DNA of 64,000 nucleotides, from positions 310,001 to 374,000 of the forward strand of contig JAMLGI010000001.1 in NCBI GenBank assembly GCA_023958085.1, in the 5' to 3' direction. Of the stretch, positions 1 to 64,000 are shown one piece after another. This DNA is from Solirubrobacterales bacterium. Lineage in GTDB: Bacteria > Actinomycetota > Thermoleophilia > Solirubrobacterales > 70-9. The notes beneath the pieces are model-generated. The model was not told the DNA's origin, made no database searches, and saw only the letters and a program-made list of their open reading frames with translations. Position 1 is the stretch's first letter. Every line of letters begins with the position of its first letter. The position numbers and the translations under genes are program-made.

Positions 1-2
1 AG

Positions 3-1790
3 TTCGGGCCACCGTCCCCGCTGGGACATATCTGGTCGCTGGGGGTTGAGGAGCAGTTCTACATTTTGTGGCCGTGGCTGCTGTTGGGTGGCCTGGCCCT
101 GTTTGGTCGTCCGGTCGGGGGTCGTGACGGGAAGCGTTCGCAGCTTCAGCCGCGGCTGGCGTTGGTCACGCTCGGTCTGGCTTTCGTTTCGATTGTGTTG
201 ATGGCGGTTCTGTTTGAGCCGGGGGCCGATTCAACCCGGGCCTATGAGGGAACCGACACCCGGGCTTTCGGTCTCTTGATCGGGGCGGCGTTGGCGATGG
301 TGTGGCCGAGCCGTCGGCTGGTTGACGGGATCACATCGCAGGCTCGCCGCACCCTGGACATAGCGGGGGCGGTCGGGCTTGCCCTGATTTTCATTTTGAT
401 CGCGACGACCAGTGAGTTTTCCCCGTTCATCTACCGGGGTGGTCTGGTGATCCTTTCGGTGGCGACCGCGATGGTGGTCGCTTCGGTTGCTCATCCGTCA
501 AGCCGGGTTGGCCGGGTGTTGGGGGTTGGTCCGCTGCGTTGGATCGGGGTTCGTTCCTACGGGATTTATCTCTGGCAGTCGCCGATCATCTTGTTGACAA
601 CCCCGGCGTTGGCTTCGTTCAGCTGGTTGCGGGCGTTCCTTCAGGTCGGGGCGACCTTCCTGATTGCCGCTCTTTCGTGGCGGTTCGTTGAGGATCCGGT
701 GCGGCACGGGGCGGTTGGAAGGTTGTGGAAACGGGCGCGGGCCGCGAACTTCCGGTTGCGCAAACCGTCTCTCTCACCGGCCGGGTGGGGTGGGGTTGCC
801 GCGGTTGCCCTGATCGGACTGTTCGCCCTGATCGGGTTGGCCGGCATCACCTTCAACAAGCCCCTGATCCCGATCGCCACCACCCGGGCCGAGCCACTGG
901 CCGGTCTCGGCAACGAAAAGGTCGCGCTATCGGTCGGCGAGGGCGAGCCCCCGGACAGTTCGGAGCCGGTCGAGGCCGACCCGGCAAAGACCGCCTGCCG
1001 TTCGGTGGCCTACATCGGGGACTCGACCTCGCTCGGACTGATCTCACCCGACTATCTGCCGAACCCCGGTCAGCGGATCGACGCCAGGCTCAAGGCGGTC
1101 GGGGCGAGCCATCAGCAGATCGACATCACCGGAGCCCGTTCGATCGTGGAGACCATTTCCGGCACCACCAACGCGCAGGATGCCGCCCGGGCGATCCGGG
1201 CCGCCGGATTCAGGGGATGCTGGATCTTCGCCCTGGGCACCAACGAGGCGGCGAACATCTTTGACGGCTCCACCTACACCGAGTCGGATCGGATCAAGCT
1301 GATGATGGACATCGTCGACGGGGAGCCGGCGATGTGGGTGAATGCCAAGACCCTGGTTCACGACGGCACGGACTACGACGACAGCCGGGTCCGCAAGTGG
1401 GACCGGGCGCTGGTCGACGCCTGCCCGCTCTATCCGGAGATGCGGGTCTACGACTGGGTCGATGACGTCAAGGACGAGTGGTACATCGACGACGGCATCC
1501 ACTTCACCACGCCGGGCTACGCCCAGCGCAGCCGCCTGATCGCGGCCGGCCTGGTCAGCGCCTTCCCGTCCGGGACCAGCCTTCCCGGTCCGCAGGGTTC
1601 CGACGGCGGAACCACCGGATCCAGCGGGTCGACCGGGCCGACCGGTGTCACCGGAAGTACCGGCGCGACCGGCCCCAGCGGAGCCACCGGTTCGACCGGT
1701 CCGGACCCATCCGGATGCCTGGTCGGTCCGGCCCCGGCCGCCCTGCGCACACCGCAGCAGAACCTCGAGAACGCGATCGCCCCCTGGTAG
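3..1790 (+). CDS. Acyltransferase 3 / SGNH-domain membrane protein with collagen-like tail (5' truncated)
   Basis: The reading frame is open to the left edge, so the 5' end lies outside the window. The first visible residues include WSLGVEEQFY, the conserved signature of the OafA/YrhL acyltransferase-3 family, which O-acylates cell-envelope glycans at the membrane. Several hydrophobic segments follow. An extracytoplasmic SGNH hydrolase-like domain comes next, with the nucleophile block YIGDSTSLGL and the C-terminal D-x-x-H block (DDGIHFT). The last ~75 residues are unusual: a run of Gly-X-Y triplets rich in GSTGPTG/GATGPSG, then a short non-repetitive end. The membrane acyltransferase plus SGNH fusion is well known; the collagen-like extension is not typical. 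The substrate cannot be told. The gene converges on murB with a gap of about 28 bp. Confidence 0.88.
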   Translation, partial: FGPPSPLGHIWSLGVEEQFYILWPWLLLGGLALFGRPVGGRDGKRSQLQPRLALVTLGLAFVSIVLMAVLFEPGADSTRAYEGTDTRAFGLLIGAALAMVWPSRRLVDGITSQARRTLDIAGAVGLALIFILIATTSEFSPFIYRGGLVILSVATAMVVASVAHPSSRVGRVLGVGPLRWIGVRSYGIYLWQSPIILLTTPALASFSWLRAFLQVGATFLIAALSWRFVEDPVRHGAVGRLWKRARAANFRLRKPSLSPAGWGGVAAVALIGLFALIGLAGITFNKPLIPIATTRAEPLAGLGNEKVALSVGEGEPPDSSEPVEADPAKTACRSVAYIGDSTSLGLISPDYLPNPGQRIDARLKAVGASHQQIDITGARSIVETISGTTNAQDAARAIRAAGFRGCWIFALGTNEAANIFDGSTYTESDRIKLMMDIVDGEPAMWVNAKTLVHDGTDYDDSRVRKWDRALVDACPLYPEMRVYDWVDDVKDEWYIDDGIHFTTPGYAQRSRLIAAGLVSAFPSGTSLPGPQGSDGGTTGSSGSTGPTGVTGSTGATGPSGATGSTGPDPSGCLVGPAPAALRTPQQNLENAIAPW

Positions 1791-1818
1791 ACGGCGGGCC
1801 GCGAAACCGGTGATCCGG

Positions 1819-2886
1819 TCACCAACTGTGACCGATGAACACCGGTTCCGGGGTCAGGCCGATCCCGAAGGAGTACTCCACGCCGTGGCTGATCTCCCGG
1901 GCGAACCCGACCAGCTCGGCAGCGGTTGCGCCGCCGCGATTGACCAGGGCCAGGGTGTGATTTTCCGAGAGTCCGACCCGGCCATCGCCGTAGCCACGAT
2001 GAAACCCGGTCCGTTCGATCAGCCAGGCGGCCGAGGTCTTGATCCGGCCCTCGTCGGCAGGCCAGGACGGTGGGGCGTCATCCGGGCCGAGCAGAAGTTC
2101 GGCCCGCCGCCCGAGTTCAGTCATCTCCGCCGGGGACAGGATCGGGTTGGTGAAAAAGGAGCCGGCGCTGACCGACTGTGGGTCCTCCGGGTCGATCACC
2201 ATGCTCTTGCGCCGACGAAGCTCGAGCACCGTTTCGCGGGCAACCTCAAGCGGCACCCGTTCACCGACCTCCACTCCGAGTTCGGCGGCAAGCTGGCCGT
2301 AGGCGACCGGGGTCGATTCCGGCGACGGATCGAGTAGCAGGGTGACCGCGAGGATGAGAAACCGGTCCTCCCCCTTGAAGCGGCTGAACCGGTAGCTGAA
2401 ACCGCAGGCAGCGGCCGGCAGTTCAACCAGTTCGCCACTTTCGCGGTCGAGGGTGAGTACCGACTCGACAACCGAGGCTACCTCCTGACCGTAGGCGCCG
2501 ACGTTCTGGATCGGGGTGGCCCCGGCCGACCCGGGAATCCCGGACAGACACTCGATCCCGGAGAGACCGGAACCGACGCAGCGGGCAACCAGGGCATCCC
2601 AGCTTTCTCCCGACGCCACGGTCAACTCCACCCGACCGTCGTCACGAACTCGCTCCTCGATTCCCGTGGTGCGGACCAGGATGGTGGTCCCCGGGACACC
2701 CGCGTCCCCGATCACCACGTTCGATCCGCCCGCGAGGAAAAACAGCGGTTCCCGCTCCGCGTCGGCCGCCCGCACCAGCCGGATCAGCTCGTCGGTGTCG
2801 GTCACCCGGACCAGGCGCTCGGCCGGCCCGCCGATCTTCAGGGTCGTAAGCGGTGCAAGGTCAATCTCTGTTCCGGCCTCGGCCAT
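1819..2886 (-). CDS. murB: UDP-N-acetylenolpyruvoylglucosamine reductase
   Basis: MurB reduces UDP-GlcNAc-enolpyruvate to UDP-MurNAc with NADPH and FAD in cytoplasmic peptidoglycan precursor synthesis. The 355-residue product starts MAEAGTEIDLAPLTTLKIGG. It has the FAD-binding blocks AGGSNVVIGD and GIPGSAGATPIQNVGAYGQE, the SAGSFFTNP block with the proton-donor serine, and a C-terminal block ending EPVFIG, which fits the E. coli-like type I enzyme. The frame stays open for about 200 codons upstream, but that part is low-complexity and antisense to topA, so the ATG at 2886 is preferred. No other division or cell-wall gene is adjacent. Confidence 0.95.
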   Translation of the reverse strand: MAEAGTEIDLAPLTTLKIGGPAERLVRVTDTDELIRLVRAADAEREPLFFLAGGSNVVIGDAGVPGTTILVRTTGIEERVRDDGRVELTVASGESWDALVARCVGSGLSGIECLSGIPGSAGATPIQNVGAYGQEVASVVESVLTLDRESGELVELPAAACGFSYRFSRFKGEDRFLILAVTLLLDPSPESTPVAYGQLAAELGVEVGERVPLEVARETVLELRRRKSMVIDPEDPQSVSAGSFFTNPILSPAEMTELGRRAELLLGPDDAPPSWPADEGRIKTSAAWLIERTGFHRGYGDGRVGLSENHTLALVNRGGATAAELVGFAREISHGVEYSFGIGLTPEPVFIGHSW

Positions 2887-3094
2887 CCCGGCGATGCTGC
2901 CAGATCCACCTGCGGAGGGGCCTTCCGGCGGTTCCTCGGGGCGGTTCCGGCCGGACCGGGACCCGAATCGAATCGGCGGCCGAGGCGGCCACAACCGGGG
3001 CCGGAATCCGGGGGACCGATCGGGAAGGACTCGAAGAGTCCTCGGACCGGGCCCGGCAGTGACGGAAAACGGGCCTGCTACTCTCGCCAGCCAA

Positions 3095-5350
3095 ATGCGA
3101 CTGATCATCACCGAGAAAACGAACTCCGCCGAGAAGATCGCCGAGATCCTCTCCGGCGGCACTGCAAAACAGTCGAAGTCCTTCACCATCCCGCTGTTTC
3201 GCTGGGAGGATGAGGGTGGCGAGCACGTCTCGATCGGCACCGGCGGACACTTCGTCGGGCGCGAGTTCCCCCAGACCAAGGAGTACAAGGGCTGGAAACT
3301 CGACCTGATTCCGGGACTGATTGACGCGCCGCTGGAAACCGGCCCGATCGACGGCAAGAAGAACGTCAAGAAGGCGATCCAGAAGGAGGCGAAGCAGGCC
3401 GCGTCGCTGATCATCGGCACCGACTTCGACCGCGAAGGCGAACTGATCGGGCTCGAGGCGCTGGAAACCTGCCTCGAGGTGAACCCGGACCTCGGCGACA
3501 CACTTAAGCGGGCCCGTTACTCGGCCCTGACCAGGGATGAGATCGAAGGCGCGTTCGACAACCTCGACCTGCTCTCGTTTCCGCTGGCCAACGCGGCCGG
3601 CGCCAGGCAGGACATCGATCTGATCTGGGGCGCGGCCTTCACCCGGGCGGTCTCGGTGATCGCCCGGGCCCACGGCGCCAACTACCTTTCGGTCGGTCGG
3701 GTCCAGAGTCCCACCCTGGGCCTGATCGTTGAACGTGAGCTGGAGCGTCGCGCCCACGTGGCCAAGCCGTACTGGGAACTGTTCGCGAAGTTCGAGCATC
3801 CCTCCGGCAGCAGCTTCGAGGCCCACCACGCAACCGACAAGTTCTGGGACAAGGCCGAGGCCGACGCCGCCCTGGCCGGCACCACCAGTCCCGGCACCGT
3901 CAAGTCGGTGACCAGCCGCAAGAACCAGAGCCGGCCACCGACCCCTTACAACACGAACTCCTTCCAGGTTGACGCCTCGAGCCGACTCGGGATCACCCCG
4001 AAACGGGCGATGGATCTGGCCCAGTCGCTCTACGACGACGGCTTCATCTCCTACCCGCGGACCGACAACACGATCTACCCGGACTCACTGCCTCTGGAGC
4101 AGACGGTCGCCTCGCTGGTCAAGGTCAAGGACTTCGCCGCCGCCGCACCGCTCCTGGAGAAACCGCTCACCCCGACCCGCGGCAAGAAGCACGATGCCGC
4201 CCATCCGCCGATCCATCCGACCCAGGCGCTCTACCCGAGTGCGCTCGGTGATGGCCCGAAGGCCCGCGTGTACGACCTGATCGTGCGCCGCTTCCTTGCG
4301 ACCTTCGGCTCGCCGATGATCACCGAGTCGACCCGGGCCGACATCGAAGCCGGATCCGAGACCTACTTCGTGCGGGGCAAGGTGCTGCTCGATCCGGGCT
4401 ACGCCGCGATCTACACCTTCGCCCGCTCCGCCGACGAGGAGATCCCGGCCCTGGAGGAAGGCCAGCAGCTCGCGCTGGACGGCTCCCCCTGGATGCTGGA
4501 CAAGGAGACCCAGCCGCCGGCCCGCCTCTCGGAAGCGAAACTGGTCCAGTTGATGGAGGAACAGGGACTCGGAACCAAGGCGACCCGTCCGGACATCATC
4601 CAGAAGCTCTACAACCGCCGCTACGTCCGCAACCATCCACCCGAGCCGACCGCCACCGGGATGGCGATGTACGAGGCGTTCAAGGCGTATGTACCGACGA
4701 TGGCGACCGCGGAGATGACCGCCTCGCTGGAGGGCGAGATGGACCAGATCGCCGAGGAGACGATGTCGAAGGAGGAGGTGGTCGAGGACAGCCGCCGTCT
4801 CGCCCACTCGACCTTCAAGGACCTGGTCAAGGGCGAGGAAGAACTCTCGAAAATGATCTGGCAGGGCATGGACCAGGACCGGATCCTCGGTCCGTGCATC
4901 GTCTGTCAGGAAGCCGGCCGGACCCAGCCGGACGGCTCGCCGAACATGCTGCGGATCATCCGGGCGAAGAAGTCCGGCAAGTCCTTCGTCGGCTGCTCCG
5001 GCTGGGAGAAGGACAACCCGGACGCCTGCGATCAGACCTTCCCGATGCCGCAGCCGAACTTCTACGAGGTGACGCCGCTGGAGGAGAACTGCTCGATCTG
5101 CCACCGCACTCCGCGGGTGAGCGTCAAGACTCGTGGCCGGGCCGGCCGCCCCTGGAAGCTCTGTTTCAACGACGACTGCCCGACCATGGTCGAGATGCGG
5201 GAAAAGAAGGCCGAACGCCTGGCCGCCCAGGAGGCAAAGAAGAAGGCCGAGGCCGGGGTGAAGAAGTCCGGCGGGAAGGCCAAGCCGGATCCCGGCACCC
5301 GCAAGGTGAAGAAGGCCGGGTCCCGCAAGAAGACGACCGCCCGCGGCTGA
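3095..5350 (+). CDS. topA: DNA topoisomerase I (type IA), archaeal-like
   Basis: The product is a 751-residue type IA topoisomerase that relaxes negative supercoils through a 5'-phosphotyrosyl intermediate. The N-terminal Toprim domain has the acidic DxDxE triad in TDFDREGE (D110, D112, E114). GRVQSPTLGL and the catalytic block FISYPRTDN (Tyr320) follow. C-terminal Cys pairs (CIVC; CSICH and later Cys) suggest zinc-ribbon modules, and the tail is lysine-rich, as in many actinobacterial TopA proteins. The opening MRLIITEKTNSAEKIAEILS and the spacing resemble euryarchaeal TopA more than the usual bacterial form. The frame extends to 2516, but that part is antisense murB, so the ATG at 3095 was chosen. 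tmk follows after 20 bp. Confidence 0.93.
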   Translation: MRLIITEKTNSAEKIAEILSGGTAKQSKSFTIPLFRWEDEGGEHVSIGTGGHFVGREFPQTKEYKGWKLDLIPGLIDAPLETGPIDGKKNVKKAIQKEAKQAASLIIGTDFDREGELIGLEALETCLEVNPDLGDTLKRARYSALTRDEIEGAFDNLDLLSFPLANAAGARQDIDLIWGAAFTRAVSVIARAHGANYLSVGRVQSPTLGLIVERELERRAHVAKPYWELFAKFEHPSGSSFEAHHATDKFWDKAEADAALAGTTSPGTVKSVTSRKNQSRPPTPYNTNSFQVDASSRLGITPKRAMDLAQSLYDDGFISYPRTDNTIYPDSLPLEQTVASLVKVKDFAAAAPLLEKPLTPTRGKKHDAAHPPIHPTQALYPSALGDGPKARVYDLIVRRFLATFGSPMITESTRADIEAGSETYFVRGKVLLDPGYAAIYTFARSADEEIPALEEGQQLALDGSPWMLDKETQPPARLSEAKLVQLMEEQGLGTKATRPDIIQKLYNRRYVRNHPPEPTATGMAMYEAFKAYVPTMATAEMTASLEGEMDQIAEETMSKEEVVEDSRRLAHSTFKDLVKGEEELSKMIWQGMDQDRILGPCIVCQEAGRTQPDGSPNMLRIIRAKKSGKSFVGCSGWEKDNPDACDQTFPMPQPNFYEVTPLEENCSICHRTPRVSVKTRGRAGRPWKLCFNDDCPTMVEMREKKAERLAAQEAKKKAEAGVKKSGGKAKPDPGTRKVKKAGSRKKTTARG

Positions 5351-5370
5351 GGTCCGGGCGGTTCGGGCGC

Positions 5371-5964
5371 ATGTTCATCACCCTCGAGGGAGTTGACGGG
5401 TCCGGCAAGTCGACCCAGGCGGCGATGCTGGCCCGGGAGCTCGGTCCGCGCACACTGCTGCTCCGGGAGCCGGGAGGCACCGAAGCCGCCGAACGGATCC
5501 GCCGGGTGCTGGCCGACCCCGAGGCCCCGCTCGACCAGACCGCCGAGCTGCTCCTGTTCTGCGCCGCCCGGGCGGACCTGGTCTCGCGGGTGATCCGGCC
5601 GGCGCTCGACCGGGGCCGCAACGTGGTCTGCGACCGATTCTCGGATTCGACGGTCGCCTACCAGGGAGTGGCCCGTGGCCTGGGTCTGCTCAAGGTCCGC
5701 GACCTGAACGAGATCGCCACCGACGGACTGGCCCCGGATCTCACCATCCTGCTCGAGGTGGAACCCGCGGTCGGCCTCGCCCGGGCCGATTCCGACGACC
5801 GGTTCGAGGCCGAAGGGGTCCGTTTCCAGGAGCTGGTGGCCGAGGGTTACGACGACATCGCCCGGCGTGAACCGACCCGGATGGTCAAGATCGCCGGGGA
5901 CGGCACCCCCGAGGAGGTTCACGGCCGGGTCATGGACGCCGTGACTTCGAGGCTCGGCCGTTGA
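5371..5964 (+). CDS. tmk: Thymidylate kinase
   Basis: This 197-residue enzyme phosphorylates dTMP to dTDP with ATP for DNA synthesis. It starts at an ATG with MFITLEGVDGSGKSTQA, the P-loop of the family. The dTMP-binding/DR(Y/F/H) block appears as VCDRFSDSTVAYQG, and REPGGT is the conserved arginine region. Size is normal for the family. Its stop codon overlaps the TTG start of holB, and it follows topA by 20 bp, so topA-tmk-holB look co-transcribed. The tmk-holB pairing is common in bacteria and supports both calls. Confidence 0.95.
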   Translation: MFITLEGVDGSGKSTQAAMLARELGPRTLLLREPGGTEAAERIRRVLADPEAPLDQTAELLLFCAARADLVSRVIRPALDRGRNVVCDRFSDSTVAYQGVARGLGLLKVRDLNEIATDGLAPDLTILLEVEPAVGLARADSDDRFEAEGVRFQELVAEGYDDIARREPTRMVKIAGDGTPEEVHGRVMDAVTSRLGR

Positions 5965-7097
5965 ACGGCCCGCCGGGTCGCTTTCCCGCGGTCGAGCAGG
6001 CCGCCGAGGGCCAGGCCAGGGCCGGCCTTGCGCTCGGGGCGGCGCTCAGCGACGGTCCGGCCCACGCCTACCTCTTCGAGGGGCCACCCGGATCGGGAAA
6101 AGCTGCGCTGGCCCGGGCCTTCTCGGCCGAGCTGCTGGCTGCCGGGAGCGCCGATCCGGCCGACACCCGCCGCCGGGCGGTGCTCGACCCGTCGCCACAT
6201 CCGGATCTGATCTGGTTGAAGCCGAAGGGAATGACTCACGCGGTGGAGGAGGTCCGCTCCGAGGTGATCCGGAAAGCGTCGCTCAACCCTTTTGAAGGGT
6301 CCCGCCGGGTGTTTGTGGTCGAGGCGGCCGAGGCCCTGAACGACGAGTCCCAGAACGCGATGCTGAAGACCCTGGAGGAACCGCCGGCCCACGCCCACCT
6401 GCTGCTCCTCAGCGCCGACCCCGAGGGTGTCCTGCCGACCGTGGCCTCGCGCTGCCAGCGGATCGTTCTCGATCCGCTTCCGCCAGAAGTGGTGCGGGAA
6501 CGCCTCTCGGACGCGGGACTGGCGGCCGGCCTCTCGTCGGACACCCTGGAGGCGATCGCCAGACTCTCGCGCGGAGACATGCGACGGGCCCGCGAGCTTG
6601 CCGGGAAGCAGGGAGCCGGGATGCGGACCGCGGTCGAGACCCTGATGGGGGCCGTCCTCGAGGATCGCCTGGCGGACTCTCCGTGGCAGGCGCTGCTGCG
6701 GCAGGCGGAGACCAGCGGCGAGGAGGCGGCCGCCGAGGTGGAAGCCGAGCTGGAGGGCGAGAAGCAGGAAGGGATCAAACACACCGCCCGGGAACGGGAC
6801 GAGGCGGTCCGTCGGGCGAAGCGTCGAAAGCGCACCGCGGATCTGGCCCTCGGGCTCTCCCTGGCCTCGGCCTGGGCCCGGGACTGGATCTGCGTGATCT
6901 CGGACGTTCCGGGTCTGGCCTTCAACGCGGACCGGCTCGATGTCCTGGAGGATCAGGCCGCCCGGGTGGACCTCGCCGCAGCCCGGGAAGCGACGGTAAT
7001 CATCTCCGAAACCGCCCGTCGCTTCCGGTTGAACGTGTCCGAAGAGCTCGCCCTCGAATCGATGGCCTTTCGCCTCGAAGCCCGCCTCCGCGGCTGA
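5961..7097 (+). CDS. holB: DNA polymerase III delta' subunit
   Basis: This 378-residue AAA+ protein is the clamp-loader delta' subunit, which with gamma/tau and delta loads the beta clamp. The Walker A-like block is FEGPPGSGKAALA. NAMLKTLEEPP and ASRCQRI (the SRC motif) are the typical delta'/gamma signatures. The four-cysteine zinc module seen in many clamp-loader subunits is not visible. The C-terminal half contains a charged stretch (about residues 245-285) that looks like an insertion or helical linker. The TTG at 5961 overlaps the tmk stop by 4 nt, indicating translational coupling. Confidence 0.9.
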   Translation: MNGPPGRFPAVEQAAEGQARAGLALGAALSDGPAHAYLFEGPPGSGKAALARAFSAELLAAGSADPADTRRRAVLDPSPHPDLIWLKPKGMTHAVEEVRSEVIRKASLNPFEGSRRVFVVEAAEALNDESQNAMLKTLEEPPAHAHLLLLSADPEGVLPTVASRCQRIVLDPLPPEVVRERLSDAGLAAGLSSDTLEAIARLSRGDMRRARELAGKQGAGMRTAVETLMGAVLEDRLADSPWQALLRQAETSGEEAAAEVEAELEGEKQEGIKHTARERDEAVRRAKRRKRTADLALGLSLASAWARDWICVISDVPGLAFNADRLDVLEDQAARVDLAAAREATVIISETARRFRLNVSEELALESMAFRLEARLRG

Positions 7098-7118
7098 CCC
7101 TGCCTGCGAGCCACCGAG

Positions 7119-7604
7119 TCATGGGTGCCCACCCTGGGGTGGGGTCGGGTTGCCTGGGCCACCCCGGGATCCGGATGTCTGCCCCACGCTGGTGCCCGGT
7201 GGCGTGTCTGCCCGGGGGCCGGGCGGATCGACCGAGTCGATCGCTGCCTGCTGGGCCAGGCGGGTGATCTGCCGGGACTGGCGGGACGCGATCACGCTGA
7301 AGTTGAGCGCAAGCGCGAGCAGGATCAGGAGCACCACCGAGAACAGGGCGATGGTCACGTCACGCACACCCATCGCCCGGGCCAGCAGCTCGAGCAGACC
7401 GGGGAACGCCGCACCGACCAGCATCACCAACCCCAGCAGAAACCAGATGATCGAGTATCGCTCGAGCAGCCGGTCCCGACGGATCAGGTTGAGGATGAAA
7501 CCGACGAAGACCAGGGCGAGGATCGCGGCGATGATCCGTGCCTGGGGGGTGAGGTGGACAACCGGTTCGCTGGTCGCCCCGAGAAGAAACGGACCGGCGT
7601 TCAC
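7119..7604 (-). CDS. DUF2304 family small membrane protein
   Basis: The 161-residue product has three hydrophobic segments (about residues 20-40, 50-70 and 80-105), then a charged segment and a Pro/Gly-rich low-complexity tail that is probably disordered. The arrangement and the motif NLIRRDRLLERYSIIWFLLG match DUF2304, a family of unknown function that often sits beside GT2 glycosyltransferases. Its GTG start overlaps the stop of the upstream GT2 gene by 4 nt, so the two are co-translated. It may help anchor or regulate the glycosyltransferase; that is inference from the neighbourhood only. Confidence 0.75.
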   Translation of the reverse strand: MNAGPFLLGATSEPVVHLTPQARIIAAILALVFVGFILNLIRRDRLLERYSIIWFLLGLVMLVGAAFPGLLELLARAMGVRDVTIALFSVVLLILLALALNFSVIASRQSRQITRLAQQAAIDSVDPPGPRADTPPGTSVGQTSGSRGGPGNPTPPQGGHP

Positions 7605-8332
7605 GGCCCCACCTGCCGTGGCTTCAGCTGACCGATCAAGAGCACGATCAGGGTCTTGAAGAGGTAAAAGGCCGAACCGAGCGGGGTGATGAAGGAACGG
7701 CCGTGCTGACGCGGCACCATCCTGACCGGCAGCTCGATGACGGTCAGGCCCGCCCGCACCGCCTGCTGGAGCGACTCCACCTCGGCGAACTCGGCCGAGT
7801 AGCTGCGAATGAAGAGATCGAGCGCCCGGCGGTTCAGCGCCCGCATCCCCGAGGTGGTGTCGGTGAAGGTCTGCCGGGTCGAGGTCGAAACCAGGAGGCC
7901 GAAGAGTCGCTGCCCGACCCGGCGAGCAAAGCCGGAGCGGTAGCCGGTGGATCCGGCGAACCGGGAGCCGACCGCGAGATCGGCCCGCCCTTCCCGCACG
8001 GCCTCGGCCAGCCGGACCAGTTCCTCGGCCGGATGCTGCCCGTCGCCGTCAAGCTGTACCAGCAGGTCGTAGCCCCGGGCGGAGGCCAGGAAGTAGGCGG
8101 TCTGATGGGCCGCTCCGACCCCCTGGTTGAACGGCAGCGAGGCGACCATCGCCCCGGCAGCACGGGCCAGCCCGGCTGTGTGATCGCTCGATCCGTCGTC
8201 GACCACCAGGATGTCGGCCTCGGGAAAGTGGCGGCGCGCATCACTGATCACCGCGGTGATCGACGCCTCCTCGTTCCACGCCGGGATCATGACCAACGTG
8301 TCCACGGTCCCGATTCTCGCACGGAATGCCAC
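7601..8332 (-). CDS. GT2 glycosyltransferase (polyprenyl-phosphate glycosyltransferase-like)
   Basis: The product is a family 2 glycosyltransferase of the DPM/DPG synthase type, probably moving a sugar from a nucleotide donor to a polyprenyl phosphate or nascent glycan on the cytoplasmic face. MIPAWNEEASI is the N-terminal nucleotide-binding block, VVDDGSSDHT and QLDGDGQHP contain the acidic donor/metal residues, and SGMRALNRRAL is typical of the polyprenyl-phosphate subgroup. The C-terminus is hydrophobic and may associate with the membrane. Start is uncertain: ATG at 8332 gives MAFRARIGTVDTL, while a GTG at 8305 gives VDTLVMIP, closer to the usual family start. It is divergent from the histidine kinase at 8398. 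Confidence 0.87.
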   Translation of the reverse strand: MAFRARIGTVDTLVMIPAWNEEASITAVISDARRHFPEADILVVDDGSSDHTAGLARAAGAMVASLPFNQGVGAAHQTAYFLASARGYDLLVQLDGDGQHPAEELVRLAEAVREGRADLAVGSRFAGSTGYRSGFARRVGQRLFGLLVSTSTRQTFTDTTSGMRALNRRALDLFIRSYSAEFAEVESLQQAVRAGLTVIELPVRMVPRQHGRSFITPLGSAFYLFKTLIVLLIGQLKPRQVGP

Positions 8333-8360
8333 CAGTCGGGCCGATCCCGCCTCGGTTCCC

Positions 8361-8389
8361 TTAACGGTTTGGCCCGGGGCCGGTATAGG
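8361..8389 (+). promoter_or_regulatory. Candidate promoter of the histidine kinase operon
   Basis: A -35-like TTAACG (8361-8366) and a -10-like TATAGG (8384-8389) are separated by 17 bp. The ATG of the kinase follows the -10 box after 8 nt, so transcription would start at or next to the start codon, giving a leaderless mRNA. No Shine-Dalgarno sequence fits in the remaining space. This is a motif match only. Confidence 0.45.
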
Positions 8390-8397
8390 GTCCGCTC

Positions 8398-10122
8398 ATG
8401 AGCGGGCCTCGACGCCAACCCAGACGCCGACATATCGGGATGAGGGTCTGGTTGGCCGCGGGCTTCGCGTTGGTCTGTGTGATCACCGCGACCATCCTCT
8501 TCCTGTTCGTCAGTCGCTCCAGTGAAAACCTGCTCTCGGAGAGGTCGAACGACCTCGCTTTCGGCCGGACCGCACGGCTGGCGGAGCGACTGGAGACGGA
8601 GGACGCCGATGTCGAGGCGGAGGTGAAGGCCGCCAACGGCGAGGGATTTTCCGCCTGGTATTTCGGCCAGAACGGTGAACTGATCGCCCCTGGTGGTGGC
8701 CGCCCCGCGTTCGACGGCGAGAACGCATACAGCGAAGTCAGAAACACTGCCCTGGCCGGGACCCGCAACTCGGCAGACATCGAGGACGGTGAGGTGACTC
8801 TGGTCGGAGTGCCGGTCCGCAACGGTGCGGAACAGATCGGAACCGTCGTCGGCCGCTACTCGCGCCCGGTCGTGCTTCGGGGTGCGCTCGAGGCCCTGCG
8901 CTCGGGCAGCCTCAGGACCGCGCTGATCGCGGTGCTCATCGGCACTCTGGTCGGGTTCGGGATCGCCTCCCTGATCACGGTGCGACTGAAGCGGCTCGCC
9001 ACCAAGGCGGACGACCTCGCCTCGGGTAATTTCGATGTGCGGCTGCCGGTGCGGGGAGCGGACGAGATCGCAGACCTCGCTCGCTCGCTCGACTCGATGC
9101 GTCTCGCGCTCAAGGAGAGTTTCCGTTCGCTCCGGGCCGACCGGGACAAGCTGACCGCAATCTTCGAGGGACTCAACGACGCGGTTCTGGTGGTCGACGA
9201 TGTGAGCGGGGCGATCCGCTACCGGAACTCGGCGGCGATCCCCTTGCTCGACTCGGACGAAAAGCCGCCGGAGGCGATGGTTCTGCCGATCCGGCGGGCC
9301 GCCCGCGAAGGGTTCGCGGCCCATCCGGCGATGAGGATCGGCGACAACGCCTACGCGCTCCAGGCGCGGGCCCTGCCCGACGACCAGTCGGTGCTGGTGG
9401 TGGTTCGTGACCGGACCGACGAGATGCGCAAGGAGTTCGCCGAACGTGACTTCGTCAGCAACGCGGCCCACGAGCTCCGCAATCCACTGGCCGGAATCTC
9501 GAGCGCGATCGAGGTGCTCCAGGGCGGGGCCAAGGACGACCCCGAGGCCCGCGACCACTTCCTCGAACGGCTCGCCGCAGACGTCGACCGGATGTCGCGG
9601 CTGACCCGGTCGCTGCTGACCCTGGCCCGGGTGGAGGCGCTCGGCGCCGGGGAGATCGAGGTGGTGGATGTGGCCTCCGCGGTCCAGGATGTCTGCTCCC
9701 AGGTCGAGGTCCCGGCCGGCCTCGATCTTGAGCAGGAGGTCGAACCCGATCTCGCCGCGAAGGCCGATCCGACCCTGCTCCGTCAGGTGGTTATCGGCCT
9801 GGTGACCAATGCCCTGAAGAACACCTCGGCACCCGGACGAGTCACCGTTCGGGGCAGCCGGGACGGCGATTCGGAGGTGCTGGTCGAGGTGATCGACACC
9901 GGCTCCGGCATCCCGCAGGCGGAGATCGAAAGGGTCTTCGAACGCTTCTACCGCCGGTCCTCGACCCGCCGCCAGGAGGGCTTCGGCCTGGGCCTCGCGA
10001 TCGCCCGTCGGATGGTCGATGTGATGGATGGCCACATGGGCGCACACTCGATCGAGGGCGAGGGCAGTACCTTTTGGGTCCGTCTACCCCTGATCGCCCA
10101 GACCGAGACCCCAGTCGCATGA
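8398..10122 (+). CDS. Sensor histidine kinase (HAMP, PAS-like, HisKA, HATPase)
   Basis: This 574-residue membrane kinase has a basic N-terminus, a first transmembrane segment (~residues 15-37), an extracytoplasmic sensor (~38-170), a second membrane segment (~180-200) and a HAMP linker (SLITVRLKRLATKADDLASGNFDVRL). A short PAS-like region follows (~245-340). The phosphoacceptor block NAAHELRNPL carries His358. The catalytic domain shows the N box (LVTNALKN), the G1 block DTGSGIP and a late GFGLGLAIAR block. The input signal cannot be told. The stop codon overlaps the response regulator's ATG, so the two form a two-component pair. Confidence 0.93.
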   Translation: MSGPRRQPRRRHIGMRVWLAAGFALVCVITATILFLFVSRSSENLLSERSNDLAFGRTARLAERLETEDADVEAEVKAANGEGFSAWYFGQNGELIAPGGGRPAFDGENAYSEVRNTALAGTRNSADIEDGEVTLVGVPVRNGAEQIGTVVGRYSRPVVLRGALEALRSGSLRTALIAVLIGTLVGFGIASLITVRLKRLATKADDLASGNFDVRLPVRGADEIADLARSLDSMRLALKESFRSLRADRDKLTAIFEGLNDAVLVVDDVSGAIRYRNSAAIPLLDSDEKPPEAMVLPIRRAAREGFAAHPAMRIGDNAYALQARALPDDQSVLVVVRDRTDEMRKEFAERDFVSNAAHELRNPLAGISSAIEVLQGGAKDDPEARDHFLERLAADVDRMSRLTRSLLTLARVEALGAGEIEVVDVASAVQDVCSQVEVPAGLDLEQEVEPDLAAKADPTLLRQVVIGLVTNALKNTSAPGRVTVRGSRDGDSEVLVEVIDTGSGIPQAEIERVFERFYRRSSTRRQEGFGLGLAIARRMVDVMDGHMGAHSIEGEGSTFWVRLPLIAQTETPVA

Positions 10123-10865
10123 ACCCCTTCACCCAGTCAACCGGCTCCGGCCCGAGTTCCGGATCCGTCGGCCGGATCCTGATCGCCGACGACGAACCTT
10201 CGGTCCGGGACTCGGTCGGTTACGCGCTGGTTCAGGAGGGCTTCGAGGTTTCACCGGCGATCGACGGGGTTGACGCCGAGGAGCAGCTCACCGGTGAGAT
10301 CGAGTTCGACCTGCTGATTCTCGACATCATGATGCCGGGCCGCAGCGGGCTTGACATCTGCCGGGAGGTCCGCTCCCGGTCCGCGGTGCCGATCATCATC
10401 CTCACCGCCAAGGACGCCGAGGTCGACAAGGTGGTCGGCCTCGAGGTCGGTGCCGACGACTACGTGACCAAGCCGTTCTCGGTGCGGGAGCTCCTCGGAC
10501 GGGTTCGAGCCCAGCTTCGCCGCCGTGAACTCGACCGGGCCCCGGCCGCCGAGCAGTCGAGAATCGTCGCCGGGCCGGTGACCATCGACCTGTCCCGCCA
10601 TGTGGTCACGGTGCGCGGCCGCACGATCAGCCTGACCCGCTCCGAGTTCCAGCTGCTGCGGCTGCTGGCTGCCCGACCCGGCCAGGTGTTCCGGCGTTCG
10701 GAGATCATGGAGGAGCTTTGGCAGACCGCATTCGACGGTGATGAACGGGCCTGCGACGTCCACATCTCGAACCTGCGCCAGAAGGTCGAGGCCGACCCCC
10801 AGCGTCCGGAGCTGGTGCTCACGGTCCGGGGTATCGGCTACAAGTTCGCCGATCCCGAGGACTGA
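10119..10865 (+). CDS. OmpR/PhoB-family response regulator
   Basis: The 248-residue regulator partners the kinase just upstream; its ATG overlaps the kinase stop (ATGA). A ~20-residue Ser/Gly-rich leader precedes the receiver domain (RILIADDEPSVRDSVG; phosphoacceptor Asp69 in LLILDIMMPG; switch Lys in DDYVTKPF). The winged-helix DNA-binding domain contains SLTRSEFQLLRLLAARPGQV and ends VRGIGYKFADPED. It probably binds direct repeats upstream of its targets. The adjacent P450 gene, 12 nt downstream, is an obvious candidate operon member. Confidence 0.94.
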   Translation: MNPFTQSTGSGPSSGSVGRILIADDEPSVRDSVGYALVQEGFEVSPAIDGVDAEEQLTGEIEFDLLILDIMMPGRSGLDICREVRSRSAVPIIILTAKDAEVDKVVGLEVGADDYVTKPFSVRELLGRVRAQLRRRELDRAPAAEQSRIVAGPVTIDLSRHVVTVRGRTISLTRSEFQLLRLLAARPGQVFRRSEIMEELWQTAFDGDERACDVHISNLRQKVEADPQRPELVLTVRGIGYKFADPED

Positions 10866-10877
10866 ACCGGGGCCGGA

Positions 10878-12107
10878 GTGAGATCGGTCGGAGATCTGCG
10901 GCTTCCCGGACTGGATCCGGGTGACCCGGAACTGAAGGGCCGTCGCTGGCACCGCACCGCCGGGGACCTGATCGAGTCCGGACACTGGCTGGCGCGCTCG
11001 CCGCAGGCGGTGATCGTGCTCGACCGGGAGGCGGGCGAGTTCTTCCTGCGATCCCGCTCCGCGGTTTCCCCCGGCCGGTCCCGCGAGGAGAATCCCGGGG
11101 TCGGTCCGGGTCCGCTTCACGACGAGATCGAGGGCAGCATCCTGAACCGGGAGGGAGAGAGCCACCACCGCCTTCGGGGGCTGGTCAGCCCCTCGTTTTC
11201 GCCCCGCGCCGTCAATCGGTGGCGTCCCGCAGTCAGGCAGATCCTGGACGGGCTGTGGGTGGATCTCCCGGGGGAGCGGTTCGATTTCGTCTCCGCCCTT
11301 GGTCGTCCCCTGCCCGTCCTCACGATGGCCCGGGTGCTGGACGTGTCGTCTGCCGATGCCCCCCGGTTGAACGAGTGGTCGCGCTGGGCCCGGCGCCAGC
11401 TCGATCCGGTTTCGCTCTCCGATCCCGAAGACGGCGCAGCCGGCCAGGTGAAACTCACCGAGTTCCGTGACTGGATCGACCCGTTGATTGCCGATCGCCG
11501 GGACGATCCCGGCGAGGACCTGATCAGCTCGCTGATCCGGACCGAGGAGGAGGGTGAGCGACTCACCGATGAGGAGGTACGAAGCCTGGTGCTGAACCTG
11601 CTTGCCGGCGGGGTCGAATCCACCCAGGCCCAGCTGGCTCACGGGATCCGGCTTCTGGCCGGGGCTCCGGAGCACTGGGAGGCTCTGCGCCGCGACCCGG
11701 AAGGGCTCGTTCCCCCCGCGGTCAGTGAAATCCTTCGCTTTGAACCCGCCGTTCCGTTCACCGCCCGCCGCCTGATCGAGGATCTCGAGTATCGCGACGT
11801 CCACTTCCCGGCCGGGACGGTGCTGATGATCTGCTCCTTCACTGGCAACCGGGACCGGGCGGGGTTCGAGCGATCGGGAGAGTTTGATCCGGGGCTCGAA
11901 CGGGGCGGTACCCGGCCCTTGACCTTCGGCGCCGGTATCCACTACTGCGTCGGTGTCAGCCTCGCCCGGGCCGAACTCGAGGAAGCCCTGCGGTTTCTGG
12001 TCGAGAGGGTGGAGCAGATCGAACTGGCCGACGAACCCGAGCTGGAGCCGGTCAACGGGATCTACGGAACGGAGTCCCTCTTTATCCGGATCCATCCGGC
12101 CGCATAG
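10878..12107 (+). CDS. Cytochrome P450
   Basis: The 409-residue soluble bacterial P450 binds heme through the Cys loop TFGAGIHYCVGVSLAR (Cys357). The I-helix oxygen-activation block is LLAGGVESTQ, so the usual AGxxT core is present with Glu where many P450s have Asp. The K-helix ExxR is EILR. The substrate is unknown, and no ferredoxin or ferredoxin reductase gene is adjacent. It starts at a GTG 12 nt after the response regulator stop, so co-transcription with the two-component pair is likely; a P450 directly in a kinase/regulator operon is uncommon. Confidence 0.92.
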   Translation: MRSVGDLRLPGLDPGDPELKGRRWHRTAGDLIESGHWLARSPQAVIVLDREAGEFFLRSRSAVSPGRSREENPGVGPGPLHDEIEGSILNREGESHHRLRGLVSPSFSPRAVNRWRPAVRQILDGLWVDLPGERFDFVSALGRPLPVLTMARVLDVSSADAPRLNEWSRWARRQLDPVSLSDPEDGAAGQVKLTEFRDWIDPLIADRRDDPGEDLISSLIRTEEEGERLTDEEVRSLVLNLLAGGVESTQAQLAHGIRLLAGAPEHWEALRRDPEGLVPPAVSEILRFEPAVPFTARRLIEDLEYRDVHFPAGTVLMICSFTGNRDRAGFERSGEFDPGLERGGTRPLTFGAGIHYCVGVSLARAELEEALRFLVERVEQIELADEPELEPVNGIYGTESLFIRIHPAA

Positions 12108-12149
12108 ATCCGGATCCCCGGCCGGCATCCTTGAGCCGCGGGAGGACCC

Positions 12150-12557
12150 TCAACCTTTGCGTCGGCAGCTCCAGATCGGGACCAGCGGCAGCAGGGTCAG
12201 CAACCCGAGACTGATCGTCTGCGCGGTCGCGTCCGTCGTGGAGAACCCCTGGAGGTGATCGAGATGGAAGATGAAGTGGATCACCTGGGAGAGGAGAAAC
12301 CCCCAGCAGAGTGGCAGTACCAGAGCCGGTGACGGGCGCCACGCCGCCCAGGCGAGGATCACCGAGAACCCAAGGTAAAGCCCGCCGACATCGCTGACCA
12401 GGTGATGGTTGTAGGGAGGCAGCAGTCGCACCCACGCCGCAAAGAATGGATAGTCGGAATAGAACGACTCGGGGGCGAACGTGGCGGTCACGCCGATCGA
12501 GAGCGTGGCCAGGGAGAGCAGGAGCAGGGGCACTGTGACGTTTCGAGGCCGGTCCAC
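12150..12557 (-). CDS. Conserved hypothetical four-helix membrane protein
   Basis: This 135-residue protein shows four hydrophobic segments (about residues 7-27, 55-72, 80-97 and 110-130) and ends in a short basic tail. Polar motifs PPYNHHLVSDVGG and HFIFHLDHLQG lie at membrane borders and are rich in His and Asp, which could mean ligand or cofactor contact. I do not recognise a named family with confidence; small DoxX- or DUF4345-like membrane proteins are the nearest resemblance. It converges on the P450 gene with a 42-bp gap. Confidence 0.6.
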   Translation of the reverse strand: MDRPRNVTVPLLLLSLATLSIGVTATFAPESFYSDYPFFAAWVRLLPPYNHHLVSDVGGLYLGFSVILAWAAWRPSPALVLPLCWGFLLSQVIHFIFHLDHLQGFSTTDATAQTISLGLLTLLPLVPIWSCRRKG

Positions 12558-12646
12558 CGGACCATTGTCACACCCGGGTGGGCGGTACCGGAGTGGCCGC
12601 CGGTCCGGTGGCTTCCGGACCGGATCCGGCAGCCCGGGCTGGTCGT

Positions 12647-13084
12647 TCAGGCCGGGTCTGCCGATAGCACCGTCACCGGTATTCCCGCCATCCCGGCGCT
12701 CCCCGCCAGACGCCGGTCCCCGGTTACCAGGGTTCCGCCGAGCCGCAGGGCGAGCGCACCGTAGGCGGCGTCGTACGCGGTCATGGAGTGGGTCACCGCC
12801 AGGGAGAGCGCGGCCGGCACCAGTTGGGCATCCATCGGGTGAAAGGCGAAGTCGTCAACCTCGGCCAGCGCCTCGATCGCGGTCATCGCCGAGGCCCGTT
12901 CAAGTTCGCCGCGCCCGACCCGTTTCCACAGCGCGTTCGCGCACTCGATCAGCAGGAGGTCCGGCGCGTGAAACTCGTCGCCGGCCTCGCGGTGTCGGAC
13001 GATCTCATCGCGGGCCGGCAGTGACAGTTCTTCCTCGATGTAGAGGGCGGTGATCACGCTCGCGTCGAGGACGATCCGGGTCAC
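12647..13084 (-). CDS. vapC: VapC-type PIN-domain toxin
   Basis: The 145-residue protein has the PIN nuclease fold signature: Asp in IVLDASVIT, Glu in LLLIECANALWK, Asp in TAYDAAYGALAL and Asp in LVTGDRRL, the acidic residues that bind Mg2+ or Mn2+. Proteins of this family are ribonucleases held inactive by the cognate antitoxin. It starts five nt after the stop of the FitA/VapB-like antitoxin, the standard antitoxin-first order. It appears intact. Confidence 0.9.
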   Translation of the reverse strand: MTRIVLDASVITALYIEEELSLPARDEIVRHREAGDEFHAPDLLLIECANALWKRVGRGELERASAMTAIEALAEVDDFAFHPMDAQLVPAALSLAVTHSMTAYDAAYGALALRLGGTLVTGDRRLAGSAGMAGIPVTVLSADPA

Positions 13085-13089
13085 ATCCT

Positions 13090-13335
13090 CTACCGGTCGC
13101 GATCCTCGCGGACCAGCTCGGCTGCTGTCGGTGATCCGGCCGGGAGAGTGTGCCTCGATCGGATTTCGTCCGATTTCCGGATCACGTCGTCAAGCGTTGT
13201 CCCGGAGCCGTTCGCGAGGCCGCGTTTCAGGACCTCGATCGCCTCGGCGTTGATCGAACGGCCAGCCGACTCAGCCTTGCCACGAAGCTGATCGTGCAGT
13301 TCGGTCGGAACGTTACGGACGTAAAGAGTAGCCAT
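13090..13335 (-). CDS. FitA/VapB-like ribbon-helix-helix antitoxin
   Basis: This 81-residue protein starts MATLYVRNVPTELHDQLRGKAESAGRS, the ribbon-helix-helix DNA-binding region of FitA-like antitoxins. The charged C-terminal half (DDVIRKSDEIRSRH...) would wrap the toxin. It lies directly upstream of the PIN toxin with a 5-nt gap. No Shine-Dalgarno sequence is visible before the ATG, and a -10-like TAGCAT lies 12 nt upstream on the coding strand, so the message may be leaderless. Confidence 0.86.
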   Translation of the reverse strand: MATLYVRNVPTELHDQLRGKAESAGRSINAEAIEVLKRGLANGSGTTLDDVIRKSDEIRSRHTLPAGSPTAAELVREDRDR

Positions 13336-13355
13336 GCTTGCGTAATGCTAGCATG
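13333..13355 (-). promoter_or_regulatory. Autoregulatory operator/promoter of the VapBC-type module
   Basis: A perfect 10-bp palindrome (ATGCTAGCAT, 13345-13354) overlaps a -10-like TAGCAT on the minus strand. An outer inverted repeat CATGCT (13333-13338) / AGCATG (13350-13355) reaches into the start codon. This is the expected place for the ribbon-helix-helix antitoxin to repress its own promoter. Confidence 0.5.
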
Positions 13356-13407
13356 GAGTCTTGGGGTCGATTCGGAATCGATCATCTAGCCTGTCGATGG
13401 TGGTCCG

Positions 13408-13878
13408 ATGATGCTCTACTTCGCTTTCGGCTCGAATCTGAGCGTCGCCCAGATGCGGGTCCGCTGCCCCGGATCCGAACCGGCCGGCCCGGCGCTGCTG
13501 CGTGGCCGTGATCTCGGTTTTTCCTACCGCTCGCAGAACTTCCCTCCCGGTGGGGCGGCCGATGTGGTCGAGAGTGAAGACGGTGGCGTCTGGGGCGCCC
13601 TCTACCGTCTCACCGCCCCGGATCTGGAGGCGCTGGACCGGTTCGAGTTCGTGGGGGACGGTGGCTACCGCCGGATCACGGTCGAGGTCGAACAGGAGGA
13701 CGAGCGGCTCCCGGCGCTCTGCTACGAGGTGGTTGACCGGCTCGGGTTCGAGCTCGCCCCGATCCCCGAGTACCGCCGGCTGATGATCGAGGGTGCCCGC
13801 GAACACGGGCTGCCGCAGGTCTGGATCGATTCACTCGAAGTCCGCTTCCGTGAGCTCGATCAACGCCGGGTCGCCTGA
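13408..13878 (+). CDS. Gamma-glutamylcyclotransferase (AIG2-like) family protein
   Basis: The 156-residue protein begins MMLYFAFGSNL, the nucleotide/substrate-loop signature (YxxYGSNL type) of the gamma-glutamylcyclotransferase fold. Known members release 5-oxoproline from gamma-glutamyl amines or peptides. The catalytic acidic residue probably lies in the DRFEFVGDGGYRR region. ATG codons at 13408 and 13411 are both possible starts. It stands alone between the toxin-antitoxin module and tRNA-Ser, so context does not reveal the substrate. Confidence 0.82.
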   Translation: MMLYFAFGSNLSVAQMRVRCPGSEPAGPALLRGRDLGFSYRSQNFPPGGAADVVESEDGGVWGALYRLTAPDLEALDRFEFVGDGGYRRITVEVEQEDERLPALCYEVVDRLGFELAPIPEYRRLMIEGAREHGLPQVWIDSLEVRFRELDQRRVA

Positions 13879-13950
13879 CCTTCCGGGGATCCGTTTCTGA
13901 CCGGTGAGGTCCGCGCTCCGGGCGCTGCAGCCGGGGTCCGGCGAGGAAAG

Positions 13951-14039
13951 CGGAGGGGGAGGGATTCGAACCCTCGATACGCCGTAAGACGCATGCCGGT
14001 TTTCAAGACCGGTGCATTCAACCGCTCTGCCACCCCTCC
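13951..14039 (-). tRNA. tRNA-Ser (UGA)
   Basis: Read on the minus strand, the gene starts GGAGGGG and ends CCCCTCC plus discriminator G, a perfect 7-bp acceptor stem. The anticodon arm CCGGTCTTGAAAACCGG contains the loop with anticodon TGA. A long variable arm and the T-arm GAGGG-TTCGAAT-CCCTC complete a class II serine tRNA of 89 nt. CCA is not encoded. Confidence 0.96.
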
Positions 14040-14187
14040 GGGACGGGTCCGATTCTGGCGACCGGGCCGAGCGAGGGCAGTTTCTCAGGAATGGGCCGGG
14101 TCCGGTGGTCGAGCCACTGCCCGAACCGGCTGGTGTCGGTCCGGTCCCTCCGTGCGGATGCGTGGGCTCCGCTGACAGAATGGGCCG

Positions 14188-15369
14188 GTGCGCCGCCTGC
14201 TCATCCTCGCCTGCGTGTGTGTCTTCCTCGAGGTCACCTTCTTCGCGGTGCTCACTCCGCTCCTGCCGACGTTCAAACAGGACCACCAGCTGAGCGAAGG
14301 TGCCGCCGGGATCCTGGCCGGCGCTTTCGCGGCCGGTTCGCTCGTGTTCGCGCTGCCGGGCGGCTGGATGGCGGCCCGGGTCGGTCCCCGGAAGTCGGTG
14401 ATCACCGGGCTGGCGGGGCTCGGGGTCTTCAGCACGGTTTTCGGGTTCGCCGACCACATCGTTGTCCTCGACGCTTCCCGGTTTCTCCAGGGGGCCTTCG
14501 GATCGCTGGTCTGGAGCGGCTCTATCGCCTGGGTGGTCTCGGCCGGTCCGGCCGCGCGACGGGGCGCCCTGCTCGGAACGGTGATGGCCTCGGCGGTGGT
14601 CGGGGAGATGCTCGGGGCCCCGCTCGGAGCGCTCGCACATGTGCTCGGGACCGAGGTCGTGTTCGGTGCGGTCATCTTCATTGCCGCCGGCCTGATCGCG
14701 GTTGCCGTGACCGTTCCCGATGCGGCGGAGGCCGATGGACAGAGTCTTCAGGAGGCCCGATTCCGGCTCCGCGGATCGGTCGTGCCCCGTGCCGTGCTGA
14801 TGATGGCTGCCTCCCCGATCGCCTTCGGGCTGCTCGTGTTCGCCGCCCCGCTGCGGATGGACGATCTGGGGGCCGGGCCGGGCCTGATCGCCGCCGCTTT
14901 CGCCTGCGGTTCGCTGGTCGAGGCGACGATCGGTCCGATGACCGGGCGGCTGAGCGACCGGGTCGGCCGGACCGCCCCCTTCTTCATCGGCTCGATGGCC
15001 CTGGCGGCGGCGGTGGTTGGACTTGGCGTCTTCGACGTTCTGCCGCTGCTCTTCATTTCGGTGGTGGTTGCCGCCTTCGGGGCCGGGTTCGCGATCACTC
15101 CGGCGAGTGCCCTGGTCAGCGAGGCAGCCACCTCCGCCGGCTTGAACCAGGGCTACGCCTCCGGCGGGGCGAACATGGCCTGGGGCGGGGGGCAGATGGT
15201 CGGTGCGGTTGCCGGCGGGATGCTGGCACAGCAGTTCGGGTTCCTGGTGCCCTGCCTGATCACCGCGGTCTTTGTTGCGGCGATCGGGCTGATGGCACGG
15301 AAGCTGAACGAGCCGATCCTCCAGGTGACCGGGGAGCACCCGATCGCAGTCGATCCCGGGGCGCGATGA
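14188..15369 (+). CDS. MFS transporter
   Basis: The product is a 393-residue major facilitator with about 12 hydrophobic segments. The loop 2-3 block GGWMAARVGPRKSV matches the MFS motif A region, and the second half repeats it as GRLSDRVGRTAPF. A central cytoplasmic loop lies at about residues 175-195 (DAAEADGQSLQEARFR). It probably exports small molecules by proton antiport; the substrate is unknown. It begins at a GTG and ends just before the flavin oxidase, possibly in the same transcript. Confidence 0.87.
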   Translation: MRRLLILACVCVFLEVTFFAVLTPLLPTFKQDHQLSEGAAGILAGAFAAGSLVFALPGGWMAARVGPRKSVITGLAGLGVFSTVFGFADHIVVLDASRFLQGAFGSLVWSGSIAWVVSAGPAARRGALLGTVMASAVVGEMLGAPLGALAHVLGTEVVFGAVIFIAAGLIAVAVTVPDAAEADGQSLQEARFRLRGSVVPRAVLMMAASPIAFGLLVFAAPLRMDDLGAGPGLIAAAFACGSLVEATIGPMTGRLSDRVGRTAPFFIGSMALAAAVVGLGVFDVLPLLFISVVVAAFGAGFAITPASALVSEAATSAGLNQGYASGGANMAWGGGQMVGAVAGGMLAQQFGFLVPCLITAVFVAAIGLMARKLNEPILQVTGEHPIAVDPGAR

Positions 15370-15391
15370 TGTGGAAATGAGAGGAGAGGGC

Positions 15392-16687
15392 ATGACGACG
15401 GAATGGGTCAACTGGTCCGGTGGCCAGAGCTGCCGGCCGGCGGAACGGGTCCGCCCGTCCGGGCGCGGTGAGCTGGCGGAGGTCGTCGCCAGTGCCGCCG
15501 GGGCCGGGCGGCAGATCACGGTCCCCGGATCCGGACACTCCTTCACCGCGACCGCCCTGACCGAGGACCTGATGGTGGACATCGGGGCCCTCTCCGGGGT
15601 GCTCGCAGCCGACCGTTCGAGCGGCCTGGTCAAGGTCGGTGGCGGCACCGTGCTGGCAGACCTCAACCGGGGCCTTGACTCGCTCGGTCTGGCGATGGCC
15701 AACCTCGGAGACATCGACCGGCAGACGATCGCCGGGGCGATCTCCACCGCGACCCACGGAACCGGCGCCGGCTTCGGCAACATCCCGGCCCAGGTCGCGG
15801 AGATTGAGTTGATGGGTCCGGATGGAGTCGTTCGGACCTTCGGACCCGAGGACGGGGACCGCTTCCGGGCTGCCCGGGTCGGGGTCGGGGCGCTCGGGAT
15901 CATCACCGCGGTCACCCTCCGGACGGTTCCGGCATTCGACCTTCACCGGGTCGACGAACCGATGGATCTCGACGACGTGCTTTCCAACTTCCATGAACTG
16001 GCCGCCGGGAACGACCACTTCGAGTTCTTCGTGTTCCCCCGGACCACCCGGCCGCTGGTGATCCGTCGAAACCGGACCGACCGGGCCCGGGCGCCCCGCC
16101 ACCCGGTCGAACGGTTCCTCGGGGACGTCGTGATCGAGAACGGGCTGGGCGACCTCGCGTTGCGGACCGTCGGCAAGTTCCCGGGGATGATCCCCCAGCT
16201 CGCCCGTTTCTCCACCGCCTTCATGTCGCAGGCCGAGCAGGTGGATGTGTCCCACCGGGTGTTCGCCAACTTCCGGACGATCCGCTTCGAGGAGATGGAG
16301 TACGCGCTACCGAGGGAGGCGGGGCCGGAGGCGCTCTCCCGGGTGCTGGCCCTGATCGAAGGCGAGAACTTCCCGATCGCGATGCCGATCGAGTGCCGGG
16401 TGGTCGCCGCCGACGACGCCCTGCTCAGCCCGACCAGCGAGCGGGATGCGACCTACATCGCGGTCCACCAGCACCGGGGGCAGGAGTGGCGGCCGTACTT
16501 CGCGGCAATCGAGGAGATCTTCGCCGAGCACGGTGGCCGACCCCACTGGGGCAAACGTCACACCAGAGATGCGGTCGCCCTGGCGGCGCTCTACCCGGGA
16601 TGGGACCGGTTCGCGGGAGTTCGCGACGAGCTTGATCCGGAACGCACCTTCACCAACGGCTACGTGAGTCGGGTACTCGGTCCCTGA
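15392..16687 (+). CDS. FAD-linked oxidase, L-gulono/D-arabinono-lactone oxidase type
   Basis: The 431-residue protein has a PCMH-type FAD domain (PGSGHSFTATA, whose His is the usual covalent flavin site in this family; ATHGTGAGFGN; GALGIITAVTL) and a C-terminal ALO domain ending in the HWGKRHT block. Family members oxidise aldonolactones or alditols with O2. The exact substrate is not deducible; an alditol oxidase or a Rv1771-like gulonolactone dehydrogenase are both possible. The ATG at 15392 was chosen because GAGAGGAGAGG immediately upstream is a strong ribosome-binding site; an ATG at 15371 in the same frame is less likely. Confidence 0.87.
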   Translation: MTTEWVNWSGGQSCRPAERVRPSGRGELAEVVASAAGAGRQITVPGSGHSFTATALTEDLMVDIGALSGVLAADRSSGLVKVGGGTVLADLNRGLDSLGLAMANLGDIDRQTIAGAISTATHGTGAGFGNIPAQVAEIELMGPDGVVRTFGPEDGDRFRAARVGVGALGIITAVTLRTVPAFDLHRVDEPMDLDDVLSNFHELAAGNDHFEFFVFPRTTRPLVIRRNRTDRARAPRHPVERFLGDVVIENGLGDLALRTVGKFPGMIPQLARFSTAFMSQAEQVDVSHRVFANFRTIRFEEMEYALPREAGPEALSRVLALIEGENFPIAMPIECRVVAADDALLSPTSERDATYIAVHQHRGQEWRPYFAAIEEIFAEHGGRPHWGKRHTRDAVALAALYPGWDRFAGVRDELDPERTFTNGYVSRVLGP

Positions 16688-16691
16688 AACC

Positions 16692-16717
16692 CTAACCGGA
16701 CCTCCGAGTCCGGTTAG
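16692..16717. promoter_or_regulatory. Inverted repeat, probable TetR operator
   Basis: CTAACCGGAC (16692-16701) and GTCCGGTTAG (16708-16717) form a perfect 10-bp inverted repeat with a 6-nt spacer. It lies 19 bp before the MFS start at 16737, whose gene overlaps a tetR gene. Position and shape fit a TetR-family operator controlling the exporter and the regulator. A terminator for the flavin oxidase is the alternative, but no T-run follows. Confidence 0.6.
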
Positions 16718-16736
16718 CTGCTACTGTTCCGGACCG

Positions 16737-18257
16737 ATGAGTCCACCTGAAACCCTTGGCCTCGACCAACCGGAATCGATGGATGCCGGTGGGTCCAGGT
16801 TTGACCCCTCCCGTGCCCACCCGTTCCGCAGCCTGCTGATCCTCGGTCTCGCCGCGCTCTCCTTCGCCCTGGCCCAGACCACCCTGATCCCGGCCCTGGT
16901 CGAGATGATCGAGGTCTTCCACACCGATGCCGCCGGCATCGCCTGGATCCTGACCGGGTACCTGATCGCCGCCGCCGTCTTCACCCCGATCCTCGGTCGG
17001 CTCGGGGACATGTTCGGCAAACGCAGGCTGCTGGTCATCGCCCTCCTGCTCTTTGCCGCGGGATCCGCGGTCTCGGCCCTCGGCAACACGCTCGAGGTGG
17101 TCGTGCTCGGCCGCATTCTGCAGGGAGTCGGAGGCGGGATCTTTCCGCTCTGCTTCGGGATCATCCGGGACGAGTTCCCGGCGGACAGAGTCTCGCAGTC
17201 GATCGGCCTGATCTCCGCCACCGCCGGCATCGGAGGCGGGCTCGGCCTGATCCTCGGCGGGGTCATCCTCGATGCCTCCTCCTACCACTGGATCTTCTGG
17301 CTCGGGGCGGCGATGGCGCTGATCGCTGCCGCCGCCACGGTTGCCCTGGTCCCGGAATCGCCCGATCGAACCCCGGGCCGGGTCGACGTACGGGGAGCGG
17401 TGGTGCTGGCGGTCGGGCTCTCGATTCCGCTCTACGCGATCTCCCAGGTCGGCACCTGGGGCTGGCTCGACACCCGCACCCTGGGAATGGTCGGGATCGG
17501 CCTGATCATCCTCGCCTTCTGGACCTGGCTTCAGCTCCGCACCGAGGAACCGCTCGCTGACATCAGGACCCTGGCCGACCCGAGCATCGCGATGACCAAC
17601 CTGGCGACCCTGCTGGTCGGATTCGGAATGTTCGGCTCCTTCATCCTGATTCCGCAGCTGGTCGAGGCCCCGGAGGTATCCGGGTACGGGTTCGGCTTCA
17701 GTGCCACCCAGGCCGGACTGGTGATGCTCCCGGCGGCATTCGTGATGCTCTTCGCCGGCCCCGCCTCCGGCCTCCTCGGTCAGCGCTTCGGCAACAAGCT
17801 CCCGCTTGCCCTGGGAGGCGTCATCTCGGGTATCGGGCTGCTCGGGCTCGGCCTTTTCCACGAAAGCGTCGTCTCGATCATCGTCTGGAACATGGTCTCC
17901 TCGGTCGGGATCGGTCTCGGCTTCGCCGCGATGCCCAACCTGATCATGCAGGCGGTCCCGCCGGAGCGGACCGGGGAGGCGACCGGGTTCAACGCCCTGA
18001 TCCGCTCGGTCGGCTCCTCACTCGGTTCCCAGGTTTCCGCCTCGATCCTGGCGGGGACGATCGTCGCCGGGGCAGTGCTGCCAACCGATCACGGTTTTCA
18101 GGCCGCCTTCCTGGTTTGCGCCGGAGTGTCGCTCCTCGCGGGCCTCCTGGCGGCCCTGATCCCGGGCTCCGGACGCGCCCACGTTTCGCTGGGCGAGGAG
18201 ATCGGGGCGGCCTCGCCCCTCGGTGATCCCGCCCTGACCGACGAGGGGACCGGGTGA
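16737..18257 (+). CDS. MFS drug transporter, DHA2 (14-TM, EmrB/QacA-like)
   Basis: This 506-residue proton antiporter has a ~35-residue soluble N-terminus and about 14 hydrophobic segments. The motif-A region is GRLGDMFGKRRLL, and the segment-5 region GGGLGLILGGVI resembles antiporter motif C. It probably exports toxic hydrophobic compounds. Its stop overlaps the GTG of the TetR gene (GTGA), and an inverted repeat just upstream is the likely operator, so the exporter is probably induced by a ligand of that TetR. Confidence 0.89.
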   Translation: MSPPETLGLDQPESMDAGGSRFDPSRAHPFRSLLILGLAALSFALAQTTLIPALVEMIEVFHTDAAGIAWILTGYLIAAAVFTPILGRLGDMFGKRRLLVIALLLFAAGSAVSALGNTLEVVVLGRILQGVGGGIFPLCFGIIRDEFPADRVSQSIGLISATAGIGGGLGLILGGVILDASSYHWIFWLGAAMALIAAAATVALVPESPDRTPGRVDVRGAVVLAVGLSIPLYAISQVGTWGWLDTRTLGMVGIGLIILAFWTWLQLRTEEPLADIRTLADPSIAMTNLATLLVGFGMFGSFILIPQLVEAPEVSGYGFGFSATQAGLVMLPAAFVMLFAGPASGLLGQRFGNKLPLALGGVISGIGLLGLGLFHESVVSIIVWNMVSSVGIGLGFAAMPNLIMQAVPPERTGEATGFNALIRSVGSSLGSQVSASILAGTIVAGAVLPTDHGFQAAFLVCAGVSLLAGLLAALIPGSGRAHVSLGEEIGAASPLGDPALTDEGTG

Positions 18258-18868
18258 GCGAACCGGACTCTCTCCTGCCGCGGCGGGCAGACGCGGTCCG
18301 CAACCGGGCGCGGATCATCGCCGCGGCCGAGGCCGAGTTCCGCGAACACGGCCTTGATGCCGGGATCCCGGAGATTGCCGCCCGGGCCGGGGTCGGCAAG
18401 GGCACCATCTACCGCAACTTCGAGAGCAAGGACGAACTGCTCGCGGCGGTGATCGCGACCCGGATGGAGGAGTTCGACCGGGCCATCGTCGTGGCGCAGG
18501 ACGAGTCCGATCCCGAGCGGGCGCTGCGGCAACTTCTCGGTGACGCCGCCGCCCGAACCAGCGCGGTGACCCTCCCGGTCGGGATCGCCTGGCCGATGGA
18601 ACACCCCCGGCTCGACGAGGTACGGAGGCGAGTCACACGACACATGGGCGAGCTCTTCTCCGCCGGTCAGGCTGCGGGCGGAATCCGCCCCGAGGCCACG
18701 GTCAAGGAACTCTTCATCCTGTTCGGAGGGACCCTCCGGGCCCTCAAGGCAGACGAGGAGCAGGATCCGGAGGTGTGGCGTCGCCACGCCAATCTGGTTC
18801 TCGACGCCTTCCGCCAAGCGGGCGGCCCGCAGGAACCACCTGCAGGGGGCGGGCGGCCCGGGGTCTAG
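18254..18868 (+). CDS. TetR/AcrR-family repressor
   Basis: The 204-residue protein has an N-terminal TetR DNA-binding domain: RARIIAAAEAEFREHG, then IPEIAARAGVGKGTIYRNFESKDELL, the classic helix-turn-helix ending in the YRNFESKDEL block. The C-terminal ~130 residues form the ligand-binding/dimerisation domain. It is translationally coupled to the MFS exporter by a 4-nt overlap, and the 10-bp inverted repeat at 16692-16717 is its probable site. Its stop codon shares a CTAG tetramer with the converging stop of the next gene. Confidence 0.92.
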   Translation: MSEPDSLLPRRADAVRNRARIIAAAEAEFREHGLDAGIPEIAARAGVGKGTIYRNFESKDELLAAVIATRMEEFDRAIVVAQDESDPERALRQLLGDAAARTSAVTLPVGIAWPMEHPRLDEVRRRVTRHMGELFSAGQAAGGIRPEATVKELFILFGGTLRALKADEEQDPEVWRRHANLVLDAFRQAGGPQEPPAGGGRPGV

Positions 18869-20085
18869 AGAAAGGTCTGGCCTTCGCCGCGATAGGTGGG
18901 GATCTCGTCGACGATCTCATCGCCCTGAACCAGGTGAAGCGAGGCGAATCGTTCGCAGAGTTCCCCCGCCTTGTTGTGCCGGAGGTACACGTTGTCGCCG
19001 AGTTTCAGCTGATCGGCCGGTGGTCCGAGCAGCGGGGTCTGGACCTCGCCGGCGCCTTCCTCCCGGTCGAGCCGCAGACCCTCGGGCAGCCACGGGACCG
19101 GCAGCCGGGCCGGGTCCACAGCACCGGAGGAGAGGTAGCCGCCGCCGAATGCGGTCACCACCCCCGGCCCCGGGCGGCGGACCACGGGAAGGGCGAACCC
19201 GGCCGCGGGCCGGAGCGAGAACCGGCTGTAGCGGTCGAACTGGGCCGGGGCGAAGAACCCGGAGCCGGCCGCCACCTCGGTCACGGCCTGCTCGTTGGCG
19301 GTCAGTTCCAGTGACCCAGTTCCACCCCCGTTGACGATCCGGATCGGGGCGATCTCCCGGATCCGCGCGACCGCTTCGGCCCGCCGCAGGGCGAGTTCGG
19401 CCGCCGAGCGCCGCTGCATCCAGCGGATCGCCCGGGAACGCAGCGGTCGCCCCGGGATCCGGTCGCCGACCCCGGCGATCTGTCCCTCGTAGGACATCAA
19501 TGCGACCAGTTCCAGCCTTGGACGGCGGGCGATCTCCTCGGCCAGGGCGACCGCGTCCTCGACCGCGTGGAGCGGAGATCTGCGTGCTCCGGCCCGCAAC
19601 CGCCCACCGAAGGCCCGGAAGCCGGCGTCGAGTTCGAGACTCACCGGGATCGGACCCCCACCCTTGCCGAGCACCGACTCGATCAGATCGAGATGGGCGA
19701 TCGAGTCCACCGTGAGGATCGGAGCCCGGCCGGGGTTGGCCGCCCAGCCGAGTGCCAGCCGCTTCAGCCCGTCACGGTCGGTGGTCGGGTAGGCGAGCAG
19801 CAGATCCTCGAACCCTCCATCCTCGGCTAGCCAGAGAGTCTCGGCCAGGGTGAACGTCATCAGTCCGTCGAACCGCTCGTGCCGGTCGAAGATCCGGTCG
19901 AGCATGGACCGGCTTCGGATCGACTTGCTCGCCACCCGGATCGGTTTCGAGCCGGCCCGGAGCAGCATCGAGTCGGCGTTGGCCCACATTGCGTCGAGAT
20001 CGACAAAGGCGAACGGCGCGGGAACGTCGGCAAAGATTTCCTCGTAACGCTGGAGCAACCCGCTGCCGGCAGTCGGTTCGGCCAT
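18865..20085 (-). CDS. Fold-type III PLP enzyme (alanine racemase / D-threonine aldolase-like)
   Basis: The 406-residue protein has the alanine-racemase barrel N-terminus: FAFVDLDAMWANADSML, then RVASKSIRS with the probable PLP lysine. Strand blocks VSLELDAGFRAFGG and VNGGGTGSLELT fit phosphate and substrate contacts. The C-terminal block VYLRHNKAGELCERF has a His and a Cys placed like the metal ligands of the D-threonine aldolase/D-serine dehydratase (DSD1) group. The activity could be an amino-acid aldolase, dehydratase or racemase on a D- or hydroxy-amino acid. It lies divergent from tRNA-Ser(GCU). Confidence 0.78.
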   Translation of the reverse strand: MAEPTAGSGLLQRYEEIFADVPAPFAFVDLDAMWANADSMLLRAGSKPIRVASKSIRSRSMLDRIFDRHERFDGLMTFTLAETLWLAEDGGFEDLLLAYPTTDRDGLKRLALGWAANPGRAPILTVDSIAHLDLIESVLGKGGGPIPVSLELDAGFRAFGGRLRAGARRSPLHAVEDAVALAEEIARRPRLELVALMSYEGQIAGVGDRIPGRPLRSRAIRWMQRRSAAELALRRAEAVARIREIAPIRIVNGGGTGSLELTANEQAVTEVAAGSGFFAPAQFDRYSRFSLRPAAGFALPVVRRPGPGVVTAFGGGYLSSGAVDPARLPVPWLPEGLRLDREEGAGEVQTPLLGPPADQLKLGDNVYLRHNKAGELCERFASLHLVQGDEIVDEIPTYRGEGQTFL

Positions 20086-20162
20086 GCGAGGCAGGTTATC
20101 GGCGGCGGCGGGCGGCTCAAACCCCGTCGGCCGGAGCCGAGTCCGTACAATCGGGACCGCCC

Positions 20163-20250
20163 GGAGAGGTGGCCGAGTGGCTGAAGGCGCTTCCCTGCTA
20201 AGGAAGTATGCGGCAACCCCGCATCGAGGGTTCGAATCCCTCCCTCTCCG
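20163..20250 (+). tRNA. tRNA-Ser (GCU)
   Basis: The acceptor stem GGAGAGG/CCTCTCC plus discriminator G is perfect. The anticodon arm CTTCCCTGCTAAGGAAG holds anticodon GCT. A long variable arm (TATGCGGCAACCCCGCATC) and the T-arm GAGGG-TTCGAAT-CCCTC identify a class II serine tRNA of 88 nt. CCA is not encoded. Confidence 0.96.
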
Positions 20251-20335
20251 TTTCCCGCCGTCGCGGCCCGGCCAGCCGTCACGGCGATCCGGAGCCGCCT
20301 TTGCGGACCGGGGCGTCGGTCGTCATGATGGGGTC

Positions 20336-21769
20336 GTGCTGAGACACGAGAACGCCCGCAGAACCAAGATCGTCGCCACGGTCGGTCCCGCCTCCTGGGA
20401 TCCGTCGGTACTGAGTGAGCTGATCGAGGCCGGGGTGGATGTGTTCCGGCTCAACTTCTCGCACGGCAACGAGGCCCGTCACATGCAGACCGTGCTCGAC
20501 ATCCGGGACGCCTCGAAGCGACTCGGCCGGGAGGTGGGGATCCTTGGCGACCTGCCGGGGCCGAAGCTCCGGGTCGGAAACTTCCCCCAGGGCGTGGTTC
20601 AGGTCACGACCGGGTCCGAAGTCCGGATCACCTCCCGCGACGTTGACGGTAGCGCGACGCTGATCCCGGTCTCCTGGCCGGAGATGGCCGGCAACCTGGA
20701 TGTCGGGGCCGAGGTGTTTCTCGCCGACGGATCGATCCGGCTCGAGGTCACCGGCGAGGAGGACGGCGAGCTGATCGCCGAGGTCCTGGTCGGCGGTCCG
20801 CTCTCATCGAGGAAGGGTGTGAATCTTCCCGGCGTCGATTCCGGGATCGAGGCGGTCTCGGAGGCCGACCTCGGCTGGGTCCGGTTCGCGGTTGAAAACG
20901 AACTCGATTTCATCGCGGTCTCCTTCGTCCGCCGTCCGGAGGATCTCGATCCCGTGATCGCGACCCTGGACGAACTCGGGTCCGAAATTCCGGTGATCGC
21001 CAAGATCGAGAAGCCGGAGGCCGCCCAGGCGATCGAGGGAATCGTCGCGCGGGCAACCGGCGGGATCATGGTCGCCCGCGGCGATCTCGGCATCGAACTG
21101 CCGCTGGAGGAGGTGCCGGTCACCCAGAAGTACCTGATCCGGGCGGCCGGCCATGCCTCGAAGGTCGCGATCACCGCAACCCAGATGCTGGCCTCGATGG
21201 TCCGGAACAAGCGACCCACCCGGGCCGAGGTGACCGATGTCTCGGCTGCGGTCTACGACGGCACGGACGCGGTGATGCTCTCCGAGGAGACCGCGGTCGG
21301 GGATCACCCGGTGGAGGCGGTCAGGGTGATGGACCGGATCGCCCGTGCCACCGAGCCCGATTTCGCCTACTGGGAAGCCGTCTTCAACCGCACCCGCCAG
21401 GAGGAGATGGACGTCTCGGCCTCGGTCACCCAGAGCGCGGTGATCGCCGCCTACCGGCTCAACCTGGCCCTGATCGTGGTGCCGACCGCCTCCGGGCGCA
21501 CCGCCACGGTCGTTTCCGCCCACCGGCCGGAGGTGCCGGTGATGGCGGTGACCCACAGCGTTCAGACCCAGCGTCGACTCCGGCTCTATTTCGGGGTTGA
21601 GCCGGTCCTCCACCAAAGGACGGTGGAGATCCGCGACCTGCTCTACGAGAGCGCCGACGACGCGGTCCGGTTCAACATGGCCAGGTCGGGTGACCTGATC
21701 GCGATCGTCGCCGGACTGACCGACCTCGGTCTCGGCACCAACCTGTTTGAGATCCACCGAGTCCCCTGA
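20336..21769 (+). CDS. pyk: Pyruvate kinase
   Basis: The 477-residue glycolytic enzyme converts phosphoenolpyruvate and ADP to pyruvate and ATP. From the GTG start, residues RRTKIVATVGPAS and FRLNFSHG are the N-terminal A-domain signatures. The B domain follows (DLPGPKLRVG...). IAKIEKPEA carries the catalytic Lys, and GGIMVARGDLGIELP is the metal/substrate loop. TQMLASMVRNKRPTRAEVTDV and DGTDAVMLSEETA are also typical. The C-terminal domain is complete. The frame runs upstream through tRNA-Ser, so the GTG at 20336 is preferred. Confidence 0.96.
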   Translation: MLRHENARRTKIVATVGPASWDPSVLSELIEAGVDVFRLNFSHGNEARHMQTVLDIRDASKRLGREVGILGDLPGPKLRVGNFPQGVVQVTTGSEVRITSRDVDGSATLIPVSWPEMAGNLDVGAEVFLADGSIRLEVTGEEDGELIAEVLVGGPLSSRKGVNLPGVDSGIEAVSEADLGWVRFAVENELDFIAVSFVRRPEDLDPVIATLDELGSEIPVIAKIEKPEAAQAIEGIVARATGGIMVARGDLGIELPLEEVPVTQKYLIRAAGHASKVAITATQMLASMVRNKRPTRAEVTDVSAAVYDGTDAVMLSEETAVGDHPVEAVRVMDRIARATEPDFAYWEAVFNRTRQEEMDVSASVTQSAVIAAYRLNLALIVVPTASGRTATVVSAHRPEVPVMAVTHSVQTQRRLRLYFGVEPVLHQRTVEIRDLLYESADDAVRFNMARSGDLIAIVAGLTDLGLGTNLFEIHRVP

Positions 21770-21799
21770 CCGATCGGCCCGGAGGAAGTCTCGGGCCGA

Positions 21800-21829
21800 T
21801 ATACTGAACTCGGTTCAGGTGAGTGAACC
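21800..21829 (+). promoter_or_regulatory. -10 box overlapped by three-half-site operator (IclR type) before the aldehyde dehydrogenase
   Basis: TATACT (21800-21805) is followed without a gap by TGAAC-TCG-GTTCA-GGTGAG-TGAACC. TGAAC/GTTCA (21805-21817) form one inverted repeat; GGTTCA/TGAACC (21812-21829) form a second that shares the middle half-site. The same layout recurs at 24260-24288. The iclR gene between the two sites is the probable regulator, and binding here would block the -10 region. Confidence 0.72.
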
Positions 21830-21861
21830 ATCCTCCACACGAGCAGAGAGGCAGCACCGCG

Positions 21862-23265
21862 ATGAAGACGATCGAGATCAGGAACCCCGAGGAGTCGGAC
21901 GTGCTCGGGGAGATCACCCTGACCGATCCCGATGCCGTAGCCGAGATCGTCGGCCGGGCGGTCGCCGCGAAGCGGTCCTGGTCGGCGCTGCCGGTTGCCG
22001 AAAGGGCCGCTGCTCTGGACCGGGCCGCGGACATCCTTGAAGCCGAGCAGTCCGAACTCGGACGGCTCCTGGCAGCCGAGTCGGGGAAGCCACTTCCCCA
22101 GGCCGAGTTCGAGGTCGGTGGCGGCATCCACTTCCTCCGGGGCAACGCGATCGAGGGCCGTCGTCTGGCCGGACGGGTGCTTCCGACCGAGGGAAACTTC
22201 GGGACCGAGTGGGATCTCGCCTACACCCGCCGCGAACCACTCGGGGTGGTCGCCGCGATCCTGCCCTTCAACTTCCCGGTTGAACTCTTTGTCGAGAAGT
22301 GCGCGGCGGCCCTGGTCGGCGGCAACGCGGTCGTGGTCAAGCCGCCGCTGGAAGATCCGCTGGTGGTCGAGAGGTTCAGACAGGCGCTGGTCGAGGCCGG
22401 GGTGCCGGCCGAGGTGATCCAGGCGGTCCACGGCGACGCCGACGTGGGTGCGGCCCTGGCGACTGCCCCGGGGGTGGACGCGATCTCCCTGACCGGCTCG
22501 ACCAACGCGGGGATCGCGGTGGCCGTGTCCACCGCGGCGCAACTCCGCGTGCTCCACCTCGAACTCGGCGGGAACAACGCCTGCCTGATCCTCGATGATG
22601 CCGACATCGACCTGGTCGCCGAGGAAGCGGTCCGGGGCCGGATCCTGATGAACGGCCAGGCCTGCTCGGCCTCCAAGCGCCTGATCGTCCACCGTTCGCT
22701 CCACGACGAACTGGCCGACCGGCTGGCGGCGGCTGCCGCCTCACAGACGGTGGGGGCGGCGACCGACGCCAGCTCGACCATCGGACCCCTGATCCACACC
22801 GGAGCCGCCTCACGGGTTGCCGACCAGGTGGCCAAGGCCCGGAGCCAAGGGGCCCTGCTGGCGGCCGGCAGCGGCGAGGCGGACGGCGCCTGGTTCGCCC
22901 CGACGGTGCTTGCCGGGGTGCCGACCGGGGCCGACATCGCCCGCGACGACGAGATCTTCGGTCCGGTCTTCAACCTGATCCCGGTCGATTCCGAACGGGA
23001 GGCCCTGGAAACGGCCAACGCCTCCTCATTCGGCCTGATGGCCTCGGTCTTCTCGACCGATCCCCAGCGGGCACTCGGGGTCGCGGAGCGGATCGACTCG
23101 GGCGGAGTGGTGATCAACGGCACCGATAACTACCGGCCACCGGTGATCCCGTTCGGCGGGGTGAAGATGTCCGGGCGGGGCCGTGAAGGTCTCGGCTACA
23201 CCCTCGACGAGCTGACCCGGGAGAAGCCGATCATCTTCCGCCGATTCCGATACCGGCCCGAGTAG
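21862..23265 (+). CDS. NAD(P)-dependent aldehyde dehydrogenase
   Basis: The 467-residue enzyme oxidises an aldehyde to the acid. Visible blocks are PFNFPVELF and VVVKPP (cofactor lysine), SLTGSTNAG (Rossmann loop), LELGGNNACLIL (general-base Glu) and MNGQACSASKRL (nucleophile Cys). It looks closest to succinate-semialdehyde/benzaldehyde dehydrogenase-like proteins, but the substrate is open. The ATG at 21862 is preferred because GAGAGG lies upstream; an in-frame GTG at 21823 falls inside the operator. iclR follows after 11 nt. The shared operator links this gene to the downstream 12-gene cluster, where it could oxidise an aldehyde intermediate. Confidence 0.9.
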   Translation: MKTIEIRNPEESDVLGEITLTDPDAVAEIVGRAVAAKRSWSALPVAERAAALDRAADILEAEQSELGRLLAAESGKPLPQAEFEVGGGIHFLRGNAIEGRRLAGRVLPTEGNFGTEWDLAYTRREPLGVVAAILPFNFPVELFVEKCAAALVGGNAVVVKPPLEDPLVVERFRQALVEAGVPAEVIQAVHGDADVGAALATAPGVDAISLTGSTNAGIAVAVSTAAQLRVLHLELGGNNACLILDDADIDLVAEEAVRGRILMNGQACSASKRLIVHRSLHDELADRLAAAAASQTVGAATDASSTIGPLIHTGAASRVADQVAKARSQGALLAAGSGEADGAWFAPTVLAGVPTGADIARDDEIFGPVFNLIPVDSEREALETANASSFGLMASVFSTDPQRALGVAERIDSGGVVINGTDNYRPPVIPFGGVKMSGRGREGLGYTLDELTREKPIIFRRFRYRPE

Positions 23266-23276
23266 GCTCACCCCCG

Positions 23277-24068
23277 GTGGCGGACGGATCCGACAGATAT
23301 CAGGTCCCCGCGGTGGTCGGGGCGATCAAGATTCTGGACGAACTCGCCGGTCGGGGCGACGAAGGAGCCACCCAGGCCGGCCTGGTTGAAGCGACCGGGC
23401 TCTCGAAGAGCACGATGCACAACCTGCTCTCGACCCTCGAGGCCCACGACTTCGTCCGGCGTGAAACGGACACCCGAAGCTACCGGCTCGGACCCGCCCT
23501 GATCCCGCTCGGCGCCGAGGCGGGCCGTCAGGTGAAGCTGGTTCGTACCGCGATCGACCGGATCGCCCCGCTGGCTGCGAGTGAGCAACTCTCGTTCGCG
23601 GTGGCCCAGATGATCGGGCGCGACCGTTGCCGGGTGATCGAACGGTTCTATCCGCCGGAAGACGTTCACGTCGGGATCACCGTGGGCTCGGACTACGGTC
23701 CCCTCGACGGAGCGATCGGCAAGGTGATCCTGGCGGCGATGGACCCGGCCCGGGCCGATCGGCTGATTCACGATCACGAGCTGCCAGCTCACACCAACTC
23801 GACGATCACGGATCCCGATCGTCTGGCCGCGGAAGTGGACCAGGCCCGGGAGCTGGGCTGGGCGGTGAGCCGGGGCGAGCTGAACCAGAACCACGCGGTC
23901 GCCGCCGGGATCCACGGCCCCGACGGCGAGCTTGCCCTGCTGCTGCTTGCGATCGGGTTCCCCGGGGATCTCGACGACGCAAAGATGGCCGAGACCGGCC
24001 GTCGGCTGAGCGAGACTGCCGCCGAGATCTCCGTGGTCCCGGTCCGCAGGTCATCGGCAAGTAGCTGA
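23277..24068 (+). CDS. IclR-family transcriptional regulator
   Basis: The 263-residue protein has the N-terminal IclR winged helix (VPAVVGAIKILDEL; GLVEATGLSKSTMHNLLSTLEAHDFVRRE) and the C-terminal ligand-binding domain (VGSDYGPLDGAIGKVILAAM, GWAVSRGELNQNHAVAAGIHG). IclR members sense small catabolites and usually repress or activate adjacent catabolic genes. It lies between two promoters that share an identical operator layout, so it probably controls both its own aldehyde dehydrogenase operon and the hydrolase-transport cluster. The GTG start is 11 nt after the dehydrogenase stop. Confidence 0.92.
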   Translation: MADGSDRYQVPAVVGAIKILDELAGRGDEGATQAGLVEATGLSKSTMHNLLSTLEAHDFVRRETDTRSYRLGPALIPLGAEAGRQVKLVRTAIDRIAPLAASEQLSFAVAQMIGRDRCRVIERFYPPEDVHVGITVGSDYGPLDGAIGKVILAAMDPARADRLIHDHELPAHTNSTITDPDRLAAEVDQARELGWAVSRGELNQNHAVAAGIHGPDGELALLLLAIGFPGDLDDAKMAETGRRLSETAAEISVVPVRRSSASS

Positions 24069-24402
24069 GTGCGGCCGGAAAACGCCGAACCGCGCGACCT
24101 CGAGCGGCCGATTTTCCCCGACCCGGCCCATGCCCGGGCTGCTCCTTCCGGCCGCCACCGGTCGAACTCGCAATCGCATCAGGCCGGCCCGGGGCGAGGT
24201 CGTCGACCGGCCCCCGTGGGTCGGGTTGCACGTAGCGGCCGGTCGTGTTAGCTTTTCGGTATCTTGAACAGCGTTCAGGTGGCTGAACTTGACTCAATCA
24301 GGTCCAGCCGATGCGAGCAAGCGCAAAGCGAGCGGTGAGTGAGTAACCGAGGCAGCCTGCGTCAGGCAAGCACAGGTACCCGGAAACCCACAGGAGGAAG
24401 AG
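24069..24402 (+). other. Non-coding interval holding the promoter and leader of the catabolic cluster
   Basis: No convincing gene was found here. The first ~170 bp (24069-24240) are GC-rich with no recognisable feature. A -10 box plus operator sits at 24260-24288. The remaining ~115 nt would form the 5' untranslated leader, with possible hairpins CGGT/ACCG (24333-24336 with 24346-24349) and GCCTG-CGT-CAGGC (24355-24367). A strong ribosome-binding site (AGGAGGAAGAG, about 24391-24401) precedes the first gene. Confidence 0.6.
24260..24288 (+). promoter_or_regulatory. -10 box overlapped by three-half-site operator (IclR type) before the 12-gene cluster
   Basis: TATCTT (24260-24265) runs into TGAAC-AGC-GTTCA-GGTGGC-TGAAC (24265-24288). 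The half-sites, both spacers and the overlap of the last T of the -10 box with the first half-site match the element at 21800-21829; GTTCAGGTG is identical in both. This is strong evidence for co-regulation of the two operons. Confidence 0.72.
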
Positions 24403-25959
24403 ATGAGTGAAGTTCGAGAGGTAGATCTGGTCATTACCGGCGGGACGGTTGTCTCCCCGAGCGGCACCCGCAAGATGGGGGTAGCGGTCGACGACGGCAA
24501 GATCGTCGCGGTGACCGAGGACCGGTTCCTGCCGCCGGCGAAGAAGACGGTTGACGCGAACGGACTTCACGTGATTCCGGGCCTGGTCGACACCGAGGCC
24601 CATCCCGGTTGCTACTCGCCGCTGAAGGACGACCTGATGAGTGAATCCCAGGCGGCCGCCGCGGCCGGGGTCACCACCTGGGGAATCCACGCCCCGTCCA
24701 CCCGGATGGGCCACCCCGAGTTCGCCGAGTTCGTACAGAAGGAAGACGTGGTCTCCTTCCATGACTCCTTCCCGTACTTCGAGGAGGCGGTCGAGTCCGA
24801 CTCCGCGATCGATGTCTTCGCCACCTACATGCTGGAAACCGACCAGCAGGCGGCCGAGATCCCCGAGTACGCCAAGGACCACGGCGTCACCTCCTTCAAG
24901 CTTTACCTCCAGGCGATGAGCCCCGAGTCCGAACCCAACTGGCCCGGCCGCCGCGCCGGTCTCGGCGCCGGATTCGACGACGGCGTGATCTGGGTGGCGA
25001 TGGAGAACGTGGCCGCCCTGGGCCGCCCCGGCATCGTCTGCATGCACTGCGAGAACTGGGAGGTCGCCCGGATCTTCGACAAGCGCCTCAAGGATCAGGG
25101 CCGGACCGACTGGGCCACCTGGTCGGACCGCTCGCCCCACTATCTCGAGTCCTCCCACATCCGCTGGTACGGGGACATGGCCGCCCATCTCGGTTGCCCG
25201 ATCTACATCCAGCACTCCACCACCCCGGAGAGCTACAAGGAGATCCTCGAACTGCGCGGTCGCGGGGTCGAGTGTCACGCCCAGACCGGGCCGCACTGGC
25301 TCCACTTCGGCAAGGAGGAGCACAACGCCTGGCGGATCAACGTGCCGCTCCGCTCCCGCCACAACAACCCGAACATCTGGTCGGCGATCCAGGCCGGGAT
25401 CATCAACTCGGTCGGCTCCGATCACGTGGTCGCCTGGGGTGACGCCGGCTACGAAGCCTCCTACAACGAGAACATCTGGGAGCTCAAGACCGGCTTCACC
25501 TCACGGGTCGAGATGCTGCTCCCGGTGCTTCTGAACGGCGTAAACCAAGGCAAGATCAGCCTCGAACGGATGGTCGAGGTGGCCTGCTCCGAACCGGCGA
25601 AGATCTTCGGGGTCTACCCGCAGAAGGGTCTGATCGAGGTCGGCGCCGACGCCGACATCGTTCTGGTCGACCTCGACAAGGAGGTCACCGTCAAGAACGA
25701 AAACGTGCTGACCCGCTCCGGCTGGACCTGCATCATGGATCACACCCTCAAGGGCTGGGCGGTCGGCACCTTCCTCCGCGGCACCCAGGTCGCCCGGTGG
25801 GAAGATGGCGCGCCGAAGCCGGAGTACATCGGCAACTCCGAGGGTCGGTACCTCAGACGGGAGCCGGGTCAGGATCTGCTTCCGGTCGCCGGTGGCAGCG
25901 GTGTCCGGGCCGAGGTTCGCCCGGAAGTGAAGATCGGTCCCAACGACGAGGGTGCCTGA
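24403..25959 (+). CDS. Dihydropyrimidinase/hydantoinase-like amidohydrolase
   Basis: The 518-residue protein has the cyclic-amidohydrolase fold: a beta-sandwich start (VDLVITGGTVVSPSG), then the TIM barrel. Candidate metal ligands are the carboxylated Lys166 in SFKLYLQ, His215 in CMHCENWE, His271 in YIQHSTTPES and Asp340 in NSVGSDH. The usual HxH is DTEAH here, so Glu65 replaces the first His and only His67 remains. Relatives hydrolyse cyclic amides such as dihydropyrimidines, hydantoins and allantoin. The substrate is probably a ring amide but may differ because of the altered metal site. It is the first gene of the cluster, with a strong ribosome-binding site. Confidence 0.85.
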   Translation: MSEVREVDLVITGGTVVSPSGTRKMGVAVDDGKIVAVTEDRFLPPAKKTVDANGLHVIPGLVDTEAHPGCYSPLKDDLMSESQAAAAAGVTTWGIHAPSTRMGHPEFAEFVQKEDVVSFHDSFPYFEEAVESDSAIDVFATYMLETDQQAAEIPEYAKDHGVTSFKLYLQAMSPESEPNWPGRRAGLGAGFDDGVIWVAMENVAALGRPGIVCMHCENWEVARIFDKRLKDQGRTDWATWSDRSPHYLESSHIRWYGDMAAHLGCPIYIQHSTTPESYKEILELRGRGVECHAQTGPHWLHFGKEEHNAWRINVPLRSRHNNPNIWSAIQAGIINSVGSDHVVAWGDAGYEASYNENIWELKTGFTSRVEMLLPVLLNGVNQGKISLERMVEVACSEPAKIFGVYPQKGLIEVGADADIVLVDLDKEVTVKNENVLTRSGWTCIMDHTLKGWAVGTFLRGTQVARWEDGAPKPEYIGNSEGRYLRREPGQDLLPVAGGSGVRAEVRPEVKIGPNDEGA

Positions 25960-25987
25960 GCGGCACCCCGGGAAAGGAGATCCGACC

Positions 25988-26746
25988 ATGGCAAACGTAT
26001 GGGATGACGTCCTCCCCGAGGAGGACCGGCAGGTATTCGAACAGGCCGGCTGGGGCAGGGACGTCGGCTTCGGCGAGAAGCCGGTCCTGCTGGTTGTGGA
26101 CGTGATCTACAACTTCGTCGGCGACAGGCCCGAACCGATCCTCGAGTCGATCAAGAAGTGGCGCTACTCCTGTGGCGAACGGGGCTGGGAGGGCGTCAAA
26201 CACCTCGAACGGCTGATCGCAGTCGCCCGCGAGAAGCAGATCCCGATCGTCTACACCGGCATGGACCGGCGACCCGACGGCTTCGACCAGGGCGCCTGGA
26301 ACTGGAAGAGCCACCGGGCCGGTGACGCCTCCGACATCAAGGGCTCGCTCGGCAACGAGGTGGTCGAGGAAGTCAAGCCGGAGCCACAGGACATCTACTT
26401 CGTCAAGGACAAGCCGAGCGCCTTTCACGGCACCCACCTGCTCGACTACCTGATCTACCTCGGGGCGGACACGGTGATCACCACCGGCACCACCACCTCC
26501 GGCTGCGTCCGGGCGAGCGCGGTCGACGCGACCCAGTACAACTACCGCTCGATTGTGCCCGAGGAGTGCGTCTGGGACCGCTCGATGATCTCCCACAAGG
26601 TCAATCTGCTGGACATCCAGATGAAGTACGGCGACGTGAAGAAGACCGATCAGGTGATCGAGTACTTTCGTTCGCTGCCGGACCGTCCCTGCGGCCCGAA
26701 CACGCCGACCGGCGTGGCCAACACCGACCAGGAGGTGCCCGCATGA
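25988..26746 (+). CDS. Isochorismatase-like cysteine hydrolase (N-carbamoylsarcosine amidase-like)
   Basis: The 252-residue protein has the Asp-Lys-Cys triad of this superfamily: Asp38 in LLVVDVIYNF, Lys140 or Lys142 in YFVKDKPSAF, and Cys173 in TTTSGCVRASAVDA. Relatives include N-carbamoylsarcosine amidohydrolase, nicotinamidase and ureidoacrylate amidase, which hydrolyse C-N bonds of carbamoyl or amide groups. Placed after a hydantoinase-like gene, it could cleave the N-carbamoyl or amide product of ring opening. AAAGGAG lies just upstream of the ATG at 25988. It overlaps the next gene by 4 nt. Confidence 0.85.
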   Translation: MANVWDDVLPEEDRQVFEQAGWGRDVGFGEKPVLLVVDVIYNFVGDRPEPILESIKKWRYSCGERGWEGVKHLERLIAVAREKQIPIVYTGMDRRPDGFDQGAWNWKSHRAGDASDIKGSLGNEVVEEVKPEPQDIYFVKDKPSAFHGTHLLDYLIYLGADTVITTGTTTSGCVRASAVDATQYNYRSIVPEECVWDRSMISHKVNLLDIQMKYGDVKKTDQVIEYFRSLPDRPCGPNTPTGVANTDQEVPA

Positions 26747-27336
26747 GCAGCGATTCCCACGGCGACCAACTCGGCCTCGGGGTCGAGGTCCGCAAGATCG
26801 TCACCCTCGTCGAGGAGGTCCACACCGAGGGGGGACGCTCCGACGGCACCCCGCTGAAGAAGGCGGCGGTGGCGGTGGTCTTCCGGAACCCCTACGCCGG
26901 CGAGCCCTTTACCGAGGATCTCTCGGCCCTGATCGACGCCTCCCCGGCGCTCGGCAGGCTGATCGGCGAACGGGTGAACGAGGCGCTCGACGGCGAAGTC
27001 GAGTCACACGGCAAGGCCGTGGTGGTCGGCACGGACGGAGAACAGGAACACGGTAACGCGGCCAAGACCACCGCTTTCGGCAACCCCTTCCGTGAGGGGT
27101 TCGGCGGCGGCAAGGCCTGGCTCCCCTCGACCACCAAGCGCTGCGCTCCGGGGGCCAGCGTGGACGTTCCGCTCTGCTACAAGGACGAGATCTGGATCCG
27201 CTCCCACTACGACACGATCACGATCCAGGTCGCCGACGCGCCGGCCGCTGACGAGATCATGCTGATCGGGGCGGTTGCCTCCCGCGGTCGCCTCAACGCC
27301 CGGGTCGGCGGCAAGACCAAGGACGAGGTCGCGTAG
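26743..27336 (+). CDS. AA_synth (DUF1185) family protein
   Basis: The 197-residue protein resembles the amino-acid-synthesis family (Pfam AA_synth, PF06684), whose biochemical role is not settled. Typical parts are the start VRKIVTLVEEVHTEGG, AVAVVFRNPYAG, the central HGNAAKTTAFGNPFREGFGGG, and a C-terminal part ending MLIGAVASRGRLNARVGG. The family often neighbours amidohydrolases and amidases, as here. It overlaps the cysteine hydrolase by ATGA, so the two are probably made in fixed ratio. A role in substrate handling or a subsidiary hydrolytic step is inference. Confidence 0.72.
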   Translation: MSSDSHGDQLGLGVEVRKIVTLVEEVHTEGGRSDGTPLKKAAVAVVFRNPYAGEPFTEDLSALIDASPALGRLIGERVNEALDGEVESHGKAVVVGTDGEQEHGNAAKTTAFGNPFREGFGGGKAWLPSTTKRCAPGASVDVPLCYKDEIWIRSHYDTITIQVADAPAADEIMLIGAVASRGRLNARVGGKTKDEVA

Positions 27337-27364
27337 GGCCGATGCCGGGGCGGGAGGACAGACA

Positions 27365-28516
27365 GTGAGTTCCACACTCGAGGTCCGCAACCTCGGTGGC
27401 ATGGTCACCGGTCGGCTGGACGACCCGGTGGCCACCCCCGAGGTGATCCGGGTGGAGGACGGCCTGATCACCTCCTTCGAGCCCGGACCGGAACCGGACC
27501 GGGTCCTGGATGCTCACGGGGCGGTCGCAGCCCCGGGCCTGATCGACTCCCACGCGCACGTCGTCTTCGGCGACTGGACCCCTCGCCAGAGCGCCCTCGG
27601 CTGGATCGAGTCCTCACTCCACGGCGGGGTGACGATGATGATGTCCGCCTCCGAGGTCCACCTTCCCGGTCGCCCTCACGACCGGGAAGGTGTGAAGTCC
27701 CTGGCGATCGCCGCCCAGCGGGCATTCGCCGACTACCGGCCCGGCGGGGTCAAGGTGCTGGCCGGCTCGGTGATCATGGAGCCGTCCCTCACCCCGGAGG
27801 ACTTCGTCGAGCTCAGGGAGAAGGGCGTCTCCCTGGCCAAAGTGGGGTTCGGCGACTTTTCGCCCCAGGCCGATGCCGCCCCGCTGGTCCGGGCCGCCCA
27901 GGAAAACGGTTTCGTGGTGATGAATCACACCGGCGGGGCCTCGATCCCCGACTCCTCTCCGGTCACGATCGAGGACGTGCTCGCGCTCGGCTGCGACATC
28001 ATCGGCCACGCCAACGGCGGCACAACCGCCCTGCCGGATGCCGATCTGCCTCGCCTGTTCGATGCTCCCGGTGCGATTCAGCTGGTCCAGGCGGGTAACC
28101 TGAGATCCTCGATCGCGATCATGGATCACGCCTACGATCTCGACTCGCTCGACCGGATCGTGCTTGCCACCGATACCCCCACCGGCACCGGAGTCATGCC
28201 CCTCGGGATGATCAAGACGGTCTGCGAAATCTCCTCGCTCTGCGGACTCGCCGCGCCCAAGGCGCTGGCCCTGGCCACCGGTAACAACGCCGCGGTGTTG
28301 GGTCGGCCGGAGGGCATTCTGGAGCCCGGCCATCCGGCCGACCTCTTTCTGATGTTCCGTCCGCTCGGCTCGTCCTGCGACGGCCCGCTCGAATCGATCG
28401 AGAACGGAGACATCCCCGGGATCGCGGCGGTCATCGCCGACGGCGAGCTCCGGGCGCTGCGCTCAAGAAATACACCTGCCCCCGACGGGGCCTGCGAACT
28501 CAAAGGAGAGGCATGA
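27365..28516 (+). CDS. Amidohydrolase, enamidase-like
   Basis: The 383-residue amidohydrolase-superfamily enzyme starts with a short beta-sandwich and the full metal block GLIDSHAHVVFGD. Later metal-site candidates are a Lys in LAKVGFGDF, His in MNHTGG, His in IIGHANGG and Asp in LATDTPTG. The layout is closest to the enamidase/imidazolonepropionase-like group; enamidase of nicotinate-fermenting Eubacterium hydrolyses a cyclic enamide and releases ammonia. The GTG at 27365 follows a GGGAGGA ribosome-binding site. It is the second of three amidohydrolases in the cluster and overlaps DUF1989 by 4 nt. Confidence 0.8.
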   Translation: MSSTLEVRNLGGMVTGRLDDPVATPEVIRVEDGLITSFEPGPEPDRVLDAHGAVAAPGLIDSHAHVVFGDWTPRQSALGWIESSLHGGVTMMMSASEVHLPGRPHDREGVKSLAIAAQRAFADYRPGGVKVLAGSVIMEPSLTPEDFVELREKGVSLAKVGFGDFSPQADAAPLVRAAQENGFVVMNHTGGASIPDSSPVTIEDVLALGCDIIGHANGGTTALPDADLPRLFDAPGAIQLVQAGNLRSSIAIMDHAYDLDSLDRIVLATDTPTGTGVMPLGMIKTVCEISSLCGLAAPKALALATGNNAAVLGRPEGILEPGHPADLFLMFRPLGSSCDGPLESIENGDIPGIAAVIADGELRALRSRNTPAPDGACELKGEA

Positions 28517-29112
28517 CCGAGCTGATCGAAGAGGTGATCGTTCCCGCCAGCGAGGCGCGGACGATCGAGGTGAAGAAGGGTCAGACCCTCGAGATGGTCG
28601 ACCTGGAGGGCCAGCAGGTGGGCGACGTCGCGATCTGGATGGCCGCCGACCCGACCGAGTACTTCTCGCCCAGCCACACCGTCTCGACCCTGTCAAAGCT
28701 GGTTCCGGAGGTGGGCGACTCGATCCTCTCCAATCACCGCACCCCGATGATGAAGATCACCCGGGACGACGTCGGCCGTCACGACCTGATCGTCCCCTGC
28801 TGCGATCCCGAGCGCTACTCGATCGACTACGACACCCCGGGCCACCGCTCCTGCCTGGGCTCGCTCGAGGAAGCGATCGAGGGCCGGGACCTTCCCCTCC
28901 GGGGCGAGATGTGCTGGAACGTGTTCATGAACAACCAGCTTGAGGACGGCAGGATCGTCACCTACGAACCGCCGCATCCGGCCGGATCGACGATCGCCCT
29001 GGAGGCCCTGGAGGACGTGACCGTGGCCCTCTCCGCCTGTCCCCAGGACATCTCGGCAGTGAATGCCTACAACCCGACCCCGATGGCACTTCGGGTCAGG
29101 AGCGGCGACTGA
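28513..29112 (+). CDS. DUF1989 (urea carboxylase-associated / carboxyguanidine deiminase-like) protein
   Basis: The 199-residue protein fits the DUF1989 family. The N-terminal barrel includes VKKGQTLEMVDLEGQQVGD; SPSHT and CCDPERY blocks follow, with MCWNVFMNNQLEDGR and HPAGSTIALEALEDVTVALSACPQD at the C-terminal end. Characterised members (CgdAB) deiminate carboxyguanidine; others are only known as urea-carboxylase neighbours. No urea or guanidine carboxylase gene is present here, so a deiminase role on another amidine or amide intermediate is possible but unproven. It overlaps its neighbours at both ends. Confidence 0.78.
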   Translation: MTELIEEVIVPASEARTIEVKKGQTLEMVDLEGQQVGDVAIWMAADPTEYFSPSHTVSTLSKLVPEVGDSILSNHRTPMMKITRDDVGRHDLIVPCCDPERYSIDYDTPGHRSCLGSLEEAIEGRDLPLRGEMCWNVFMNNQLEDGRIVTYEPPHPAGSTIALEALEDVTVALSACPQDISAVNAYNPTPMALRVRSGD

Positions 29113-29771
29113 CTGGATACGCGACAGACGAGCTGGCGGTCGCCGAGGCCGCACGGATCATCGCCGGGGCCGGTCTGGTCGAGGCCTTCGGGCACGTCTC
29201 GGCGCGCTCCGGGGACGGCTTCCTGATCACCGCGACCCGGCCGCTCGGCAGCGCCACCGCCGCCGACATCCAGCGGGTGGACAGCGAGGGAATCCCGGCT
29301 GAGGACGCGGTCGACCTGCCACTCGAGGCGCCGCTGCACGCCGCCGTCTACGCGGCCCGTCCCGACATCGGGGCGATCTGCCGCACCCACTCCCCGGCGG
29401 CGGTGCGGGCCGGGGCGCGGGCCGAAGTGCCACCGCTCACCCACGGTCTCGGCGGGCTTTCCGGCGAGATCCGGCTCTGCGAACGGATCGATCTGGTTAC
29501 CGATGCCGGGGCAGGCAGGGAGATCGCGGTCGCACTCGGCGGCGCTGACTGTCTGCTGATCCGGGCCAACGGTGCGATCGCCACCGGGGCCGACCTCGCC
29601 GGAGCGGTGGTCCGGGCCCGCTACCTCGAGGAACGATGCGAGCTCTCGGCCGACGCGCCGGACGGGGCCGCTATCGGAACCCGTGAACTTGAATCCCGCT
29701 CCGTCTGGTTTGACCAGGAAAGAGCCCGTGCCTGGGCCTGGATGAGGTGGAGGTACGGGAAGGCGTCCTGA
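29109..29771 (+). CDS. Class II aldolase/adducin-like protein, degenerate metal site, apparent CTG start
   Basis: The frame encodes an aldolase II domain beginning DELAVAEAARIIAGAG and GHVSAR. No ATG, GTG or TTG precedes these blocks in frame; the first is a GTG at 29277, deep inside the domain. CTG at 29109 overlaps the DUF1989 stop as CTGA, mirroring the ATGA couplings elsewhere in the operon, and gives 220 residues. Compared with fuculose-phosphate aldolase, Glu73 and His94 are kept, but His92 is Arg (ICRTHS) and the third ligand His is Asn154 (RANG). Zinc binding is therefore doubtful; a non-aldolase, regulatory or altered catalytic role is likely. Confidence 0.7.
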   Translation: MTGYATDELAVAEAARIIAGAGLVEAFGHVSARSGDGFLITATRPLGSATAADIQRVDSEGIPAEDAVDLPLEAPLHAAVYAARPDIGAICRTHSPAAVRAGARAEVPPLTHGLGGLSGEIRLCERIDLVTDAGAGREIAVALGGADCLLIRANGAIATGADLAGAVVRARYLEERCELSADAPDGAAIGTRELESRSVWFDQERARAWAWMRWRYGKAS

Positions 29772-29826
29772 TCTAACGAGTCAACTCAAGGCAGTATCGG
29801 TTCAATTAATGAGGAGAGAGGTACAA

Positions 29827-30864
29827 ATGAGTTTCACGCAACACCGCAAGCGTTTTCTGGCAGCACTGCTGGCTTCCATGGTCTTGGTGGCCGGTCTGGC
29901 CGCATGTGGCGGCAGCAGCGACGATTCCGGCTCCGGTGATACCGGATCCACCCAGGACGCGACTCTGGTTCTGGACTTCATCCCGGGTGCCGTCCACGCC
30001 GGGATCTACGAAGCCCAGAAGGCCGGTTACTACAAGGACAACGGAATCAACCTGAAGATCATCGAGCCGACCTCGACCGCCGACACGCTCAAGCTGATCG
30101 ACGCCGGCAAGGCCGACTTCGGTCTGGCCGACGGCATCGATCTCGCCTCGCAGATCGAGCAGGGCCGTGAGGCAAAGGGGATCATGGCGATGCTTCAGCG
30201 TCCCCCCGGTGGTCTGATCACCCTGAAGAAGGACAACATCGCAACCCCGGCCGATCTGGCGGGCAAAACGGTTGGCGTTACCGGCGTTCCGTCGGACAAC
30301 GCGATCCTGGACACGATCATGGCTGACGCGGGCGCCAGTTCCGACGACGCCAAGGTCGTGACCATCGGGTTCAACGGCGTGCAGGCGCTTGAGTCCGGCA
30401 AGGTCCAGGCGTTCACCGGTTTCATTCCGGCAGACGCGGTCCAGGTCGAGGCCGACGGCCAGCCGACCAAGTCGTTCAGCCTGGACGAGAACGGGGGCCC
30501 CTCCTACCCGGGTCTCGTCGCCTTCTCGACCGAGTCCCGGATCAAGGACAAGCCGGACCTGATGAAGGGCTTCGTCGAAGCCACGATCAAGGGTTACCAG
30601 GATGCGCTGGAAGATCCGGCCAAGGCGATCGACGACCTGATCTCGCAGACCCAGGGGATCGACAAGGAACTGGCGACCAAGTCGTTCGAGCAGTGGGTGC
30701 CGCTGATGGGCCCGGCTGATACCTACGGCCAGTTCGACCAGAAGAACCTCGAGTCGCTGTCGTCCTTCCTCGTGGAGAACGAACTCGCCAAGGAGCCGAT
30801 CGCTCCGGATCGTTACGCGACCAACGAGTTCACCGGTGGCGCCGAGCTGACCGCCGGCAAGTAG
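29827..30864 (+). CDS. ABC transporter substrate-binding lipoprotein (NMT1/SsuA type)
   Basis: The 345-residue precursor has a basic N-terminus, a hydrophobic signal and lipobox VLVAGLAACGG, so it is a lipid-anchored binding protein. The mature part starts with an acidic Ser/Gly linker, then LVLDFIPGAVHAGIYEAQKAGYYKDNGINLKI, the pattern of NMT1/THI5-like proteins that bind pyrimidine precursors, riboflavin, sulfonates or other small ligands. GKADFGLADGIDLA and LAGKTVGVTG are further family blocks. It begins the importer section of the cluster. The ATG at 29827 follows GAGGAGAGAGG. The likely ligand is the substrate of the cluster's hydrolases. Confidence 0.88.
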   Translation: MSFTQHRKRFLAALLASMVLVAGLAACGGSSDDSGSGDTGSTQDATLVLDFIPGAVHAGIYEAQKAGYYKDNGINLKIIEPTSTADTLKLIDAGKADFGLADGIDLASQIEQGREAKGIMAMLQRPPGGLITLKKDNIATPADLAGKTVGVTGVPSDNAILDTIMADAGASSDDAKVVTIGFNGVQALESGKVQAFTGFIPADAVQVEADGQPTKSFSLDENGGPSYPGLVAFSTESRIKDKPDLMKGFVEATIKGYQDALEDPAKAIDDLISQTQGIDKELATKSFEQWVPLMGPADTYGQFDQKNLESLSSFLVENELAKEPIAPDRYATNEFTGGAELTAGK

Positions 30865-30900
30865 GCGAAGCGGGACGCAGAAGAAAGGATCGGCATACAG

Positions 30901-31719
30901 GTGGCTTCGAAGCTCACAATCGAGGGTCTCTCCAAGATCTATCGCGGCACCGGCGGCGCCGAGAACGTGACCGCCCTGAAGGACGTCGCAATCGAGATCG
31001 GGGACGGGGAGTTCGTTTCGATCGTCGGGCCTTCGGGCTGCGGCAAGTCGACCCTGTTCAACATCATCGCCGGGCTGATCCGGCCGTCGAGCGGCACCGT
31101 GCTGCTCGACGGTCGGCAGCGCGACGACCTGCTCGGCTCGGTCGGCTACATGCCGCAACGGGACTGCCTGATGCCCTGGCGGTCGGTCCTCGAGAACACC
31201 ACGCTCGGGCTTGAACTGACCGGCGTGAAACGGAAGGAAGCCAGGCAGCAGGCTCTGGCCGAGTTCGCCCGGTTCGGGCTGGCCGGCTTCGAGGATCAGT
31301 GGCCGGCCAAGCTTTCGGGCGGGATGAAGCAGCGTGCGGCGCTGCTTCGCACCTTCCTGGCCGGCCGGGATCTGATGCTTCTGGACGAACCGTTCGGAGC
31401 GCTGGACGCCCTGACCCGCGCCAACATGCAGCAGTGGCTCCTGGATGTCTGGAGCCAGAACCGCAAGACCATCCTCTTCGTCACCCATGACGTCGAGGAG
31501 GCAATCTTTCTCTCCGACCGGGTGTATGTGATGTCCGGCCGGCCCGGCCGGGTCTCGCTCTGCGTGGACGTGAAGATCGAGCGTCCGCGCCGACCCGAGA
31601 TCTCGATGTCCCCCGAGTTCCTGCTGCTCAAGCAGAAGCTGCTCAGGCCGCTCGAGATGGCGGCAGCACCCGATGGCAGTTTCCCGGTCGACCGTCCCAC
31701 CGTGGAGGAGAACCTCTGA
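30901..31719 (+). CDS. ABC transporter ATP-binding protein (nitrate/sulfonate/pyrimidine type)
   Basis: The 272-residue ATPase has Walker A GPSGCGKST, Q-loop YMPQRDCLMPW, signature LSGGMKQRAALLR, Walker B LMLLDEPFGALD and switch His in FVTHDVEEA. The C-terminal ~60 residues follow the SsuB/TauB pattern. It energises import with the binding protein upstream and the permease downstream. It starts with GTG 36 nt after the binding protein and shares one nucleotide with the permease start (TGATG). Confidence 0.93.
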   Translation: MASKLTIEGLSKIYRGTGGAENVTALKDVAIEIGDGEFVSIVGPSGCGKSTLFNIIAGLIRPSSGTVLLDGRQRDDLLGSVGYMPQRDCLMPWRSVLENTTLGLELTGVKRKEARQQALAEFARFGLAGFEDQWPAKLSGGMKQRAALLRTFLAGRDLMLLDEPFGALDALTRANMQQWLLDVWSQNRKTILFVTHDVEEAIFLSDRVYVMSGRPGRVSLCVDVKIERPRRPEISMSPEFLLLKQKLLRPLEMAAAPDGSFPVDRPTVEENL

Positions 31720-32543
31720 TGTTTGCCCGTGGTACCCGCAGCCGGCGGCTCGCCGGCGCCATCCTCCCACCCCTCCTGTTCGCGATCGCCGTGCTGGTCG
31801 TCTGGCAGCTCTACGTGGTGATCGGTGGGGTCAAGGAATCGACCCTGCCCAAGCCGACCGACATCATCGACTCGATGTGGCAGAACCGCACGATGCTGAT
31901 CGAGAACGCCTGGGTCACGATCAAGGAGATCATCCTCGGCTTCATCGCCGCGATCATCCTCGGGGTCGGCCTGGCGGTCCTGATCCGCAGTTCACGCAAG
32001 GTGGAACGGGCGATCTACCCCTGGCTGGTGGTGTCCCAGATGGTGCCGATCCCGGCGATCGCTCCGCTGCTGGTGATCTGGACCGGCTTCGACATGAGGC
32101 CGAAGGTGCTGGTGATCATGCTGGTCAGCTTCTTCCCGATCGCGGTCAACACGATCGACGGGCTGAGAGCGGTCGAGCCGGAACTGATGAACCTGCTGAA
32201 GACGCTCCGGGCGAACGCCTGGCAGCGCTTCCGCAAGGCCCAGCTTCCGGCAGCTCTGCCCTTCATGTTCTCCGGCCTCAAGGTGGCGGCCGCCCTTTCA
32301 GTGATCGGAGCGGTCTTCGCCGAATGGGTCGGGGCTTCCGACGGTCTCGGATACCTGGTGCTCGTTCTCAACAACCAGACCGCGACCACCGACATGTTTG
32401 CGGTGATCGTCACCCTGGCCCTGATCGGGATCAGCCTCTTCCTCCTGGTGACCCTGCTTGAGCGCCTGCTCCTGCCCTGGTACTACGAGTCCCGGGAGTC
32501 GGAAGGCGAGGGGCTTCACATCGATCCGGACGACCCGAGCTGA
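31719..32543 (+). CDS. ABC transporter permease
   Basis: The 274-residue membrane protein has about six hydrophobic segments. The cytoplasmic coupling block is LKTLRANAWQRFRKAQLPAALPFMFSGL, the EAA-like motif of SsuC/TauC-type permeases. It ends in an acidic soluble tail. With the binding protein and the ATPase it makes a complete high-affinity importer inside the catabolic cluster; only one permease gene is present, so it should act as a homodimer. Confidence 0.92.
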   Translation: MFARGTRSRRLAGAILPPLLFAIAVLVVWQLYVVIGGVKESTLPKPTDIIDSMWQNRTMLIENAWVTIKEIILGFIAAIILGVGLAVLIRSSRKVERAIYPWLVVSQMVPIPAIAPLLVIWTGFDMRPKVLVIMLVSFFPIAVNTIDGLRAVEPELMNLLKTLRANAWQRFRKAQLPAALPFMFSGLKVAAALSVIGAVFAEWVGASDGLGYLVLVLNNQTATTDMFAVIVTLALIGISLFLLVTLLERLLLPWYYESRESEGEGLHIDPDDPS

Positions 32544-32571
32544 GCGCCCGGACAGCCGGCGGAAAGCTGAA

Positions 32572-34008
32572 ATGAACGAACGAGGCAACAGGGACACGGC
32601 GGGCGATGGGTCGGCCAAGGGCGCTGCGACGACGATCGTCCGGGGCGCCTGGGTGCTGACCATGGGACCGGCCGGGGCGCTTCGCGATGCGGCGGTTGCC
32701 TTCGACGGCGACGGCCGGATCATCGCGACCGGCCGGGCGGACGAGCTGATCGCCACCAACCCCGGGGCGGAGCTGGTCGGCGACGGCAACGGCATCGTGA
32801 TGCCGGGCTTCGTCAACGCCCACACCCACCTGACCGAGGGTCTGATCACCGGCATGGGTGAGACCGCCGTGCTCTGGGAGTGGTTCACCCGGGTGGTCAA
32901 TCCGTCGGGCGAAATCATCACCCGGGAACAGGTCGGGCTCGGCACCCGTCTCAAGGCGGTCGAGATGCTGGAGTCGGGGATCACCACGGTCAACGACATG
33001 TCCTGCCACCGCAATCTCGGTTCGCTGGCCTCGCTCGGCGCGGTTGACGGCCTCGCCGAGATGGGCCTGCGGGGGATCGTCTGCTTCGGCGCGGAGGATC
33101 TCTACGACAACGCGCCTTCCGCCGATCTGTTCATGGCGGAGCATGAGGCGCTGGCCGACCGGATCGCCCCGGAACCACTGATCGGCTTCCGGGCCGGGGT
33201 CGGAACCGTGCTCGGGATCTCGGACGAACTGTTCACTCGAACGATCGCGGCCTGCGCCGAACACGGCTGGGCGGTACACACCCATCTGGCCGAGGTTCGC
33301 GAGGAGGTGACCGAGTCCAAGCTGACCAACGACGGCTGCGACACGATCGAGCACGCCGACCGTAAGGGTTTGCTGGACCACGAGGTGATCGCCGGCCACT
33401 GCATCTGGTGCTCCGAGAACGACATCGGCCTGCTCGCCTCCCGGGATGTGGCGGTTGCCCACAACCCGGTTGCGAACATGATCCTCGCCTCCGGGGTCTG
33501 CCCGGTGCCGCGACTGCGCCGGGAGGGCGTACGGATCGGGATCGGCACCGACGGGGCCGCCTCGAACGACTCCCAGGACATGTTCGGCGCGATCAAAACG
33601 GCCGCCCTGCTGCAGAAAGTTCACAAGCTGGAAGCCACCGCGATGACCGCCCCCGAGGTACTGGAGATGGCGACGATCGGTGGTGCCCGGGCACTCGGTC
33701 TCGAAGACGAGATCGGTTCGCTCGAACCGGGAAAGCGGGCCGATCTGGTCCTGCTCGATGGCAACGGACCGGAGCTGGCGGTCCTCCACGATCCGTTCCA
33801 GCAGATCGTGTACGGCGCTACGCCACGCAGCGTCTCCGAGGTCTGGGTCGATGGCGTCCACCGGGTGACCGGTGCGGCGACGATCGGCATCGACCGCACG
33901 GCACTGGCCGCCGAGGCCCGGGAGAACGCCCGGGACCTGGCGAATCGTGGCGCCATGAAGGGCGAGTCGGCCTACGCCGGCCCGCTCCCATTCGAAGAAG
34001 GGAAGTAG
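32572..34008 (+). CDS. Amidohydrolase/deaminase of the TrzA / SAH-MTA deaminase group
   Basis: The 478-residue protein is an amidohydrolase with an intact mononuclear metal site: HxH in NAHTHLTEG, His and Glu in HTHLAEVREE, His in GHCIWCSE and Asp in GTDGAASNDSQDMF. The last block is diagnostic of the triazine/nucleoside/guanine deaminase and chlorohydrolase group. It probably removes an exocyclic amino or similar group from a heteroaromatic ring. It follows the importer genes by 28 nt, so it may carry out an early step on the imported compound. The ATG at 32572 was chosen; the longer frame overlaps the permease. Confidence 0.87.
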   Translation: MNERGNRDTAGDGSAKGAATTIVRGAWVLTMGPAGALRDAAVAFDGDGRIIATGRADELIATNPGAELVGDGNGIVMPGFVNAHTHLTEGLITGMGETAVLWEWFTRVVNPSGEIITREQVGLGTRLKAVEMLESGITTVNDMSCHRNLGSLASLGAVDGLAEMGLRGIVCFGAEDLYDNAPSADLFMAEHEALADRIAPEPLIGFRAGVGTVLGISDELFTRTIAACAEHGWAVHTHLAEVREEVTESKLTNDGCDTIEHADRKGLLDHEVIAGHCIWCSENDIGLLASRDVAVAHNPVANMILASGVCPVPRLRREGVRIGIGTDGAASNDSQDMFGAIKTAALLQKVHKLEATAMTAPEVLEMATIGGARALGLEDEIGSLEPGKRADLVLLDGNGPELAVLHDPFQQIVYGATPRSVSEVWVDGVHRVTGAATIGIDRTALAAEARENARDLANRGAMKGESAYAGPLPFEEGK

Positions 34009-34011
34009 ACG

Positions 34012-35646
34012 ATGGCTGACACCAGCGACATCGTTGTGATCGGGGCCGGCCACAACGGCCTCGCCTGTGCCTCATACCTGGCCCGGGCCGGACTCTCGGT
34101 GACCGTGCTCGAATCCTCCGACACCCCGGGCGGCTGCATCTTTACCCAGGATCAGCCCTCCGGCAACCGGCTGGAACTGGGTGGCTACGAACATGGCGGA
34201 ATCCGGGCTTCGGGGGTGACCGCCGACCTCGAACTCGAGTCCCGCTACGGGCTGAAGTTCCACGAGCGGGAAGAGATCCTCTTCGCCCCCTGCGACGACG
34301 GCACCCCGCTCGCCTTCTGGAACTCGCTGGAGCGCACCGTGGAAAGCCTGGCCGAAACGGTCGGCCGTGAGGAGGCGGAGCGCTACCGGGCCTTCTCCAA
34401 CTGGTCCTCGGCCGCGATGAATGTGCTCGGCCAGGCCGAGTCCGGTCCTCCGCCGAGCATCCGTTCGCTGGCCGCGGTCGCTGATGCCACCCTCGGCTCG
34501 GAGGGTTCCCGGCTGATGCAGGCCCTGTTCGCCCCGGCGACCGCGATCGCTGAAGCGGCCTTCGAGGACGACCGGCTGCGCGGCCCGCTGAATCACTGGG
34601 CGGCCCACTCCCAGCAACCGCCGCAGGCGCCGGGCACCGGGGCGGGAGCGCTGTTTCTCGCCGCCTCGCACGGCGCTCCGGCGATCCGGCCGGCCGGTGG
34701 TTCCCGGGGCACGGTAGACGCCCTGGTCCGCTGCCTCGAAGACTCGGGTGGCAGCGTGATCTGCTCGGCTGCGGCCGAACGGGTTGAGCTGTTCGGCGGC
34801 CGCGCCCGGGCGGTGATCGCCGGGGGCGAGCGCTACGAGGCCCGCAAGGCGGTGATCTCGGCGATCGACGCCCGCCGACTCTTCCTCGGCCTGATGGACG
34901 AAAAGGAACTGCCGTCCTCGCTGGTCGCCGAGGTGAAGCGAATCCACTTCTCCCAGCACAACGTGGCCGAACTGAAGGTGGACGCGGTGATCGACCTGGT
35001 GCCGCACGTGAACGGACCGGACGGGATGGAGCGGGCCTTCATGCTCTCCGCCAACACCGGCACCGACATCGCCCGGGCCTTCAGCGCGATCGGGCTGGGG
35101 CAACTGCCGGAGCGGCCCCCGGTGATGATCGCTTTCCCCTCGGTGCTCGAGTCTGGCTGGGCGCCGGAGGGCCAGGGTGTGGTCTGGCTTTCGACCTTCG
35201 TGCCGTGGACCCCGGAGAACGGACCGTGGGACCGGAAGCTGCTTGAGGAAGCGTCGGACCTGACCTGGAAGACGGCCGAGAAGGCGCTCGGCTACGAGAT
35301 GACCGCGGTCGAAAGAAAGATCACCGGGCCGGAGGACTGGGTGGCCCGTCACGGCAACCCGGGCTCCAACCCGAACCACATCGAGATGAGCATCGACCAG
35401 CTGATGGGGATGCGCCCCTCGGTTTCCCTCTCCGGATACTCGACCCCGGTCCCCGGTCTCTTCCTGACCGGTGCCGGCACCCATCCGGGCGGCGGCATCA
35501 CCGGGGTTCCGGGCCGCAACTCGGCCGCTGTGGTGATGGAGCACCTCGGGATCACGAAGCGAGCCCGGATGAAGAAACTGCGCACCCAGGCGGCGATGCT
35601 GAAGGACGCGCTGAAGGCGACCAGAGAGTTGAGGAAGAACGCATGA
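34012..35646 (+). CDS. FAD-dependent oxidoreductase (phytoene desaturase/PYROXD2-like)
   Basis: The 544-residue flavoprotein begins with a Rossmann dinucleotide motif (IVVIGAGHNGLACASYLARAG) and a matching Glu (VLESSDTPGG). The C-terminal FAD block is PGLFLTGAGTHPGGGITGVPGRN. Overall this is the CrtI-like flavin amine oxidase group; many members are not carotenoid enzymes. No other carotenoid gene is near, so oxidation or desaturation of a ring or amine in the cluster's pathway is more likely. It starts 3 nt after the deaminase stop and overlaps the methyltransferase by ATGA. Confidence 0.82.
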   Translation: MADTSDIVVIGAGHNGLACASYLARAGLSVTVLESSDTPGGCIFTQDQPSGNRLELGGYEHGGIRASGVTADLELESRYGLKFHEREEILFAPCDDGTPLAFWNSLERTVESLAETVGREEAERYRAFSNWSSAAMNVLGQAESGPPPSIRSLAAVADATLGSEGSRLMQALFAPATAIAEAAFEDDRLRGPLNHWAAHSQQPPQAPGTGAGALFLAASHGAPAIRPAGGSRGTVDALVRCLEDSGGSVICSAAAERVELFGGRARAVIAGGERYEARKAVISAIDARRLFLGLMDEKELPSSLVAEVKRIHFSQHNVAELKVDAVIDLVPHVNGPDGMERAFMLSANTGTDIARAFSAIGLGQLPERPPVMIAFPSVLESGWAPEGQGVVWLSTFVPWTPENGPWDRKLLEEASDLTWKTAEKALGYEMTAVERKITGPEDWVARHGNPGSNPNHIEMSIDQLMGMRPSVSLSGYSTPVPGLFLTGAGTHPGGGITGVPGRNSAAVVMEHLGITKRARMKKLRTQAAMLKDALKATRELRKNA

Positions 35647-36653
35647 GCAGTCCGAACGAGCCGGTGGCGGCGTCCCCGTTTGCGGTGGTCGACCAGATCA
35701 CCGACTACCAGAAGTCCGCCCTGATCGGGACGGCGGTCGAGCTCGGCCTGCCGAACGAACTCCATGAAAAGACCGCCACCCTGGCGGAGCTGACCGGAGT
35801 GCTCGGCACCGACTCCCGCGGCACCATGGGTCTGCTCTCCGGCCTGGTCGAGTTCGGCCTGGTTGAACGGGACGGGGACCGGTTCGGTCTGACCGCGGCC
35901 GGGGCGATGCTGGCCGACGAGCATCCCGACACGGTCGCCTGGATCGCCCGCAAGGAGTGGTTCTTCTACAAGCTTTGGGCAGCCATGCCGGAGGCGGTCA
36001 GGACCGGCCACACCCAGACCGGCGCCTGGCGTGACCGGCTGGAAAACGATCCGGCCCAGGCCCACGACTTCCTGCGGGCACTGGACGACCTCTGCCGCCT
36101 CTACGGCGGCGGTCTGCCGGACCTTGCCGGACTCGAAAAGGGCGGCCGGCTGCTGGACATCGGCGGCGGCGCCGGTTCCCACTCGGCGAATCTGGTCAAG
36201 GCGGTCGACGGCCTCGAAGCAACCGTGCTCGACCTCCCCGGGGCCGAACCGGTGCTCAGGGAGCGACATCCCGAGATCGGCTTTGTCGCCGGGGATTTCG
36301 ACCTGCCGCGCTTCGGCCGGCCCGAGGGCGAGCTGTGGGATTACGTGCTCGTATCGAACATCCTGCACGACAACCCGGCCGAACGGAACGCCCGGATCAT
36401 CGCCGAGGCGGCTTCGCTGCTCGCCCCCGGCGGCAGCCTGGTGATCTACGAGTGGGTGATCGACGAGGGTCGCACCAGCCCGCCCGGCGTTGCCTCCTTC
36501 ACCCCGATGATGGTGATCGAGAACGAGGGCGGCTGGACCTGGACCGAGGCCGAGATCGGTGAGTGGATCGAGGCCGCCGGCCTCAGGGCCCGACCGATGA
36601 ATCGCGGCCAGGGCCCGATCGCCGCAATCCGCGCCGATCAACCCACCCCATAA
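35643..36653 (+). CDS. SAM-dependent O-methyltransferase (acetylserotonin-MT/COMT family)
   Basis: The 336-residue enzyme has an N-terminal winged-helix dimerisation domain (~residues 10-90) and a Rossmann SAM domain with LLDIGGGAGSHS (SAM loop), DLPGAEPV (acidic ribose contact) and LVSNILHDNPAERN (catalytic His region). Family members methylate hydroxyls of small aromatic or N-heterocyclic compounds. A methyltransferase at the end of a degradative operon is unusual: it could protect an intermediate, make a signal, or be part of an unknown biosynthetic branch. It is the last gene before a hairpin. Confidence 0.86.
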   Translation: MSSPNEPVAASPFAVVDQITDYQKSALIGTAVELGLPNELHEKTATLAELTGVLGTDSRGTMGLLSGLVEFGLVERDGDRFGLTAAGAMLADEHPDTVAWIARKEWFFYKLWAAMPEAVRTGHTQTGAWRDRLENDPAQAHDFLRALDDLCRLYGGGLPDLAGLEKGGRLLDIGGGAGSHSANLVKAVDGLEATVLDLPGAEPVLRERHPEIGFVAGDFDLPRFGRPEGELWDYVLVSNILHDNPAERNARIIAEAASLLAPGGSLVIYEWVIDEGRTSPPGVASFTPMMVIENEGGWTWTEAEIGEWIEAAGLRARPMNRGQGPIAAIRADQPTP

Positions 36654-36668
36654 ACCCAGCCCCCAACG

Positions 36669-36717
36669 GTTCTGGAGCCGGTTTAGGCGGCATGGCAGCC
36701 ACAATCGGCTCCAGAAC
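36669..36717. terminator. Hairpin between convergent operons
   Basis: GTTCTGGAGCCG (36669-36680) and CGGCTCCAGAAC (36706-36717) form a perfect 12-bp stem with a 25-nt loop. It lies 15 bp after the methyltransferase stop and before the convergent end of the GH92 gene. There is no long T-run, so Rho-independent termination is uncertain, but position and stem strength fit a bidirectional terminator or RNA end-protecting hairpin. Confidence 0.55.
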
Positions 36718-36755
36718 GGCGGGGCTTTGCCGGGGACGTTTGGTTTGGGTCGGAA

Positions 36756-39173
36756 TTAGGGGGCGAAGGATGGTGGTGTGTCGGCCGGGGACATGCCCCA
36801 TGTACCCGGGGTGTCGGCCAGGTCCCACTCGATCCGGCCGCCGCCGGCGATATCCGAGAAACGCAGCCACGGTGCGGTGTGGCTCACGCCCTTCACCTTC
36901 ATGTCGGTCACGTACGGGCGCCCGCGGGACGCGGCGGGAGCGGCCAGGCCGAGACTGCCCTTCCGTAGCCGAACGGTCGCCCGCGGGAAGAGCGGACTGC
37001 CGATGGCGAGGATGTCGGTGCCCGGCACCGCCGGGTAGAGCCCGAGTGCCGAAAGTACGTACCAGGCGCTCATCGCTCCGCCGTCGTCGTTGCCGGGCAG
37101 GCCGCCCGGGGTTGGCCGGAACAGGCCGGTCTGAACGTCACGGATGACCTTCTGTCCCCGGGCCGGCAGGCCCAGCCAGTTGTAGAGCCACGGGGCGAGA
37201 AAGGTCGGCTCGTTGCCGAAGTAGGCGAACGGTGATCCCTGGCCGGCCTGGATCCGGGTGAAGAACTGATCGAGCCGGACGGTCGCCTGCGGCCTCCCGC
37301 CCATTGAGTCGAACAGCCCGGCCGGGTCCTGGGGGACGAACCAGTTGTACTGCGCGGAGTTGCCTTCGACCCAGCCGTCCTTGCTTCCGGGAGTGAATCC
37401 GGGTGCGAACTCGCCGGTCGAGAGTCGGGGCTGCATCTCGCCGGTGACTTCGTTGACCAGGTGACGCCAGTTTCCGGACCGACTGCGGAAGGTTGCGGCC
37501 ACATCGTTTCGGCCGAGGGAGTCGGCGAACCGGGAGATGGTGAAGTCGGCCAGCGCGTACTCGAGGGTGGTCGATGCGGTCCCCCACGGCTCGGATCGGA
37601 GCAGCACCGAGTGGAGCATGTCGTCCACGTTTCTCTCCTGCGGAACGTAACCGAGGGCGAGGTAGTCATCGAGCGCCTCCCGCTCGGTGTAATCACCGTT
37701 CCTGGTGTGGCAGCGTTCGCTGCCGCCCTTGATCATCGCCCCGAGTGCGGCCGCACTGTCGAAATCCCGAGCCCCGAGAGCCCAGGTCGAGGCGATCATC
37801 GGATCGGACGGATCGCCGACCATCACGTTGGTCTGCTGGTTGGCGTAAGGCCAGCGAGGTAGGCAGCCGGACTGTCTCGCGCCGTCGACCAGCGACCGGG
37901 CGATGTCGGAGGCGACCTTCGGCTTGATCATCGCCAGCAGCGGGATCTGGCTCCGGTAGATGTCCCACCCGGAGATGTCGGTGTAGTGGTTCCGTCCCTT
38001 CACTCTGTGGACCTTGCCATCCATCCCCAGGTACCGGCCATCGCGATCGTTGGCGATGCTCGGCTCGGTCAGGGAGTGGTAGAGCGCCGAAGCGAAGTTA
38101 CGGCGGTCCTCGGGGAGCCCGCCCCCGATCCGGACCGTGTCCAGCTCCTTGCTCCAGGTCTGTCTTGCCCTCTTCCTCACACCGGCGAAACCAAGCCCCC
38201 TGTTCTCCCGAAGATTCCTTCTGGCCCCGGCCAGACTGACGAAGGACAGCCCGATCCGGACAGTTACCGTTCTCCGCTTTCCGGTGGCGAAGGTGGCGTA
38301 CGCCCCGGCTCGGGCGTAACCACCCCTGGAGTGCTGCTCGGCCCCGGTGCTTCCCCGGCGCAGGCTCGTCTTCTGCCAGGTACCGAACTCCCGGAACGGC
38401 CGGTCGAACCGGATCACGTAATGGACCCGGTAGGTCGATCTCGGCTCGAAGCAGAAGTGGCCGCTGACCGAGGTTCCGGTGATCTCACGTCGTCCGGGAC
38501 TGATCTTTACCCGGGCGTGGTGGTTTCCCATGCGGCTGCCGCCGGCATCGAAGGTCAGGGTTCCGGTTCGGGATTTCGTGAAACGAAAACGACCGACCGC
38601 GGTCCGCCGGGTGGCGGTCAGATCGGCCCGGACCTCCCGGCGAGTCCCGGGCGAGAGAGTCACTCCGTAAAAGCCGGGGCTCGCACTCTCCCGGCTGTGG
38701 CTGTATCGCTGAAGAAACCGGGGTCGGAAGTCGGCCGGATTGACTCCGGGCCCGCTCAGGTTGCCCGCCCGGGCGACGATCGGCAGGTCCTGGTAGATCG
38801 CGCAGCCGGCCCCGCTGAACTGGGTGACGGTGAAGTCCTTGATCCACCTCTCGCCGTGGCTGTAGCCACCGCGGAGGTTGGTGCGATCGGACCAGGTGTC
38901 GGGACTGAACCCGACCATCCCGAACGGCAGGGTGGCCCCCGGAAAGGTTCCGCCGGGCTGCTCCTTCGGGTCGGTGGCCGAGTTGCCGGTGCCGACCAGG
39001 GGATCGGCCATCTCGACCAGCCCGGCAGCGCCGGCAGGCGCCGGGAAAATGCCGGAAAATCCCGCTGCGAGCATGGTGAGAGCAACTGCCGACAGCGAGG
39101 CGACGAGAACCGATCGGACGGCTACCTGCCACGAAAAGCGAGCTCCCGGATGATGTCCCTCCCCGACATTCAT
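36756..39173 (-). CDS. Secreted GH92 alpha-mannosidase
   Basis: From the ATG at 39173 the product is 805 residues: an N-terminal signal region (basic SWQVAVR, hydrophobic VLVASLSAVALTMLAAG, then PAPAGAAG), followed by a GH92 catalytic region. Visible family blocks are DPLVGTGNSATDP, GGTFPGATLPFGMV, SGWDIYRSQIPL and GNDDGGAMSAWYVLSALGLYP. GH92 enzymes are Ca2+-dependent exo-alpha-mannosidases acting on N-glycans, yeast mannan or mannosylated lipids outside the cell. The frame extends 151 codons further upstream, but that part is antisense to the next gene and lacks GH92 similarity. The gene is divergent from the secreted protein at 39211. Confidence 0.9.
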   Translation of the reverse strand: MNVGEGHHPGARFSWQVAVRSVLVASLSAVALTMLAAGFSGIFPAPAGAAGLVEMADPLVGTGNSATDPKEQPGGTFPGATLPFGMVGFSPDTWSDRTNLRGGYSHGERWIKDFTVTQFSGAGCAIYQDLPIVARAGNLSGPGVNPADFRPRFLQRYSHSRESASPGFYGVTLSPGTRREVRADLTATRRTAVGRFRFTKSRTGTLTFDAGGSRMGNHHARVKISPGRREITGTSVSGHFCFEPRSTYRVHYVIRFDRPFREFGTWQKTSLRRGSTGAEQHSRGGYARAGAYATFATGKRRTVTVRIGLSFVSLAGARRNLRENRGLGFAGVRKRARQTWSKELDTVRIGGGLPEDRRNFASALYHSLTEPSIANDRDGRYLGMDGKVHRVKGRNHYTDISGWDIYRSQIPLLAMIKPKVASDIARSLVDGARQSGCLPRWPYANQQTNVMVGDPSDPMIASTWALGARDFDSAAALGAMIKGGSERCHTRNGDYTEREALDDYLALGYVPQERNVDDMLHSVLLRSEPWGTASTTLEYALADFTISRFADSLGRNDVAATFRSRSGNWRHLVNEVTGEMQPRLSTGEFAPGFTPGSKDGWVEGNSAQYNWFVPQDPAGLFDSMGGRPQATVRLDQFFTRIQAGQGSPFAYFGNEPTFLAPWLYNWLGLPARGQKVIRDVQTGLFRPTPGGLPGNDDGGAMSAWYVLSALGLYPAVPGTDILAIGSPLFPRATVRLRKGSLGLAAPAASRGRPYVTDMKVKGVSHTAPWLRFSDIAGGGRIEWDLADTPGTWGMSPADTPPSFAP

Positions 39174-39210
39174 GCGTCCCGTTATACAGCACCGGTGTAC
39201 TGTCTCTCCC

Positions 39211-40251
39211 ATGAGACCGATGGGAGGGACTCTCGCCGCGGTGGCTGCCTGGCTGCTCCTGCTATTCGCTTTTCCCGCGGCGGGCGGCGCCGCACCGTTC
39301 AACCTGCAGATCGACAACGCGCTGCTCGACCTGGGGTCGGTCAAGGCGATCAAGGCGATCGAACCGGGCGACCCCCCGGCCAGCCTGACCGGCACCGTCA
39401 GCGGTGGAAAGGTCACGATCCCGAAGTCGGGATTCCGGTATCCCCCGAAAACGGGCGAGATCACGGGAGGTATCGACGGAACGGTCGAGATGTCCGCCAA
39501 CCGGGAGATCACCGGACGGTTCGATCCCGCTACCGGAGCGCTGACCCTGGCGATGGACCTGAAGGTCAAGGTGACCCTGCACCTGCCGAGTGGCCCCGCC
39601 GCGGTCTGCGTGATCAACCCGGTCAAGGGAAGTTTTTCGACCGCCTACGGTGATCCCTACCTGGGGGTGCCGTTCGCCGCGGGACTCACCGGCCCGGGAG
39701 CGCTCGCCGGTCACTGGGAGGATCTGCCTGCCCCGACCGGCAGCGCGATCTGCCAGATCGTCGGACAGCTGACCAAGGACCCGGGGGGTCTCTGGCTCGC
39801 CTACGGCTCGGCCGAACCGCAGAAGTGCGCCGACAACCCCGCCCATCCCGGATGCGACGGTTCGAACCCCTGCGCCAACGGGCCGTCCTCTGCCTGTTGC
39901 GCGAGGCAACCGGCCTTCGCTCCCTGCCGGGAAGGCTCGGCCCGGGCGAATCTGTCGCTTCGGGTCTCGCCGAGGACCCGGCGGGTCAGGCCGGGACGAA
40001 CCGCGGTCTTCACCGTGAAGGTGAAGAACGCCGGCGGCAAGGCTACGGGCGCCCGGGTCTGTGCGGCGGTTCCGCGTCGCAAGGCAAAGCCGATCGGCTG
40101 TCTCAAGCTGGCCGTGCCGGCCGGGAAGACCCTGGTCAGGAAGGTTCGGGTGAAGTTGAAGCCGAAGGCCAGAGGGAAACTCAGGGTCAGGTTCAAACTG
40201 ACCGCCCCGGGACTCCCCACCCGCAGCGCCACAGCCATCATCGAGGCGTAG
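39211..40251 (+). CDS. Secreted protein with C-terminal Ig-like (DUF11/CARDB-type) domain
   Basis: The 346-residue precursor has a signal peptide (TLAAVAAWLLLLFAFPAAGGAA). Its first ~200 mature residues form a beta-rich region (NLQIDNALLDLGSVKAI; GGIDGTVEMSANREITG) that I do not recognise. A Cys-rich linker follows (CADNPAHPGC...CCARQPAFAPC). The last ~95 residues (LSLRVSPRTRRVRPGRTAVFTVKVKNAGG...) look like a DUF11/CARDB-type beta-sandwich with a very basic tail. It probably binds the cell surface or glycans. Only 37 bp separate it from the divergent GH92 start, so the two may share a control region. Confidence 0.68.
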   Translation: MRPMGGTLAAVAAWLLLLFAFPAAGGAAPFNLQIDNALLDLGSVKAIKAIEPGDPPASLTGTVSGGKVTIPKSGFRYPPKTGEITGGIDGTVEMSANREITGRFDPATGALTLAMDLKVKVTLHLPSGPAAVCVINPVKGSFSTAYGDPYLGVPFAAGLTGPGALAGHWEDLPAPTGSAICQIVGQLTKDPGGLWLAYGSAEPQKCADNPAHPGCDGSNPCANGPSSACCARQPAFAPCREGSARANLSLRVSPRTRRVRPGRTAVFTVKVKNAGGKATGARVCAAVPRRKAKPIGCLKLAVPAGKTLVRKVRVKLKPKARGKLRVRFKLTAPGLPTRSATAIIEA

Positions 40252-40255
40252 GGTC

Positions 40256-42775
40256 CTAGCGGCAGGGCTTCCTGCTCACGACTATCGTCGTTCGCCTGGA
40301 TTTCGCCTTGAAGTTGATTTTCAGCAGGCGGCCGGTGCTCCGGTAGCGGAGTTGGGTCTTCCTGCCGTTTATCTTCAGGCAGCGGGGGCGGAACGGCCGG
40401 TTCAGTGACCCGAGGGCGGCCTGGATCTGCCAGCGGCGCGGCCTGGTGTCGCGGATCGCCAGGCGCCAGATCCCGCGGCGCGAGTACTCGTTGGAGTAGA
40501 TCCGTCCCCTGGCTTCGAAACGGGCAGACTTCCTGCCGGCGGGGAGGACAAGCAGGCGGCGGTCGGCGGTGTCGTCCAGCCGGTCGATCCCGGTCTGCCC
40601 GGTCCCGTACGGGGAGAGCGTGTCGACGGAGTCCGGCAGGGTGACCAGCATGGTTCCGGCCCGGGCCAGCACCGGGATCCGGTCGGCCGGGGCGGGCACG
40701 GTCCACCAGCCGCCACCGTTCACCCTTGAGCTGCGGACCAGATCGAGCCGGAAGCCGCTCGCCTGGCTCACCCTGAGTGATCGCCAGAAGTCGAACCAGC
40801 GACCCTTCGGCAGATAGAGCCTGCGACCGGTCTGTTTCGGTTCGGTCACGGGCGCCACCATCAGATCCGGCCCGAACATGTACTGGTCCTCGACCGCGGC
40901 CGCCCGGGAATCTCCGGGGTACTGCAGGGCAAGTGCCCGCATCACCGGCATTCCGGTGGAACGGTACTCGGCCGTGGCCCCCTGGATGTAGGGGTAGAGC
41001 TGGGTGCGAAGCTTGCTGTAGCGCCGCCAGATCTGGATCTGCTCCGGGGCGAGTACCTGGGCCCGGCCACGGTTCGAGCCGGCCAGATAGCCGTCGGCCT
41101 GATCACGCATCACGCCGGAGAAGGCCCCGAACTGGATCCAGCGGGTGAGCAGCTCCGGGGTCAGGTCGGGGCTGAGGATCGAGAAGAACCCGCCGATGTC
41201 GGAACCCCACACTCCGACTCCGGAGAGCCCCATGGTGAGGCCGTTGGTGATCGCCGACTTGAGGCCGTCGAAGTCCCACTCGGTCGAGGGGTCGCCGCCC
41301 CAGACCACCGGGGAGCAGGCGGCCGAACCGGTGTAACCGGAACGCACGTATCTGAGTACCGGCCGGCCCGCATCCTTCACCTTGTCGTACGCGGCACAGT
41401 GGTAGTCACGCGGGTACCGGTTGTGGGCGACCATCCCCGGAGTGCCGTCGCTGACTTTCGAGTCCGGCGGGTGGTACTCGCCGAAGTCCTCCATCCAGCC
41501 GTCGTAGCCTGCGTCGAGGGCGGTGTGGAGCAGGCCGCCGTAGGTGTCCCGACCGGCCGGTGAGGTGAAGTCGGTTTCACCGACGTTGTAGGAGAGGTAC
41601 TTGTAGGTGTAGGGCTGACCGTCCTGTTTGAGGGTGAGGCCACCGGCGTTCTTCAGGTCGTTGAACACCGGGTTGTAGCCGGTGCAGACCATCGGATTGA
41701 AGTAGGTCGTGACCGCCATCCCGTTGCTGTGAAAGAGGTTGGTGCGGTCGGTTTCCTCCTGGGGGTTCTGACCACCACAGGGCAGATAGTGGGCGTAGGT
41801 CTGCATAACCGAGGTCGGGATGTCGTTGCTTCGCAGGGTGTCCGCGGTCACCTGGTCACCGCCCTTCGACTGCACCCAGGGACCGAGAAACCAGGGTGCC
41901 GTGGCCGGCTGGCGTCCGATCGCCGCGGTCAGTCGCTGAAGGGCATCGGCCGGCTTCGGCCCGGCAAAGAAACGCAGGGAGATGGAGCCGGGGGAGGGTG
42001 GGTCGGCCGGCTGGTTGGCGAGCCCTTCGACCTTGCGGGAAACCTCCACACTCCATGCGTCGGGCCGGTCGCTCCCGATCCGGAAGTAGCTCGGGCGGGT
42101 GTCCTCCAGGAGCACCCCGTAGCCGGCGGTGGAAAGCAGCCACGGCATCGGGAAGTAGGTCGAGTCCGGCCGGGAGTTGGCTCCCTCGCTGCGGAATCCC
42201 CAGGCGGGGACAAACGAGCCCGAAACCAGCACCGCCTCGCTGTTCCGGTACGGCCCCTCGGCAGCCCAGCTCTCGACCACGTTGCCGCGCTGGTTCACGG
42301 CGTTGGACCGCTCACCGAACCCGAGGTAGCGCTCCGCCGTCGGGGCCTTGAACCCCATGCCGATAGCTTCGATGCCGGTGGTCGAACCGATGACCTCCGC
42401 TTTCAGGCGAACCGAACCGGACCCGGCCGGTTCGAGGGCCACATCGAGGTCACGGGAGGGATCGGTGGTAGCAAGCCGCCAAGTCTTCACCGAACCCGCC
42501 GCGGAAGAGGAGATCACCCTGGTCGCGTGCTGCCAGGTGTCGCCGACCCGGAAGCCGAGCGTGCCGGCGGGCGAGTCTCCGGTTGAGGGGAACTCGGACA
42601 GAACCCCCTTGCCCTTCCCGTCAACCAGACGAAAACCCCACGGATCCGCCGTCACCTTTGCGTTCAGGGGCGAGCTCGACGGCTTGCCGGCCGCCGCGAG
42701 GTCTGATGCGGACAGAAAGACAGCGAGCAAGACCAGCAGGAAAGCCGGGCTCGCCTTCTTGACGAAATTGGACAT
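40256..42775 (-). CDS. Secreted GH31 alpha-glycosidase
   Basis: The 839-residue precursor begins with a signal peptide (KKASPAFLLVLLAVFLSASDLAAAG). The GH31 barrel contains the nucleophile block DGWMEDFGEYHP (Asp430 in EDF), with a second acidic block VVWGGDPSTEWDFDGL in the region of the acid/base. LSGVGVWGSDIGGF is another family motif. C-terminal beta domains and a basic tail follow. The DFGEY nucleophile block resembles the sulfoquinovosidase branch, but the W-x-Q-D-W...RLxWNW sulfonate-binding region of those enzymes was not found, so a neutral alpha-glucoside or xyloside is more likely. Its stop converges on the secreted protein upstream with a 4-bp gap. Confidence 0.85.
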   Translation of the reverse strand: MSNFVKKASPAFLLVLLAVFLSASDLAAAGKPSSSPLNAKVTADPWGFRLVDGKGKGVLSEFPSTGDSPAGTLGFRVGDTWQHATRVISSSAAGSVKTWRLATTDPSRDLDVALEPAGSGSVRLKAEVIGSTTGIEAIGMGFKAPTAERYLGFGERSNAVNQRGNVVESWAAEGPYRNSEAVLVSGSFVPAWGFRSEGANSRPDSTYFPMPWLLSTAGYGVLLEDTRPSYFRIGSDRPDAWSVEVSRKVEGLANQPADPPSPGSISLRFFAGPKPADALQRLTAAIGRQPATAPWFLGPWVQSKGGDQVTADTLRSNDIPTSVMQTYAHYLPCGGQNPQEETDRTNLFHSNGMAVTTYFNPMVCTGYNPVFNDLKNAGGLTLKQDGQPYTYKYLSYNVGETDFTSPAGRDTYGGLLHTALDAGYDGWMEDFGEYHPPDSKVSDGTPGMVAHNRYPRDYHCAAYDKVKDAGRPVLRYVRSGYTGSAACSPVVWGGDPSTEWDFDGLKSAITNGLTMGLSGVGVWGSDIGGFFSILSPDLTPELLTRWIQFGAFSGVMRDQADGYLAGSNRGRAQVLAPEQIQIWRRYSKLRTQLYPYIQGATAEYRSTGMPVMRALALQYPGDSRAAAVEDQYMFGPDLMVAPVTEPKQTGRRLYLPKGRWFDFWRSLRVSQASGFRLDLVRSSRVNGGGWWTVPAPADRIPVLARAGTMLVTLPDSVDTLSPYGTGQTGIDRLDDTADRRLLVLPAGRKSARFEARGRIYSNEYSRRGIWRLAIRDTRPRRWQIQAALGSLNRPFRPRCLKINGRKTQLRYRSTGRLLKINFKAKSRRTTIVVSRKPCR

Positions 42776-42799
42776 TGAGTAACTGTTCCGTGTCGTTGT

Positions 42800-43741
42800 C
42801 TAGGCCTGCTGGACCCGGAACATGCGGCCGTTCGGTCCGGCCTGGAACAGGGCCTTCCCGGCGTCGAGGGTCCACGGCCGGGGCAGGTTCCCGTCCGGCC
42901 GGTTGAGGAACTGGCGGAACCAGTTCGAGGCCGACGGACAGGAGAGTCCGCGTTTCATCCCGACGTAGATGTAGTACGGACCCTTCGGCAGCTTGAGCGC
43001 TCCGATCCGGTCGTTGTGGAGCACCCGGAAGGTGGCCGGGCAACGAGCGAACCGGTGGTTCGGTCCCGGTTTGGGGGACGGCCCGTAGGCGCGGTTGATG
43101 TTGAACCCGACCTTGGGGCTGGTCCGCTTGTAGAAGGTGGCGCTGGCCCGGTTCAGTTTCCACGGGTAGGGCAGCCTGCCGTCGAAGTCGAGCAGGAATC
43201 CCTGGAATCGCCTCACAGCCTGGGCACAGGTCATCTTCCGGTTGTTGATCAGGGTGATCCGGTACTTGCCGCGAGGCACCTTGAAGCTGCCGATGCTGTC
43301 GTTGTGAAGCACCGTGAAGTAGCCCGGGCAGGAGGCCTTGGTGCCGCCACCGCCGCCACCCCCGCCACCACCGCTGGCGGGACGGGCCCGGAAACCGAGA
43401 TCCGACCCTTTGCCGGCCGAGAAGATCCGGTTCTGGCCGCTCTGCCGGAGAACCCACGGCTTTCGCAGCCTGCCGTCCCAGTCCTGGAGGAACTCCGCAA
43501 ACAGCCTGGTCGAACCGGCACAGGTCAGCTTGCTGCCGTTCAGCAGGGTGACGTTGTAGTAGCCGGCGGGGAAGGAAACCTTGCCGATCCGGTCGTTGTG
43601 CATCACCCGGAACTTGGGGCAGGAAACCTCGGCCGCCTGGGCGGGGGCGGGGCTCCGCAGTCCGAGCGTGAGGGCGAGCAGGGCGAGTGCCCCGATGACT
43701 GCAAGGGCGAGCGGTTTCAGGTACTTCGCGGCAAGGTCCAT
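42800..43741 (-). CDS. Secreted protein with three tandem copies of an unrecognised ~85-residue domain
   Basis: The 313-residue precursor has an N-terminal hydrophobic signal (LALAVIGALALLALTLGL...AQAA), then three repeats beginning SCPKFRVMHNDRIG, SCPGYFTVLHNDSIG and RCPATFRVLHNDRIG. Shared positions are C-P, V-x-H-N-D-x-I-G, P-x-G-x-Y, a second Cys in (L/M)(T/S)C, F-x-x-F-L, DG-x-L-x-x-PW-x-L and a final hydrophobic strand. A ten-glycine linker separates repeats 1 and 2. Two Cys per repeat suggest one disulfide each. I do not recognise the domain; a surface or binding role is possible. It lies 24 bp from the GH31 start on the same strand and may be its operon leader. Confidence 0.72.
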   Translation of the reverse strand: MDLAAKYLKPLALAVIGALALLALTLGLRSPAPAQAAEVSCPKFRVMHNDRIGKVSFPAGYYNVTLLNGSKLTCAGSTRLFAEFLQDWDGRLRKPWVLRQSGQNRIFSAGKGSDLGFRARPASGGGGGGGGGGTKASCPGYFTVLHNDSIGSFKVPRGKYRITLINNRKMTCAQAVRRFQGFLLDFDGRLPYPWKLNRASATFYKRTSPKVGFNINRAYGPSPKPGPNHRFARCPATFRVLHNDRIGALKLPKGPYYIYVGMKRGLSCPSASNWFRQFLNRPDGNLPRPWTLDAGKALFQAGPNGRMFRVQQA

Positions 43742-43899
43742 GACACAGGAACACTATCCGCTCTGGATCGATGCGTCGACCGGCTTTTCGGGGTTCCCCA
43801 CATCCCCCTGTGTCAGTCGGCGCGGGTCCCGGTGGACCGCCCGCCGAGAGCCAACGTGTGCCCAGAGAAATGGCTCCAAGCCACGAAAAATCACCCTTG

Positions 43900-43916
43900 T
43901 TTGAAATCATTCCAAA
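43900..43916. promoter_or_regulatory. Probable Fur/CatR box
   Basis: TTTGAAAT-C-ATTCCAAA is a near-perfect 17-bp palindrome (7 of 8 arm positions pair) in a short AT-rich patch directly before the Fur-family gene. This is where FurA/CatR-type peroxide regulators usually bind to autoregulate and to control the neighbouring catalase. Confidence 0.58.
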
Positions 43917-43935
43917 AAACTGATTGACTGCTGGT

Positions 43936-44379
43936 GTGATCGAGATCGAAGCCGAGAAACTGCTGCGGGGAGCATCGCTTCGGGTGACCCGCCCCCGGAT
44001 CGCGGTTCTCTCGGTGATCCACGAGTCTCGACACCGTGATGCCGCCGAGATCATCAGCCTCGTGCAGCGGCGGATCGGTTCCGTATCGACCCAGACCGTG
44101 TACGGAGTCCTGAACGTGCTGGTCGAAGCGGGACTGGCCCGGCGGATCGACCTTCCCGGCTCGGCCGCCCTATACGAAGGTCAGACCGGCGACGGTCACC
44201 AGCACGCGGTCTGCCGGAGCTGCGGAGAGATCGTCGACGTCGAGGTTCCCGAGGTGGACCTTGCGGCCGCCACCCCCGGACGGAAGGACTTCGCGATCGA
44301 TGCGGTCGAGATCACCTACTGGGGGCTCTGCCCCAACTGCCAGGCGTCGAACCTGGTTGCCACAGTGAAAACCGGCTGA
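43936..44379 (+). CDS. Fur-family regulator (FurA/CatR/PerR-like)
   Basis: The protein has a winged helix (GASLRVTRPRIAVLSVIHES; STQTVYGVLNVLVEAGLARRID) and a dimerisation/metal domain with GHQHAVCRSCGEIVDVE and a second Cys pair (GLCPNC), giving the structural zinc site; the HQH motif fits the regulatory metal site. Its position before a catalase matches the actinobacterial furA-katG and catR-catA pairs, so a peroxide-sensing repressor is more likely than an iron regulator. The GTG at 43936 gives MIEIEAEKLL (147 residues); a TTG at 43924 is also possible. A palindromic box lies just upstream. Confidence 0.88.
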   Translation: MIEIEAEKLLRGASLRVTRPRIAVLSVIHESRHRDAAEIISLVQRRIGSVSTQTVYGVLNVLVEAGLARRIDLPGSAALYEGQTGDGHQHAVCRSCGEIVDVEVPEVDLAAATPGRKDFAIDAVEITYWGLCPNCQASNLVATVKTG

Positions 44380-44415
44380 CCGGAACACCCCACAACCCCT
44401 CAACAGGAGGAAAGC

Positions 44416-45885
44416 ATGGAAGACAACAGGAAGCCAGTCACAACCGCGGCCGGCGCCCCGGTCGCCGACAACGAGAACGCGCAGACCGCCGGCCCCCGCG
44501 GCCCGATGCTGCTCCAGGACGTCTGGTTTCTGGAGAAGCTCGCCCACTTCGACCGTGAGGTGATCCCGGAGCGGCGGATGCACGCCAAGGGCTCCGGTGC
44601 CTTCGGCACCTTCCGGGTGACCAACGACATCACCCAGTACTCCAAGGCCGCGATCTTCTCCGAGGTCGGCAAGGAGACCGAGATGTTCGCCCGTTTCTCC
44701 ACCGTTGCCGGTGAGCGCGGCGCCGCCGACGCCGAACGCGACATCCGCGGCTTCGCCCTGCGCTTCTACACCGAGGAAGGCAACTGGGACATGGTCGGCA
44801 ACAACACGCCGGTCTTCTTCCTGCGCGATTCTCACAACTTCCCGGACCTGAACCGGGCGGTGAAACGCGACCCGCGGACCAACCTGCGTTCGGCCGAAAA
44901 TAACTGGGACTTCTGGACCAACCTGCCGGAGGCCCTTCATCAGGTGACGATCACGATGTCGGAACGCGGCCTGCCCGACGGCTACCGTCACATGCACGGT
45001 TTCGGCTCCCACACCTACGCCTTCATCAATGATCAGGGCGAACGCTCCTGGGTCAAGTTCCACTTCCGCACCCAGCAGGGGATCAAGAACCTGACCGACG
45101 CCGAGGCGGCCGCGATCGTCGCCGGTGACCGGGAGTCGGCCCAGCGGGATCTCTATGAGGCGATCGAGAACGGGAACTTCCCCAAGTGGACCTTCTCGAT
45201 CCAGGTGATGCCGGAGGAGGACGCGGAGAGCTACCGCTTCCATCCGTTCGATCTGACCAAGGTCTGGTCGCAGCAGGACTACCCGCTGATCGAGGTGGGC
45301 GAGTTCGAACTGAACCGCAATCCGGAGAACTACTTTGCGGACGTCGAGCAGGCCGGCTTCACCCCGGCCAACTTCGTGCCGGGGATCGGACCCTCACCGG
45401 ACAAGATGCTCCAGGGACGCCTCTTTTCCTACGGCGACGCCCAGCGCTACCGGCTCGGGATCAACCATCACCAGATCCCGGTCAACTCCCCCCGCGGTGT
45501 CGCCGAACCGAACACCTACCATCGCGACGGCGCGATGCGGGTGGACGGCAACCAGGGTGGCGTGCCGGGTTACCAGCCGAACGGTTACGGCCGTTTCGAA
45601 GGTCGGTCCGAGTACCTCGATCCCCACATGCAGCTGAACGGGGACGCCGGAGTGTTCAACTTCCGTGAGGAGGATGACAACTACTTCGAGCAGCCCGGTG
45701 ACCTGTTCCGGCTGATGAACCCGGAGCAGCGCGAGGCCCTGTTCGCCAACACCGCCCGGGCGATCAACGGAGCCTCCGAGGCAACGGTCGAACGTCACAT
45801 CGCCAACTGCAGCAAGGCCGACCCGGCCTACGGCGAGGGTGTGCGGACCGCGATCGAGGCCCTCAAGGCCGGCACCCTCGGCTGA
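44416..45885 (+). CDS. katA: Monofunctional heme catalase
   Basis: The 489-residue protein is a small-subunit (clade 3-like) catalase that dismutates hydrogen peroxide. The distal His is in [14 protein letters not shown], the distal Asn in [13 protein letters not shown], and the proximal heme Tyr in [14 protein letters not shown]. Length is normal for the small-subunit type. It follows the Fur-type gene by 36 bp with the ribosome-binding site AACAGGAGGAAAGC before the ATG, and is probably derepressed by peroxide through that regulator. Confidence 0.96.
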
Positions 45886-46007
45886 AGTCGAGCGGCAACT
45901 GCCGGTCAATCGGCGGCCCTCCCGATTCAGGGGTCGATCGTGGACGCCAAGCGCCACGGTCGGCCCCGGATTCGTCGGGGGTCGGTTGCGGCAGTATCGT
46001 TTTCCGG

Positions 46008-46424
46008 ATGAAGAACCTCGCCCGGATCATCATTCTCGTCTCGTCGGCCGCGATCCTCGGCGTGGTGGTGTGGTCGGGATCAGCGGGTGCGGGAAAGCCG
46101 GAATACGGGAGAACCGTGGTCTTCAACATGTACCCGACTCCCGAGGTCAAGCCCGACCGGTACTTCCTCACAGCCAACGCCGGACCCTACCTCAAGAACC
46201 TCAGGTGGAAGGGCTGGGGAAGGTACAAGACGGTCGGCAAAGGGCGGTTCATTTCCGACTGTGCGTCCTGCGGACCCAGGGAGAACAAGCCGGTGCGGAT
46301 CACCTTCTTCAGGCGAAAGCCCTGCCACAGGAGCAAGGTGATGATCTACAGCCGGGTGAAGATCAAGGTGATCGACCGTCAGCGGCCCAATCGCGTGCTT
46401 GAGGCCCCGATGGCCTGCTTCTGA
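46008..46424 (+). CDS. Small secreted hypothetical protein
   Basis: The 138-residue precursor has a signal peptide (ARIIILVSSAAILGVVVWSGSAGAG). The ~110-residue mature part is basic, beta-rich in appearance (RTVVFNMYPTPEVKPDRYFLT; VRITFFRRKPC) and has four Cys (SDCASC, KPC, MAC). I do not recognise the family. An exported small binding or cell-wall protein is possible. It stands alone between the catalase and the MhqO promoter. Confidence 0.6.
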   Translation: MKNLARIIILVSSAAILGVVVWSGSAGAGKPEYGRTVVFNMYPTPEVKPDRYFLTANAGPYLKNLRWKGWGRYKTVGKGRFISDCASCGPRENKPVRITFFRRKPCHRSKVMIYSRVKIKVIDRQRPNRVLEAPMACF

Positions 46425-46528
46425 CCGACACACCCGGGTCAGGTCAACCGGGATCGTCCGGTCGGACAATCGCTCCGGGGTCGAGGGATCCCGGCGGTCT
46501 CGTTGGATCCCCGGGGTGGACAGGGTAT

Positions 46529-46570
46529 TTGCGCTTGCAACTATCTCTGCTAGAATGTTGCTTACGCAAC
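46529..46570 (+). promoter_or_regulatory. Promoter and MarR-type operator of the mhqO-like operon
   Basis: A -35-like TTGCGC (46529-46534), a 16-bp spacer and -10-like TAGAAT (46551-46556) are followed by the inverted repeat GTTGC-TTAC-GCAAC (46557-46570). The block CAACTATCTCTGCTA (46538-46552) is identical, on the opposite strand, to the one before yceI at 57843-57857. The two promoters are therefore probably controlled by the same MarR protein, encoded at 56718-57176. Confidence 0.65.
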
Positions 46571-46592
46571 TACTTCTTCCCGGAAGGACACC

Positions 46593-47516
46593 ATGAGACT
46601 GGACGGCATTCACCACATCTCGGCAATCACCGGCAACGCCCCGGCCAACGTCGAGTTCTACGCGGGGGTGCTCGGGCTCAGGATGGTCAAGAAGACCGTC
46701 AACCAGGACGACCCCTCCGTCTACCACCTCTTCTACGCCGACGAGAACGGCACACCGGGGTCCGACCTGACCTTCTTCGAGTACCCGGGGGCACCCTCCG
46801 GCCGGGCCGGCGACGGGATGATCCACCGCATCGTCTGGCGGGTCGGGTCGGCGGACGCGATCGAGTTCTGGGCGGAACGGCTGGCCGCGCACGGCATCAC
46901 CGTTGAGCGTGCTGACGGATCACTCCGCTTCGACGACCCCGAAGGCCTCGGGCACGAGCTGGTCGTGTCCACCGTGGACGACCGGCCGCTGGTCGGCGGT
47001 GCCCCCGACGTCCCCCGCGAGTACGCACTTCAGGGCTTCGACGGGGTTCGCGCCTACAGTTCAAGGCCCGAGGTCAGCGAGCGGCTGCTGCGCGAAACCC
47101 TCGGCTTCACCGGTGAGGACGGCGACTGGGAGGTCCGTGGCGAGAGCCGCGGCGGACGGTACGTCTACGACCCGGCCCCCGAGGACCGGGCGCTCCAGGG
47201 CGCCGGCACGGTGCACCACATCGCCTTCACCGCCCAGAGCGAGGACCTCGAGGCCTGGCAGCGGAAGATCGCCGAGACGGCCCGTCCGACCCCGGTGATT
47301 GATCGCTTCTACTTCCGCTCGGTCTACTTCCGGGAGCCGTCCGGCGTGCTGTTCGAGCTCGCCACCCCGGAGCCCGGTTTCGCTGCCGACGAGGATCAGG
47401 CGCATCTCGGTGAGCGGCTGTCGCTGCCGCCAAAATTCGAACCGCTGCGTGCCCAGCTCGAAGAGCGGCTCACCCCGCTGCCCGACCCACGGGCGGAGCG
47501 GAAGGTGACGTCATGA
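46593..47516 (+). CDS. mhqO: Ring-cleaving dioxygenase of the MhqO / VOC family
   Basis: The 307-residue protein contains two glyoxalase/VOC halves. The N-terminal half has HHISAITGNAPANVEFYAGVLGLRMVKKTVN and DLTFFEYPG, very like B. subtilis MhqO. The second half has TVHHIAFTAQSE and a Glu in SGVLFELATPEPGF. Candidate metal ligands are the His in GIHHI, the His in VHHIAF and the Glu in LFELA. MhqO-type enzymes belong to the quinone/hydroquinone stress response. An esterase follows with a 4-nt overlap, and a MarR-type operator precedes it. Confidence 0.85.
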   Translation: MRLDGIHHISAITGNAPANVEFYAGVLGLRMVKKTVNQDDPSVYHLFYADENGTPGSDLTFFEYPGAPSGRAGDGMIHRIVWRVGSADAIEFWAERLAAHGITVERADGSLRFDDPEGLGHELVVSTVDDRPLVGGAPDVPREYALQGFDGVRAYSSRPEVSERLLRETLGFTGEDGDWEVRGESRGGRYVYDPAPEDRALQGAGTVHHIAFTAQSEDLEAWQRKIAETARPTPVIDRFYFRSVYFREPSGVLFELATPEPGFAADEDQAHLGERLSLPPKFEPLRAQLEERLTPLPDPRAERKVTS

Positions 47517-48190
47517 TCGGCCCGGACAGCCTCACCCACCGGATCCGCCCCGCCCGGGGCGAGGCGGAGGGTGCCCTCGTTTTGCTTCACGGCCGTGGTG
47601 CTGACGAGCACGACCTGCTGCCGCTTGCGGACGCGCTGGACCCGGACCGGCGGCTTCACGTGCTCACTCCCCGAGCCCCGATCACCGGACCGGAGGGTGG
47701 CGCCCACTGGTACGCCCTGGCCGGCCTCCCGACCCCGGACCCGGAGACCTTCCAGGCGACCTGGCCGATCCTCACCGGATGGCTGGACGCGCTGCCGGAG
47801 GCGATCGGCGTGCCGTGGGAACGGACCGTGCTCGGCGGCTTCTCCCAGGGGGCGGTCATGTCCTACGCCGCCGGCCTGGGTGCCGGCCGGCCATCCCCGG
47901 CCGGCATTCTGACCCTCAGCGGATACATACCCGAGGTCCCAGGGCTCGAGCTGGCCCTGGACGAACGGGCCGGGCTGCCGGTCATGATCGGCCACGGCAG
48001 TCTCGACCGGATCATTCCGGTCCGGTTCGGGCAGGAGGCCGCGGCGCGGCTAGGTGGCGCCGATCTGGAAGTCACATTCCGTGAATCGCCGGTGGCTCAC
48101 GGCATCGATCCCGGAGCGCTTCCCGAGCTCCGTGACTGGGTCGGATCGGCGATGGGGCTGCTCGGTTTTCAGCCCAGCAAGGCTTCCTGA
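47513..48190 (+). CDS. mhqD: Alpha/beta hydrolase, phospholipase/carboxylesterase (MhqD-like)
   Basis: The 225-residue hydrolase has the oxyanion block LLHGRGADEHDLLPLA, the nucleophile elbow GGFSQGAVMS (Ser), the acid in GHGSLDRIIPV (Asp) and the His in VAHGI. The type and its coupling to an MhqO-like dioxygenase match the mhqO/mhqD genes of the quinone-stress regulon. The substrate is probably a small ester or a quinone-derived lactone. Its 3' end overlaps the convergent ankyrin gene by 22 nt. Confidence 0.83.
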   Translation: MIGPDSLTHRIRPARGEAEGALVLLHGRGADEHDLLPLADALDPDRRLHVLTPRAPITGPEGGAHWYALAGLPTPDPETFQATWPILTGWLDALPEAIGVPWERTVLGGFSQGAVMSYAAGLGAGRPSPAGILTLSGYIPEVPGLELALDERAGLPVMIGHGSLDRIIPVRFGQEAAARLGGADLEVTFRESPVAHGIDPGALPELRDWVGSAMGLLGFQPSKAS

Positions 48191-48546
48191 CCGAACATCC
48201 CGGCAGCTTCGCGGGCGGTCGGCGTGCCGGCATCGAGATCGGCCCCGGCATCGCGCAGCAGGACAACCACCTCGACCTCACCCTTGAACAGCGCCCCGGC
48301 GATCGGCGACTGGTCCCGATCGTTTCTCAGGTCCACGTCGGCACCCAACCCGATCAGCTCCCGCACGGTTTCCGGGTGACCGCGGTAGGCAGCCAGCATC
48401 AGCGTGGTGTTGCCTTCCGGATCACGGACATCGATCGGCAACCCATGCTCGAAAAACTCGACCAGCTCCGCGGTCCGGCCCTCCCGGGCGAGATCCATCG
48501 CGATCCCCAAGACCTGCTCGACCTGCTCCTCAGACAGCGGCTCCAT
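48169..48546 (-). CDS. Small ankyrin-repeat protein
   Basis: The 125-residue protein has an N-terminal helix pair (EEQVEQVLGIAMDLAREGRTAELVEFFEHG) and about three ankyrin repeats (DPEGNTTLMLAAYRGHPETVRELIGLGADVD; NDRDQSPIAGALFKGEVEVVVLLRDAGADLD...). Such proteins bind partner proteins; the partner is unknown. Its first ~98 bp are duplicated at 48908-49005, where the rest of the gene has been replaced by other fragments. Confidence 0.82.
   Translation of the reverse strand: MEPLSEEQVEQVLGIAMDLAREGRTAELVEFFEHGLPIDVRDPEGNTTLMLAAYRGHPETVRELIGLGADVDLRNDRDQSPIAGALFKGEVEVVVLLRDAGADLDAGTPTAREAAGMFGQEALLG
48449..48546. repeat. Copy 1 of a 98-bp duplication (5' end of the ankyrin gene)
   Basis: This segment matches 48908-49005 in the same orientation at a constant offset of 459 bp. 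The first 53 bp (48449-48501) differ at only two positions; the part nearest the start codon is more diverged, although the encoded MEPLS-x-EQ...AMDLAREGR-x-AELVEFFEH is kept. Confidence 0.8.
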
Positions 48547-48569
48547 GCCGGGAGTCTAGGTCGGTCCGC

Positions 48570-48737
48570 TCACCGGTCGTAGACATCCCGGCGGTGGCCG
48601 GGTGTGACCACAACCACCAGCAGCACATCGTCCTTCACCGTGTAAATCACGCGGTAACTTCCGACCCGCACCCGGAGTGCGTCGCGCCCCTTCAGCTTCC
48701 TGGCGTTCGGCGGACGCGGATCCTCCGCCAGCGCAAG
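48570..48737 (-). pseudogene. 3' fragment of a RelE/ParE-family toxin gene
   Basis: In-frame residues LALAEDPRPPNARKLKG, VRVGSYRVIYTVKDD and VVTPGHRRDVYDR followed by a stop are the C-terminal half of a RelE-type toxin. The N-terminal ~30 residues and a start codon are missing. The fragment begins directly after the stop codon of the SMR remnant, in the same frame, which suggests a recombination junction. No antitoxin partner is seen next to it. Confidence 0.68.
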
Positions 48738-48907
48738 TCACACGATGCCGATGACGATCAGCGCGATCGGGAGGATCCTGCCGAGGGTGGCGGCTTCGTT
48801 GAACCAGACCATCACGGCGATTGCTGCCCCGACCGCGTCGGTTCCGGCCCAGACCGCGTAGCCGGTGCCGACCGGTAGTCCCCGCAGGGCAAGCCCGAGG
48901 AGGATGT
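48738..48907 (-). pseudogene. 3' fragment of an SMR-family (SugE/Qac-like) efflux gene
   Basis: Residues ILLGLALRGLPVGTGYAVW, AGTDAVGAAIAVMVW, and RILPIALIVIGIV followed by TGA match the second half of small multidrug resistance transporters (GTAYAVWTGIGAVG-type block and final membrane helix). The first two membrane helices, including the essential Glu, are missing; the sequence before it is instead the 5' end of an ankyrin gene. It cannot encode a working transporter. Confidence 0.72.
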
Positions 48908-49005
48908 TCGAAGAACTCGACCAGCTCCGCGGCCCGGCCCTCCCGGGCGAGATCCATCGCAAGGGCCATTACCCTGGCGGTCTGCTCCCCGGAAAGTGGC
49001 TCCAT
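48908..49005 (-). pseudogene. Duplicated 5' end of the ankyrin gene (copy 2)
   Basis: The ATG at 49005 opens with MEPLSGEQ and continues to LVEFFEH, closely matching the intact ankyrin gene start at 48546. After that codon the sequence switches to the SMR fragment, so a frame of ~149 codons exists only as an accident of fusion. The duplication and truncation indicate local recombination. Confidence 0.75.
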
Positions 49006-49137
49006 GGGGGGAGTGCAGGCGGAAGTGGCGTCGGGCCGAGAGGCCGGCCCCCGCTTTGCTCGGCCTCTCGGTCGCCTGACCGGAACGTTTCACCGTGGGA
49101 ACCCGTAGAATCGCCGTTTCCGGCCCCGCCGGAACCC

Positions 49138-49211
<74 letters not shown>

Positions 49212-49369
49212 CTCGCTGGGCGCAGTAGATTCCGCTCACCGGCGCCAGGTCCGCTCGATTCACTGGTTCCGTCCCGAAACGCCGGAATCCGCGTTTGGCT
49301 TGGTCGAGAGACGGGACTATCGCTCGGACGAGCCCCGGGTGACCTGCCCAGCCAACGGACAGAGACTGT

Positions 49370-49792
49370 TCATGTTCGAAGTTCGGCCAGAAAAGCCTGC
49401 GGGGTGAGTACCCGAACTCCTTGATGTTCTCCGACGGGCAGCAGGTGTTTGCGGTCCCCGGAAACGAGCACGTCGACCTCGGCTTCGATGGCGCAGGAGA
49501 GGATCAGATCGTCATCCGGATCGCCGGTCAGTGGTTCGGGTTCTTGAGACGGTGCCTGCTGCGATCCGATTGCGGTATCGGAGAGGAGCGCTCGAACCTC
49601 CTGGAGGCTTTCGACGGTGAATCCGAGCTTTTTCGAAAGGATCCGGACGAGTTCGACCGATACGGGTTGGAGCAGAACCAGGTCCAGGTTGCCGTCAACT
49701 GCCTGTTCGATGACTCGACTTGGTGGTCCTCCGGCGATGAAGGCGGACACCAGGACGTTGGTGTCGCAGGCAACGCGCGGCCTGGGGGTCAC
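49370..49792 (-). CDS. PIN-domain toxin (COG1569-type)
   Basis: The 140-residue nuclease-like protein has Asp in RVACDTNVLVSAF, Glu in SVELVRILSKKLGF, and the late acidic cluster DPDDDLILSCAIEAEVDVLVSGDRKHLL, the PIN catalytic set. It starts with a 4-nt overlap with the RHH antitoxin. The pair is enclosed by a duplicated tRNA-Arg segment, which suggests it was brought in on a small integrating element. Confidence 0.87.
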   Translation of the reverse strand: MTPRPRVACDTNVLVSAFIAGGPPSRVIEQAVDGNLDLVLLQPVSVELVRILSKKLGFTVESLQEVRALLSDTAIGSQQAPSQEPEPLTGDPDDDLILSCAIEAEVDVLVSGDRKHLLPVGEHQGVRVLTPQAFLAELRT

Positions 49793-50019
49793 TCTGAGCG
49801 GAGTTGATCGATCAGGCCCTCGACGTCTTCCGGACCGATTCCGGCGGCTTCTGCCTGGCTTTGACCGAACCGCTGCAGGGAGGAGAACCGCTCCAGCCTG
49901 ATCTGGCGCCGGAGCGCATCCCTGACCAGTTCGGACTTCGTCTTGCCCGAGGCTTCAGCTAGCGATTCGATCTCGTCGGCGAGATCGTCCGAGACGGATA
50001 CGGAAAGCAGGCGGCTCAT
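49789..50019 (-). CDS. Ribbon-helix-helix antitoxin
   Basis: The 76-residue protein MSRLLSVSVSDDLADEIESL... ASGKTKSELVRDALRRQ is a typical MetJ/Arc (CopG-like) DNA-binding antitoxin with a short C-terminal toxin-binding tail. It precedes and overlaps the PIN toxin. An AT-rich palindrome covers its promoter and start codon. Confidence 0.86.
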   Translation of the reverse strand: MSRLLSVSVSDDLADEIESLAEASGKTKSELVRDALRRQIRLERFSSLQRFGQSQAEAAGIGPEDVEGLIDQLRSE

Positions 50020-50034
50020 ATGAAGACATCATAT
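50018..50034 (-). promoter_or_regulatory. Operator/promoter of the PIN/RHH module
   Basis: ATATGA-N5-TCATAT is a perfect 6-bp-arm palindrome that touches the antitoxin start codon. On the coding strand a -10-like TATGAT lies 8 nt before the ATG and no Shine-Dalgarno is present, so the transcript is probably leaderless and autoregulated. Confidence 0.48.
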
Positions 50035-50041
50035 CGGAGGT

Positions 50042-50073
50042 TACGAATCCGAAGGTCACAGGTTCGGATCCTG
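50042..50073 (+). repeat. att-like direct repeat, right copy (tRNA-Arg fragment)
   Basis: This 32-bp segment repeats the anticodon-loop-to-T-arm part of tRNA-Arg with two mismatches. No acceptor stem or D-arm is present, so it is not a tRNA gene. It marks the distal border of the toxin-antitoxin insertion. Confidence 0.72.
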
Positions 50074-50180
50074 CTACCTGAAGGAACCACGATCGGCCTC
50101 GGCGGAGACCCTTCGAGGGAGGGTTCTCAGGCCCGGCTGCACGTAACGGGCCCGTAACAAACCCGAGGTAAGTTGGCCCC

Positions 50181-51743
50181 ATGACCGAGAAGAAAAGCGG
50201 CTCCCTCGTCCTGGTCGCGATGATCTTCACCGTGTCGATGACCTTCATCGACCAGACCATTGTCTCGATCTCCATCCCCGAAATCCAGCGGCATCTCGGG
50301 CTTTCCGAAACCGGGGTTCAATGGGTGGTGAGTGGCTACCTGCTGGCGATGGCAGCGGTGTTCGCGTTGGGCGGCAAGCTGGCCGATGTGCACGGGCACC
50401 GGACCATGCTCGTGGTTGGCATTCTGATCTTTACGATCAGTTCGGCGCTCTGCGGCGCAACTCCGGAAGGCGACATCGCCGAGGCCTGGATTGTCGGATT
50501 CCGCCTGATTCAGGGCGCCGGTGCGGCGATCATGTTCCCTGCCGCCCTCGCGATCACCATCTCCGCTTTCCCCGTCGAGAAGCGGGGTCGTGCTCTGGCC
50601 ATCTTCTTCGGGGTGACCAGCGCCTTCACCTCGGTCGGCCCTATCGCCGGTGGATACCTCGCGGAATGGACCTGGCGTTCCATCTTCTGGATCAACATTC
50701 CGATCGCGGTTGCTTCGCTGATCCTGATCTGGCGTTCACACCCCGACAACCGCAAGAACGCGCAGCCGCTCGATCTGCGGGGCGCGGTGATTATCGCCCT
50801 GGGCATGGGGCTCTCGGTGCTTGGCTTTCAGCAGTCGGCGGTCTGGGGCTGGAACAACCCGCTGACCTGGGGCAGCATCATCGCCGGCATGCTGCTCCTG
50901 GTCGCCTTCCACGCCTTCGAGAACCGCCAGAAGTTCCCGCTGATGCGGGTGGCGATCTTCAGGCAGCGGGCTTTTCTGGCCGACAACATCGCCCTCTTCC
51001 TTGTTTCCATCGCCTTCGTGCCACTGTTCTTCTTCGCCAGCATTTACTCGCAGGTTGCACTCGGCTGGGAGGCTTCCGAGGCAGGGCTCTACCTGCTCGT
51101 CTTCTTCGGTGGCTTCGTGGCCGGGGCCCAGTGGGGCGGCAGGATCCTCGACGCAAGGGGAGCAAAGCCGGCCGCCGCAATCGGCGCCGCCCTGGCTGCG
51201 GTGGGATTCCTGCTCTGGGCGGGGCAGGTGAATGACATCAATGCCGGGCTCGGTGGCCAGTGGTACTACATGGTGATGGCCGGGGCCGGAATAGGGATGA
51301 TGTTCGGTCCAGTAAGTACCGATGCGATCAACCGGGCTCCGAACACGAGTTACGGTGAAGCGACGGGCATCACCCAGACTGTCCGCAACTATGCGGCCGC
51401 TTTCGGCCTGGCTGTTCTGGGCACCGTTCTCACGACCCAGAACCGTTTGAACGTGGAAGACAGGCTCGCTGCCCTGGACGTGCCGACCGTCGACGCCGAC
51501 AGGATCGCCCACGCGATGACTTCGGCCGGCGGGGGCAACCAGAGTGCACTTGCCGGGCATCTGGCCGGGCCGGAGAAGGAGAAGATCTTCCATGCGCTGC
51601 AAGAGGCCTTCGCCAGTTCGACCTCGACCGTCCTTTATGTCATGGGAGGAGTGATGGTCGCCTGTTACTTCGTGGCCCACTTCGGCATGGTCTCCGGCAA
51701 AATGGAGGAGATCGTCGCCGCGGATGACGACCCTGCCGGTTGA
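50181..51743 (+). CDS. MFS drug transporter, DHA2 (14-TM)
   Basis: The 520-residue protein has about 14 hydrophobic segments. The TM1 block is MTFIDQTIVSISIPEIQ; the motif A region is GGKLADVHGHRTML; a motif C-like segment is GVTSAFTSVGPIAGGYLAE. It is probably a proton-driven exporter of hydrophobic toxic compounds. It starts just past the tRNA-Arg remnant. A small palindrome ACGGGCCCGT lies about 30 bp before the ATG; no regulator gene is adjacent. Confidence 0.89.
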   Translation: MTEKKSGSLVLVAMIFTVSMTFIDQTIVSISIPEIQRHLGLSETGVQWVVSGYLLAMAAVFALGGKLADVHGHRTMLVVGILIFTISSALCGATPEGDIAEAWIVGFRLIQGAGAAIMFPAALAITISAFPVEKRGRALAIFFGVTSAFTSVGPIAGGYLAEWTWRSIFWINIPIAVASLILIWRSHPDNRKNAQPLDLRGAVIIALGMGLSVLGFQQSAVWGWNNPLTWGSIIAGMLLLVAFHAFENRQKFPLMRVAIFRQRAFLADNIALFLVSIAFVPLFFFASIYSQVALGWEASEAGLYLLVFFGGFVAGAQWGGRILDARGAKPAAAIGAALAAVGFLLWAGQVNDINAGLGGQWYYMVMAGAGIGMMFGPVSTDAINRAPNTSYGEATGITQTVRNYAAAFGLAVLGTVLTTQNRLNVEDRLAALDVPTVDADRIAHAMTSAGGGNQSALAGHLAGPEKEKIFHALQEAFASSTSTVLYVMGGVMVACYFVAHFGMVSGKMEEIVAADDDPAG

Positions 51744-51817
51744 GTTCGTATCGGCCGACTCGTCGGAAACGAGTAGTCGGCTCGAGTGATTCCGTGTTTT
51801 GTCCGGGCGTCGGGTCT

Positions 51818-52030
51818 TCACCCGAATGAGGGTTCGGCCTGGGTCGCCGGACGGTAGACGCTGGTGCCGTCGTCGTGGTAGCTGGTGAAGATGTGATCGA
51901 AGACGGCCTCGCTCTTCCTGCCCCGGATCTCCGGGTCGCAGGCGTCCGGTAATTCGTCAAGGCTGTCCTTCACCTGGCCCCGGGCCGCATCCCGGGTTTC
52001 GGTCTTGCGCCGCCAGGAATCAATAGTCAC
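51818..52030 (-). pseudogene. Probable C-terminal remnant of a type I restriction R subunit (HsdR-like)
   Basis: Residues TIDSWRRKTETRDAARGQ, KDSLDELPDACDPEI and AVFDHIFTSYHDDGTSVY resemble the extreme C-terminus of some HsdR proteins. The frame continues upstream with unrelated sequence, no start codon fits, and no helicase or nuclease motif is present. The match is from memory of the family and is weak. The rest of 51744-52138 holds only the toxin-antitoxin promoter. Confidence 0.38.
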
Positions 52031-52120
52031 GACGAGAATTCCAGACAGCCCGGCAAATGCCTCTGCCGCGGGGTGTGAAACGCCGCGCCCTGGCAGATCC
52101 TCCGGGTCAACGGTGATGCA

Positions 52121-52134
52121 AAATGATAGCATTT
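52121..52134 (+). promoter_or_regulatory. Operator/promoter of the RHH-RelE module
   Basis: AAATG-ATAG-CATTT is a perfect inverted repeat 4 bp before the antitoxin ATG (52139). It includes a -10-like TAGCAT, and no ribosome-binding site is present. The layout matches the other two toxin-antitoxin promoters in the window. Confidence 0.48.
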
Positions 52135-52138
52135 CGAT

Positions 52139-52396
52139 ATGGCAATGACACTGCGACTTTCTCCGGAACTTGAGTCCGACCTCCGTGCTGCTGCGGCCGA
52201 GGACCATCGCAGCATGCACCAGACCGTCATTTTTGCGGTTGAGAGCTTTCTCTCTGCTCGTGAAACAGCCGAGATCAAGACCGATCCGGAGGCACTCCGG
52301 GCCTTGGCCGAGGCCCGTGATGCGGTGACTGTCGGGGACGTCGAGTATGGAGTTGAAGCTGCCCGGGCGCTACTCGATGGCCGCCGCGTGGCGTGA
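52139..52396 (+). CDS. Ribbon-helix-helix antitoxin (RelB-like)
   Basis: The 85-residue protein starts MAMTLRLSPELESDLRAAAAEDHRSMHQTV, an RHH DNA-binding segment, and has an acidic C-terminal region. Its stop overlaps the toxin's GTG by 4 nt. It is expected to bind the AT-rich inverted repeat just upstream. Confidence 0.83.
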   Translation: MAMTLRLSPELESDLRAAAAEDHRSMHQTVIFAVESFLSARETAEIKTDPEALRALAEARDAVTVGDVEYGVEAARALLDGRRVA

Positions 52397-52671
52397 GTGA
52401 CTCCTTTGAGCTGGGTACTGCCCCGCCGGCCCGCCGGGCGATCACCGATCGGTTGCCCCGCGATGTCGCCGTTGTCGCGGTCGAGTTCATCACCGGCCCG
52501 CTCTTGGCCAAACCTCACCGTGTCGGTAAGCGGCTGGGAGGTGAGCTCGCCGGGATCCACAGCGCTCGGCTGGCCCGCGAGTGGCGGGTCCTCTACGAGA
52601 TCCACGAAGACAGCCGTCGAGTGATCGTTCTCGACATCCAGCACCGCTCCACGGTCTATCGAAGACGGTGA
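52393..52671 (+). CDS. RelE/ParE-family toxin
   Basis: The 92-residue protein has an N-terminal extension (MSDSFELGTAPPARR), then the RelE-like core: RLPRDVAVVAVEFITGPL, RVGKRLGGELAGIHSARLAREWRVLYEI and VIVLDIQHRSTVYRRR. The C-terminal His/Arg/Tyr pattern fits an mRNA-cleaving toxin. It is coupled to the antitoxin by a GTGA overlap and appears complete, unlike the RelE fragment at 48570. Confidence 0.85.
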   Translation: MSDSFELGTAPPARRAITDRLPRDVAVVAVEFITGPLLAKPHRVGKRLGGELAGIHSARLAREWRVLYEIHEDSRRVIVLDIQHRSTVYRRR

Positions 52672-52967
52672 TTTCTCGCCAAGGTATTTCGGGGGCGAGA
52701 GCAGGGGCATCGCTGGCTACGCGTTTGGCGGCTTCGCCGAGCGGGTCGAGCCGGTACGCCGGACGACATGTCCGATGGGCGCAGTCGGTATTGTTCCCGC
52801 GGTGAGTTGACCGACCCGGTCTGTCCGGACGGCCCGGAACCAGTTTCCGGTTGCCCTCCGGCTCAAAGAGACCCACGCATCCGGGTCCGTGTCGGGTCGC
52901 AAGGCTCACATCCCCCCACACGCAACCGGACCGACCGGCTGCGTTCGCCTGAGATCGAAAGAGACTG

Positions 52968-54554
52968 ATGACTGAAGCCGTAACCCCCTCCGCTGGAACC
53001 AGCGACGACGACCGGATCACTCCCGCCATTCTCAAGGTGGCCGGTGTGGTCGTCCTCGGTTCGATCATGGCGATCCTCGACACCACGGTCGTCAACGTGG
53101 CCCTGCCCACCTTCCAGAACGAGTTCGGGGCCTCGCAGTACTCGACCGTCGCCTGGACCGTCACCGCCTACACCCTGGCCCTGGCCGCGGTAATCCCGAT
53201 GACCGGCTGGGCGGCCGACCGGTTCGGGACCAAACGGCTCTACATCATCGCCCTGACCCTGTTCACGCTCGGATCGGTGCTCTGCGCGACCGCCTGGAGC
53301 ATCGAGTCGCTGATCGGATTCCGGGTGCTTCAGGGGCTCGGCGGCGGCATGCTGATGCCGCTCGGCATGACGATCATGACCAAGACCGCCGGCCCCCATC
53401 GGATCGGCCGTTTGATGGCAATTCTCGGGATCCCGATGATGCTGGGGCCGATCCTCGGACCGATCCTCGGCGGCTGGCTGATCGACTCCGCTTCCTGGCA
53501 CTGGATCTTCCTGATCAACCTGCCGCTCGGCGTGGCGGCCGTGATCTACGCTTCACTGGCGCTGCCCTCGGATCGGCCCGAACCAAGCGAGTCGTTCGAT
53601 CTCGTCGGGATGCTCCTGATGTCCCCGGGGCTGGCGCTCTTCCTTTACGGCGTATCTTCGATTCCGGCCGCCGGCACGGTGATGGCAGGAAAGGTGCTGG
53701 TTCCCGGCCTGATCGGGCTCGCCCTGATCATCACTTTCGTGTTCTGGGCGTTCAGGCCCGAACATCCGCTGCTCGACCTGCGGCTGTTCAAGGACCGCAA
53801 TCTGACCGTCTCGACCATCGTCATCTTTCTCTTTGCCGCCGCCTTCTTCGGGGCACTGCTCCTGGTGCCCACCTACTTCCAGCAGGTCCGCGGTGAGGAT
53901 GTGCTGGCCGCAGGACTGCTGGTCGCCCCACAGGGCATCGGCGCGATGATCACCATGCCGATCGCCGGCGGCCTAGTGGACCGGTATCCGGTCGGCCGGA
54001 TCGTTCCCTTCGGCTTCATCGGAATCATCGGCGGAATGATCGGTCTCGCCATGTCCACCGATGTTGACACCCCGTACTGGCAGCTGATCGCCATCCTGTT
54101 CGTGCTCGGCCTCGGGATGGGGGCGACGATGATGCCCGTCTTCACCTCGGCTCTCAAGACCCTGAAGGAGCACCAGGTCGCCCGGGGCTCCACCCTGATC
54201 AACGTGATCCAGCAGGTGGCCGCCTCGATCGGGGTGGCAACCATGTCGGTGATCCTGACCAGCCAGCAGAACGCCTCGCTGCCGGCCAAGGCCCTGACCG
54301 CGATCGGTGAGGCCACCGCGGCCGGCATCCAGCCGCCCGCCTGGGCGCAGGAGGTTGCCCGTCAGCTCGGTCAGGCCTTCCAGTCGATCGCGCTGGCCGA
54401 CATGGCCGATGCGTTCAGCACCGCGTACTGGGTGGCGGTCGCTGCCCTGGTCATCACCCTGATCCCGGTTGCCTTCCTCCCCCGCAAGTCCGAGGAGTCC
54501 CATCTGACCGAGGAGGACGCCGAACCCGAGGCGGTCCCGGTCGGGACCAACTGA
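52968..54554 (+). CDS. MFS drug transporter, DHA2 (EmrB-like)
   Basis: The 528-residue protein has an N-terminal soluble segment, the TM1 block LGSIMAILDTTVVNVALPTFQ, motif A GWAADRFGTKRLY, motif B/C regions RVLQGLGGGMLMPLGM and MLGPILGPILGGWLID, and ~14 hydrophobic segments in all. It is a close match to EmrB/QacA-type multidrug exporters. The 296 bp before it show no gene or clear promoter. No EmrA-like adaptor is present. Confidence 0.92.
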   Translation: MTEAVTPSAGTSDDDRITPAILKVAGVVVLGSIMAILDTTVVNVALPTFQNEFGASQYSTVAWTVTAYTLALAAVIPMTGWAADRFGTKRLYIIALTLFTLGSVLCATAWSIESLIGFRVLQGLGGGMLMPLGMTIMTKTAGPHRIGRLMAILGIPMMLGPILGPILGGWLIDSASWHWIFLINLPLGVAAVIYASLALPSDRPEPSESFDLVGMLLMSPGLALFLYGVSSIPAAGTVMAGKVLVPGLIGLALIITFVFWAFRPEHPLLDLRLFKDRNLTVSTIVIFLFAAAFFGALLLVPTYFQQVRGEDVLAAGLLVAPQGIGAMITMPIAGGLVDRYPVGRIVPFGFIGIIGGMIGLAMSTDVDTPYWQLIAILFVLGLGMGATMMPVFTSALKTLKEHQVARGSTLINVIQQVAASIGVATMSVILTSQQNASLPAKALTAIGEATAAGIQPPAWAQEVARQLGQAFQSIALADMADAFSTAYWVAVAALVITLIPVAFLPRKSEESHLTEEDAEPEAVPVGTN

Positions 54555-54604
54555 CCGATCCGGAGAAGCGGCGCCTCGCTGGCCGAGTCTCTATTCTCGC
54601 CGCT

Positions 54605-55804
54605 GTGGAGCGGGAGAAAGCGGACACCGTGATCATCGGTGCCGGGATCCACGGGATCTCGACGGCGCTGGCGCTGGCCTCCCGTGGCAGACGGTCGGTG
54701 ATCCTGGAAGCCGGTCCGGCTCCATTCACGGGTGCAAGTGTTCGAAACGAGGGCAAGCTTCATCTCGGCTTCGTCTACGCCCTCGACCGAAGCGGTTCTA
54801 CAAACCGGGCGATGGTCGAGGGAGCGCTGGCCTTCGCGCCCCTGGTTGAACGCTGGTGCGGGGAGATCGAGTGGGCCGGGTTCCGGTCCGACCGGTTCAG
54901 GTACGTGGCCATGGAGGAAGGCCTGGTCGGACCCGATCGGGTGGAAGCGCATTACGAAACCGTCCTCGATCGGCTGGAGCGTTCGGCACCCTCCTATGGC
55001 CGCAACTACATCGGAGTCGACCCGACCGGGGCCGAGATCATCCGCCGGGAGGGGGTGCTTCCGGGAATGGCCGAGGGACACTCGGCCTGCTGGTTCGAAA
55101 CCCCCGAGAGAGCAGTCGACCCGCGGGCGCTCGCCGACCATTTCATTGCCGCAGCAGGCAGGGAACCGTTAATTGAGATCCGGACCGGATCCCGGGTCTC
55201 CCATGCCCGGCGGCTGGAGAGCGGGTTTTCACTGCAGGTCGAAACGGCCTCCGGAACCCGGGAGCTCGAGGCGGAAACCGTGGTCAACTGCGCCTGGGAG
55301 GGAAGACCGCATCTCGACGCCATGATCCTCGAGGACGACTGGAAGGGGGTCTTCCGGATCAAGCACCAGGTGCTCCTCAAGGGAGGGGACCCGGCAGGGA
55401 TCCCCACAGCCACGCTGGTGCAGGGACCATTCGGGGATGTCGTGGTGTGGCCAAACGGGGATGTGTACATCAGCTGGTACCCGGAAGCCCGGACCCATTT
55501 CGGTGAACGTCACGATCAATCGCTGCGATCGGACGATCGGGTCGCCAGGAAGGTGCACGAAGTGATGGTCCGGCTCTTTCCCGCGCTGGAGGGATTCTCG
55601 CTGGCCAGCCATGCCCCCTGCTACATCCTGGCCGAGGGCCGAACCGACATCGACGATCGCGAGAGTGAACTCCACCGCAGGCTGGGTGCGGAGTTCGTTG
55701 AACACGGGGGCTGGTGGTCGATCCGATCCTCCAAACTCACCACCGCACCACTGGCCGGGGAGCGTTGCGCCGCTCGAATCACCGGGACCCAGAGTGAGTT
55801 CTGA
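54605..55804 (+). CDS. FAD-dependent oxidoreductase (DAO/glycine-oxidase-like)
   Basis: The 399-residue flavoprotein begins with the Rossmann block DTVIIGAGIHGISTALALASRG and Glu in SVILEAG. The central block ETVVNCAWEGRP is part of the DAO fold. It lacks a convincing substrate signature. Its end overlaps the next glycosyltransferase gene by 11 nt, and the pairing suggests a role in making a modified surface sugar rather than in amino-acid breakdown. The GTG at 54605 gives MEREKADTVIIGAG. Confidence 0.78.
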   Translation: MEREKADTVIIGAGIHGISTALALASRGRRSVILEAGPAPFTGASVRNEGKLHLGFVYALDRSGSTNRAMVEGALAFAPLVERWCGEIEWAGFRSDRFRYVAMEEGLVGPDRVEAHYETVLDRLERSAPSYGRNYIGVDPTGAEIIRREGVLPGMAEGHSACWFETPERAVDPRALADHFIAAAGREPLIEIRTGSRVSHARRLESGFSLQVETASGTRELEAETVVNCAWEGRPHLDAMILEDDWKGVFRIKHQVLLKGGDPAGIPTATLVQGPFGDVVVWPNGDVYISWYPEARTHFGERHDQSLRSDDRVARKVHEVMVRLFPALEGFSLASHAPCYILAEGRTDIDDRESELHRRLGAEFVEHGGWWSIRSSKLTTAPLAGERCAARITGTQSEF

Positions 55805-56678
55805 CCCGGGGGTCCGCCTCACCATCGCAATTCCGCTCCACGGTGGGGCGAGATGGATCGACGGAATCATCGACACGGTAGGAAAGGCTCCAGCCCGGAG
55901 CCGGGTCGTGATCAGCGATGCCACCCGTCTCGACGACGCGGCCGATCGGCTGGCCGACCACTACCGAGGCGATCCCGGGGTCCAGGTGAAGTCACGCCGG
56001 GAGACCCTGACCTGGTCCGAGCACGCAAACCTGCTCCTCGCCGAGGCCGACACCCGGTACTTCTGCTGGCACCCCCAGGACGACCTGGTTTCCCCGGGGG
56101 AGTACTTCGAACTTCTTGTCTCGGCCCTCGAGCGTGATCCGGATCGGGTCCTGGCCTTCCCTGCGGTGTACCGGAAGGTGACCGTGGGCCGGTTTCGCAG
56201 GCGGCCGGCCGGGGAGATCGCCTACCGGCAGCCGGAGTTCGAGCTTGGTCGGGCCAGACCGGAAGAAGAAGCGGTCCGGATGCTGAGGGAATGGAACATG
56301 GCCCTGGGCTGCTGGAGGGGAGTCTTCCGGACCGACCGGGCCCGGCCAATCCCGCAGACGGATGACTGCGCCGACCTGGTCTGGGTCTTCTCGATGGCGC
56401 TCGCCGGCAGCTTCATCGCGGTCGAGGAGGCCCGTTACCTGAAGCGGTTCCATCGCAGCAGCGCGATCAACTCGATGCGCTGGGAAGGCATGGCGAAGGC
56501 GCTGGACCTTTACCGGGCCGAGATCGAAGCCCGGATCGGTCCGGACCCGTCCGCGGTCCAACCGGTCCTCCGGGAGGTGAGGCGATACCTTCGTCGGCAC
56601 CGGCTGGTCAGGGTCCTCCACCCACTGCGTCCACTCGGGACCTTCGTGCTGAACCGGCCGCGGGCAGTGCGGGAGTGA
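55794..56678 (+). CDS. GT2-like glycosyltransferase
   Basis: The 294-residue protein has a GT-A fold start (VRLTIAIPLHGGARWIDGIIDTV) and the acidic block YFCWHPQDDLVSPGEYFE, in the place of the DxD donor/metal motif. The C-terminal part is charged and lacks membrane segments. The donor and acceptor are unknown. The GTG at 55794 is inside the end of the oxidoreductase gene, so the two are probably co-translated. Confidence 0.77.
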   Translation: MSSDPGVRLTIAIPLHGGARWIDGIIDTVGKAPARSRVVISDATRLDDAADRLADHYRGDPGVQVKSRRETLTWSEHANLLLAEADTRYFCWHPQDDLVSPGEYFELLVSALERDPDRVLAFPAVYRKVTVGRFRRRPAGEIAYRQPEFELGRARPEEEAVRMLREWNMALGCWRGVFRTDRARPIPQTDDCADLVWVFSMALAGSFIAVEEARYLKRFHRSSAINSMRWEGMAKALDLYRAEIEARIGPDPSAVQPVLREVRRYLRRHRLVRVLHPLRPLGTFVLNRPRAVRE

Positions 56679-56717
56679 ACCATCCCGCGGTTCCGTCACC
56701 GCGGGTGACACCCGGAG

Positions 56718-57176
56718 TCAGTCCCGCAGACGGGTCCAGATCCCGGCCAGTTCCCGCTGGTCGGCCGCGGTCAGGCGGTCCAGGTACCGCTCGCGGACTC
56801 CCTGGCGGTGGGTCTTTCGGGCGGCGGCAAGGGCGGAGGCTCCGCTCTCGGTGAGCTGCGCGTAGAGGCCGCGTCCGTCACTCTCGGCGGAGCAGCGCGA
56901 GACGTAACCGAGGTCGACCAGACGGTCGACCAGGCGAGTGCAGCCGCTGCGGCTGAGCAGGGCCCGGTCCGAGATCTCGGCCATCCGGAGACGCCGTTCG
57001 GGCGCGTCGGCGAGGAACATCAGGACCTCGTAGGTCGACAGCGACATCCCGTGGGCGGCGTGCATCTGGGCGTCGAGCTCCCGGGTCACCGCCGCGTGGA
57101 CTTCGAGCAGTCCCCGCCAGGCGGCGAGTTCGCGCTCGGTGAAGGGACCGGTTTCCGTTTTGGCTTTGGTGGTCAT
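56718..57176 (-). CDS. MarR-family regulator
   Basis: The 152-residue protein has the MarR winged helix: HGMSLSTYEVLMFLADAPERRLRMAEISDRALLSRSGCTRLVDRLVDLGYVSR, then the wing CSAESDGRGLYAQLT. The ATG at 57176 (MTTKAKTETG) is chosen over a GTG at 57239 that would add an unrelated leader. It is downstream of yceI on the same strand, and its likely operators are before yceI and before the mhqO-like gene. A Cys in the recognition helix region (RSGCTRL) might make it redox- or quinone-sensitive; that is speculation. Confidence 0.9.
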   Translation of the reverse strand: MTTKAKTETGPFTERELAAWRGLLEVHAAVTRELDAQMHAAHGMSLSTYEVLMFLADAPERRLRMAEISDRALLSRSGCTRLVDRLVDLGYVSRCSAESDGRGLYAQLTESGASALAAARKTHRQGVRERYLDRLTAADQRELAGIWTRLRD

Positions 57177-57254
57177 ATCAGCTGGGGGATGGCAGGCCGT
57201 GGAAAGCGGTCGGCGTCCAGTCGACGCCGACCGACCCACTCCGAGCCTACTTCC

Positions 57255-57806
57255 CTACTGCTTGGTGGCAGCGATGTCCAGGGTGAGCTTGACCTTGTCC
57301 GACACCAGCATGTTGCCGCTGCCGAGAGCCTGGTTGAACTTCATGCCGTACTCGCCGCGGCTGAGCTGACCGGTGACTTCGAGACCGACCCGCTGGCCAC
57401 CGTCCATGCCGTCCTCGACCCCGTTCAGCTCGGCGGTCAGGACCAGCTCGTTGGTAACGCCACGCAGGGTCATGTCCCCGGTGATCCGGTAGGTGTCCTC
57501 GTCGATCGCCTCTACCCGGGTCGACTCGAAGGAGAGTTCCGGGTGCGTTTCCGCCTCGAAGAAGTCCGGCGAGCGGAGATGTTCGTCCCGGGCGTCCTCG
57601 TTGGTGTCGACCGAGGCGGTCTTGACCTTGCCGTGGACCTTGATGTCCGAAGGGCTCTCCCCGATCTCCATGCTGCCCTCGAACTCGGTGAACTCACCGC
57701 GAACGGTCGAGATGCCCATGTGCTTGACGGAAAAACCGACCTTCGAGTGGGCCGTGTCAACGGTCCAGGTGCCGGTGGGGATGAGGGTGGCGGACTGCGT
57801 GGTCAT
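57255..57806 (-). CDS. yceI: YceI-family lipid-binding protein
   Basis: The 183-residue protein has the YceI pattern: GTWTVDTAHSKVGFSVKHMGISTVRGEF near the start, DTNEDARDEHLRSPDFFEAE in the middle and ITGDMTLRGVTNELVL near the end. The family forms a lipocalin-like barrel that binds isoprenoid quinones or polyprenyl chains. There is no signal peptide, so it is likely cytoplasmic. A ribosome-binding site (AGGAG) precedes the ATG, and the promoter carries a MarR-type operator shared with mhqO. It leads the yceI-marR operon. Confidence 0.92.
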   Translation of the reverse strand: MTTQSATLIPTGTWTVDTAHSKVGFSVKHMGISTVRGEFTEFEGSMEIGESPSDIKVHGKVKTASVDTNEDARDEHLRSPDFFEAETHPELSFESTRVEAIDEDTYRITGDMTLRGVTNELVLTAELNGVEDGMDGGQRVGLEVTGQLSRGEYGMKFNQALGSGNMLVSDKVKLTLDIAATKQ

Positions 57807-57824
57807 CTGAATCTCCTGAGGTGG

Positions 57825-57866
57825 TAGTTGTAACTACAACTATAGCAGAGATAGTTGATGTGTCAA
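57825..57866 (-). promoter_or_regulatory. Promoter and MarR-type operator before yceI
   Basis: On the coding strand TTGACA (57866-57861), a 16-bp spacer and TATAGT (57844-57839) make a strong promoter. Immediately downstream lies the inverted repeat TAGTTGTA-N2-TACAACTA (57825-57842). Within the spacer is CAACTATCTCTGCTA (57857-57843), identical to the block at 46538-46552. A second repeat CAACTAT/ATAGTTG overlaps the -10 box. Confidence 0.68.
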
Positions 57867-58055
57867 CTAGTCCGACCGGTTTCGGCAGTCGAAGGCCACC
57901 TCACCCGGTTCGACAGCGCCCGCCTGGCCCGCGGGCGGCGGTTCCGCCACGAGAGCCACGAGCACGGCCACCGAGCGATCGTTCCCGATGTCCAGCATCG
58001 ATCCACGACCTGCTGCCCCCTGATCCCGAAGAGGAACGTTCCGGGGACGGTCGGT

Positions 58056-58721
58056 TCAGGCCGAGGTCGACAGCCGGTAGCCCATGCCACGGACCGTGAT
58101 GATCCGTTCCGCACCAAGTTTGCGGCGCAGATAGCCGACGTAGACCTCGATCACGTTGGAGTTCGGGTCGAAGTCGTAACCCCAGACGTGGGAGAGAAGC
58201 TGCTCGCGGCTGAGCACCTGGTCGGGGTTGCGGAGAAAGAACTCGAGCAGGGCGAACTCACGGGCCGAAAGTTCGATGCTCTGCCCGTCGACCAGCGCCC
58301 GTCGGGTGCGCAGGTCCAGGGTGACGGTGCCCTGCTCCAGAATCACCTCCTCGCTGGTGCCGGTATCCCGCAGACGGGCCCGGACCCGGGCCAGCAGCTC
58401 GTCGAACTGGAACGGCTTGGTCAGGTAGTCGTCGGCCCCGAGATCGAGTCCGGCGATCCGGTCACGGACATCGTCGCGGGCCGAGAGGATCAGCACCGGC
58501 AGGCGTTGACCCTGGGCCCGCAGGGTCCGCAGCACCTCGGTGCCGTCCAGTCCCGGCAGGCCGAGGTCGAGAATCAGCAGATCGAAGTCTTCATCCCGGG
58601 CCTGCGCGACCGCCCCCGGTCCGTCGGCGACACTGGTCGTGGTGTGGCCGTTAGCGCGGAGACCCTTCTCCAGAAAGGCACTCACGCGACGTTCGTCTTC
58701 GGCGATCAGGATCCGGCTCAT
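58056..58721 (-). CDS. OmpR-family response regulator
   Basis: The 221-residue regulator has the receiver block RILIAEDERRVSAFLEKGL, Asp52 in LLILDLGLPGLDG and Lys in DDYLTKPFQF. The winged-helix domain is LSAREFALLEFFLRNPDQVLSREQLLSHVWGYDFDPNSN and ends GMGYRLSTSA. It overlaps the kinase stop by 4 nt. A direct repeat before the first gene of this operon (61340-61357) is a possible autoregulatory site. Confidence 0.94.
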   Translation of the reverse strand: MSRILIAEDERRVSAFLEKGLRANGHTTTSVADGPGAVAQARDEDFDLLILDLGLPGLDGTEVLRTLRAQGQRLPVLILSARDDVRDRIAGLDLGADDYLTKPFQFDELLARVRARLRDTGTSEEVILEQGTVTLDLRTRRALVDGQSIELSAREFALLEFFLRNPDQVLSREQLLSHVWGYDFDPNSNVIEVYVGYLRRKLGAERIITVRGMGYRLSTSA

Positions 58722-60250
58722 GAAGTGATCCTCTCCGGATCCGGATGCGGGGCGGCCAGGTCCGTCTGGTCGTGGATGAACGGGAGCCCCGGGGCCGGCG
58801 CATCGACCGGAATCACGATGGTGAAGCGGGCACCCTTCCCGGGTTCGCTTTCCAGCTCGACCCGGCCGCCGTGGGCCTCGGCGATCGTGCGGACGATCGC
58901 CAGACCGAGGCCCGCCCCGTCGGACCGGCGGGCGGTGTTCTCGGCTCTCGCGAATCGTTCAAACACCCGCGCCGCGTCCTCTTCGGCGATGCCCGGTCCG
59001 CTGTCGGCGATCCACACTCTCGCCGAGCCGCTGTCGAGCGCGCTGCCGAGTCCGATCCGGTCGCCCTCGGTGGTGTGCTGAACCGCGTTGTGAGCGAGGT
59101 TCATTACCGCCTGGGTGAGTCGTTGGCGGTCGGCGGCAATCAGGCCGACGCCGGTCGCTTCGAGCTGCCAATCGCGGTTCGCCAGCTGGGTTGCCTTGAC
59201 CAGAAGTTCCTCGGTCAGCAGGTCGAGATCGATCTCCCCGAGGTGCAGGAAATCGGGACGTTCAGCCCGGGCCAGGGTGAGCAGATCCTCGACGAAACGG
59301 CTCATCCGGTCGAGCTCGTCGGTGACGACAGCGACGGTCTTCTCGCGTTCGACCGGATCGTCATCGAGCAACTCCAGGTGGCCCCGGATGATCGTGATCG
59401 GGGTGCGGAGCTCGTGCCCGGCATCCGAAACGAAATCCCGCTGGATCCGGAAAGCTTCCTCGAGGCGGTCGAGCATTGCGTTGAAGGTGCGTCCGAGGTC
59501 GGCGATCTCGTCCCGGCCGTGAACCTCGATCCGACGGGTCAGATCATCCCCCGAGCTGATTGTGCGAGCGGTGCCTTCAAGCTCCCGCAGCGGGGCGAGA
59601 ACCCTTCCCGTGGCGAGGTAGGCGAGCACCGAAACGAGCAGCAGCATGGCCAGGCCGATCCCGGCCGAAATCCGAACCGCCTCATCCACCTCGGAACGCT
59701 CGTGACCGAGGTTCGAGGTGACCACAAAGGTGCCGCGGCCAAGTCCGTCCGCGGCAACCGGCACCGACAGGTAACGGATGTGACCGTCGGGAATCGCGAC
59801 ATCGCCACGGCTGACCCCGGTCACGTTCCCCAGGCTCCGAACGTGGGTCAGGAGCTCCCGGCTTGTGCCGATGTCGGCGTTCGACCGGTACGGCCGGCCG
59901 GCGATGAAGGTGAAGGTGGCCTGGCCCTGGTCGGGGATGTCGCGGGCCAGGAACAGGTCAAAGATCCGCTGTATGTCTTTCACCCGACGCCCGGTTTTCG
60001 GATCTTTCGCAGTGGTGGCGAAACTGCGGAACTCGGCAACCTCCTGGGCGAGACCGGCCTCGATCCGGGTGTCCACCCGGGCGAGCAGGATCTGCCGCAG
60101 GGCGAGGGTGGAGACGATCGTGGAGAAGGCGAGAAGCAGGACGATGGAAATCAGGATCCGGGCTCTCGCCCCGGTCGTGAACCGGCGCCACCAACGCCAC
60201 GGACGGATCGGTGGGCGCCGTGTCTGGTGGTCGGGTTTCCGGGTGCTCAA
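58718..60250 (-). CDS. Sensor histidine kinase (CutS/MprB-like)
   Basis: The 510-residue kinase has a basic proline-rich start, a first membrane segment (ILISIVLLLAFSTIVSTLAL), an extracytoplasmic domain (~residues 55-185), a second membrane segment (ISAGIGLAMLLLVSVLAYLA), HAMP, the phosphoacceptor block SDAGHELRTPITI (His279), then N box (NLAHNAVQHTTEGD), G1 (DSGPGIAEEDA) and GAGLGLAIVRTIAEAHGG. It overlaps its neighbours at both ends. The PepSY lipoprotein of the same operon may modulate sensing. Confidence 0.94.
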   Translation of the reverse strand: MSTRKPDHQTRRPPIRPWRWWRRFTTGARARILISIVLLLAFSTIVSTLALRQILLARVDTRIEAGLAQEVAEFRSFATTAKDPKTGRRVKDIQRIFDLFLARDIPDQGQATFTFIAGRPYRSNADIGTSRELLTHVRSLGNVTGVSRGDVAIPDGHIRYLSVPVAADGLGRGTFVVTSNLGHERSEVDEAVRISAGIGLAMLLLVSVLAYLATGRVLAPLRELEGTARTISSGDDLTRRIEVHGRDEIADLGRTFNAMLDRLEEAFRIQRDFVSDAGHELRTPITIIRGHLELLDDDPVEREKTVAVVTDELDRMSRFVEDLLTLARAERPDFLHLGEIDLDLLTEELLVKATQLANRDWQLEATGVGLIAADRQRLTQAVMNLAHNAVQHTTEGDRIGLGSALDSGSARVWIADSGPGIAEEDAARVFERFARAENTARRSDGAGLGLAIVRTIAEAHGGRVELESEPGKGARFTIVIPVDAPAPGLPFIHDQTDLAAPHPDPERITS

Positions 60251-60678
60251 TCGTCGTCGTCCGGGCTCTCGTCCCGATCGGCCGTGCCTTCGGGGCTCTC
60301 GGCTTGATCGTCCTCGCGATCGTCCTGGAAGGGATCGTAGTCGTCCTCGTCATCCTCGACCGGGGCAAACCCGCCCCGACTCGGGTTCGCAGTTTGCGCG
60401 GCCGCGACGGCCGGGGCGGGGGCCGGGACCGGGGTCGGAGTGGCCGCCGCCGTGGTGGCTCCGCCCTGCTGCCGGTCGTGGCGTACCGACCCCCGAGGCG
60501 GGTGCCGGTCCTGCCTGGTCCTGCGACGCTCTGCGGACGCCCTCCCGCCACCGGCTGCGTCATCGAGTTCGATCACGGAAACCGGTGGTGGGGAGGGGGC
60601 GTCGACCATCCTGGTCACGACCACGGTGACCACTATCAACAGCAGCACACCGCAGCCGACCAGGATGCGGGAACTCAC
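60247..60678 (-). CDS. Small membrane-anchored protein with acidic tail
   Basis: The 143-residue protein has one N-terminal hydrophobic segment (ILVGCGVLLLIVVTVVVTRMV), a charged stretch, an Ala/Pro-rich linker (TAAATPTPVPAPAPAVAAA) and a strongly acidic tail (EDDEDDYDPFQDDRED...DDDD). I do not recognise the family. The acidic tail could bind divalent metal or basic envelope proteins. Because it overlaps the kinase gene by 4 nt, it may be an accessory to the two-component system; this is inference from position. Confidence 0.58.
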   Translation of the reverse strand: MSSRILVGCGVLLLIVVTVVVTRMVDAPSPPPVSVIELDDAAGGGRASAERRRTRQDRHPPRGSVRHDRQQGGATTAAATPTPVPAPAPAVAAAQTANPSRGGFAPVEDDEDDYDPFQDDREDDQAESPEGTADRDESPDDDD

Positions 60679-60713
60679 GGGAACACTCCTTCGCTCACCG
60701 TCCGGGGCGGATC

Positions 60714-61286
60714 TCAGTCGTCGAGCTCACGATCGACTCCGACCAGACCACCGCTCGCGGCGTCAATCTTCACCTCGGTCTCGACCTTTCCGTCCCTGAA
60801 GTTGACCTCCCAGACGAGCTTTCCGCGGTGCCGGTCGATGTCGGCCTCCGTGAGCCTGCCGTCGGCGTGAGGGTTCGCCTTGCCCAGGGCACTGTCGAGG
60901 GAGACTTTCGCCCGGCGCACCTTGCGGACATCGTCGCTCGGTCCGGTCTTCTTCTTGCGGACGACCGTGCGGCCGTCGCGGCTGACCAGTACCTCGATCG
61001 GCCGGGCGTGGCCGGAATCGACTTCCACTTCCCAAACCCTGGCGCCGCGGTGACGGTCACGTTCCAGATCGAAGGCCATGCCGGCCCCGACCGCCGACTC
61101 CGCGGTACGGACGGCACGACGCGCCTGGGGGACGTGACTCGCGGCTGAGGTGTGGGCGTTGGCCGCACCGGCCGGGGCCGCCTCACCGGGACGATTCGCC
61201 GGGTCGCCGTTGGCGGTGCAGGCCAGGGTGCCGGCGGCCAGCATCGCGACACCGGCGGCTATGAGGGGCTGTTTCAGGTTCTTCAT
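60714..61286 (-). CDS. PepSY-domain lipoprotein
   Basis: The 190-residue precursor has a signal region with a possible lipobox (MLAAGTLAC). Two PepSY-like segments follow: AVRTAESAVGAGMAFDLERD...VWEVEVDSGHARPIEVLVSRDGRTV and KVSLDSALGKANPHADGRLTEADID...LVWEVNFRDGKVETEVKIDAASGGLV. PepSY proteins at the head of two-component operons are common and probably tune the sensor or protect it from proteolysis. A clear ribosome-binding site (AAGGAGA) precedes the ATG. It begins the four-gene operon. Confidence 0.84.
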   Translation of the reverse strand: MKNLKQPLIAAGVAMLAAGTLACTANGDPANRPGEAAPAGAANAHTSAASHVPQARRAVRTAESAVGAGMAFDLERDRHRGARVWEVEVDSGHARPIEVLVSRDGRTVVRKKKTGPSDDVRKVRRAKVSLDSALGKANPHADGRLTEADIDRHRGKLVWEVNFRDGKVETEVKIDAASGGLVGVDRELDD

Positions 61287-61339
61287 GACTCTCCTTCGGT
61301 TGAGGGTGTCATCAACCTACGGTCCACCCCGAAGACGAC

Positions 61340-61357
61340 GGTAAGAGGTTCCTGAGA
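61340..61357 (-). promoter_or_regulatory. Direct repeat, candidate OmpR-type response-regulator site
   Basis: On the minus strand TCTCAGG-AACC-TCTTACC shows two 7-bp half-sites with an 11-bp period, the spacing that OmpR-family regulators use. It lies 54 bp upstream of the PepSY gene. The sequence is short, so chance cannot be ruled out. Confidence 0.4.
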
Positions 61358-61414
61358 CCGCTCTTATCTTCCGGCTCAGCCCGAGCAGGCCGGGATTCGG
61401 GAGGGAACTGAAAC

Positions 61415-62302
61415 TCAGTCGTCCCCGGATAGTTCGTAGTCTCGCGGGACCACCATCATCGGCACCGGCAGGGCTCGCAGGATCTTGTTGACCGAGGCCC
61501 CGATGAAGAGGCGTTTCGGCTGGGCCAGACGGCTGGAGCCGACCATCACGATCTCGCTTTCCGCGAAGTCAAGAGCCTGCACCGCCTCTTCAAGGCTCTC
61601 GCCATCGCCGACCACACTGGTGACCTCGCATTCCGGCGGAAGCTCCGCTTCGGCTTTCGAGGCGAGTCTTGCCACGTGGCCCTCGGCCATTCCGGTCCAC
61701 TCCGCTCGTTGCTCCGCGGACCCGTCCCTGGCAACCTTGACCAGTGACATCAGCCGGAGCGGGATCCGACGGGAGGCCGCCTCCCGGATTGCGACCTCGA
61801 GCAGTGCCTCGGCGCCTTCCCGGGTGCCGGTCGCACAGGTGATCCGGGTGATTCCGGACAGCGCCTCGTACCCGACCGGTGCGAGCACGACCGGTACCGA
61901 GGCGGAGTGGAGCAGGGCGTCGGCGATGCTTCCCAGCCTGAGTCTGCCGACCTTGACGCGATGAGAGGTGCCGACCACGATCACGGCCTCACTGTCGCCG
62001 CGATCGGGATCGTTGGCTTCCTCGACCAGGCCCTCGGTGATCGACTCGGCCCGCCGCAGATGACCTGCCGCGGTCACATCATCCGGGACCCGGGTCATCG
62101 CGTCGTCCAGCCACTCCTGGCCCTGCTTTTCCAGAGCCGTGTTGTAGGCACGGTCCGGCGAATACATGTGAAAGCTCGGGGCGTCCCCTGGCAGTACCGC
62201 GACGATGTCCAGAGTTGCTTTCCGGGTCCGGGCGAGAGTCACCGCCAGGTTGATCCCGTCTCTCCCCCGCTGATTCGGTCCGTAGCCGACGACGTATCGC
62301 AT
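61415..62302 (-). CDS. Tandem universal stress protein (two USP domains)
   Basis: The 295-residue protein has two USP folds. The first has MRYVVGYGPNQRGRDG and ends VIVVGTSHRVKVGRLRLGSIADALLHSASVPVVL, with the G-x(2)-R-x-G-S-ish phosphate loop. The second starts ITRITCATGTREGAEALLEVAI and ends IVMVGSSRLAQPKRLFIGASVNKILRALPVPMMVV. The second loop is altered. The ATG at 62302 is preferred; the frame runs 72 codons further upstream into antisense of the permease gene. It is divergent from the permease with a 76-bp gap. Confidence 0.87.
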   Translation of the reverse strand: MRYVVGYGPNQRGRDGINLAVTLARTRKATLDIVAVLPGDAPSFHMYSPDRAYNTALEKQGQEWLDDAMTRVPDDVTAAGHLRRAESITEGLVEEANDPDRGDSEAVIVVGTSHRVKVGRLRLGSIADALLHSASVPVVLAPVGYEALSGITRITCATGTREGAEALLEVAIREAASRRIPLRLMSLVKVARDGSAEQRAEWTGMAEGHVARLASKAEAELPPECEVTSVVGDGESLEEAVQALDFAESEIVMVGSSRLAQPKRLFIGASVNKILRALPVPMMVVPRDYELSGDD

Positions 62303-62378
62303 GCCATCCACTCTAGCCACGAGTGCGGTGCATGTGGTAGTTCTCTGGGAACGGTTGAACTGGGGAAGGGGCAGGCAG

Positions 62379-63782
62379 ATGGCGGAAGAGCAGGTGGCGC
62401 AGACCGGGGCAGGGCAGAAAAGCTCTACCCACCTGGCACGGACTCTGGGTCTCTGGGCGATTGTCGGTCTCGGCCTGGGGTACATGACCCCGACCGTCGT
62501 CTTCGACACCTTCGGCATCGTCTCGGAAGAGACCGGGGGCGTTGTTCCTACTGCCTACATCTTTGCCCTGGTCGTGATGCTGTTCACGGCGATCAGCTAC
62601 GGACGGATGACCCGGGTGTTCCCGTCGGCGGGTTCGGCGTACACCTACACCTCGGAGACGATGAGCCCGAACCTCGGGTTCCTGATCGGCTGGGCGGCAC
62701 TGCTCGACTACCTGCTGCTGCCACTGGTCAACGCGCTGATCATCCGCAGCTACATGGAGTCCTTCTTCCCGTCGGCACCGGCCTGGATCTGGGTGGTCGT
62801 CTACGTTGCGGTGATCACCACGATGGTGATGGTCAGCATGACCAACACCTCCCGGGTGAACATGATCCTGGTTGTCTTCGAGGTGGTCCTGATCCTGGTC
62901 TTTCTCGTTCTCGCAGCCAAGGCCCTCGCCGACGGGCAGGGCAACGGAACCGTCTTCTCGACCGATCCCCTCTGGCACGCCAACGTGCATCTCGGTCTGG
63001 TGATCACCGGCGCCACGATCGTCGCCTTCTCCTTCATCGGATTCGACGCGATCACCATGTACACGGAGGAAGCCAAGGACGCCTCGACCGTGCCCAAAGC
63101 GATCGTTCTGGCCCTGGCCATCGGCGGCCTGATCTTCTTCATCTCGGCCTGGTTCACCCAGTCGCTCTTTCCCACCCTCGATGGATTCAGCGAGGACGCG
63201 CTGCAGAACAGCGCCCTGCCCGAGATCGCTTATGAGGTGGGCGGCCAACTGTTCAAGATCCTGCTGACCTCGGCAGCCTTCGCGGCGACTGTCGCCTCCA
63301 GTCTTGCATCGCATGCATCCGTCTCCCGCCTGCTCTACGTGATGGGCCGCAACGGCAAGGGGCCGGTTTCCCGCTTCTTCGGGTACGTACACCCGACCTA
63401 TCACACCCCCGCCTACGCCGTCGTCTTTGTGGGCGTGGTCTCGCTGGCTGCGATCGCCTTCAACCTGGACTTCGTGGCGTCCCTGATCAACTTCGGGGCC
63501 CTGATCGCATTCACCTTCGTCAACCTGACCGTGATCGTCTACTTCGCCTACCGCAAGCGGCTGATCAAGACCGGGCGGGAGATCTTCAGGAATGTGGTGC
63601 TGCCGGGGATCGGCGTTGTCTGCACGGTGCTGCTCTGGGCCTATCTCTCGGCCGAGTCGACCCGGTACGGAATCATCTGGTTTGTCATCGGGGTCGTTGT
63701 GCTGCTCTGGATAACCCGCATGTTGCGGAGGCCGTTGAGCATCAGCCTGGACGAGGAAGAGGCCCAGCACCCGACCGAGTGA
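62379..63782 (+). CDS. APC-superfamily amino acid/amine permease
   Basis: The 467-residue transporter has about 12 hydrophobic segments. The helix 1 block TLGLWAIVGLGLGYMTPTVVFDTFGIV and FPSAGSAYTYTSETMSPNLGFLIGWAALLDYLLLP are APC signatures (GSAY; GWxxxLDY). SFIGFDAITMYTEEAKDASTVPKAI is the helix 6-7 region. It most resembles YgjI/putrescine-type or AAT permeases; the substrate cannot be named. The ATG at 62379 is preferred over an in-frame ATG at 62301 that overlaps the USP start. Confidence 0.88.
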   Translation: MAEEQVAQTGAGQKSSTHLARTLGLWAIVGLGLGYMTPTVVFDTFGIVSEETGGVVPTAYIFALVVMLFTAISYGRMTRVFPSAGSAYTYTSETMSPNLGFLIGWAALLDYLLLPLVNALIIRSYMESFFPSAPAWIWVVVYVAVITTMVMVSMTNTSRVNMILVVFEVVLILVFLVLAAKALADGQGNGTVFSTDPLWHANVHLGLVITGATIVAFSFIGFDAITMYTEEAKDASTVPKAIVLALAIGGLIFFISAWFTQSLFPTLDGFSEDALQNSALPEIAYEVGGQLFKILLTSAAFAATVASSLASHASVSRLLYVMGRNGKGPVSRFFGYVHPTYHTPAYAVVFVGVVSLAAIAFNLDFVASLINFGALIAFTFVNLTVIVYFAYRKRLIKTGREIFRNVVLPGIGVVCTVLLWAYLSAESTRYGIIWFVIGVVVLLWITRMLRRPLSISLDEEEAQHPTE

Positions 63783-63871
63783 CCGCCTGGCGGCCCGGTC
63801 GGAACTGCCGCGGTTCGCTACTTTCTCCCGGTCTTCTAACTTGGCCCGTCGGTGGGCCGGAAGGGTGGAAA

Positions 63872-64000
63872 TTGAGCGGGATTCGGATCGGCATCGCGGG
63901 TTACGGCAACCTCGGACGGGGCGCGGAGGCGGCGGTCGCCCGCAACGAGGACATGGCGCTGGCCGGGGTGTTCACCCGCCGCGATCCCGGCAGCGTCACC
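63872..64000 (+). CDS. ddh: meso-Diaminopimelate D-dehydrogenase, 5' part (truncated by window end)
   Basis: The 43 visible codons encode MSGIRIGIAGYGNLGRGAEA, then NEDMALAGVFTRRDPGSVT, which matches the N-terminus of meso-DAP dehydrogenase, including the NADP-binding GYGNLGRG loop and the FTRRDP block. The enzyme makes meso-DAP in one step from tetrahydrodipicolinate, for lysine and peptidoglycan. TTG at 63872 follows a GGAAGGGTGG ribosome-binding site. The rest of the gene lies beyond the window. Confidence 0.85.
   Translation, partial: MSGIRIGIAGYGNLGRGAEAAVARNEDMALAGVFTRRDPGSVT

What the first reader, a model, noticed from the sequence alone, without database searches (positions are those of the whole stretch)
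21800..24288. Two promoters share an unusual three-half-site operator flanking an iclR gene
At 21800 and 24260 the same element occurs: a -10 box (TATACT or TATCTT) whose last T begins TGAAC-N3-GTTCA-N6-TGAAC. The half-sites, both spacers, the -10 overlap and GTTCAGGTG are conserved, while the linker bases TCG/AGC and AG/GC differ. That is direct evidence of selection rather than recent duplication. The iclR gene at 23277 lies between them. Three half-sites in alternating orientation would allow two overlapping dimer positions. It ties the aldehyde dehydrogenase to the 12-gene cluster as one regulon.
Basis: partly seen in the sequence, partly recalled or inferred. Interest (0 to 1): 0.75.

Follow-up and report, generated by a model that had tools for sequence, protein, structure and literature searches.

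The report
IclR tandem operator of a catabolic regulon
Two matching control sites beside a regulator gene probably switch an aldehyde dehydrogenase gene and a 12-gene breakdown cluster together in a group of actinobacteria; the sites are real and conserved, but they are of an already described type.

Summary
The element is real: TGAAC-N3-GTTCA-N6-TGAAC occurs exactly twice in the genome, at 21805 and 24265. It recurs before the same genes in relatives from genus to order, next to an iclR orthologue. The two copies share no flanking similarity, and this iclR is the only IclR_C gene in the 95%-complete genome. The regulon claim (ALDH-iclR plus the 12-gene hydantoinase-to-methyltransferase cluster) is well supported.

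Two details need correction. First, the operator is not a three-half-site oddity. In 38 aligned sites a fourth, weaker half-site sits exactly where a second palindrome would put it (31/38 within one mismatch; next best offset 10/38). The full site is GTTC-N8-GAAC-N3-GTTC-N8-GAAC: two palindromes 19 bp apart, the geometry published for IclR tetramers (PMC8222616). Second, the "-10 box" at 24260 is probably the AT-rich centre of the first palindrome. The better promoter is TTGCAC-N17-TAGCTT, with its -10 at 24249-24254, so the operator covers the start site, as a repressor's would.

Three-box and tandem-palindrome IclR sites are both published. New member of a known kind; binding untested.

The parts
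21794..21828 (+). Operator O1 before ALDH-iclR: half-sites R0 GGCC (degraded) 21794-21797, R1 GAAC 21806-21809, R2 GTTC 21813-21816, R3 GAAC 21825-21828
   Evidence: Sequence; exact pattern match; conserved in orthologues
21800..21805 (+).
   Evidence: Promoter score 10.8 against a control median of 10.0
21862..23265 (+). Aldehyde dehydrogenase (467 aa, PF00171)
23277..24068 (+). IclR-family regulator (263 aa), 11 nt after ALDH and so probably co-transcribed with it and autoregulated; only IclR_C gene in the genome
24226..24231 (+). -35 element TTGCAC of the 12-gene cluster promoter (predicted)
   Evidence: TTGCAC-N17-TAGCTT, score 14.0, above the 99% control (13.7); similar pairs in most relatives
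24249..24254 (+). -10 element TAGCTT with TG extension (predicted); start site expected near 24261
24254..24288 (+). Operator O2 before the cluster: R0 TTTC (one mismatch) 24254-24257, R1 GAAC 24266-24269, R2 GTTC 24273-24276, R3 GAAC 24285-24288
24403..25959 (+). Hydantoinase/dihydropyrimidinase-like amidohydrolase, first gene of the cluster
25952..26746 (+). Isochorismatase-family amidase; nearest solved relative N-carbamoylsarcosine amidohydrolase
26566..27336 (+). AA_synth (PF06684) protein; the true start is probably later than the listed ORF start
27275..28516 (+). Amidohydrolase
28513..29112 (+). DUF1989 protein (urea-amidolyase-associated type)
29277..29771 (+). Class II aldolase/adducin-like protein
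29809..30864 (+). NMT1-type substrate-binding protein
30901..31719 (+). ABC transporter ATPase
31719..32543 (+). ABC transporter permease
32458..34008 (+). Amidohydrolase (MTA/SAH deaminase, atrazine chlorohydrolase, 8-oxoguanine deaminase type)
34012..35646 (+). Flavin amine oxidase-like protein
35643..36653 (+). O-methyltransferase-like protein, last gene of the 12

Best explanation
The two elements are operators of the single IclR-family regulator encoded between them. Each operator is a tandem pair of palindromes (half-site GTTCAG, pattern GTTC-N8-GAAC) with centres 19 bp apart, giving four half-sites on about 35 bp: GTTC-N8-GAAC-N3-GTTC-N8-GAAC. Two IclR dimers (a tetramer) would bind cooperatively on one face of the DNA over the transcription start just downstream of the -10, blocking transcription of ALDH-iclR (autoregulation) and of the 12-gene hydantoinase/amidohydrolase/ABC-transporter cluster until a pathway metabolite releases the protein. 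Shown here: the sequence, its conservation, the fourth half-site, the link to this iclR, and the promoter position at the cluster (consensus scan only). Inferred: binding, tetramer, repression rather than activation, and the inducer.
For: Only two exact copies in the genome, and only one IclR_C gene in the genome, lying between them. Orthologous sites upstream of ALDH and of the hydantoinase operon in G001, 002, 007, 010-015 (two in each, plus a third before an inserted amidohydrolase/ABC module in G012 and G015), upstream of a second operon in G018, and upstream of iclR-hydantoinase or hydantoinase operons in other genera and another family. Half-sites invariant in the genus (R1 24/24, R2 24/24, R3 23/24) while linkers and flanks vary. 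R0 at exactly -11: 31/38 within one mismatch of GTYC against 10/38 at the next best of 63 offsets; outside the genus R0 is exactly GTTC in 8/14; one site has four perfect boxes (L065 9919). Spacing control: four-box pattern at <=2 mismatches 21 (genus) and 8 (outside) against a mean of 0.15 for 20 altered spacings. Recognition-helix region SKS(T/S)xHNLLxTLE conserved in orthologues. The published IclR consensus NGTYCRAW4TYGRACN and the tandem spacing of 18-22 nt fit. Cluster promoter TTGCAC-N17-TAGCTT and equivalents in relatives lie 14-24 nt upstream of the first half-site.
Against: No binding or expression data. R0 is poor in this window, above all at ALDH (GGCC), so in this species the tandem reading rests on relatives. 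Sites were gathered by scanning for R1-R3, which inflates the invariance of those boxes; three distant ALDH sites were found on the opposite strand, so their R0 was part of the search. Two of 15 genomes with the orthologue have no <=1-mismatch site (they have weaker ones). The genomes are related, so the p-values are not phylogenetically corrected. The ALDH promoter could not be located in this window.
Confidence: 0.85

Rival explanations
1. Three-box operator proper: a dimer can sit on R1-R2 (TGAAC-N3-GTTCA, group 2 spacing) or on R2-R3 (group 1 spacing), giving two alternative, mutually exclusive dimerization modes, as proposed by the reader and for 32 IclR groups by Suvorova and Gelfand.
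For: In this species only three half-sites are perfect; R0 is 0/24 exact GTTC in the genus whereas R1-R3 are nearly invariant. Published precedent: PcaU, PobR and HmgR three-box sites.
Against: A fourth box is detectable at the position predicted by a 19-bp tandem. In distant orthologues the weak box is often not R0 but R1 or R3, while R0 is exact. The N3 spacing of R1-R2 follows automatically from two N8 palindromes 19 bp apart.
Confidence: 0.2
2. The element is bound by IclR as an activator (as PcaU or PobR), not a repressor.
For: IclR-family members of either sign are known (PMC8222616).
Against: The operator lies just downstream of a strong, conserved -35/-10 pair at the cluster and covers the expected start site, where an activator is unlikely to work.
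Confidence: 0.15
3. The element is bound by another regulator and the iclR gene is merely a neighbour.
For: No binding data; short alternating repeats are recognised by many HTH families.
Against: The motif fits the published IclR consensus, tracks the presence of the iclR orthologue, and no other IclR_C gene exists in the genome.
Confidence: 0.04
4. Chance or recent duplication.
For: None.
Against: Expected 0.0006 exact matches per genome; flanks unrelated; conserved at orthologous positions across genera.
Confidence: 0.005

Closest known systems
Tandem palindromic IclR-family operators (94 orthologous groups, centres 18-22 nt apart; Suvorova and Gelfand 2021, PMC8222616)
   Same: Two group-1 palindromes (GTTC-N8-GAAC, the NGT-12-ACN subgroup) 19 bp apart; regulator adjacent and autoregulated
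   Different: One outer half-site degraded in this species; half-site GTTCAG rather than GTYCRA; regulon of a hydantoinase-type cluster
Three-box IclR-family operators (32 orthologous groups; PcaU, PobR, HmgR)
   Same: Three half-sites in alternating orientation, one pair at group 1 and one at group 2 spacing, exactly as in the window
   Different: Comparison reveals a fourth box here, so the three-box state looks derived
TtgV of Pseudomonas putida with its operator (PDB 2xro)
   Same: IclR-family protein with a solved DNA complex, taken as reference for tetramer binding in PMC8222616; hit by the IclR profile
   Different: Controls efflux pumps; only family-level sequence similarity
PcaR/PcaU/PobR and BhcR regulators (NCBIfam TIGR02431, NF045644)
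   Same: Nearest named NCBIfam models to this IclR
   Different: Scores 78 and 88 bits, far below their cut-offs of 285 and 350, so not members

Membership tests
IclR family (protein) | N-terminal IclR helix-turn-helix and C-terminal effector-binding domain | tested here: met
   PF09339 38.1 bits (cut-off 22), PF01614 66 bits (cut-off 24)
IclR tandem-palindrome operator | Two group-1 palindromes with centres 18-22 nt apart | tested here: met
   Met in the aligned family (19 nt; R0 31/38 within one mismatch); in the window itself R0 has one mismatch from GTYC at O2 (TTTC) and is degraded at O1 (GGCC)
IclR tandem-palindrome operator | Bound by the adjacent IclR protein as a tetramer | not testable with these tools
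   Needs purified protein
IclR three-box operator | Three boxes of alternating direction, one pair group 1, one pair group 2 | tested here: met
   R1-R2 spacing N3 between AAC and GTT, R2-R3 GTTC-N8-GAAC; exact in both copies, compared with consensus
IclR three-box operator | No fourth box; alternative dimerization | tested here: inconclusive
   A fourth box exists in relatives and weakly here; alternative dimerization needs footprints
PcaR/PcaU/PobR subfamily | NCBIfam TIGR02431 score above 284.75 bits | tested here: not met
   78.2 bits
sigma-70-type promoter with -10 at 24260 (TATCTT) | Acceptable -35 at 15-19 nt | tested here: not met
   The best pair in the region is TTGCAC-17-TAGCTT with -10 at 24249; TATCTT does not appear among the two best
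sigma-70-type promoter with -10 at 21800 (TATACT) | Acceptable -35 at 15-19 nt | tested here: inconclusive
   Best partner CGGCCC at 19 nt, score 10.8 against a control median of 10.0

The most novel reading that the evidence does not exclude
The published 'three-box' and 'tandem-palindrome' IclR operators are one and the same lattice: GTTC-N8-GAAC repeated every 19 bp automatically yields the group-2 N3 spacing between the inner boxes, and three-box sites are tandem sites that lost one outer box. The alternative-dimerization idea built on three-box sites would then be unnecessary. Here the decay of one box can be followed across genera.
Probability: 0.35. Interest if true: 0.45.

Novelty: new member of a known kind. 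Interest (0 to 1): 0.3.

Why it matters
It assigns a regulator, operator and regulon to an uncharacterised hydantoinase/amidohydrolase gene cluster of Solirubrobacterales, and gives a testable operator consensus. It also offers a comparative series in which a four-box operator decays to three boxes, which bears on whether IclR proteins really use two dimerization modes.

Tried and rejected
Chance and recent duplication: rejected. A wider regulon in this genome: three-box matches at 2 mismatches outside the locus (three places) and single palindromes at 1 mismatch (seven places outside) were not followed to their genes and are at a level I take as mostly chance. Matches in genomes without the orthologue (G006, G039, G044, G045, G047, and G011:C89) have no cluster nearby (one unrelated ABC match in L052) and were set aside as chance. 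Four-box scans at 3-4 mismatches are unusable: control spacings 8-2-8 and 8-5-8 give as many or more hits. A riboswitch in the leader: no Rfam match near threshold. A generic promoter/terminator scan found nothing beyond shuffles. Literature searches for an IclR regulator of a hydantoinase/isochorismatase cluster found nothing; the TtgV structure paper is not held.

Full report
Observation. The pattern TGAAC-N3-GTTCA-N6-TGAAC is present exactly at 21805-21828 and 24265-24288. These are the only exact copies in the genome; about 0.0006 would be expected by chance.

Surroundings. The first copy precedes an aldehyde dehydrogenase (21862-23265) followed 11 nt later by iclR (23277-24068). The second precedes 12 genes on the same strand (24403-36653): hydantoinase-like, isochorismatase-like, AA_synth, amidohydrolase, DUF1989, class II aldolase-like, substrate-binding protein, ABC ATPase, permease, a second amidohydrolase, flavin amine oxidase and O-methyltransferase. 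The nearest solved relatives are hydantoinases, N-carbamoylsarcosine amidohydrolase and MTA/SAH deaminase or atrazine chlorohydrolase. This suggests breakdown of a ring amide or hydantoin-type compound; the substrate is not known. Relatives with the orthologue are named Solirubrobacterales, Thermoleophilia or Actinomycetota/Actinomycetes MAGs.

Conservation. In 61 related genomes, <=1-mismatch copies occur in 13 of 15 genomes with an iclR orthologue and in 6 of 46 without (Fisher p about 3e-7, not corrected for relatedness). One of the six, G016, in fact carries a truncated iclR at a contig end. In nine further genomes of the genus the copies sit upstream of both ALDH and the hydantoinase gene. 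In G012 and G015 a module with another amidohydrolase and ABC transporters is inserted after iclR and has its own copy. In G018 a similar downstream module also has one. In other genera and another family, copies precede the hydantoinase, iclR or ALDH genes. In one such genome (L065) ALDH lies inside the cluster itself, independent support for the functional link. The window genome has a single IclR_C gene.

Anatomy. Aligning 38 sites in one frame gives R1 GAAC, R2 GTTC and R3 GAAC, invariant or nearly so in the genus. A fourth half-site R0 (GTYC) lies at positions -11 to -8: 31/38 within one mismatch, against 10/38 at the next best of 63 offsets. Outside the genus R0 is exactly GTTC in 8 of 14, and the weak box is then often R1 or R3. 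L065 has all four perfect. A spacing control gives 21 and 8 hits (genus, outside) at <=2 mismatches for spacing 8-3-8, against a mean of 0.15 for 20 other spacings. Palindrome centres are 19 bp apart. Caveats: sites were found with R1-R3; three distant ALDH sites entered through the opposite strand; at looser thresholds the controls are noisy.

Promoters. At the cluster the best promoter is TTGCAC-N17-TAGCTT (24226-24254), score 14.0 against a 99% control of 13.7, and comparable pairs are found in most relatives 14-24 nt upstream of R1. The operator then begins at the end of the -10 and covers the expected start (about 24261). At ALDH, TATACT has no -35, and most relatives lack TATA there. Several relatives instead share TAGGCT in the R2-R3 linker, in some of them 7-8 nt before the start codon, compatible with a leaderless transcript.

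Mechanism. Most likely a dimer of dimers of this IclR sits on each operator and represses ALDH-iclR and the cluster until an inducer releases it. Occupancy, sign and inducer are inferred, not shown.

Known context. The window site fits both, because two N8 palindromes 19 bp apart create the N3 group-2 spacing. The finding is a new member of a known kind. Its one fresh angle is that three-box sites may be decayed four-box sites.

Noticed in passing
L037 3859-3882, 13058-13081, 15456-15479; L038 3394-3417, 12622-12645, 15077-15100; L048 9572-9595: A third operator copy precedes an inserted amidohydrolase/ABC-transporter module in G012 and G015, and a similar downstream module in G018: the operator accompanies the modules, and the regulon is modular.
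   Followed up: partly
L036, L040-L044 leaders of the hydantoinase gene (e.g. L041 6270-6319): A conserved hairpin CTCCCGG-loop-CCGGGAG, loop variable, lies just upstream of the ribosome-binding site in six relatives; absent from the window's longer leader (114 nt).
   Followed up: partly
L037, L041, L043, L044, L045 operators before ALDH: Linker TAGGCT inside the operator, followed 7-8 nt later by the start codon, looks like a leaderless promoter; not so in the window.
   Followed up: partly
L046 3353-5521 (G005): Shortened cluster: only pieces of ALDH and of iclR remain next to the substrate-binding and ATPase genes, but the operator is kept.
   Followed up: no
window 26566-26746: The AA_synth ORF as listed overlaps the isochorismatase gene by 181 nt; the Pfam match starts at residue 75, so the start codon is probably further downstream.
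   Followed up: no
window 20084-21769: Pyruvate kinase gene (PF00224/PF02887) directly upstream of the ALDH operator; the neighbour is conserved in the genus but lies outside the regulon.
   Followed up: no
window 36756-39626 (-): Family 92 glycoside hydrolase gene facing the end of the 12-gene cluster.
   Followed up: no

Follow-up and report, generated by a model that had tools for sequence, protein, structure and literature searches.

Fourteen genes of a Solirubrobacterales bacterium may form one IclR-controlled catabolic regulon, and the best explanation for it, which we hold tentatively, is that it catabolises 7-deazapurines of the preQ0, preQ1 or 7-carboxy-7-deazaguanine type with ring opening, decarbamoylation and a cyclic enamide as stages on the way to a semialdehyde. 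The genes lie within a window of 64,000 nucleotides, which is the whole stretch of DNA that was analysed. 7-Deazaguanine-type bases are present in tRNA and in soil antibiotics. They also occur in phage DNA, as stated in PMC6884629. In the literature searched, no breakdown route for 7-deazaguanine bases was found, nor was any described pathway that matches the gene set, which agrees with the preliminary description of this DNA.

Twelve genes on the + strand at 24403-36653 had been described as separated by gaps of at most 55 bp, and Pfam confirmed the gene families named for them. The 11 junctions from HYD to OMT measure -4 to +37 bp and include four overlaps of 4 nt and one of 1 nt, lengths that rest on the starts chosen for two genes (GTG for ENA and CTG for ALD2). 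A 30-nt inverted repeat directly 3' of OMT (36662-36724; arms 77% complementary, 3-nt loop) is a candidate transcript end. While this 12-gene cluster is real, its described extent is short. A 24-bp operator on the + strand stands upstream of ALDH-IclR (copy 1, TGAACNNNGTTCAGGTGNNTGAAC, 21805-21828) and again upstream of HYD (copy 2, 24265-24288), and because it is common to both, the genes for the aldehyde dehydrogenase ALDH (PF00171; 21862-23265, +) and an IclR-family regulator (family match, syntenic in relatives; 23277-24068, +) are assigned to the unit. The IclR protein presumably binds the operator. Two copies of the 24-bp pattern are present in the window versus none expected, and a looser pattern allowing at most one mismatch has only two sites in the entire 2.44-Mb genome, both at this cluster. 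Eleven loci of relatives (186 kb) contain 20 operator sites with three or fewer mismatches of 17, where 20 block shuffles give 0.15 on average, and all 20 are located at gene starts, namely those of ALDH (8), HYD (9) and a second deaminase, TRZ2, of an optional module referred to here as module B (3).

The genes are kept together in the genus, family and order, and gene order is retained at each of these levels. All ten same-genus loci have the order from HYD onward unchanged, five of them extending to OMT and five ending at contig ends, and the order is also kept in a same-family locus (L054) and a same-order locus (L058). Retention in these loci argues that the order is not due to chance. 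ALDH is relocated between ENA and DUF1989 in L058, lies directly after ENA in L086 as well, and comes after DUF1989 in L074/L121. The core HYD-ICH-AAS-ENA-DUF1989-ALD2 is found again in other Actinomycetota and in Chloroflexi with 41-62% identity. For the 30 cluster matches wide stretches were taken, except for the fragments L020, L021, L027 and L028 (genomes G160 and G028) as well as L022 and L023 (G383 and G314), which fell below the cutoff; tandem copies share one stretch, and the pairs L121/L074, L083/L050, L084/L058, L077/L044, L078/L053 and L079/L056, whose contigs are of equal length, are each taken to come from the same genome and are non-independent. Plasmid records gave 407 matches for HYD, 321 for ICH, 25 for ENA and 453 for DUF1989, all below 60% identity. 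The core was absent from the six plasmid regions inspected (three reached via ICH, two via ENA, one via DUF1989 and none via HYD), and both ENA regions showed AA_synth-enamidase neighbourhoods. Two loci of Streptomyces turgidiscabies (L087 and L085), whose ENA is 63-68% identical, were rejected as relatives of the cluster, having no HYD or ICH in the stretches covered; read by eye, L087 looks like a different heterocycle cluster.

ENA (27365-28516, +, proposed GTG start) is homologous over its full length to the enamidase of Eubacterium barkeri (2vun; residues 3-376, E 4.5e-93), so that its earlier label as an enamidase-like amidohydrolase holds and the kinship with enamidase itself is strong. 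The metal-site residues of the amidohydrolase (H63, H65, H188, H215 and D270) are invariant in 22 of 22 rows. AAS (26743-27336, +) belongs to PF06684 (AA_synth, DUF1185; 218.8 bits, cutoff 27), and its model superposes on 3byq with a Z score of 24.7 over 182 residues at 2.0 A. The function of this family was merely guessed when the structure was published in 2010, according to PMC2954203. More remote folds, including AIR synthetase, ThiL, chorismatase, Rid (PA0814, Z 6.0), AmnE (Z 4.8), barbiturase (Z 4.8) and others, match with Z scores of 4.4-7.0, among unrelated folds of up to Z 7.0, and these matches are too weak to fix the chemistry of AAS. ENA and AAS occur within 5 kb of each other in 64 of 80 loci, these being the best 80 of at least 557 confirmed relatives. 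In Mariluticola the pair is found alongside a succinate-semialdehyde dehydrogenase that scores above its family cutoff, and other ENA-AAS clusters contain molybdenum hydroxylases or an aromatic FAD monooxygenase. AAS probably acts on an enamine or imine released by ENA. The pairing, which recurs in many other clusters, points to at least one enamide-opening step with an aldehyde as product, a step for which hydantoin and creatinine breakdown has no use.

The remaining core enzymes resemble known families while falling short of their specific members. HYD (24403-25959, +), placed by family match and alignment, is a hydantoinase/dihydropyrimidinase-like amidohydrolase, but E-x-H replaces H-x-H, with Glu at the first position of what we take to be a metal motif in 17 of the 17 rows that have a letter there. 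The earlier hydantoinase-like label is thus right for the family and misses this substitution; the protein scores 201.8 of the 393.25 bits required for the D-hydantoinase/dihydropyrimidinase equivalog TIGR02033. ICH (25988-26746, +) is homologous to the isochorismatase family, and its nearest relative is N-carbamoylsarcosine amidase. Its Asp-Lys-Cys triad is kept wherever rows have a letter (D 18/18, K 18/18, C 19/19), and the RutB equivalog of the Rut pyrimidine pathway is not reached (35.6 of 377.95 bits). The DUF1989 protein (28513-29112, +), assigned by family match, keeps three Cys residues that align with Cys in the DUF1989 domain of TMAO demethylase. It shares its family with the guanidine carboxylase pathway, in which UAAP1 and UAAP2 presumably correspond to the carboxyguanidine deiminase CgdA/CgdB, but it is below both of these urea-amidolyase-associated cutoffs (UAAP2, 96.6 of 284.7 bits; UAAP1, 54.9 of 205.95 bits), and no urea carboxylase is present within the cluster. 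ALD2 (29109-29771, +, proposed CTG start) is a class II aldolase-family protein by family match; its best NCBIfam match is the dihydroxyphthalate decarboxylase PhtC (63 of 200 bits), and it reads RTH where class II aldolases usually have HxH, presumably the usual zinc motif of such proteins.

Import would depend on an NMT1/THI5-like substrate-binding protein (SBP; family match, 29809-30864, +) together with an ABC transporter ATPase (30901-31719, +) and permease (31719-32543, +), both identified with Pfam. The nearest solved relatives of SBP are 4nmy (E 1.6e-34) and 3ix1 (E 2.9e-28), a binder of N-formyl-aminopyrimidine (FAMP), followed by THI5. SBP is thus homologous to ThiY-type pyrimidine-binding proteins, in line with the earlier view that it favours pyrimidine-like ligands. 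The first-lobe segment LDWxPN of 3ix1 and 4nmy, which we take to contact the ligand, reads LDFIPG in SBP, and since Phe replaces Trp and Gly replaces Asn the ligand may differ. Downstream lie TRZ, a TRZ/ATZ-family aminohydrolase (deaminase) recognised by family match and alignment (32572-34008, +), CRT, a CrtO/CrtI-like FAD oxidoreductase that also matches the amine oxidase family PF01593 (34012-35646, +), and OMT, a SAM-dependent methyltransferase (PF00891 with PF08100; 35643-36653, +).

In some relatives the same operator governs module B, which encodes an ArcS-like protein, a nitrilase-family CN_hydrolase, TRZ2, whose best score is to 8-oxoguanine deaminase (below cutoff), and a PnrA-type importer. 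The ArcS-like proteins match both models of archaeosine synthase ArcS in nine of nine cases, but they are about 300 aa long, match one segment only of these models, and in the first member score far under the cutoffs (29.1 of 440 and 22.3 of 600 bits). They share with AF0587 the segment PC-x3-KPY-x2-S-x2-H, presumably the ArcS signature, which 11 of the 12 loci with a match carry (L074/L121 and L050/L083 being from the same genomes). The model also shares the fold of AF0587 (Z 11.4 with VIA-align; profile search E 0.00099), while Foldseek alone returned nothing for it at E <= 0.001. Among 396 genomes of the phylum, six of which bear the core, there were only two strong ArcS-like matches, both in core-bearing genomes (p 1.9e-4); two further matches, weak and partial (E 1.4e-4 and 7.9e-4; stops in one of them), were set aside. 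Eleven core-bearing genomes were examined for the gene, six of which were picked with a locus already showing it; of the five chosen without such knowledge (L088, L089, L090, L080 and L130), three were positive and two negative. Within the window's family, 3 of 14 cluster-bearing genomes carry an ArcS-like gene. The window's genome has no ArcS-like gene, and the window has no module B. The same genome has a TGT match (408.7 bits) and no QueC match, a combination that would fit reliance on 7-deazaguanine bases taken up from outside. TGT is present in 46 of 50 family genomes and does not separate cluster-bearing from cluster-free ones. QueC matches at E <= 0.001 occur in 45 of the 50, with 32 passing the Pfam cutoff; the best is short (38.3 bits across 63 of 210 positions), and we read these matches as parts of other proteins.

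The preliminary description proposed import followed by successive C-N bond cleavages. Gene content supports this outline, to which the 14-gene unit, an enamide-to-aldehyde step and a more specific substrate class, possibly the 7-deazapurines, have to be added. We infer the reactions, their order and every substrate as follows. The importer would take up a heterocycle, bicyclic or of pyrimidine type, that carries an amino substituent, and TRZ would remove an exocyclic amine from it. HYD would then open the lactam of the ring and yield a ureido acid, ICH would strip the carbamoyl group, and ALD2 would decarboxylate the resulting amino-heterocycle carboxylate. DUF1989 would deiminate the cyclic amidine, ENA would open the cyclic enamide, AAS would hydrolyse the enamine or imine released, and ALDH would oxidise the semialdehyde. 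For a deazapurine, the pyrrole half would pass through 5-oxo-4,5-dihydropyrrole-3-carboxylate, a one-carbon-smaller analogue of the substrate of E. barkeri enamidase, and 2-formylsuccinate to succinate semialdehyde.

The main rival substrate is the pyrimidine moiety of thiamine (as HMP, FAMP or the 5-carboxylate). In its catabolism TRZ would take the 4-amino group, CRT and ALDH would oxidise the 5-substituent, HYD would open the 3,4-lactam to give an acetamidine, DUF1989 would deiminate it, ENA and AAS would hydrolyse the enamide/enamine, ALD2 would decarboxylate formylmalonate and ALDH would finish malonate semialdehyde. The relatives of SBP and the sub-cutoff matches of DUF1989 to guanidine-pathway families fit this route, which also gives CRT and ALDH a use. 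We nevertheless consider it unlikely: ICH, which belongs to the conserved core and is related to carbamoyl hydrolases, would be idle with a 2-methyl ring, the altered LDFIPG segment may mean a different ligand, and neither the ArcS-like protein nor the PnrA-type importer of module B is explained. Purine breakdown along an aerobic counterpart of the xanthine route of clostridia appears less likely still. Here TRZ would act as a guanine-type deaminase, HYD would open xanthine, ICH would hydrolyse the ureido-imidazole, ALD2 would decarboxylate, DUF1989 would deaminate the aminoimidazole, ENA would open the imidazolone and AAS would break down formiminoglycine. The clostridial route has the same first steps and enzyme classes, with ring opening, decarbamoylation, decarboxylation, deamination and ring opening in order, a likeness in the logic of the steps. 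TRZ2 and the PnrA-like importer are in keeping with purines, and, according to PMC7373994, xanthine and uric acid are sensed by an NMT1-motif riboswitch. No riboswitch was found near the cluster, though, Rfam returning three tRNAs only in the window. The predicted product is a semialdehyde rather than formiminoglycine; purine breakdown has no need of ALDH or of an ENA akin to an aldehyde-yielding enamidase, and it too leaves the ArcS-like protein unexplained.

A pyridine or nicotinate-type substrate is favoured by the relationship of ENA to nicotinate enamidase and by the molybdenum hydroxylases or aromatic FAD monooxygenase of other ENA-AAS clusters. Its degradation would resemble the nicotinate fermentation of E. 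barkeri, with which the cluster would share the cyclic-enamide-to-aldehyde chemistry, and side groups would be the targets of HYD, ICH and TRZ. The cluster adds HYD, ICH, TRZ, DUF1989 and ALD2 to that pathway, however, and among the cluster genes scanned there was no molybdenum hydroxylase, Rieske oxygenase, [4Fe-4S] reductase or aromatic FAD monooxygenase, and neither nicotinate dehydrogenase nor 6-hydroxynicotinate reductase, making this reading improbable. Least probable is the use of creatinine, hydantoin or a cyclic ureide through N-carbamoyl amino acids. A deaminase, a hydantoinase and an N-carbamoylsarcosine amidase constitute the textbook set for the route through N-methylhydantoin and N-carbamoylsarcosine, and enzymes like all three are present, but HYD is under the D-hydantoinase cutoff. 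Creatinine/hydantoin was dropped as the main reading because seven further co-conserved enzymes (ENA, AAS, DUF1989, ALD2, ALDH, CRT and OMT) would be left without work.

The 7-deazapurine class is favoured because the co-regulated optional module of some relatives points to it. The explanation as a whole is supported by the uniqueness of the operator, the kinship of ENA with 2vun, the ENA-AAS pairing, the kinship of ICH, the tracking of the core by the ArcS-like gene, the CN_hydrolase and PnrA-like binding protein of module B, and TGT without QueC. It is weakened by the lack of the ArcS-like gene and module B in the window's genome and window, respectively, by the gene's low frequency in the family and low ArcS scores, by the thiamin-pyrimidine kin of SBP, by the RTH of ALD2, by the family-wide presence of TGT with short QueC matches, and by CRT, OMT and a class III aminotransferase present in some relatives, none of which receives a firm role. 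It is possible, if doubtful, that with this regulon a catabolic pathway comes to light for the first time for 7-deazapurines, whether of the preQ0, preQ1, carboxy-deazaguanine, archaeosine-base or pyrrolopyrimidine-antibiotic type. Two import/entry modules, one with an ArcS relative, would then supply a common core in which the pyrimidine half is opened as in xanthine and the pyrrole half by enamidase, with AA_synth as a general enamine/imine hydrolase completing enamidase reactions. A regulon with a genome-unique operator would offer an inducible, measurable system, and, independent of the substrate, PF06684 gains a specific and testable partner in the enamidase-type amidohydrolases.

The window's twelve + strand genes at 24403-36653 had been noted in the preliminary description for short gaps and 4-nt overlaps, which is borne out, and each of the families named there matches Pfam. 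The eleven junctions from the hydantoinase-like gene (HYD) to the methyltransferase gene (OMT) span -4 to +37 bp, of which four overlap by 4 nt and one by 1 nt, given our choice of start codons for the enamidase-type amidohydrolase (ENA) and the class II aldolase-family protein (ALD2). The genes of the proposed twelve-gene unit stand but its extent does not, since an aldehyde dehydrogenase gene (ALDH, 21862-23265) and the IclR regulator gene that follows it (23277-24068; 334 bp before HYD) join through a common operator to make 14 genes. The apparent CTG start of ALD2 (29109-29111) lies within the 4-nt overlap with DUF1989, and on this reading its Pfam domain starts at residue 11. Directly past OMT is a 30-nt inverted repeat (36662-36724), and the next gene beyond encodes a GH92 glycosidase on the opposite strand.

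The operator, a 24-bp element (TGAACNNNGTTCAGGTGNNTGAAC), occurs at 21805 before ALDH and at 24265 before HYD, with 0 expected in shuffles, and a looser pattern with at most one mismatch finds no copy besides these two anywhere in the 2.44-Mb genome. Across 186 kb from eleven loci in relatives, 20 sites differ from the pattern at no more than 3 of 17 positions, whereas 20 block shuffles average 0.15, and all 20 are at gene starts (ALDH 8, HYD 9, and 3 at TRZ2, a deaminase gene described below). The IclR protein is the putative operator-binding protein; its best score is to BhcR, far below cutoff. A separate gene at 18865-20085 (- strand) encodes an Alanine-racemase-N-type protein with a weak match, far below cutoff, to the aldolase BhcC. 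It is virtually certain that the 14-gene regulon is real and conserved.

A conserved neighbourhood of the AA_synth (PF06684, here AAS), DUF1989 and enamidase-like genes was looked for and found from the genus out to Chloroflexi and Acidimicrobiia. PF06684 is present in 11 of 18 genus genomes searched, the window's genome counted, and the loci of the other ten carriers all match the window's order from HYD onward, five reaching OMT and five ending early at contig ends. The full order recurs in the same family (L054) and, except for ALDH relocated between ENA and DUF1989, in the same order (L058). In a phylum sample of 396 genomes, PF06684 occurs in 23 (21 over cutoff); wide stretches of 19 of these 23 show it together with ENA, DUF1989, ALD2 and all or part of HYD in six (G000, G165, G218, G022, G127 and G013). 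The core, which comprises HYD, an isochorismatase-family amidohydrolase (ICH), AAS, ENA, DUF1989 and ALD2, is also found in Chloroflexi (L088, and L090 and L089, both interrupted by contig ends), Acidimicrobiia (L097, L098, L103, L130) and an unclassified bacterium (L100), with identities of 41-62%, among the best 80 of 557 enamidase relatives listed. ALDH, the NMT1 importer, the TRZ/ATZ aminohydrolase (TRZ), the CrtO/CrtI-like oxidoreductase (CRT) and OMT are each absent from some loci, in part because of contig ends. In L100, a type III-B CRISPR cassette (4481-12801) lies within the conserved operon at the ENA/DUF1989 junction; it comprises Cmr1, Cas10/Cmr2, Cmr4, Cmr6, a TIGR02221 protein and, below cutoff, Cmr3.

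The closest solved relative of ENA is the Eubacterium barkeri enamidase (2vun; E 4.5e-93, residues 3-376), and its metal-site residues are unchanged in 22 of 22 alignment rows, where L074 and L121 are two rows from one genome. ICH is closest to N-carbamoylsarcosine amidases and retains the Asp-Lys-Cys triad. HYD belongs to the hydantoinase family, scores under cutoff for each of the 25 NCBIfam models among the matches listed, and in every one of the 17 rows that have a letter at the first HxH position carries Glu instead of His. In DUF1989, three Cys align with the Cys that bind zinc in the trimethylamine N-oxide (TMAO) demethylase domain and are retained in 20 of 20 rows. TRZ is a TRZ/ATZ-family deaminase whose motif residues are retained in 13 or 14 of 14 rows. 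The top NCBIfam match of ALD2 is the decarboxylase PhtC, below cutoff, and RTH takes the place of the usual HxH motif.

The best 80 of 557 enamidase relatives listed are loci of named genomes, retrieved by means of an enamidase alignment. At 64 of them a PF06684 gene is no more than 5 kb away from that of the enamidase, and at 45 no more than 150 bp; where at least 5 kb is known on both flanks the 5-kb figure is 51 of 60. The 16 of these 80 loci with no PF06684 within 5 kb include L086, where a further block of genes (module B) intervenes. There are likewise PF06684 genes with no enamidase close by (e.g., L060, L063, L065-L067, L070, L071, L073 and L075). Gene clustering of 89 loci gives 4Fe-4S protein (20), molybdenum hydroxylase (18) and Rieske oxygenase (13) among annotated families, and Mariluticola has an FAD monooxygenase and a succinate-semialdehyde dehydrogenase, the latter over its family cutoff. 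A Mariluticola plasmid (L160:8395-15909) carries AA_synth, enamidase, FAD monooxygenase, TRAP transporter and this dehydrogenase, a candidate compact pathway for a hydroxypyridine-type compound. On the simplest reading, enamidases split the enamide and AAS acts on the enamine or imine released; we consider it likely that ENA and AAS together convert a cyclic enamide to an aldehyde. The PF06684 family has solved structures 2qtp and 3byq, and the modelled fold of AAS, which matches Rid PA0814 (Z 6.0) and AmnE (Z 4.8) at scores that unrelated proteins also reach, is compatible with an enamine/imine role. Tandem PF06684 pairs in three genomes, at L062 (starts 9899, 10471), L063 (9353, 9931) and L066 (9218, 9796) might yield mixed oligomers. 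L057 has at 9844 (G406:C12:75843-76364) a second AA_synth, 41% identical, in a 20-kb stretch without enamidase, with the full cluster elsewhere in that genome.

Module B, found in relatives, runs TRZ2, PnrA-type binding protein, ATPase, two permeases, CN_hydrolase, histone-deacetylase-like amidohydrolase and a protein of ~300 aa (f29) that resembles archaeosine synthase (ArcS). Its site varies: the IclR/HYD gap in L049 and L050/L083/L167, past OMT in L166, the ICH/AAS gap without the deacetylase-like gene in L081, and the AAS/ENA gap in L086. The operator precedes TRZ2 in L166 (1 mismatch), L167 (3) and L049 (2); the best model for TRZ2 is 8-oxoguanine deaminase, below cutoff. All nine aligned f29 members match both NCBIfam ArcS models (best E 1.8e-8, far below cutoffs), and the f29 profile matches one solved protein, AF0587 (E 0.00099), via LLLPCTARKPYLTSRTHRAL. 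The segment PC-x3-KPY-x2-S-x2-H, which we take to be the ArcS signature, is present in f29 of 11 of 12 matching loci, and matches to DUF5591, the Pfam family of such segments, are confined to three archaea among 14 control genomes. The f29 model (pLDDT 91.9) superposes on AF0587 with Z 11.4 (2.4 A, 134 residues), the next-ranked match being a uracil-DNA glycosylase (Z 5.2). Occurrence of f29 tracks the core: strong matches come from 2 genomes of the 396 in the phylum sample, both with core (p 1.9e-4), and 3 of 50 family genomes have it, all with core (p 0.019). Of 11 core-bearing genomes searched, 9 carry f29, six of them chosen as known carriers and three of the other five positive. In two Chloroflexi genomes f29 and the core are on separate contigs, f29 adjoining a PnrA-type importer (L181, L182). 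A search of the window's genome did not find f29.

ArcS moves lysine onto preQ0, a 7-deazaguanine (PMC11298593, PMC6884629). An ArcS relative together with a nitrilase-family hydrolase, TRZ2 and a PnrA-type importer, under the core's operator, points to a 7-deazaguanine-type substrate. That the core acts on 7-deazapurines is the mechanism we predict as most likely, tentatively and at a probability short of even; for the window itself, without the ArcS-like module, it is slightly less probable. The next candidate is the thiamine pyrimidine, so ranked because of the NMT1/THI5-like binding protein, whose closest solved relatives are 4nmy, the FAMP-binding 3ix1 and THI5; its segment LDFIPG differs from LDWYPN in 3ix1 and LDWTPN in 4nmy. 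The cluster had been thought to match no described pathway, and a search of titles and abstract openings, with most subscription papers outside its coverage, likewise turned up none with this gene set.

For a 7-deazapurine, we infer all steps, their order and their substrates as follows. TRZ would remove the exocyclic amine, HYD would open the pyrimidine lactam, ICH would take off the carbamoyl group and ALD2 would decarboxylate the product. The resulting aminopyrrole (a cyclic amidine) would become a pyrrolinone (a cyclic enamide) via DUF1989, ENA would open it, and AAS would release an aldehyde for oxidation by ALDH. In the 7-carboxy case ENA would act on the five-ring counterpart of 6-oxo-tetrahydronicotinate, and 2-formylsuccinate would be formed, followed by succinate semialdehyde. 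Neither CRT nor OMT has a place in the scheme. CRT could be the oxidase of an aminomethyl group, as in preQ1, and a class III aminotransferase in six relatives (L097, L098, L103, L121, L183 and L184) would suit this role too. Other family genomes have a tRNA-guanine transglycosylase and only short, weak QueC matches. The window's genome likewise encodes the transglycosylase (G000:C9:104558-105685) and gave no QueC match when searched, as if it depends on imported 7-deazaguanine bases.
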